21,387 nt of DNA from Spirogloea muscicola (Eukaryota; Streptophyta; Zygnematophyceae; Spirogloeales; Spirogloeaceae), in assembly GCA_009602725.1 (NCBI GenBank), contig WELB01000120.1, forward strand, positions 297,747 through 319,133, read 5' to 3'. The position numbers and the translations under genes were made by a program. This document shows positions 1 through 21,387 of the stretch, in pieces; position 1 is the stretch's first letter; each line of letters begins with the position of its first letter. The notes under the pieces were generated by a model, which did not search any database, was not told the origin of the DNA, and saw only the letters and a program-made list of their open reading frames with translations.

Positions 1-153
1 CTGCGGCTGCTTAGCAGGGGTTACTGAGTGTCTCGTAGCAGCTTTGTTTCTGTTACTTAGCGCTTCCCCTGGCCCCCTTCTCGTACTCTGTTCATTCTTT
101 TTCGGGCTGGTTGTTCCAGCCCCTATTCTCAATGGGCGAGCACTTTGTTCTTC
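1..153 (+). mobile_element. Retroelement 3' end, truncated by the window edge
   Basis: It starts CTGCGGCTGCTTAGCA, the last codons of the RT tail as seen at 1618, and runs through the 3' UTR to the hairpin module (GGGCTGG...CCAGCCC) and GGGCGAGCACTTTGTTCTTC. Confidence 0.7.
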
Positions 154-197
154 CTCTGTTGAAGGGACGCGGAGAGCCGCATCCGGAAGACCTGGGA

Positions 198-325
198 AAG
201 CGCGGCCAGATTGACTGGTGGCTGGGAAAGGCCAGCCCAAAGGAATGGACAAGGTCTGAAGGAGCCGGAGTACAAAGGACTAGGACTGAGACATCAGCCA
301 GGGAATGCTCAGTAACCTCTAGTCA
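198..325 (+). repeat. Second repeat module (copy 1)
   Basis: AAGCGCGGCCAGATTGACTG, the inverted repeat GGCTGGGAAAGGCCAGCC, ATGGACAAGGTCTGAAGGAG and the end CTCAGTAACCTCTAGTCA. It is closely related to the copy at 2501-2631 and directly follows a hairpin module. Confidence 0.8.
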
Positions 326-410
326 CCCGCGGGTTTTGAACTTCGTGTGGTTCCGTCATGTCTAGTTGTCTCGATGCCTAGCTAGTGTGTTTCCCTTCTT
401 TTGGATTTTG

Positions 411-470
411 TCCATTCTTTTTTGGCTGGCTTCTGCCAGCCCCTCTCTTCTATGGGCGAGCTCATCTTCT
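411..470 (+). repeat. Hairpin tail module copy
   Basis: TCCATTCTTTTTTGGCTGGC is followed by TTCTGCCAGCCCC and CTATGGGCGAGCTC. The arms of the hairpin are kept and the loop is expanded. Confidence 0.75.
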
Positions 471-1438
471 AGTCAGGAGATGCAAGTCTGAGTAGCTAGC
501 CGGCGGAAAGACGTCGCCCTGACGGAGGCCGCCGCCAAAGCTCGGCCTGCGCGCAAGTGAACCGCGAAGGCAAGGGACCGCTGCATCGAGATGGCCAAAC
601 GCATTCGGAAGACTTGAGCGAGGGACCCGGGGCCAGGGAGCCGGCCGCGTTGAAGCCGGGCAGCCCCCTTGGCGGACCCGGCCGCCGCTCGATGGCCTGC
701 CGGGCAAGCCGCTGGAGGAGATCCAGCCACCGCTGCCATAAGCCCCTTTGGAAGAGCTTACATTAGATATGTATGCACCTGACTGGCTTTTACAGTCGCC
801 TGTAATGTCATAAGCCCCGTGGACGTCGATGGCAAGGGCCGCGAATGCATCGCCTGGGGGGTTATCTGCCTACTTCCGCTTCTTGCCCCGGGCCGCCAAA
901 GCGACCGCATGCCTAGCGGTCGCCGCCGACTTGGAGGTGGTTCGCGGAGTCGACACAGTCGGCGGTCACCACATCCGCGATGATGATCCTAAATCCCTTT
1001 GCACCGTCTTGCACTTTGTAGTGTAGTCCTTTTTCAGCACCTCTTTTTTTGGCTTTGAACATTGTCCATTCTTTTTGGGTTGGCTTTGCCAGCCCCTCTT
1101 ATCAATGGGCGAGCACCTTCTTCTGCGATGATACGTGACCGCCGCCGGCGGGATGGCGACTAGGTCGGCGCGCCGGGTGTGGAGCTGACCATCGGCGCCC
1201 GCGCACGGTGGGCATTCTCGATGTGTGCTCCACGGCCACCTTGTAGCCCGCCTCAATGATAACACCCTGCATGCCGTCCCTGACAAGGTCATGGGATCCA
1301 GTCCTCTCGCCGCTATGGGCACAACGGAGCATGTGGGCCGCAAGCTCCGCAGGGTCGGCGAGGCGGGCACCGCACTCGCAGTGCATGACTCGAACGAGGC
1401 AGGGGGGAGGAGGCCCAGAAGCCGGTGGGCCGCCGTCC
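462..1438 (-). mobile_element. Decayed non-LTR-like retroelement, RT polyprotein C-terminal region
   Basis: From 1438 down to 1125 the minus strand encodes MHCECGARLADPAELAAHML then RCAHSGERTGSHDLVRDGMQ and EAGYKVAVEH: a CxC...HxxxC zinc-like cluster of the kind known near the C-terminus of LINE-type polyproteins. After the insertion at 985-1124 it continues with IIADVVTADCVDSAN, HAVALAARGKKRK, an in-frame stop, FAALAIDVHGA, then GSLAQVFRMRLAISMQRSLA and HLRAGRALAAAS, ending near 473. Frameshifts and stops show decay. The catalytic RT core is absent. Confidence 0.68.
985..1124 (+). mobile_element. 140-bp 5'-truncated retroelement tail inserted with 8-bp target-site duplication
   Basis: GCGATGAT occurs at 977-984 and 1125-1132. 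Taking the insert out restores the host frame IIADVVTADC on the minus strand. The insert is a forward 3' end: CTTTGTAGTGTAGTCCTTTT, then the hairpin GGGTTGGC-TTT-GCCAGCCC, then CAATGGGCGAGCAC and a CTTCTTCT tail. Target duplication, variable 5' truncation and a constant 3' end indicate target-primed reverse transcription. Confidence 0.8.
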
Positions 1439-1440
1439 TT

Positions 1441-1530
1441 TGTCCATTCTTTTGGGAAGGCTTTCTATTGGCGAGCTCCTCTCTTTTGCCTGCCCCTCTT
1501 CTCTATGGGCGAGCTCTTCTCTTCTCTCGC
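1441..1530 (+). repeat. Hairpin tail module, degenerate double copy
   Basis: TGTCCATTCTTTTGGGAAGG is followed by two ends, ATTGGCGAGCTCC and CTATGGGCGAGCTC, so the module appears partly duplicated. The hairpin core has decayed. Confidence 0.6.
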
Positions 1531-1770
1531 GTACTGCACCTTCATTCTGGCAGAGCCCTCGCTGCTGCCTCTGGCTCTGGCCAGGGGACCCACTTCCAGG
1601 AGCCTAGCATCTCCGATCTGCGGCTGCTTAGCAAGGTTACTGAGTGACTCGTAGCTGCTTTGTTTCTTTGTGTGCTTGTTTTTCTTAGCGCTTCCCCAGG
1701 CCCCCTTCTCGTACTCTGTTCATTCTTTTTTGGGCTGGCTTTTCAAGCCCCTATCTCAATGGGCGAGCAC
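1531..1770 (+). mobile_element. Retroelement C-terminal tail and 3' end
   Basis: The plus strand reads LHLHSGRALAAASGSGQGTH and ends ISDLRLLSKVTE at a stop near 1647, followed by a 3' UTR that includes GCTTCCCCAGGCCCCCTTCT and a hairpin module ending GGGCGAGCAC at 1770. Positions 1618-1770 match positions 1-143 closely, so the window starts within another copy. Confidence 0.65.
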
Positions 1771-1975
1771 AATTCCGTGTACTAGAAATAGATGTAGGCC
1801 AAATGGCCAAGTACCAAGGCAAGCACATCTAAAGATCTACATAACCTACAGCAGATTGACCCGCTCAATAACCACGGGTCAAAATACCAAGGTCACTAAT
1901 CGATGCATGAATACTAGATGCCAGAAACGGAGCCCTTCTGCCTGAACAATGTATTGGCTTGAATTGGCCTCCCTT
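1771..1975. other. Unassigned AT-richer spacer
   Basis: This sits between two repeat copies. I see no coding pattern, RNA gene or repeat shared with the rest of the window. Confidence 0.5.
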
Positions 1976-2284
1976 TCAATTCATGCGCCCCGCGCGCCTT
2001 CTCTCTCTTCTGACACCAACTAGAGCTCGCCCAGCTTTCTGGTGCAAGGCACTAGCCTGAGCACGCTGCAAACAGGCCGAAACTCGTTGTTGCAACAGCG
2101 CCAGATATGCAGCTGGCAAGCGCATCTCAGCTGGAACCACATCTGCACGTCGAGTGTAGCCTAGAGTGGCAGACGAGCACTTTCTTCTCCTGTTCATACT
2201 CACGACAGAACGGCCACGCGGCGCCACCAGGCGCGGATGTGGAATCAGGAAGATCCGAGCTAAGCATGTCGGTATCGTCGACAC
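1976..2284 (-). pseudogene. Possible C-terminal tail of a second retroelement family
   Basis: The minus-strand frame contains AYLALLQQRVSACLQRAQAS and ALHQKAGRAL, which resembles the LQR...ALHLRAGRAL ending of the other RT fragments but with a different surrounding sequence. No catalytic RT motif is present, so the assignment rests on this short similarity only. Confidence 0.35.
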
Positions 2285-2312
2285 TCCCTGCGATCGGAAG
2301 GCAGCCGAAGGC

Positions 2313-2387
2313 CACGTGGTCAGTAGCCAGCCGACCGGCGGCTAGCATGCACCGACCGGTCACGTGTCCGGTGCCGGACCGCACGTG
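2313..2387. promoter_or_regulatory. Cluster of three CACGTG (G-box/E-box) motifs
   Basis: CACGTG occurs at 2313-2318, 2361-2366 and 2382-2387, and a 14-base palindrome GTCCGGTGCCGGAC sits at 2366-2379. CACGTG is the core bound by bHLH and bZIP factors in plants and algae. No intact gene starts nearby, so this could equally be the 5' region of a lost element. Confidence 0.4.
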
Positions 2388-2500
2388 CCGAGGCAGTGCC
2401 TACGCTCCTGGCCACCGCTGGGGCTTTACAGATTGCGCCCGTATCGTCACTTTGATTTAGGGGCTAGGGGCTTCGGGTCCATCGCCCCTCCGTTAGAAGA

Positions 2501-2631
2501 AAGCGCGGCCAGATGGACTGGTGGCTGGGAAAAGCCAGCCCAAAGAAATGGACAAGGTCTGATGGAGCCGGAGTGCGAAGGACTAGGACTAATAAGACAT
2601 CAGCCAGGGAACGCTCAGTAACCTCTAGTCA
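2501..2631 (+). repeat. Second repeat module (copy 2)
   Basis: It begins AAGCGCGGCCAGATGGACTG, contains the imperfect inverted repeat GGCTGGGAAAAGCCAGCC, then ATGGACAAGGTCTGATGGAG, and ends CTCAGTAACCTCTAGTCA. It matches the copies at 198-325 and 20126-20203, with reverse copies near 3258-3322 and 20583-20642. Confidence 0.8.
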
Positions 2632-2639
2632 GGAGATGC

Positions 2640-2754
2640 AAGTCTGAGTAGCTAGCCGGCGGAAAGACGTCGCCCTGACGGAAGCAGGAGGCCGCCGTCA
2701 AAGCTCGGCCTGCGCGCAAGTGAACCGCAAAGGCAAGGGACCGCTGCATCAAGA
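2640..2754 (-). mobile_element. Retroelement RT C-terminal tail fragment
   Basis: The minus strand reads LMQRSLAFAVHLRAGRAL and ends with SYSDLHLLTR, nearly identical to the tail at 473-600. It is only the last ~38 codons, truncated at its 5' side by the neighbouring element. Confidence 0.65.
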
Positions 2755-2990
2755 AGAGTTGCTCGCCCATAGAGAAGAAAGGCTGGCAAAGCCAGCCCTA
2801 AAAAGCATGGACAATGTCCAAAGCCAAAGAATGAGGAGCCGAAAAAAGAACCACTACAAAACACTGCGAAACATGTCGACGTGATGCAGAGGGAAGCTCT
2901 GAAGCTCAGTACCCACGAGTGAGCAACATCAGGTCGGAGTAGCTCGCTGCAGGGAAAGAAGCACTCCGCCGAGACCCAGAGGCTGTTTAC
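2755..2990 (-). mobile_element. 5'-truncated retroelement 3' end with hairpin tail module
   Basis: The minus strand reads FFPCSELLRPDVAHS, the same tail as the plus-strand fragment ending near 3830. It then runs through the 3' UTR segment to the GGGCTGGC-TTT-GCCAGCC hairpin and the CTATGGGCGAGCA end at about 2760. It abuts another minus-strand tail at 2754 and the plus-strand fragment at about 2996. Confidence 0.6.
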
Positions 2991-2995
2991 CTCAA

Positions 2996-3955
2996 TGATG
3001 CCCGTCCAGCTGGGTGCGGACCGCCAGCTCCATGCCCAACGCGCCGACCTGGTCGCCATCCCGCCCGGCGGTCGTCCCCCCGTCATCGCCGATGTGGTGT
3101 CCCTCACTAGAGGTTACTAAGAGTCAGCACCTCTTTCTTTGGCTTTGAACATTGTCCATTCTTTTTGGGTTGGCTTTGCCAGCCCCTCTTCTCAATGGGC
3201 GAGCACCTTCTTCCCCTTGCTGTTGTCTTAGTATTTAGCAGTCCGGCTTCTACTTAAGACCTTGTCCATTTCTGTGGGCTGGCGTCTCCCAGCCACCTGT
3301 CAATCTGGCCGCGCTTTCTTCCAAGGTGGTTCAGTGCACTCTGTTGCGGACTAGAGCACCTTCAGGCTCCTCTGGACTTTGTCCATCCCTTTCTGGGATG
3401 TGGTGACAACTCAGTGCGTCGACTCCGCCAATCTCGCCAGATCGGCGTCGACTGCAGGGCAGGGCACGCAGTCGGCCTGGCGGCTCGGGGCAAGGAGCGC
3501 AAATATGCGGATCACCCGGTTGGTGATGAATTCGCGGCCCTGGCGACGGATGTACACGGGGCTTTCGGCTGGATCTCCTCCAGCGGCTTGCTCGTCAGGC
3601 CATTGACCGGCGGCCTGGTCTGCCAGGGGCGATGCCCGGCTTCAACGCCGCCGGTTCGCTCGCCCAGGTCTTCCGAATGCGCCAGGCGGTCTCGTTCCAA
3701 CGCTCCCCAGCCTACGCCGTCCACACGCGAGCAGGCCGTGCTATGGCTGCTGCCTCTGGGTCTCGGCGGAAAGGCCTCTTTCCCTGCAGCGAGCTACTCT
3801 GACTTGATGTTGCTCACTCGCGGGTACTGAGAACTCCTCTGTATCGTCTCGTTTTTTGTAGTGTAGTCCTTTTTCGGCACCATTTTCTTTTGGCGTTGGA
3901 CATTTTTGGGCTGGCTTTGCCAGCCCCTCTTCTCTATGGGCGAGCACTTTCCTCT
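2996..3955 (+). mobile_element. Decayed non-LTR-like retroelement: RT polyprotein C-terminus plus 3' end, interrupted by an insertion
   Basis: The plus strand encodes DRQLHAQRADLVAIPPGG then VIADVV up to 3099, and continues after an inserted segment with DVVTTQCVDSANLARSAS from 3397. In shifted frames come GKERKYADHPVGDEFAALAT and FNAAGSLAQVFRMRQAVSFQ (about 3645-3705). The end is GRAMAAASGSRR and a Ser-Glu-Leu-Leu tail near 3800. The pattern of RADL, IADV and a C-terminal LQR/LH helix is what I know from the ends of non-LTR retrotransposon ORF2 proteins in algae. The 3' end (3840-3955) carries GTAGTGTAGTCCTTTTT, the hairpin module and a (CTT)-like tail. Several frameshifts show it is dead, and the 5' part is missing. 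Confidence 0.65.
3100..3396. mobile_element. 297-bp composite insertion inside the RT fragment, flanked by 9-bp target-site duplication
   Basis: GATGTGGTG occurs at 3091-3099 and again at 3397-3405. Removing one copy and the material between restores the continuous frame VIADVVTTQCVDSAN. The insert holds a forward tail module with hairpin (3125-3213) followed by a reverse copy of the second repeat module (about 3258-3322), so it is either composite or a nested pair. Confidence 0.7.
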
Positions 3956-4149
3956 TTCTTCTGTTACGCCTCCACCTTCCTAAACATGATAGATCAACAT
4001 ATTATTGTATGTGCATGTCAATGTCCTGGCAGCCAGCGCAGGCCACTGCCTTGCACCTCTATCCGAGCCTCGGATTAGCTGCTGCATGTCATGCTCTTCC
4101 CCGGGGGCCTGCTATTCTGCATCAAGCCGTCCGACCCCTATTTGCCGAC

Positions 4150-4508
4150 TGCCAGCTAGTCAGCTCGCACACTAATCGCTTGCTTGTCACCTACGGCTTC
4201 TCCATTGAGGCCTCTCGGGCTGGTCATCACTGCCAGTGCCCTCCTGTGGATTTCCTCGTCAGCAGTTGCAAGCCTGACAATCAGCACCTCCTTGGTGTAC
4301 GCCCCTTTAGCCTTTGCAGGAGCTTCTGATCGAGATCCTCGCCTTCCCCATGCTCTTCAAAGCCCGGTTGGGTGGGTGTTATGGGACACTGCATAATCTG
4401 CTCCAGTTGCTGTGTCAACTTCCTCTCTACACTCTTGACTTAGAAGCTCCTCAATCTGCGTGTAAATTGCTAATGGCTGGCCACTCCTTGCCTCTAGCCT
4501 CTAAATGA
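4150..4508 (-). pseudogene. Possible decayed coding stretch, unknown origin
   Basis: On the minus strand three adjacent frames are protein-like in turn. First comes SGQPLAIYTQIEELLSQECR with its continuation (stop near 4375), then PGFEEHGEGEDLDQKLLQR, then AKGAYTKEVLIVRLATADEE continuing to a stop near 4155. The changes of frame suggest a broken gene or an unrecognised set of small exons. No ATG start is evident and I recognise no family. It may be a remnant of a transposable element, given the repeat field beside it. Confidence 0.3.
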
Positions 4509-4810
4509 GCCACTCTTGTGCATGCAGCCAGGACGTGCCTGCGTTCAGGTGTGAGCCGAAATCCGGTGGAAGGGTGTAAAGTACAGGTATCTGGATTTAG
4601 GAGTTTAGGCAAGGCATGCAGAGCTGGCTAGCCGCAGCTACCCCTACCCAGCTGCATTCTTAACGGCAGGCAACCGCCTGACCTTTGTGTGTGACACCTT
4701 GCTGATGACGCTGGCCATGCTCAGAAGCCTCTTGACGGCATCCTAGAACCCCACAGCGATGTGCACGCCAGCAGATTGGTGCATAGGCATTCATACATGC
4801 AAACACATGC

Positions 4811-4849
4811 GCAGATAACTGGGAGCAGATAACTGGGAGCAGATAACTG
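4811..4849. repeat. 14-bp minisatellite, about 2.8 copies
   Basis: The unit GCAGATAACTGGGA occurs at 4811-4824 and 4825-4838, with a partial third copy at 4839-4849; all are identical where they overlap. It lies in otherwise featureless sequence. Confidence 0.9.
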
Positions 4850-5304
4850 CGCAGGCGTAACACAAGCAAAACATGCTGTCGGGGTCAGGCCTGTTAATAT
4901 ACAGCCCTGTGCAGCGAAGATCCTCCTGCAACTTGCATGCCCCACCCCTTGGGGGCATCCAGTTTCTCCAATTGGTGGCCACCAGATCATGCCTCCTTGC
5001 CGGCCTCTCTCTGCCCTATTTCCTTTTCCTTGGGACTTGATATTAAGAGCATTAGTCAAATTGTTTAGGTGTGCTCGCACATACGGTACAATAGAGGCTT
5101 GCTAATACAGGAAACGCAAACTAATCTAGTAGACGCCGGTGCAGGCCCCTTGCAGATAAGCTTGCTGAACTCCTGCTGATTGAGATGCTTTCTGAAATTA
5201 CAGAGAGACGGCGTTTCAAGTGCTAGTGCACCAAGGAGATATGCAACCTAGTCCCGCTTGCACGTTGATTTGCTGAGTGGCCACAGCTGTACTGAACCTG
5301 ATCT

Positions 5305-5332
5305 GCCTATATGCTATTGCCTATATGCTAGG
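5305..5332. repeat. Short 14-bp tandem duplication
   Basis: GCCTATATGCTATT is followed directly by GCCTATATGCTAGG. It is a minor local slippage product. Confidence 0.6.
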
Positions 5333-5439
5333 GTAAATATTGACTTCTAATCAACTAAGAGTGACAGTGCTATTACCACATGCTGAAGTGGTCAGTGGTC
5401 CCCTGGATGACCATGACATCTAGTCACACTTCAGTTGAG

Positions 5440-5444
5440 TTACA
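5440..5444 (-). terminator. Candidate polyadenylation signal TGTAA
   Basis: Plus-strand TTACA reads TGTAA on the minus strand, the pentamer used near poly(A) sites in many chlorophyte mRNAs. It is about 470 bases past the TGA at 5912, a believable 3' UTR length. The match is only five bases and the organism is not proven to be a chlorophyte. Confidence 0.25.
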
Positions 5445-5486
5445 CTGAAGGAAGAAGTGGGCTGGTGGATGGTGTGTGCCAATCGC

Positions 5487-5620
5487 TTGATATGTAGCCA
5501 GAAAAATGACGTAAGCCCTGGCAACGCTCGGGGTGGCAGATGTACTGGCACTTTTGATATGTAGCCAGGGACATGACGTAAGCCTTGGCAATATTTGGGG
5601 AGGCTGATGAATCTATTGGC
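5487..5620. repeat. 67-bp tandem duplication carrying TGACGTAAG boxes
   Basis: Units at 5487-5553 and 5554-5620 align base for base with scattered differences. Each contains TTGATATGTAGCCAG followed by ATGACGTAAGCC and TGGCAA. TGACGTAA matches the core recognised by bZIP/CREB-type factors in eukaryotes. The repeat lies 290-425 bases downstream of the stop of the large minus-strand gene, so it falls in its 3' UTR or just beyond. A regulatory role is inference. Confidence 0.7.
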
Positions 5621-5911
5621 AGTCCTCAACTTGAGAAGGTGTACACTTGCCCAAGTCATGTCACTATTGTGACAGTAGGCAGAGTGTCCTCCTCTGAAGC
5701 AGACAAGCGTGCCCCATCGTTTCTGCGATCTGGCAGAACAAAGCCGGGCAGCTTAGGCGAAGGGTTCTCAACCACACCACAACAGTGAGATTACGGCGAC
5801 CAAGACAAGCTCTCAACTGCTCAGACGAATTTGTGACTAGGGGTCAGGAGCCCGTCAGCAATGAAGTGCTGGAGTCTACATTGCAGCTCTCCACTTTGAC
5901 ATGAGGTGCCA

Positions 5912-8900
5912 TCATGCAAGTTCGATGCAATTCACAGAATTGTGACAGATCAGGGCGTCTGATATCATCGTCAAGTAAACTGGGTGAGAGTCAGACACAC
6001 CTCCCCATCCAGGAACTGAGGATTTACTCTCTTTAATAGATCCCAATATCCCGCTGAGAGCTGGCTTTATCTTGCCAACAGGAAGGGGTGCCGACATACT
6101 CCGTTGAAGTGTGGCAATCATACCACTTGACTGAGCTGGTGTTGGGTGGTGGGTGCGGTCATGCCACATGTTGTTTGTTGATAGGCGGAGCTTCGACATA
6201 GGCCCTGAAAAGAGTGGGGATCTGTCACGTGCCTTGTGCACACTGACAGTGGGTGTTTCGTGTCCCTGAAACAAACAGGACATGCCTCATAAGCTGCCAA
6301 TATGTGGACCCAAAGCCAAGGGAAACAGCAGATTGGCGCAATCAGAAAATATATAGTGTCAAGCATATGCTTCATATGCAAATGCTGAGCGGAAAATCGC
6401 TGACGACCCCTGCAGCACATAAATAGAGCAGGCATGTGGATGGACTGGGGCCATGACAAGCCAACACACTATTCAAGCAGGGCAGTGGAGGTGCAAAGTA
6501 TGCGACTAAACAAAGCGAAAGAAGGACGTAAGCATGACCAAGAGTTGAGACCGCGCCTCAGAGGTAGCTGGCAGCCAATATGTCCGACCAAGGCAACGAG
6601 CTCAAGCTGTTCTTACAGTTGAGGCCCCCCATTGGCCCCTCAATACAACAATGCTGTAAGCCTTGCGACACCACACACTCAATGTTTTGCATAGCTGATC
6701 CAGCCTGTAACCAATGTAGGCTTCAATGCGTAACCCTACCTCAGGGTCTTCCAACCACACACGCTCGAGGTCACTGGCAGATACTGGAGCCGCAGTCGTG
6801 GCAATTCTGAGCCCTGACTGGCTCCGGTGTGTCTCAAAAGGGAGACACCAGAAGGATGACACTGTCTTGGCCATTTGATGAAAAGTCACCTGATTCACAA
6901 GTAGTGTCCATGGTCATGATTCTTGCCTTGATACCATGCACCAGGAGCATTCCCATTAGAACACCACTTAGATCCATACTTGCTTCACAGATAGCCAATC
7001 AGTAAGCAACGCAGATTACATCATGGAATGCAGCAGTGCATTGTGCTGTGCCACTTTCATGCTGTTAAAAACAATCACACGAGCTGACCAGGAAAGCGAT
7101 GTAGCGCTGCAAAGAAAGGAAGCGATTCTCGAGAAAAGCCTCCATGGGAGATTGAGCTTCAAGTATCTTCTGAACATCCACGTCAAATGCTTGCAGCACC
7201 CGGCTTCTGCTTGCAGGATCCTCAGCCTCTCCCTCCACCACCTGATAAGTGCCATGGGACAGAATTTCCATCTGCACCATGTGTTGAAGGCCAGATTAGA
7301 TTGTGCAAATCCATGCTCATTTTCCTTGCCGATATGCGGCAAGTCAAGCCCGACGCTCTGTAATTGCACCACACACAAGTCCGAGTCCGACAAATACGTG
7401 GACGCGAAGAAAGCACAGAACTTGAAGACCAGATGCCGACGCTTTTGCAGTGGCTTGATATGCGAGCTCACATATATCGTACTTCCATGCAGAAAGAGGT
7501 CTGAACTTTAAGTAACATACCCCAATCTTGAATGCTTGCTGCATGTAAGCCTCCTTCAGGACATGATCGCCTACAACCTGGCTGTTAATGCCAACAAAGA
7601 CACTGTGTCTCCCTGTTGCAGCAGCCTGCCTTTGTGATGCTAGTCTTTTCATCTGCCACACAATCTCTTCTGAAGCTGTCAGTCAGCTCGCTGAAATAGG
7701 ATTTAGTATATAGTCGGACTAAGACTGAAAGTGCTTGTCTGCAGCAGCAGCCAGAGTTGTGTGTCAGTGTACTGTTGTCATTGTCTGTCAGGTACTTGAC
7801 AATTGATGATTGCATGGCTTGACATTATTGTTCAAATTTCAAATACTTCCGGAAATAGCAGTGCAGGCCAAAAGCTTGGATACCGTTGGTGTGCACACCT
7901 GTCATGTCATGGAATTGTATACTATGTCATCCTTACCGGGTCTTGCTCATGCACGTTGAGGAGCTGCTCGCAGAGAAAGTTGGGCCTCCCAGACGGAAGC
8001 GTCACGTGGTTGTCGATCAAAAGTTTGTCAGTAAAAGGATTGTGACCTGTGCCACATCCAGAAGGTCCAGGTGAGATGTCTACAAGCCTCTGCCTCCATG
8101 ATTGTACAACAAGCCACGTAGGGAGAGTGGACAGCTCGGCTGATCTTAAGTTACCTGTGAGGCCTACATGCTCTGACTGACAGGATGCACGCAAATACGT
8201 GACAAATAGTACTTACCAACTGTGAAAGTCTCAGCACCTACTCCCAAATGGACGATGCTCTTTGCCTGCAGGATTGCCAGCAGCACCCAGGACTCGCCTA
8301 CAGAAACAACAGAAGCTGGTGAGCATGTCACTTGTCTTCAGGCACTGGCTCTGGTAGTTTACTCTAAGCGTCAAGGCTCCCTCAACCTCACCAGCCTCTA
8401 TAGATCAGATATGAGCATTAAATAGGGTCAAACGTAGGCAGACTTGTGTCAAAGTACAGGAACTGGTGACGTCAAATTACTCGGCTGCTCGTGTCTATTA
8501 CCAGAAAAAGCCACACGCGCTTTCTTTACCGCCTAGCCGATTAAAAGCAACTCGACGATCACGGGTGGCGCCTCTAATTGCCAGCTCCTCACAGAACGTG
8601 TTCTTCTTGAGTAGAGCAGCCCTTACACTTTGTCTGACTGCAAAGTCGGCCATCTGGCCGACCGACGGCTAAGAGTACCCCGCGTGTCACGCGATGTGTG
8701 AATCGATGCACAAGGTGGTCGATTGGGTTGGCTCCGTGGACCTCAATGGTTGCTATGGAGTAGCTCAAGGCAAACTGCCACATGGCAAGCATTTGATTGA
8801 GCAGATTGGCAAAGGAGGCCAGGCACATATGCCAAGCTGTCAACAATGCAAATCTCTACTGCTTGACATGTATAGCAGAAAAGGAGAAACTACTGATACG

Positions 8901-9605
8901 AGGTTTGAAGCACTGAGGTCCTTGTCAATTTGTCGCTTGGAGGCTCTGAACTTTCTTCTGAGACATCTGGGTGTCTTAGTAATGCCTTGACAGATTGGAT
9001 GAAGATGTGCACTGTACCAGCTTGGAGACATATATCTCCAAGAGTTGGTGAACATAAGGCACATCGCAGATGACCAAGGTGCGCTTTCCTATCCTAGCGA
9101 AGAGCTTCCTCCTCTGGAGCAAGCGCAAGATGATGGTGCACCAGAGTGGGATGAGTATGTAGATCAAGGTGTCCATCACGCGCTGGAAGGGAGTAACTAT
9201 TGCTTTGGTCTGGCCATCTGCATAGAAAGAGCAGTCACATGCACCAGAGCCCGGAGTATGAGGTGCACAAGTATCTCGAGGGACTTGAAGTCACACTCTT
9301 GCTGATCAGACTTGCCCATGTGACTGGCTCTTTGAGGTATTTATATACATGAGGTGACAGACTGTGTAAAGAAAGTGTAGGACAACTGGAGGCGCATAAT
9401 GGCTGAAGAGGCTAATCCTTCAACTAGCACTGCACGCAATGTAGCAAAGCGCAACAAGCTGATAGGCATTTGAGGGCCTCTTACGAGCATGGGTCCAGCG
9501 AAGAACAAGGTGAAGCAGCCCGCCATTTAAGATACCAACAGTAATGATGATGTACACAGCACCCATTATCCACACCACTGCTCCTTCAATGACATGTCGG
9601 CCCCA
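5912..9605 (-). other. Membrane-associated C-terminal half and Ser/Pro-rich tail (exons 29-37)
   Basis: Exon 29 encodes a hydrophobic helix (VVWIMGAVYIIITVGILNG), and exon 30 a second one (MDTLIYILIPLWCTIILRLL) followed by a basic patch and GKRTLVICDVPYVHQLLE. Exon 31 contains VHGANPIDHLVHRFTHR and LLAVGRPDG; exon 33 has SPGPSGCGTGHNPFTDKLL and exon 34 SVFVGINSQVVGDHVLKEAY. I cannot assign these motif-like stretches to a named family. Exon 36 ends RSQSGLRIATTAAP, and exon 37 is a 117-residue Ser/Pro/Lys-rich tail that looks disordered and may be phosphorylated. The junction between 7377 and 7241 is uncertain: another frame is open from about 7471 to 7285, and other acceptors would also fit. 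The final exon begins after a clear TTTGTTTCAG acceptor. Confidence 0.75.
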
Positions 9606-12600
9606 CTGGAGAGCACAAGCCCATGCACGATTACTATTGCACTGTATTTTCTTCTATGCTGTTTCTGTCTATGTTAGTGACCACAACATAAGCAAGCGTA
9701 ATCTTCAGTTTCTAGCAGAGGACCTCTTCGCAGCAGACCACATTCGGTCAGATATTGTGAAATGCAGACCTTTCTATACACACAGCCCCGATGCATGGTA
9801 AGTCACCAACCTGACGACCCTGTTTGACAAGCTGCAAATGCACCGGCGCTGAGCAGCTCCTACCGTCAGTAGATCGACCTACTAGCTCTGGTGCGCCATC
9901 ACTCACAAACTCGTCTCTGACCTGTAATAAGTGAGAGCATCAGCATCCATTGCTTCGCCCCGGTGACTTACTCATTAGACTTACTCATTGTTCATATTAA
10001 CTCATAAGGTGACTGCCTTGTTTCTTAATAAGGGCAGCCACCTGCGATGCTTGACAATTAGGGTCAAACATACACATGGCATAGGCAGCAGCAGCAATGC
10101 CTGCGCCCCTGTCACAAGTGCAACTTTGACCAACAGCAGCCTACAAGCAGCACAAAGCTTGAGATTATCAAGGAGATACTCTGTGCAGATCCTCAATATC
10201 TTTCCGGGAGAACCGCAAGCCAAGTGGGCCAGCCTCTTTTCCTGCATGTATAGATGCACAGGCCGATTACAATTATGAATGAACTTGCAATAGGATTGAT
10301 TGTACTCCTGGGCTTGTGCAACCAATGAGCAGTTGTAACTGACAGATGAAATGGTAAGATGTTGTAATTACCCATGTCAATAACAAGGCCATCGTTATTC
10401 TCGAAAACTTCTCCACTCTTCCTCGTTGCAAGATTCTTTCCCAAGAAGAGCATGAGCTCGGTCAGTGTATGATGTGCTGCTACTGCAGTTACTGTTGCTG
10501 GCTCTGCGGACCGCCAACTGGACACAACATGATCATTAGGAAGCGAGCAAAGGTACTGCACCATTCCAGCTCTGGAAGACTGTAAGCGAGGAAGTTTCTA
10601 AACTGGACGATGCTAAGTACCTCAAAATACTTTGATCTATAAGCAGATAATTACCAGTGACTTCAGTCGGCAATACAGCAATGCCATGCCAGTTAGTAAA
10701 CTCACATGACGACAATGATCCAGCAAAATTGAACCTCATTCTGCTAACCATTTCGCTCAAGCAAATGACTTCTCTCAACCGTTTCACAAGAAATTGGCTT
10801 ACAGTTTTTCTGAACATAAGAGACATTGACGTACCTAGCACATGTCCACAGCACTCGGCAGGACCATGGATCACCAGCACCAAAAGTTTGGCCAACAGCA
10901 GCTGACATCTTGCTGTCTATGATTCCAACGCAGACAAACACTCTCCTGGAGAGTAATATGTAACATCAGGTGTCAAGACAGATCAGTCAAGAGGAACAAG
11001 AGAATTGACATCTCAGAAAGACATTTGGCAAGATCACCTATGAAGAGTCCACAGAGTCACTCAATCCTTCCAGTCACAACTTGCTTACTGCAAAACAGCA
11101 GGAAGGTTTCCTGCTAGCTCTACTTCAGGACTCGTCAATCAAAGCTTTCCTGCCAGGGGGATATGAGATACATAGTCTGGCTTAAGGGTTTGGTTCACTT
11201 TGAGGTTGTGGTTGAGATTGAGACAGAGCAAGTTACCCAGGGCACTCCTTGAGAAGTACACGTGTTGCATGAAGTGTGGGGAATGTTTGCCCTGATTGAC
11301 TGATGCACAGCACGATTGCCTTGCGCAAGGAGCTTGTTACCTGGCAAAGTAATCAAGAGCAGTAATAAGTGTACCCACCACTCACCCATAAAGCAGAATG
11401 TCGATGCCGACAAATGAACCTCATGCATGGGGCATGGCTTGACAGCGGGTTGAGATATAGCAGCACATCATAAGGTCAACTGCAGAAAATCTCAAGGTTT
11501 TGAAGCAGACCCCCTGCATCCGGCCAATGGCAATACGATTCAAGGAATCGAAGTAGACCTGGCAGAAGCTGAATCCAGCTGTTGAGATTGCGCCTCTCAC
11601 GTTACCGAGGATCCCAATAACTTTATTTGCAGAGATGGGCACGACCTTCAATACTGGAAAGACTGGCGCATGAAATAACTTATATAAATGCGGAGCACCG
11701 AACAGAACGTGAAAGTCAAACTGCTACACTGCAACATAATTCTGATATATACGTGCCATGAGCAGGAAGTGCCTGTCGTGGAGCAACTATAGCTTACAAT
11801 TCTGCAGGTCAGATGCGAATTGCTCCCCAACCCAGAGGCTGGATTCCACTCCCACGATCAGTACATCTACTTCACTGGCCTGAGTTGCATTGCTGCCTTT
11901 CTTCTCCTCCACCTTCTCCTGCCAGATATGTCGATTCAATCCGTGAGCCGCAGGAAGCCTGTATTGCCTTCGACTGTTAATATATTAAGCTGTAGTCGAT
12001 CGGTCCCTTGCGTAGGTCTGATATGAACTAGGTGGTATCACTATGTTGCAGTGGCCAGTATGTCCATGTTACAAGATATCTCTATCACCCACACAGGTCA
12101 TGCACAAGTGCTTCTTTTGCTTCACGACCATTGGCCATGTCTAACTTAAACCCAGTGTTTTCCAATGCATGCAGTGCAATCCTCAAAAGCATGATAGCTA
12201 TGGTAGTGCTTACACCTTGAGCAGCTTGAGGAAAGCTGCTGCCGTTTGAGCATTGCAAGAATGTGGTGTTGACCACTCCCTCTGTATATTTGCGAGTACC
12301 CTTGGGATGTCCTGCAAGCAGGGGGCTATGCAAGACTGTGTGAGCGAATGGAAGGTCTCAGGTATGGATCATCCACGTCGAGATGGAGCAGCACGTCATA
12401 TGTATGGCATGACAACCAGCTGAACTCTGCATTTGCAGGAAGGCCTCACTTTGCGCACCTTGATGTCTTGATCAACAATGTCACCATTCTGGGGAGGTCC
12501 AGAAGATGGAATGTATGCATTGCCCTCCAGTGACACCAGCCTCCCGCTTGAGAAGAACTCTGCCTGTTGAGCACAACATCATATATTGATAAAACTCGTA

Positions 12601-15600
12601 TGAGCAGTATAAGTTATTTGCAAGCTCACGGGATGGTAGGCCTGCAACTATTAGCTAGACAATAACATTGTGGTTCTCTGTCATACATTCAGATATTCAA
12701 TATTCAAGATCGCATTTTGTAGTCGAAAGAAGGTCAATGCCACAATCATTAACCACTGTCATATGAGGGTCAATCGCAGGGCTGGGAACGTACAGGAGTC
12801 ACCGGAGACTGACTAGCGTGCTTGAAGAGGCGAAGTTGGACATAAGGGTTATCTGGAAATGGACATATTTGTGCCAGCCGGATGTCTTCCAATTGATAAA
12901 TGGACTCACTTCTTCGAAGCTCCACTGCTACAGATGATGCGCTGGCACAATATAATACAAGAGGAAAGAAAGGGTGCTCTCAGTATCAAGAACATAAAGC
13001 GGTAAGAATCGAGGATGACAGGGAGACGGGACGGGCTTACCTGCTGTCAGTCCGAGCTATACGGCTGTTGTTTGACTTCCGAGCTGAGGTTGGCGGTACT
13101 GCAAAGAGATTTGGCAGCTGTATCTTCTGGTAGCTGTTCAGCCGGCCAACACCCTTACCGGCAAAGAACTTGCCCCACGGCCGCAAAGCAGACACACCTG
13201 GGGATCCTGCTACCTCTGGCCCATCTTTCATGACTGGAAGAGGGTCCACGCCATGCGCCCTGTAGTGTTCATTGAACCGGCTGTTGTCAGACCCCTTATC
13301 GGATGAGTCACCGAGAGGTACGATCTGGACGGCTTCCTCTCCAACAGCTTGCCTTGGCCCAGCGATTGAAGCAGATGTAGGATCTGTGTTGACCTCCTCT
13401 GGCAGCCCACTCTGCCATGCTCGGCGAGCTTGATTCAACTGGTCGCTTGCTTGCAGGTGGACGCCTGTCTTGACCTCAAATAACGGTTTGAAGACTTCGC
13501 TTATCTTGATGGCTGACGGTGGAGCCAAGATCACCTCTAGGACCTCCCCGTCCTCCTCGTTAAGCTCTAGCCTGCAGCTTGCACCACGTTCTGCATTCGA
13601 TCCCTTACTGACAAGGGGAACCCTGAGAGCATGGGTCTCAGAAGAGTACATCACCGCAGATAGATCAGGACAGAATGCTATGGACAGTGGCTGATTCAAA
13701 GCGGCTAAAATGACACGGTCTGGGTCCAGCGTGCACGTGACGGCCAGTCCAAAGGAACCCTGTCAGTCCACTTTTCATATGTCAGATGGTGCACAGTAGC
13801 AGGATGTCACTTTTATACTACTGATAGGCCCTGGCAACTCAGAACTATTCCGGCAGATTTATTTGCAAAAGCATGTGACAGTGCCACAGCACAGCTGCTT
13901 GTCAACGGACTCAAATGACTGCCCCCCCAAGCCAAGCTCTACAATCACTACCTAGCACAGAGCTGCTGGACTTGTCCATACAATCAAATAGATGCATAGC
14001 CTCAGAATTACAGGGATCTGCTTGCATCTCCAATCATGTTGCTTATACCTTAGCACTTGCAAGGAATTTTCGAGTTGCATAAAATAGGTCATTGTTCCGG
14101 AAGTTGATGACAGATTGTTTCACAAATTGACTTAAGGTCGTATCGTCCATCAGCTCAATCAGATGTTTATGCCTGGGAAGTTAGTGCCAGTGAAATGCAA
14201 GTCAGTAGTCTAAAGTCAGAAGGGCAACACTCAATCATATTGCTACATATGCCAAGCTTCCCGGACTTGCAGGCATGTGCTAGCAAGGACCACTACGATC
14301 CCTGGAGGACTTGCTTAAGCAGTCTTACCTCTTAGGGGCTCTCCTCTCAAGCATTGGGCTGGCCTCCTTTCGTAGTGCATGCATGAGGGAGGTAATTAAT
14401 TCAGCCTCGTTCTCAAATGTACAGAAAGATCCAGGTGCAGATGCAGGAGAGTCTGAACGCCATGGTCCAACATGCTGTGGATAGTTGTGGCCACCGGTTG
14501 TTGGGGAGCAGGATTCTGCAGGTGAGTTGAAACCTCGCATGCTTGACTCTATGCTGTCTTCTAAGTTGATCCGTCGCAATGTCTTGGAGCTCCTCAAAAA
14601 ACTTGTGAAGGTTGTCTCAAATGTGCTAGCTAGAATCTGCAGGACCTCTCGGCCAGGTGCCTGCTGACACCAACACTTCATAGGTTAGCATCAGATGATG
14701 CTAAGCGGTCATAATTCCAACCTCAAGATGCTATTATAGTGTCTGATTTACTCCAGTAATCTAATAGATCCAGATGATGAAAAGCGGCAGCAATTTCAAC
14801 CACAAATTGCTAATCACTTGACCAGGTTAGTTGAGTTACATCACATGCCCTCACTAGGCTGTGTACTACTTGCAAAAGGTCCAGCTTTGTCAGCGGCTGG
14901 CAATATTACTAAAGCAGCTCCATACAGTCAAGCACAGCCTGACATGCTCGTGTCCTTGTAGTGCAGTCTACATACTACTCCCAGTCATGGTGAGAGGGTT
15001 TGCTTACTTGGCTGGTATGATGGCCGACTTGAGCCTGGTCAAACATTTCCTCAAAGGAGAATGCAACTGTCTGTTACAGATAATACATGCCATCTTAGTA
15101 TGCATGATCTTATTCCTTTGGCATAGCTTCTGTGACATCGGCAGCTAGCCAAGATACCAAATGCTGACAAAAGCCAAGAAAAGCATCAAAAGCAGCAAAG
15201 AGCTTGTCGGGCAAGGAGTAAGGACGAAGTAGAAAGTCCAGGATATAGATTAGCATTGTCACATACTGACACTCAGAGCATTTTTAATGAGAGGATTCTC
15301 TGCAATGCTTACAGAACCACGGACCCACTGTAATCTAGTCAAGCAGGATGCACACAAGAGCAGAACCATCACAAAATGCATTCCAGCTTGTCATTCCTGA
15401 ACTTATGCACCTGGATATAGGCCAAGCGTAATGAGTGCAACCAGAGTCCCTGTGTGCGGAGGAGCTCTAGTAGTCCAGCTATACTGGTGCTGTCGCATGT
15501 CGCTGGCTGGGGGTATCCTAAAACCCTCTGTTACAGTGAGAGCGACCTGTCAAATTTCCATCAGTATATGAACCTCATGTTGATTGCATGCTGGCGGCCG

Positions 15601-18600
15601 AGCAGGGCTTAATGGCAGAAACTCAAGAATGTCGTCAAGCAGGCTGCTACTCTGAGCAGTCAGTCGCACTACTTGAGCAAGTATTAGCTAGCATCAGTCA
15701 TGCTTACCTCCAACCAAGCCCCAATTTCTGCATGTGTGCGATCTCGCCCATACAAGTTCCAGTACTCAAAGTCGCCATTGTGGGTAACATAGAGTCCAAA
15801 ATTTTCAGAGCGGCCATGTACCACTTGATGACTGGTTGGAATCTCGGCACGCCACACTTTCACAGGCCTTGTTGGGGTCCACTGATGGGGATGTGTCTCT
15901 CTAGGAGAAGGGATGCTTGAGGTTGCACTGCCAGTCCGCAACATGGACGTGGTTACTATCAGGGGCTGTCGGACAGTATGAGTACGCAGTCAAACAGTCT
16001 CAAACGACTGACAAGTGCATGGTAATTGTGCATAGGGCCGGCTTACAAGGGCAAAGTAAGCTTCCTGAACCACCTTGCATTAACATAAGGGAAGAATAGC
16101 TACTGGTGTCAACATGAGCATATGTCACAGCTACACGGGAAGAAGCTGTTCAAGCAAGCCATTATCGAGGTCAATGTGGACAAAGGGATCAATCCCGACG
16201 GGAAGATTGTGGAGCCTATGTTAAACATTCTCTAAGTGACATACAAGCGAGTGTGGCCCACAAAGAGAGCAGGTAGATCTTCCATCGCTTTCCCTCGAGA
16301 CCAAATGCTCGCAGCCCAGAGCCAGACTTTGGCAAAGAACAATTTGTAAGAGAACCACGTCAAAAGCTGTGGAGAGCCATGGCAAAAACATTCAGCTTCA
16401 ATACCCAGTTACAGAAATCTACTAGCAAGCCTTACGTAAAAGCACGTACTAAAAGATGACACTCCCTCGCCTGACCTTAGGTTTAACACTTTGCATGACT
16501 CTTCCTGGCTTCAGCATAGACAATCTAAATGCAGGACCAGCAAGGTAGCCTAGGCCCAACAAATACGGCGATTGCAGGCTTCTTCGTGCACCTGACTGAC
16601 TTTGGCGTTGACCATGAGCAGAGTAAGTCAGGATCTGGGCATGCAAGGCAGATCTCCTCTAGATGCATACCTCATTGGACGCTAGCACTGCACAGCTCAC
16701 AGCGATACTCGCTGGTGAGCCCTGTCAAGGATGATGAAAAAGACACTCTACTTGACATACGTGACATCAGAAATGTCATTTTGGTTTGCAACTCACTGTA
16801 TATGAGACAGAAGCACGCTTCGTTGAGGGAACCACCCTTGTGCAAACATCTTTTACATTATTGCCTGCTGAGAGAAACGTCACCAGGCCACCTGACTGAC
16901 CTCCTCGCTGCATACTGATGCTGGCCATGGCCTCCACGATCTTCAAAGGTCTCAGCCTCTGCAGCCTGGTAGGTGACGAAGAGGAATGCGGCTGCTGTTA
17001 TCAAAGAGCGGCTGTAGATGACAGAGGAGCACTAGCTGCTTTAGCTGCCGCAGGAAGCTGAGCTAGTTGTGCCACTCTGCTCATGTGCGACAGATTTTTC
17101 ATTTGTGCTCTCCACTCCCTGATATCGCAGCTCCCTGATGTATGGGATGGACAGCAAGTCTTTTATGAGGCTTACACAAGGACAAGCAAGCACTGGTGGC
17201 AATAGCCTGTGCTAAAATCTGCTCATGTGAGGTACAAGCAGGTCTAGTACCTGCTTAGCTTGCAATTTGCCAGGAGGAGACCGAAGTTGCCGCAAAAGTA
17301 GGTGTCACTTGTAGGTATTCCTAGCAGAGGCCCAACAATATCTGTTGCAAAAGCTCCCAAAACGCACATGCAGCTTCCCTGCGCACGACATTATTGCATG
17401 CATGCAGGGGCAAATTTTGACTCAGATTCCTGCTCAGACAGCAAGAGATGCTCCATGGTAGTCAGCTCTCCTGGATGGTATCTTCAGGCATAGCACGTCC
17501 AAGCCACGAGTAATTACCAATGTGAAGCTCTTTGCAAGTTCACGTATCATTGATGTTTCTGCATGCAGGCAGAGGGTCAATCGTCATTTCTAACTCCATC
17601 AATATCTGTCTCTTAGCTGTAGATTCGTTGACAACGTGATGACTGGTCACAGTCATTGAGGTCTGTATGACATAGTCAGCAGGAAGCAAGAAGCATGTCA
17701 CATGCACAGACAACTTTCACAGCAACAATGTCAGTGTATGCATGCTCAGCTTGTGAGCTGAACACACATTGCTGGCTTTCAAGTCGGAGTCTGTGAATCA
17801 GTCATATTGTCCGCGACCTTTCGAGGGCTGCAGGATCCATGTTGTTGAAGCAGCTGCAGAGAACACCATACTGCAGGCGACAACAGAACCTGGGTGAGAA
17901 ATTGCAACCTGCAGTTTGAAAACTGTTGAATAGGTATGTCAATTGAACTTCCAAAGAACAGACTTGTAACAGTTACCAGCAAGCATGGCGCCAACGAAGC
18001 CACTTCTTGTGTACAAGCAGACATAGATTGCAGCATTCTGGGCTTTGAACCTGCTGAGAGTGTAAAGCTCGAAGCACAGTCTTTCAACGCCAAGACTCTA
18101 ACTTGTGCCTTCAGACGTAGATAATGGTCAGGACAGATTGCAGCTTCTCAAGACCCTGGCACACCAGGTCTATTTGACTCACCTGGTCAGCCATCCGCTG
18201 AGATGGATAATTGCATCCTCAGAGCTCAACAAACGGCAAGTCTTGATCCCGCAGCTACTGAACAGGTGCTGGCTTGTGTCTGAAGCACTAGTGAAACGAC
18301 GCTTGGATGTGCTGCCCTTCGCTTTTAGAACGTAGGGCTGAAGTGCAGCGAGCTTGGTCGAGAGAGGCGAAAGGCTTGCCCACCAGGACAGAGCTGGAAC
18401 GTAGCACGGCAGTGGCATATCAGCTGAGAGCTAGTGTTGCGTTGTTGAGTCAACGACGCAAGACTTGAGTAGCTTTGTCATGTGTCAAAGTAAACAGTGA
18501 GCAATGTTTTGTCTCATGGACTTCACTTCGTCTTTCTAATGCAGGGTAAATCTGTACTAGCTGCTTAAGCACATTCCCTGCCTCTTGCATAGCTGAAAAG

Positions 18601-19533
18601 GTCTTGCTGTCAAATAGCTGAGGACCTCTGTGAATCCTTACTCTGTGCCTACTGTGACTATCTTCGGTTTACATTGTCACTCAAGAGAAGAACGTGAACC
18701 TGGTCTTGTACCGCACCTGGTACATTGCCCCGCAGGTTTGAGAGAGTGATGAAATCGGAAGGAGACCCAAGCAGGGCTCCTGATGCAACATGGCTGCACT
18801 CATGAAGCAGCATGGCGAGCACCATGCCAGCGCGGAATGCCACAGCGATAGCAAGCTCGACCAAGAGGCAGTGTAGAACTTCAGTAAACACCTGCAGCAG
18901 ACGGATGAAGTCTCTCTCAGAAGGCGGCCAATATCTTGTCGGTGAAGCTACACATCACCATTAGCCCCTACATAACTGCCTATCGATTTAGCGGTTCTTT
19001 CTCCTGCTGGGGCTTCGCATGTAGCTAAGCATTTGAGGTCATGCTTGGCAATGATCAATGCCACATGGTGTTGAAGTTGGCTGCGCGCTGAATGAGTCAC
19101 TCGGGGGGCATCTGGTAGTGAATACGTCCAGGGTGTCGGTCATATGGCCGAGAGCCAATGACTACAGCCTACAAATTGGTCATGGCCGCTGATCTGGACG
19201 AACGAGTCGTGCTCTGAGGACGAGCAGCAGATCGTCGGCACTGAGCCCTCATATCCGGGAGGGAAAGGAGGGGGATGGAGGTTGAGTATATACAACATGA
19301 AGCTGCGTTGCTGGACTGATCAGTGCAGGTGGCTCCTCCGAGACGCCTAATGGACTGAGGAGCTGAAGAACGAGCGAGGCTCTTAAGTGTGGCGTCCTCA
19401 CCTCGCCTGTTGAGGAGAGCTGCAGGCTGCTGCCCCCGCCAGCACCAAGTGCGCGGCAGAGGCCGGCGAGCGCCGGGCCCAGCAACGGCGGCACGCCGGG
19501 GACGACGGCCAGGAGGTGCAGAAGTAGCGCCAT
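5912..19533 (-). CDS. Large membrane protein: HExxH region, class II glutamine amidotransferase, SIS domain, TM C-terminus (37 exons)
   Basis: One split gene, read on the minus strand. Exons in transcript order: 19533-19402, 18891-18717, 18423-18183, 18050-17977, 17889-17818, 17616-17544, 17373-17251, 16965-16797, 16721-16671, 16366-16245, 15927-15708, 15527-15411, 15265-15158, 15070-15008, 14660-14329, 14172-14049, 13759-13063, 12927-12794, 12563-12459, 12311-12216, 12144-12095, 11973-11798, 11653-11559, 11340-11237, 10945-10835, 10517-10372, 10241-10180, 9921-9811, 9605-9485, 9217-9018, 8774-8627, 8297-8217, 8154-7937, 7664-7377, 7241-7089, 6889-6740, 6265-5912. All junctions use GT-AG and the phases agree, giving about 1,931 residues ending in TGA at 5912. 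The order GATase then SIS is that of GFAT-type sugar aminotransferases, but the membrane parts and the HExxH region are not. Least certain are the start, the 51-nt exon at 16671-16721, the exon at 12095-12144, the junction 13063/12927, and the junction 7377/7241. I do not recognise a named gene; a role in amino-sugar or glutamine-dependent chemistry at a membrane is inference. Confidence 0.88.
9811..12927 (-). other. SIS (sugar isomerase) domain (exons 18-28)
   Basis: After a linker (exons 18-20, with SGRLVSLEGNAYIPSSG and DIPRVLANIQREW), exon 22 carries VDVLIVGVESSLWVGEQFAS, the first SIS strand and GxxS phosphate loop. Exon 23 carries VVPISANKVIGILGNVRG. Exon 24 has AIVLCISQSGQTFPTLHATR, the canonical SQSGxT loop that binds the sugar phosphate. 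Exon 25 (VFVCVGIIDSKMSAAVGQT) and exon 26 (TVTAVAAHHTLTELMLFLG) occupy the places of the NxxGSxLxRxxD and STKAxTxQ segments. That is one complete SIS domain. GFAT has two, and I do not find a second: the chain runs through DIEDLHR and DGAPELVG straight into the membrane region. Sugar-phosphate binding is known for the family; the ligand here is unknown. Confidence 0.83.
14692..14812. repeat. Two imperfect ~42-bp direct repeats within an intron
   Basis: Units at 14692-14733 and 14771-14812 both begin CAGATGATG, share AAGCGG and continue through a TTCAACC-type segment to a TTGCTA/ATGCTA end. The spacing is 79 bases. They lie in the intron upstream of host exon 15, and no function is apparent. 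Confidence 0.55.
16122..16235 (+). CDS. Small open frame, sense-opposite, inside an intron of the GATase-SIS gene
   Basis: A 37-codon frame, ATG at 16122 to TAA at 16233, on the strand opposite to the host gene, within the intron between host exons 10 and 11. Its residues look strongly protein-like for its size: HGKKLFKQAIIEVNV, then DKGINPDGKIVEPMLNIL to the stop. The frame is open for a further 12 codons upstream. The bases just before position 16131 read TATGTCACAG, a plausible splice acceptor, so this may be a terminal exon or the remnant of one instead of a complete gene. I do not recognise the parent protein and see no matching upstream exon within the window. It ends only 10 bases from host exon 10, so chance antisense openness is possible. 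Confidence 0.4.
   Translation: MSQLHGKKLFKQAIIEVNVDKGINPDGKIVEPMLNIL
17544..19533 (-). other. N-terminal membrane region with HECSH motif (exons 1-6)
   Basis: Exons 1-6 encode roughly residues 1-255. Exon 1 is rich in Leu, Ala, Pro and Gly and hydrophobic. Exon 2 contains AMLLHECSHVASGALLG (about residues 70-86), where HECSH fits the HExxH zinc-site pattern inside a hydrophobic helix, as in site-2-type (M50) proteases. It is followed by LSNLRGNVP. Exons 4 and 5 encode another hydrophobic stretch (RSGFVGAMLAGSVVACSMVF) that looks like a transmembrane segment. I do not see the distal Asp motif (LDG or NxxPxxxxD type) expected in M50 enzymes, so protease activity is unproven. The Met at 19533 is the first in-frame ATG of the open stretch, but the frame stays open upstream to a stop near 19636, so an upstream exon or an indel is possible. 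Confidence 0.7.
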
Positions 19534-19900
19534 GGCCGCCGCGTCGCGGCGTGCCGCGGCGGGCCTTGCGAGCCCGTGGTGTGTGCGCACGATCAGCCTC
19601 AGCTGCTCGAGCACGGAGGCGGCATGCGCCCGCCTCGAGAGCCTCTAGCCGTCGGGGCTTCTTCACGCCGCCATGAGTGACAGAGAGCCCGGCGGCGGCG
19701 GCGGGCGCGGCGGCGGCGACGGCGGCGGCGCCTGGCGGCGGAGCTCGAGCTCCGAAGCTCACGCGGGAACTCGTCAACGTCCGCCCTCCCCCTCCCTCCT
19801 CAGTCCGCCCTCCTCCCTCCCTCCCCTCTCCCCTCTCCCGGCGATTGTCGTCGTTTCTGCGGCGTCGTGTCAGCCTCTAAGGGCTTGTCCTGGCCGACCG
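19534..19900 (-). promoter_or_regulatory. GC-rich 5' flank / candidate promoter and leader of the GATase-SIS gene
   Basis: GC content rises sharply just upstream of the first confident exon. It includes a CGG/GGC-rich trinucleotide run at 19690-19731 and an almost pure pyrimidine run on the plus strand at 19782-19840. On the minus strand a separate frame starting at 19777 is open through about 19680-19620 (SSRVSFGARAPPPGAA, then Ala-rich) and could be an N-terminal leader, but it is in a different frame from exon 1. No TATA-like box stands out. Placement of the promoter here is inferred from position only. Confidence 0.4.
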
Positions 19901-20035
19901 GCATTCGGGCATTAATTACTCTTAATCAAATGGCGACCTCTACGGGCTGGCTCGTGCTTACTAAGCGGGTCAGCTTGGCTGCCGGTCATGTACATCTGTC
20001 AATGCCTCCGTCATCTGGCCCCTTCGAACCTTTGT

Positions 20036-20095
20036 CGATTCTTTTCGGGCTGGCTTTTCACAGCCCTTGCCCCCATTGGGCGTGCACTTCTTCAT
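20036..20095 (+). repeat. Hairpin tail module copy
   Basis: TTCTTTTCGGGCTGGC, a short loop, then CAGCCCTTGCC and ATTGGGCGTGCACTTCTTC: a diverged copy that marks the right boundary of the repeat-free gene region. Confidence 0.7.
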
Positions 20096-20125
20096 TAGGA
20101 GAAGAAGAGCTCGCCCATAGAGAGG

Positions 20126-20203
20126 AAGCGCGGCCAAATTAACTGGTGGCTGGGAAAGGCCAGCCCAAAAGAATGGACAAGGTCTGAAGGAGCCGGAGTG
20201 CGG
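20126..20203 (+). repeat. Second repeat module (copy 3, 3'-truncated)
   Basis: GAAGCGCGGCCAAATTAACT, GGCTGGGAAAGGCCAGCC and ATGGACAAGGTCTGAAGGAG are present. It stops at GGAGTGCGG, where another element begins. A reversed fragment of the hairpin module (CTCGCCCATAGAGAGG) precedes it at about 20110. Confidence 0.75.
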
Positions 20204-20206
20204 AGT

Positions 20207-20320
20207 TCTCTGTGTGCTTGTTTTTCTTAGCGCTTCCCCTGGCCCCTTCTCGTACTCTGTTCATTCGTTTTTGGGCTGGCTATTCCAGCCCCTATTCTCA
20301 ATGGTCGAGCACTTTCTTCT
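20207..20320 (+). mobile_element. Retroelement 3' end, 5'-truncated
   Basis: TGTGTGCTTGTTTTTCTTAG, GCTTCCCCTGGCCCC and GGGCTGGC...CCAGCCCC followed by GAGCACTTTCTTCTG match 1660-1770 and 45-143. Confidence 0.7.
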
Positions 20321-20324
20321 GAAG

Positions 20325-20460
20325 GACATCAGCCAGGGAACGCTCAGTAACCTCTAGTCATAGAGAAGAGGGGCTGGCAACCCAAAAGAGAAAGTGCTCT
20401 CCCATTGAGGAATTAAACCCAAAAAGTACTACTCAGACTTGCATCTCCTGACTAGAAGGT
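20325..20460. repeat. Nested fragments of both repeat modules
   Basis: A forward end of the second module (ACATCAGCCAGGGAACGCTC, AGTAACCTCTAGTCA) is joined to a reversed hairpin module (ATAGAGAAGAGGGGCTGGC) and a reversed RT-tail end (ACTCAGACTTGCATCTCCTG). Confidence 0.65.
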
Positions 20461-20475
20461 TACTGAGGGTTCTCT

Positions 20476-20557
20476 GGCCCCCTTCTCGTACTCTGTTCAT
20501 TCTTTTTCGGGCTGGTTGTTCCAGCCCCTATTCTCAATGGGCGAGCACTTTCTTCTC
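20476..20557 (+). repeat. Hairpin tail module copy
   Basis: TGGCCCCCTTCTCGTACTCT, then GGGCTGG-TTGTT-CCAGCCC and CAATGGGCGAGCACTTTCTT. It is almost identical to positions 70-150. Confidence 0.8.
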
Positions 20558-20582
20558 TGGCGTCCTAGTCTTTCGCATTCCG

Positions 20583-20642
20583 GCTCCTTCAGACCCATTC
20601 CTTTGGGCTTTTCCCAGCCACTAGTCAATCTGGCCGCGCTTC
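20583..20642 (-). repeat. Second repeat module, reverse copy
   Basis: The plus strand reads GACCCATTCCTTTGGGCTTT, then CCCAGCCACTAGTCAATCTG and GCCGCGCTTCC, the reverse of copies 1-3. Confidence 0.75.
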
Positions 20643-20689
20643 CTAGGACTACATTGGGAGAGCCACTTCTGCTTTGTCTTCGTACTTCT

Positions 20690-20920
20690 TCCCTTCTCTT
20701 TGCCCTTTCTTCCTGCTCCGAGTTACTCTGATCTGCTGTTGCTCACACGTGGATACTGAGCAGCCATCTGCATCTCCCTCTGCACCATCTTGCACTTTGT
20801 AGTGTAGTCCTTTTTCAGCACCTCTTTCTTTGGCTTTGAACATTTTCCATTCTTTTTGGGTTGGCTTTGCCAGCCCCTTTTCTCAATGGGCGAGCACCTT
20901 CTTTCTTCTGGGCGAGCTCA
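20690..20920 (+). mobile_element. Retroelement RT tail and 3' end
   Basis: A diverged Ser-Glu-Leu-Leu tail (TCCGAGTTACTCTGATC) leads into the same 3' UTR seen at 1000-1124 (GCACTTTGTAGTGTAGTCC), the hairpin GGGTTGGC-TTT-GCCAGCCC, and CAATGGGCGAGCACCTTCTT. It is the best-preserved 3' end in the window. Confidence 0.7.
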
Positions 20921-20983
20921 TCTTTCTTCTTGCGTACTTGGCCACTCCGGCCCTTCGAACCAAATACACAGGAGTTGAGAAAC

Positions 20984-21387
20984 GTTACCCTCACCGGCAA
21001 CAATGAGGCCCCCCGCAGGCGCCGCCGGCGCGGAGGGCGCATAGCGCCACGTGGTTTCATACCATGCGGCCCGGATGACACCCGCCCCGGTCGGCCCGGT
21101 TGACCGGCGCTGCCCAGCGCCGACCTGGCCGCCGCCAGTGGCCGCCACCGGCGGATTCCTTCGAATCGCGGATCATCCGCGGGAAGACGAGTTCTTCCCG
21201 TTGGCCATCGACACACATGGGGCGCTGGGCGCTCGGTGGCTCGAGCTGCTCACCCAGCTCGCCCGCCACACCCGGCGCTTCCATGGGGAGCCGGTTGACT
21301 TCCCTGCAGCCGGGTCGCTGGCGCAAGTGTATCGAATGCGCCTGGCCGTCTCGCTGCAGAGGTCCATGGCCCGGGCGCTGCACCTTC
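20984..21387 (+). mobile_element. Retroelement RT polyprotein C-terminal region, cut by window end
   Basis: From about 21135 one plus-strand frame stays open to the end of the window and reads GGFLRIADHPREDEFFPLAI, DTHGALGARWLELLTQLARH, then AAGSLAQVYRMRLAVSLQRS and MARALH. It is the cleanest copy of the family whose decayed forms lie at 462-740 and 3480-3800. The upstream part (20984-21130) is very GC-rich and its frame is not clear. The element continues beyond the window. Confidence 0.65.

Follow-up and report, generated by a model that had tools for sequence, protein, structure and literature searches.

The described proteins closest to the one considered here are those of the GlmS/GFAT family (NF001484, TIGR01135), in which a class II GATase is followed by SIS domains. 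Sugar-phosphate enzymes with a single SIS are also known, of the GmhA, KdsD and MurQ types, with one SIS per chain and a SxSG-type loop but without a GATase and without a membrane region, and other SIS enzymes form the active site between subunits. Membrane metalloproteases of the M50B/site-2 type carry an HExxH beside one hydrophobic segment and an Asp in another further along the chain. A class II GATase is also found in the GPRAT/PurF type, where a phosphoribosyltransferase domain follows it. The GATase cysteine of this type is exposed by removal of an N-terminal propeptide, plant GPRAT2 exposing Cys87 in this way (PMC7056826).

The window, a stretch of 21,387 nucleotides from the alga Spirogloea muscicola, was found to hold on its minus strand a gene that looks real and unusual (Table 1). 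The exon model was a comparative splice model built on both copies of the gene, with the ATG at 19533 and a coding region running to about 5900-5656, and a single transcript putatively spans the whole region. Without manual bonus the minus-strand model scored 321, against -0.8 or less in 6 column shuffles. A plus-strand model scored 57.6, rising to 102 when self-trained there; with the codon table so retrained, 22 exons totalling 510 codons could be chained. The 3' end is uncertain, with the stop at 5656 or, as in the earlier note, at 5912; the small exons marked in Table 1 are doubtful, as are the last two exons.

Table 1. Features of the gene model, in positions of the window
Position	Strand	Feature	Basis or remark
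5656..19533	-	Whole gene model: 38 exons, 37 introns of 56-510 nt, 1650 aa	Comparative splice model, two copies
19402..19533	-	Exon 1, coding for residues 1-44; holds the ATG and the first hydrophobic segment	Splice model, hydropathy
18717..18891	-	Exon 2: hydrophobic segment 52-70, then HECSH, residues 74-78 (18790-18804)	
17518..18279	-	Four small exons (18279-18183, 18002-17977, 17889-17818, 17558-17518); hydrophobic segment 137-155	26- and 41-nt exons doubtful
17251..17378	-	Exon: hydrophobic segment 184-202 with ATDIVG (192-197) joined to CGNFG; candidate catalytic Cys210	
16797..16965	-	GATase exon with QRGGQSGG (from residue 243)	Splice model
16671..16721	-	51-nt exon within GATase	Doubtful
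16245..16366	-	GATase exon ending GHTRF (HTR 335-337)	Donor CTT/GTATGT hand-set from GATase homology
15708..15927	-	GATase exon ATSS...HPHQW...VTHNGDFEYW (HNGD 15771-15782)	
15574..15651	-	78-nt exon	Doubtful; poor donor GAG/GTTCAT
15411..15506	-	GATase exon PATCDSTSIAGLLELL (Asp442)	
14049..15070	-	Insert and start of GATase second half; exons 15070-15008, 14660-14534, 14452-14329, 14172-14049	
13041..13759	-	Largest exon: GATase end (GSFGLAV... to EVLEVILA), then variable linker	Start aligns to GlmS 139-184
12803..12941	-	Linker exon	Splice model
11237..12563	-	SIS region exons 12563-12459, 12335-12216, 11918-11798 (VGVESS), 11662-11559 (PISANKVIG), 11340-11237 (ISQSGQT)	
10372..10945	-	SIS end: exons 10945-10835, 10517-10372 (AAHHTLTELMLFLGK)	Splice model
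10074..10123	-	Doubtful exon	Alternative 10241-10180 (KEAGPLGLRFSRKDIEDLHR), first-run choice
9018..9921	-	Predicted membrane helices 1233-1251 and 1281-1299, then GKRTLVICDVPYVHQ; exons 9921-9811, 9605-9485, 9217-9018	
7089..8774	-	Conserved C-terminal domain exons 8774-8627, 8297-8217, 8046-7937, 7625-7521, 7271-7089	
5656..6889	-	C-terminal tail exons 6889-6740, 6265-6124, 5693-5656	Last two uncertain

A second intact genomic copy (C250) has 87.7% nucleotide identity and is open throughout the model, with the HExxH, GATase and SIS motifs in frame in both copies. The parts of the gene follow the same order and the copies are collinear through the gene; beyond it on the 5' side (11,554 and 11,600 bases) BLAST between the copies found no match at E 1e-3. 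They may be alleles or paralogs. Their exons differ at 142 synonymous changes over 1191 sites against 110 nonsynonymous over 3750, a pN/pS of 0.25 that marks purifying selection, and the same exons shifted by one base as a control gave 1.66. Both the N-terminal membrane region (0.52) and the linker (0.54) were mildly constrained, with values of 0.07 in the SIS region and 0.05 in the C-terminal domain. No other part of the protein is constrained as strongly as this domain, which has 5 nonsynonymous changes over 537 sites versus 33 synonymous over 165.

The GATase carries the CGxxG of Cys210, HTR at 335, HPH at 350, HNG at 387-389 and Asp442 in order in both copies, which we take to be the key residue set defining class II. 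Cys210, HTR 335-337, His350, Asn388-Gly389 and Asp442 correspond to GlmS Cys1, R73, H86, N98-G99 and D123; GlmS Trp74 and His77 are replaced by Phe338 and Ser341. The likeness to GlmS/GFAT in the order of domains extends to GHTR, HPH, HNG, the Asp, a GSFGLAV block and the SQSGxT loop, whereas here the Cys is not encoded at the N-terminus, membrane regions stand on both sides, large inserts are present, SIS2 is without a match and another C-terminal domain is found. The largest exon is stop-free in its reading frame, against 13 and 11 stops in the other two minus-strand frames.

Significant NCBIfam matches were to GlmS models only, at E 1.3e-9 and 2.1e-8 on a tidied join and 2e-6 on the model as spliced, and the scores of 37.0 and 33.2 bits lie far below the family cut-offs of 381 and 418.05 bits. 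Our own GlmS-GATase HMM gave 22.1 bits against 0.6 or less in 200 shuffles, and the HMM pieces were collinear, aligning within the GATase to GlmS 69-90 and 139-184 and within the SIS region to positions 88-137 of the SIS1 model. Profile-profile comparison placed the GATase in the wrong register (Probab 0.12) and the HMM searches with 200 shuffles were used instead. Pfam found neither GATase nor SIS on the spliced pieces, the locus was absent from a genome search with GATase_6, and a Pfam scan of the raw three-frame minus strand with stops as X returned 0 families because the exons are short. The earlier note had let its claim depend on profile hits to the two domains. Pfam gave none, which counts against the claim; the support comes from the full-length GlmS models, from our own HMMs and from a single PHROG (E 2.2e-5), itself without an assigned function.

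ISQSGQT, the candidate sugar-phosphate loop of the SxSGxT type, occupies residues 1064-1070. Taken alone the SIS match was weak (TIGR01135, E 0.019), and the locus was not listed in a genome search with PF01380. Our own SIS1 HMM reached 10.6 bits where none of 200 shuffles exceeded 4.0, the SIS piece of our own full-length GlmS HMM reached 5.8 bits, below the best shuffle piece at 6.4 bits, and profile-profile comparison with SIS1 was low (Probab 5.47, E 0.002). The complete GATase and single SIS domain proposed earlier have in their favour the key residues, the GlmS models and the SQSGQT loop, but drew no Pfam hit. Our own SIS2 HMM matched neither copy, and neither it nor profile-profile comparison revealed a SIS2 hidden in the C-terminal domain, where a diverged SIS2 fold may still lie. 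A lone SIS domain is no defect in itself, since active sites of other SIS enzymes lie between subunits.

Hydrophobic segments (Kyte-Doolittle, 19-residue window) were found at residues 1-19, 52-70, 137-155, 184-202, 1233-1251 and 1281-1299; a third segment in the C-terminal half, 1166-1184, depends on a doubtful exon. The HExxH membrane region of the earlier note was recovered, HECSH following directly on segment 52-70, and its GFAT-like GATase-SIS order, absent second SIS and membrane segments are likewise supported at the level of sequence. HECSH by itself is no proof of a metalloprotease. The hydrophobic segment beside it and the later one with the Asp of ATDIVG resemble the M50B/site-2 type, but the longer spliced pieces are without a profile match: the sole Pfam match to Peptidase_M50B (PF13398), a weak one (E 0.092), came from a 41-aa piece, and neither longer pieces nor the genome-wide search gave any. 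A firm M50B call, having this fragment as its sole support, was dropped.

The codon of Cys210 lies at 17292-17294 with no Met alongside, an arrangement found also in the other copy. Because Cys210 lacks an adjacent Met and shares its exon with the preceding hydrophobic segment, a working GATase would need to be cut free, for which plant GPRAT2 is a precedent. The protein differs from the GPRAT/PurF type in that SIS, helices and a domain without a family match follow the GATase and the N-terminal part comprises 209 residues with hydrophobic segments; no PurF-type model in Pfam or NCBIfam matched the spliced protein.

The C-terminal domain comprises residues 1308-1541 (234 residues), including the end of exon 9217-9018, with the motifs GANPIDHLVHRFTHR, VGRPDG, GHNPF and VFVGINSQ, and had no significant family match in the Pfam, NCBIfam, PDB and PHROG libraries. 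Two predicted helices precede it and the domain is probably soluble. Of the membrane C-terminus claimed earlier the helices stand, but the end of the protein is this domain; the place of SIS2, said to be filled by membrane segments and motifs, does hold membrane segments but also ends in the constrained domain.

Scans with a few short peptide patterns, which distant relatives may escape, found no relative in prokaryote genomes or viral contigs. Searches at E up to 10 gave 3 plasmid records (best E 3) and 1 phage record (best E 0.9); of these four records one bears the annotation glmS. The PDB matches were all at chance level (best E 0.26), and no chain among them was a GATase or SIS.

The earlier note suggested an enzyme or sensor that depends on glutamine, is bound to a membrane and acts on a sugar phosphate, and this may be so. 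The best reading, a tentative one, is a membrane-anchored, divergent glutamine-dependent sugar-phosphate enzyme of the GlmS/GFAT lineage, activated by cleavage before Cys210; its cleavage, activity, substrate and topology we infer. The N-terminal hydrophobic region would enter the membrane and the chain would be cut between Phe209 and Cys210, leaving Cys210 at the new N-terminus as nucleophile of a class II (Ntn) glutaminase. The GATase would then hydrolyse glutamine and the ammonia would pass to a phosphorylated sugar on the one SIS domain. A second subunit, the conserved C-terminal domain or both would complete the active site of SIS in place of SIS2. The helices of the C-terminal half would hold the mature enzyme at the membrane. 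That the N-terminal region is a built-in membrane metalloprotease, its own or a partner's HExxH cutting just ahead of Cys210 at the face of the membrane to switch on the glutaminase, is decidedly doubtful.

The main rival to an enzyme is a membrane sensor or scaffold, possible but on balance unlikely. Here GATase and SIS would serve to bind glutamine and a sugar phosphate, the conserved C-terminal domain would pass on the signal, and synthase activity would be slight or absent. Such a role would account for the unmatched SIS2 and for the constraint being tightest in the C-terminal domain, and elsewhere in the same genome lie GFAT loci, each of them matching SIS twice, so that GlcN6P synthesis does not need a second enzyme and a synthase here would be redundant. 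A pure sensor, however, would not need the GATase catalytic residues that both copies keep. Against the sensor, it is unlikely in a greater degree that this is an ordinary unannotated family of algae with GFAT-like activity, present in eukaryotic databases under a name such as 'SIS domain-containing protein'. The divergence of the copies under strong constraint points to an established gene and not a young fusion, and algal relatives were expected in the earlier note also, but among the libraries searched the only named-family matches were to GlmS-type models.

Two or more adjacent genes may have been run together, such as genes for a membrane protein, for a protein with GATase and SIS, and for a membrane protein at the C-terminal side, and the splice model does force a single chain, with small, doubtful exons at the junctions in the N-terminal part and in mid-protein. 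This is nevertheless improbable: exon 17378-17251 joins a hydrophobic segment to CGNFG, exon 9217-9018 carries both a helix and the start of the C-terminal domain, introns of at most 510 nt leave scant space for separate promoters and ends, and both copies hold the same order. Chance motifs or a pseudogene, to which the short exons, weak profile scores and the retrained plus-strand model could be taken to point, are very improbable given the minus-strand score against its shuffles, the pN/pS, the GATase HMM score against its shuffles and two copies open throughout.

If the gene encodes one chain, amino-sugar type chemistry that is soluble in GFAT would shift to the membrane, and the GATase nucleophile would be freed only by a cut adjoining a membrane helix. 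The gene would also offer a first way into the C-terminal domain, which is highly constrained and has no family match in the searched libraries. Were the built-in protease true, the protein would be a sugar-phosphate enzyme with its own intramembrane activator and a new C-terminal domain replacing SIS2.

The minus strand of the window carries many short open stretches, and a two-sequence splice model run on the aligned gene copies, which scored codon usage together with the kind of substitution and the splice sites, and in which one donor, after GHTRF, was placed by hand, gave 38 exons and a protein of 1650 aa, its small exons and 3' end being provisional. The second copy, on contig C250 of the same genome, is open throughout and encodes 1648 aa. 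A whole-genome protein search with query pieces joined by eye found 40 matches at E <=0.001, all within these two loci and running exon by exon in identical order. The copies are 87.7% identical over 15,162 alignment columns and collinearity ends just past the gene's 5' end. The flanking hairpin-like unit recurs in both orientations at irregular spacing in window 1-5000, and was also seen in the right flank by eye and from matches to C250. A perfect tandem repeat (14-base unit, 2.8 copies) occupies window 4811-4849.

Between the copies the model exons differ at 142/1191 synonymous and 110/3750 nonsynonymous sites (three gap-bearing codons excluded), a ratio of 0.25 that is biased low because the substitution pattern helped choose the exons; shifting the exons by one base gave 1.66. 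Two single changes would create a stop if scored base by base, and intron divergence was 0.134. Column shuffles are the fairer control: the minus-strand model scored 321 without the manual bonus, against at most -0.8 in 6/6 shuffles. The plus-strand control scored 57.6, or 102 (22 exons, 510 codons) once the codon table was retrained there.

Features of the predicted protein, its flanks and the second copy
Feature	Residues	Location	Strand	Remarks
Hydrophobic segments	1-19, 52-70, 137-155, 184-202			within residues 1-209
HECSH	74-78			N-terminal region
ATDIVG	192-197			N-terminal region
GATase	210-694			begins CGNFGLL; QRGGQSGG, GHTRFATSS, HPHQW, VTHNGDF, TCDS, GSFGLAV
SIS region	902-1155			contains ISQSGQT
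Helices, predicted	1233-1251, 1281-1299
C-terminal domain	1308-1541	window 9217-7089	minus
Mixed dispersed repeats flanking gene		window 1-4000 and 19900-21387		short hairpin-like unit GGGCTGGCTTTGCCAGCCCC...ATGGGCGAGCAC
Second intact gene copy		C250:1918-16937		aligned with the window

The window belongs to an assembly of 153 Mb in 471 contigs. Profile searches of the contigs placed the light-harvesting family PF00504 at 68 places among the matches listed, exon by exon, which marks the source as a photosynthetic eukaryote, and the earlier note's label 'alga' agrees with this. The FtsH-type M41, light-harvesting and GFAT-like SIS families also give pairs or triples of matches with similar scores, each member on a different contig, a pattern that might reflect two assembled haplotypes or a duplicated genome.

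The earlier note described one polypeptide with an HExxH membrane region, a complete class II glutamine amidotransferase (GATase), one SIS domain and a membrane C-terminus. Pfam found neither GATase nor SIS in it, an outcome named there as refuting, whereas NCBIfam GlmS models matched the GATase (E 2e-6 as spliced, 1.3e-9 when joined without doubtful exons and inserts) and one GlmS model weakly matched the SIS region (E 0.019). An HMM from 10 GlmS proteins scored 22.1 bits on the GATase (maximum 0.6 in 200 shuffles) and one for the first SIS domain 10.6 (maximum 4.0 in 200); inside the full-length GlmS HMM the SIS piece reached 5.8 bits, the top shuffle piece 6.4. PHROG 13807 (function unknown, 609 positions) matched the GATase at E 2.2e-5, and a PHROG named as a glutamine-fructose-6-phosphate enzyme gave E 0.073. 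The GlmS matches and intact motif order were given more weight than the Pfam null, and the description holds in the main.

Identity as GFAT was rejected: the protein scores 37 bits against a family cut-off of 381, and where GFAT has two SIS domains an HMM for the second matched neither copy. Contigs C2, C126 and C316 carry GFAT-like loci, at each of which SIS matches twice and GATase_6 once. M50 membership is not established, the profile matching a 41-aa piece alone (E 0.092) and neither longer spliced pieces nor any contig genome-wide.

The nucleophile of a class II GATase is necessarily an N-terminal Cys. Cys210 is internal, 8 residues past hydrophobic segment 184-202 in an exon common to both, with no neighbouring Met, and an active enzyme would therefore require a cut at 209/210, which might be autocatalytic or made by another protease or the HECSH region. 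Plant GPRAT2 (PMC7056826) is a precedent for a cut exposing Cys.

By part, pN/pS between copies (residues 412-437 and 1156-1188, doubtful exons, omitted) was lowest in the C-terminal domain (0.05; 33 synonymous vs 5 nonsynonymous changes) and SIS region (0.07), followed by the GATase halves (0.26 and 0.24), helix region (0.40), N-terminal membrane region (0.52), linker (0.54) and tail (0.63). The stretch after the lone SIS is therefore not filler. Its predicted domain is uncharacterised, with no significant family match in the libraries searched; the top Pfam match on the C-terminal half, DUF4013 (E 0.67), covers the membrane part. GFAT-1 (PMC7000685) has an Ntn fold and an isomerase domain of two SIS sub-domains; in its dimer, the two isomerase domains together make up the fructose-6-phosphate site. 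The lone SIS may pair across chains or with the C-terminal domain, and its SQSGQT loop points to a sugar phosphate. The proposed membrane-bound, glutamine-dependent enzyme or sensor is partly supported: the protein is probably a GATase-SIS variant associated with a membrane, and it is new to the libraries searched.
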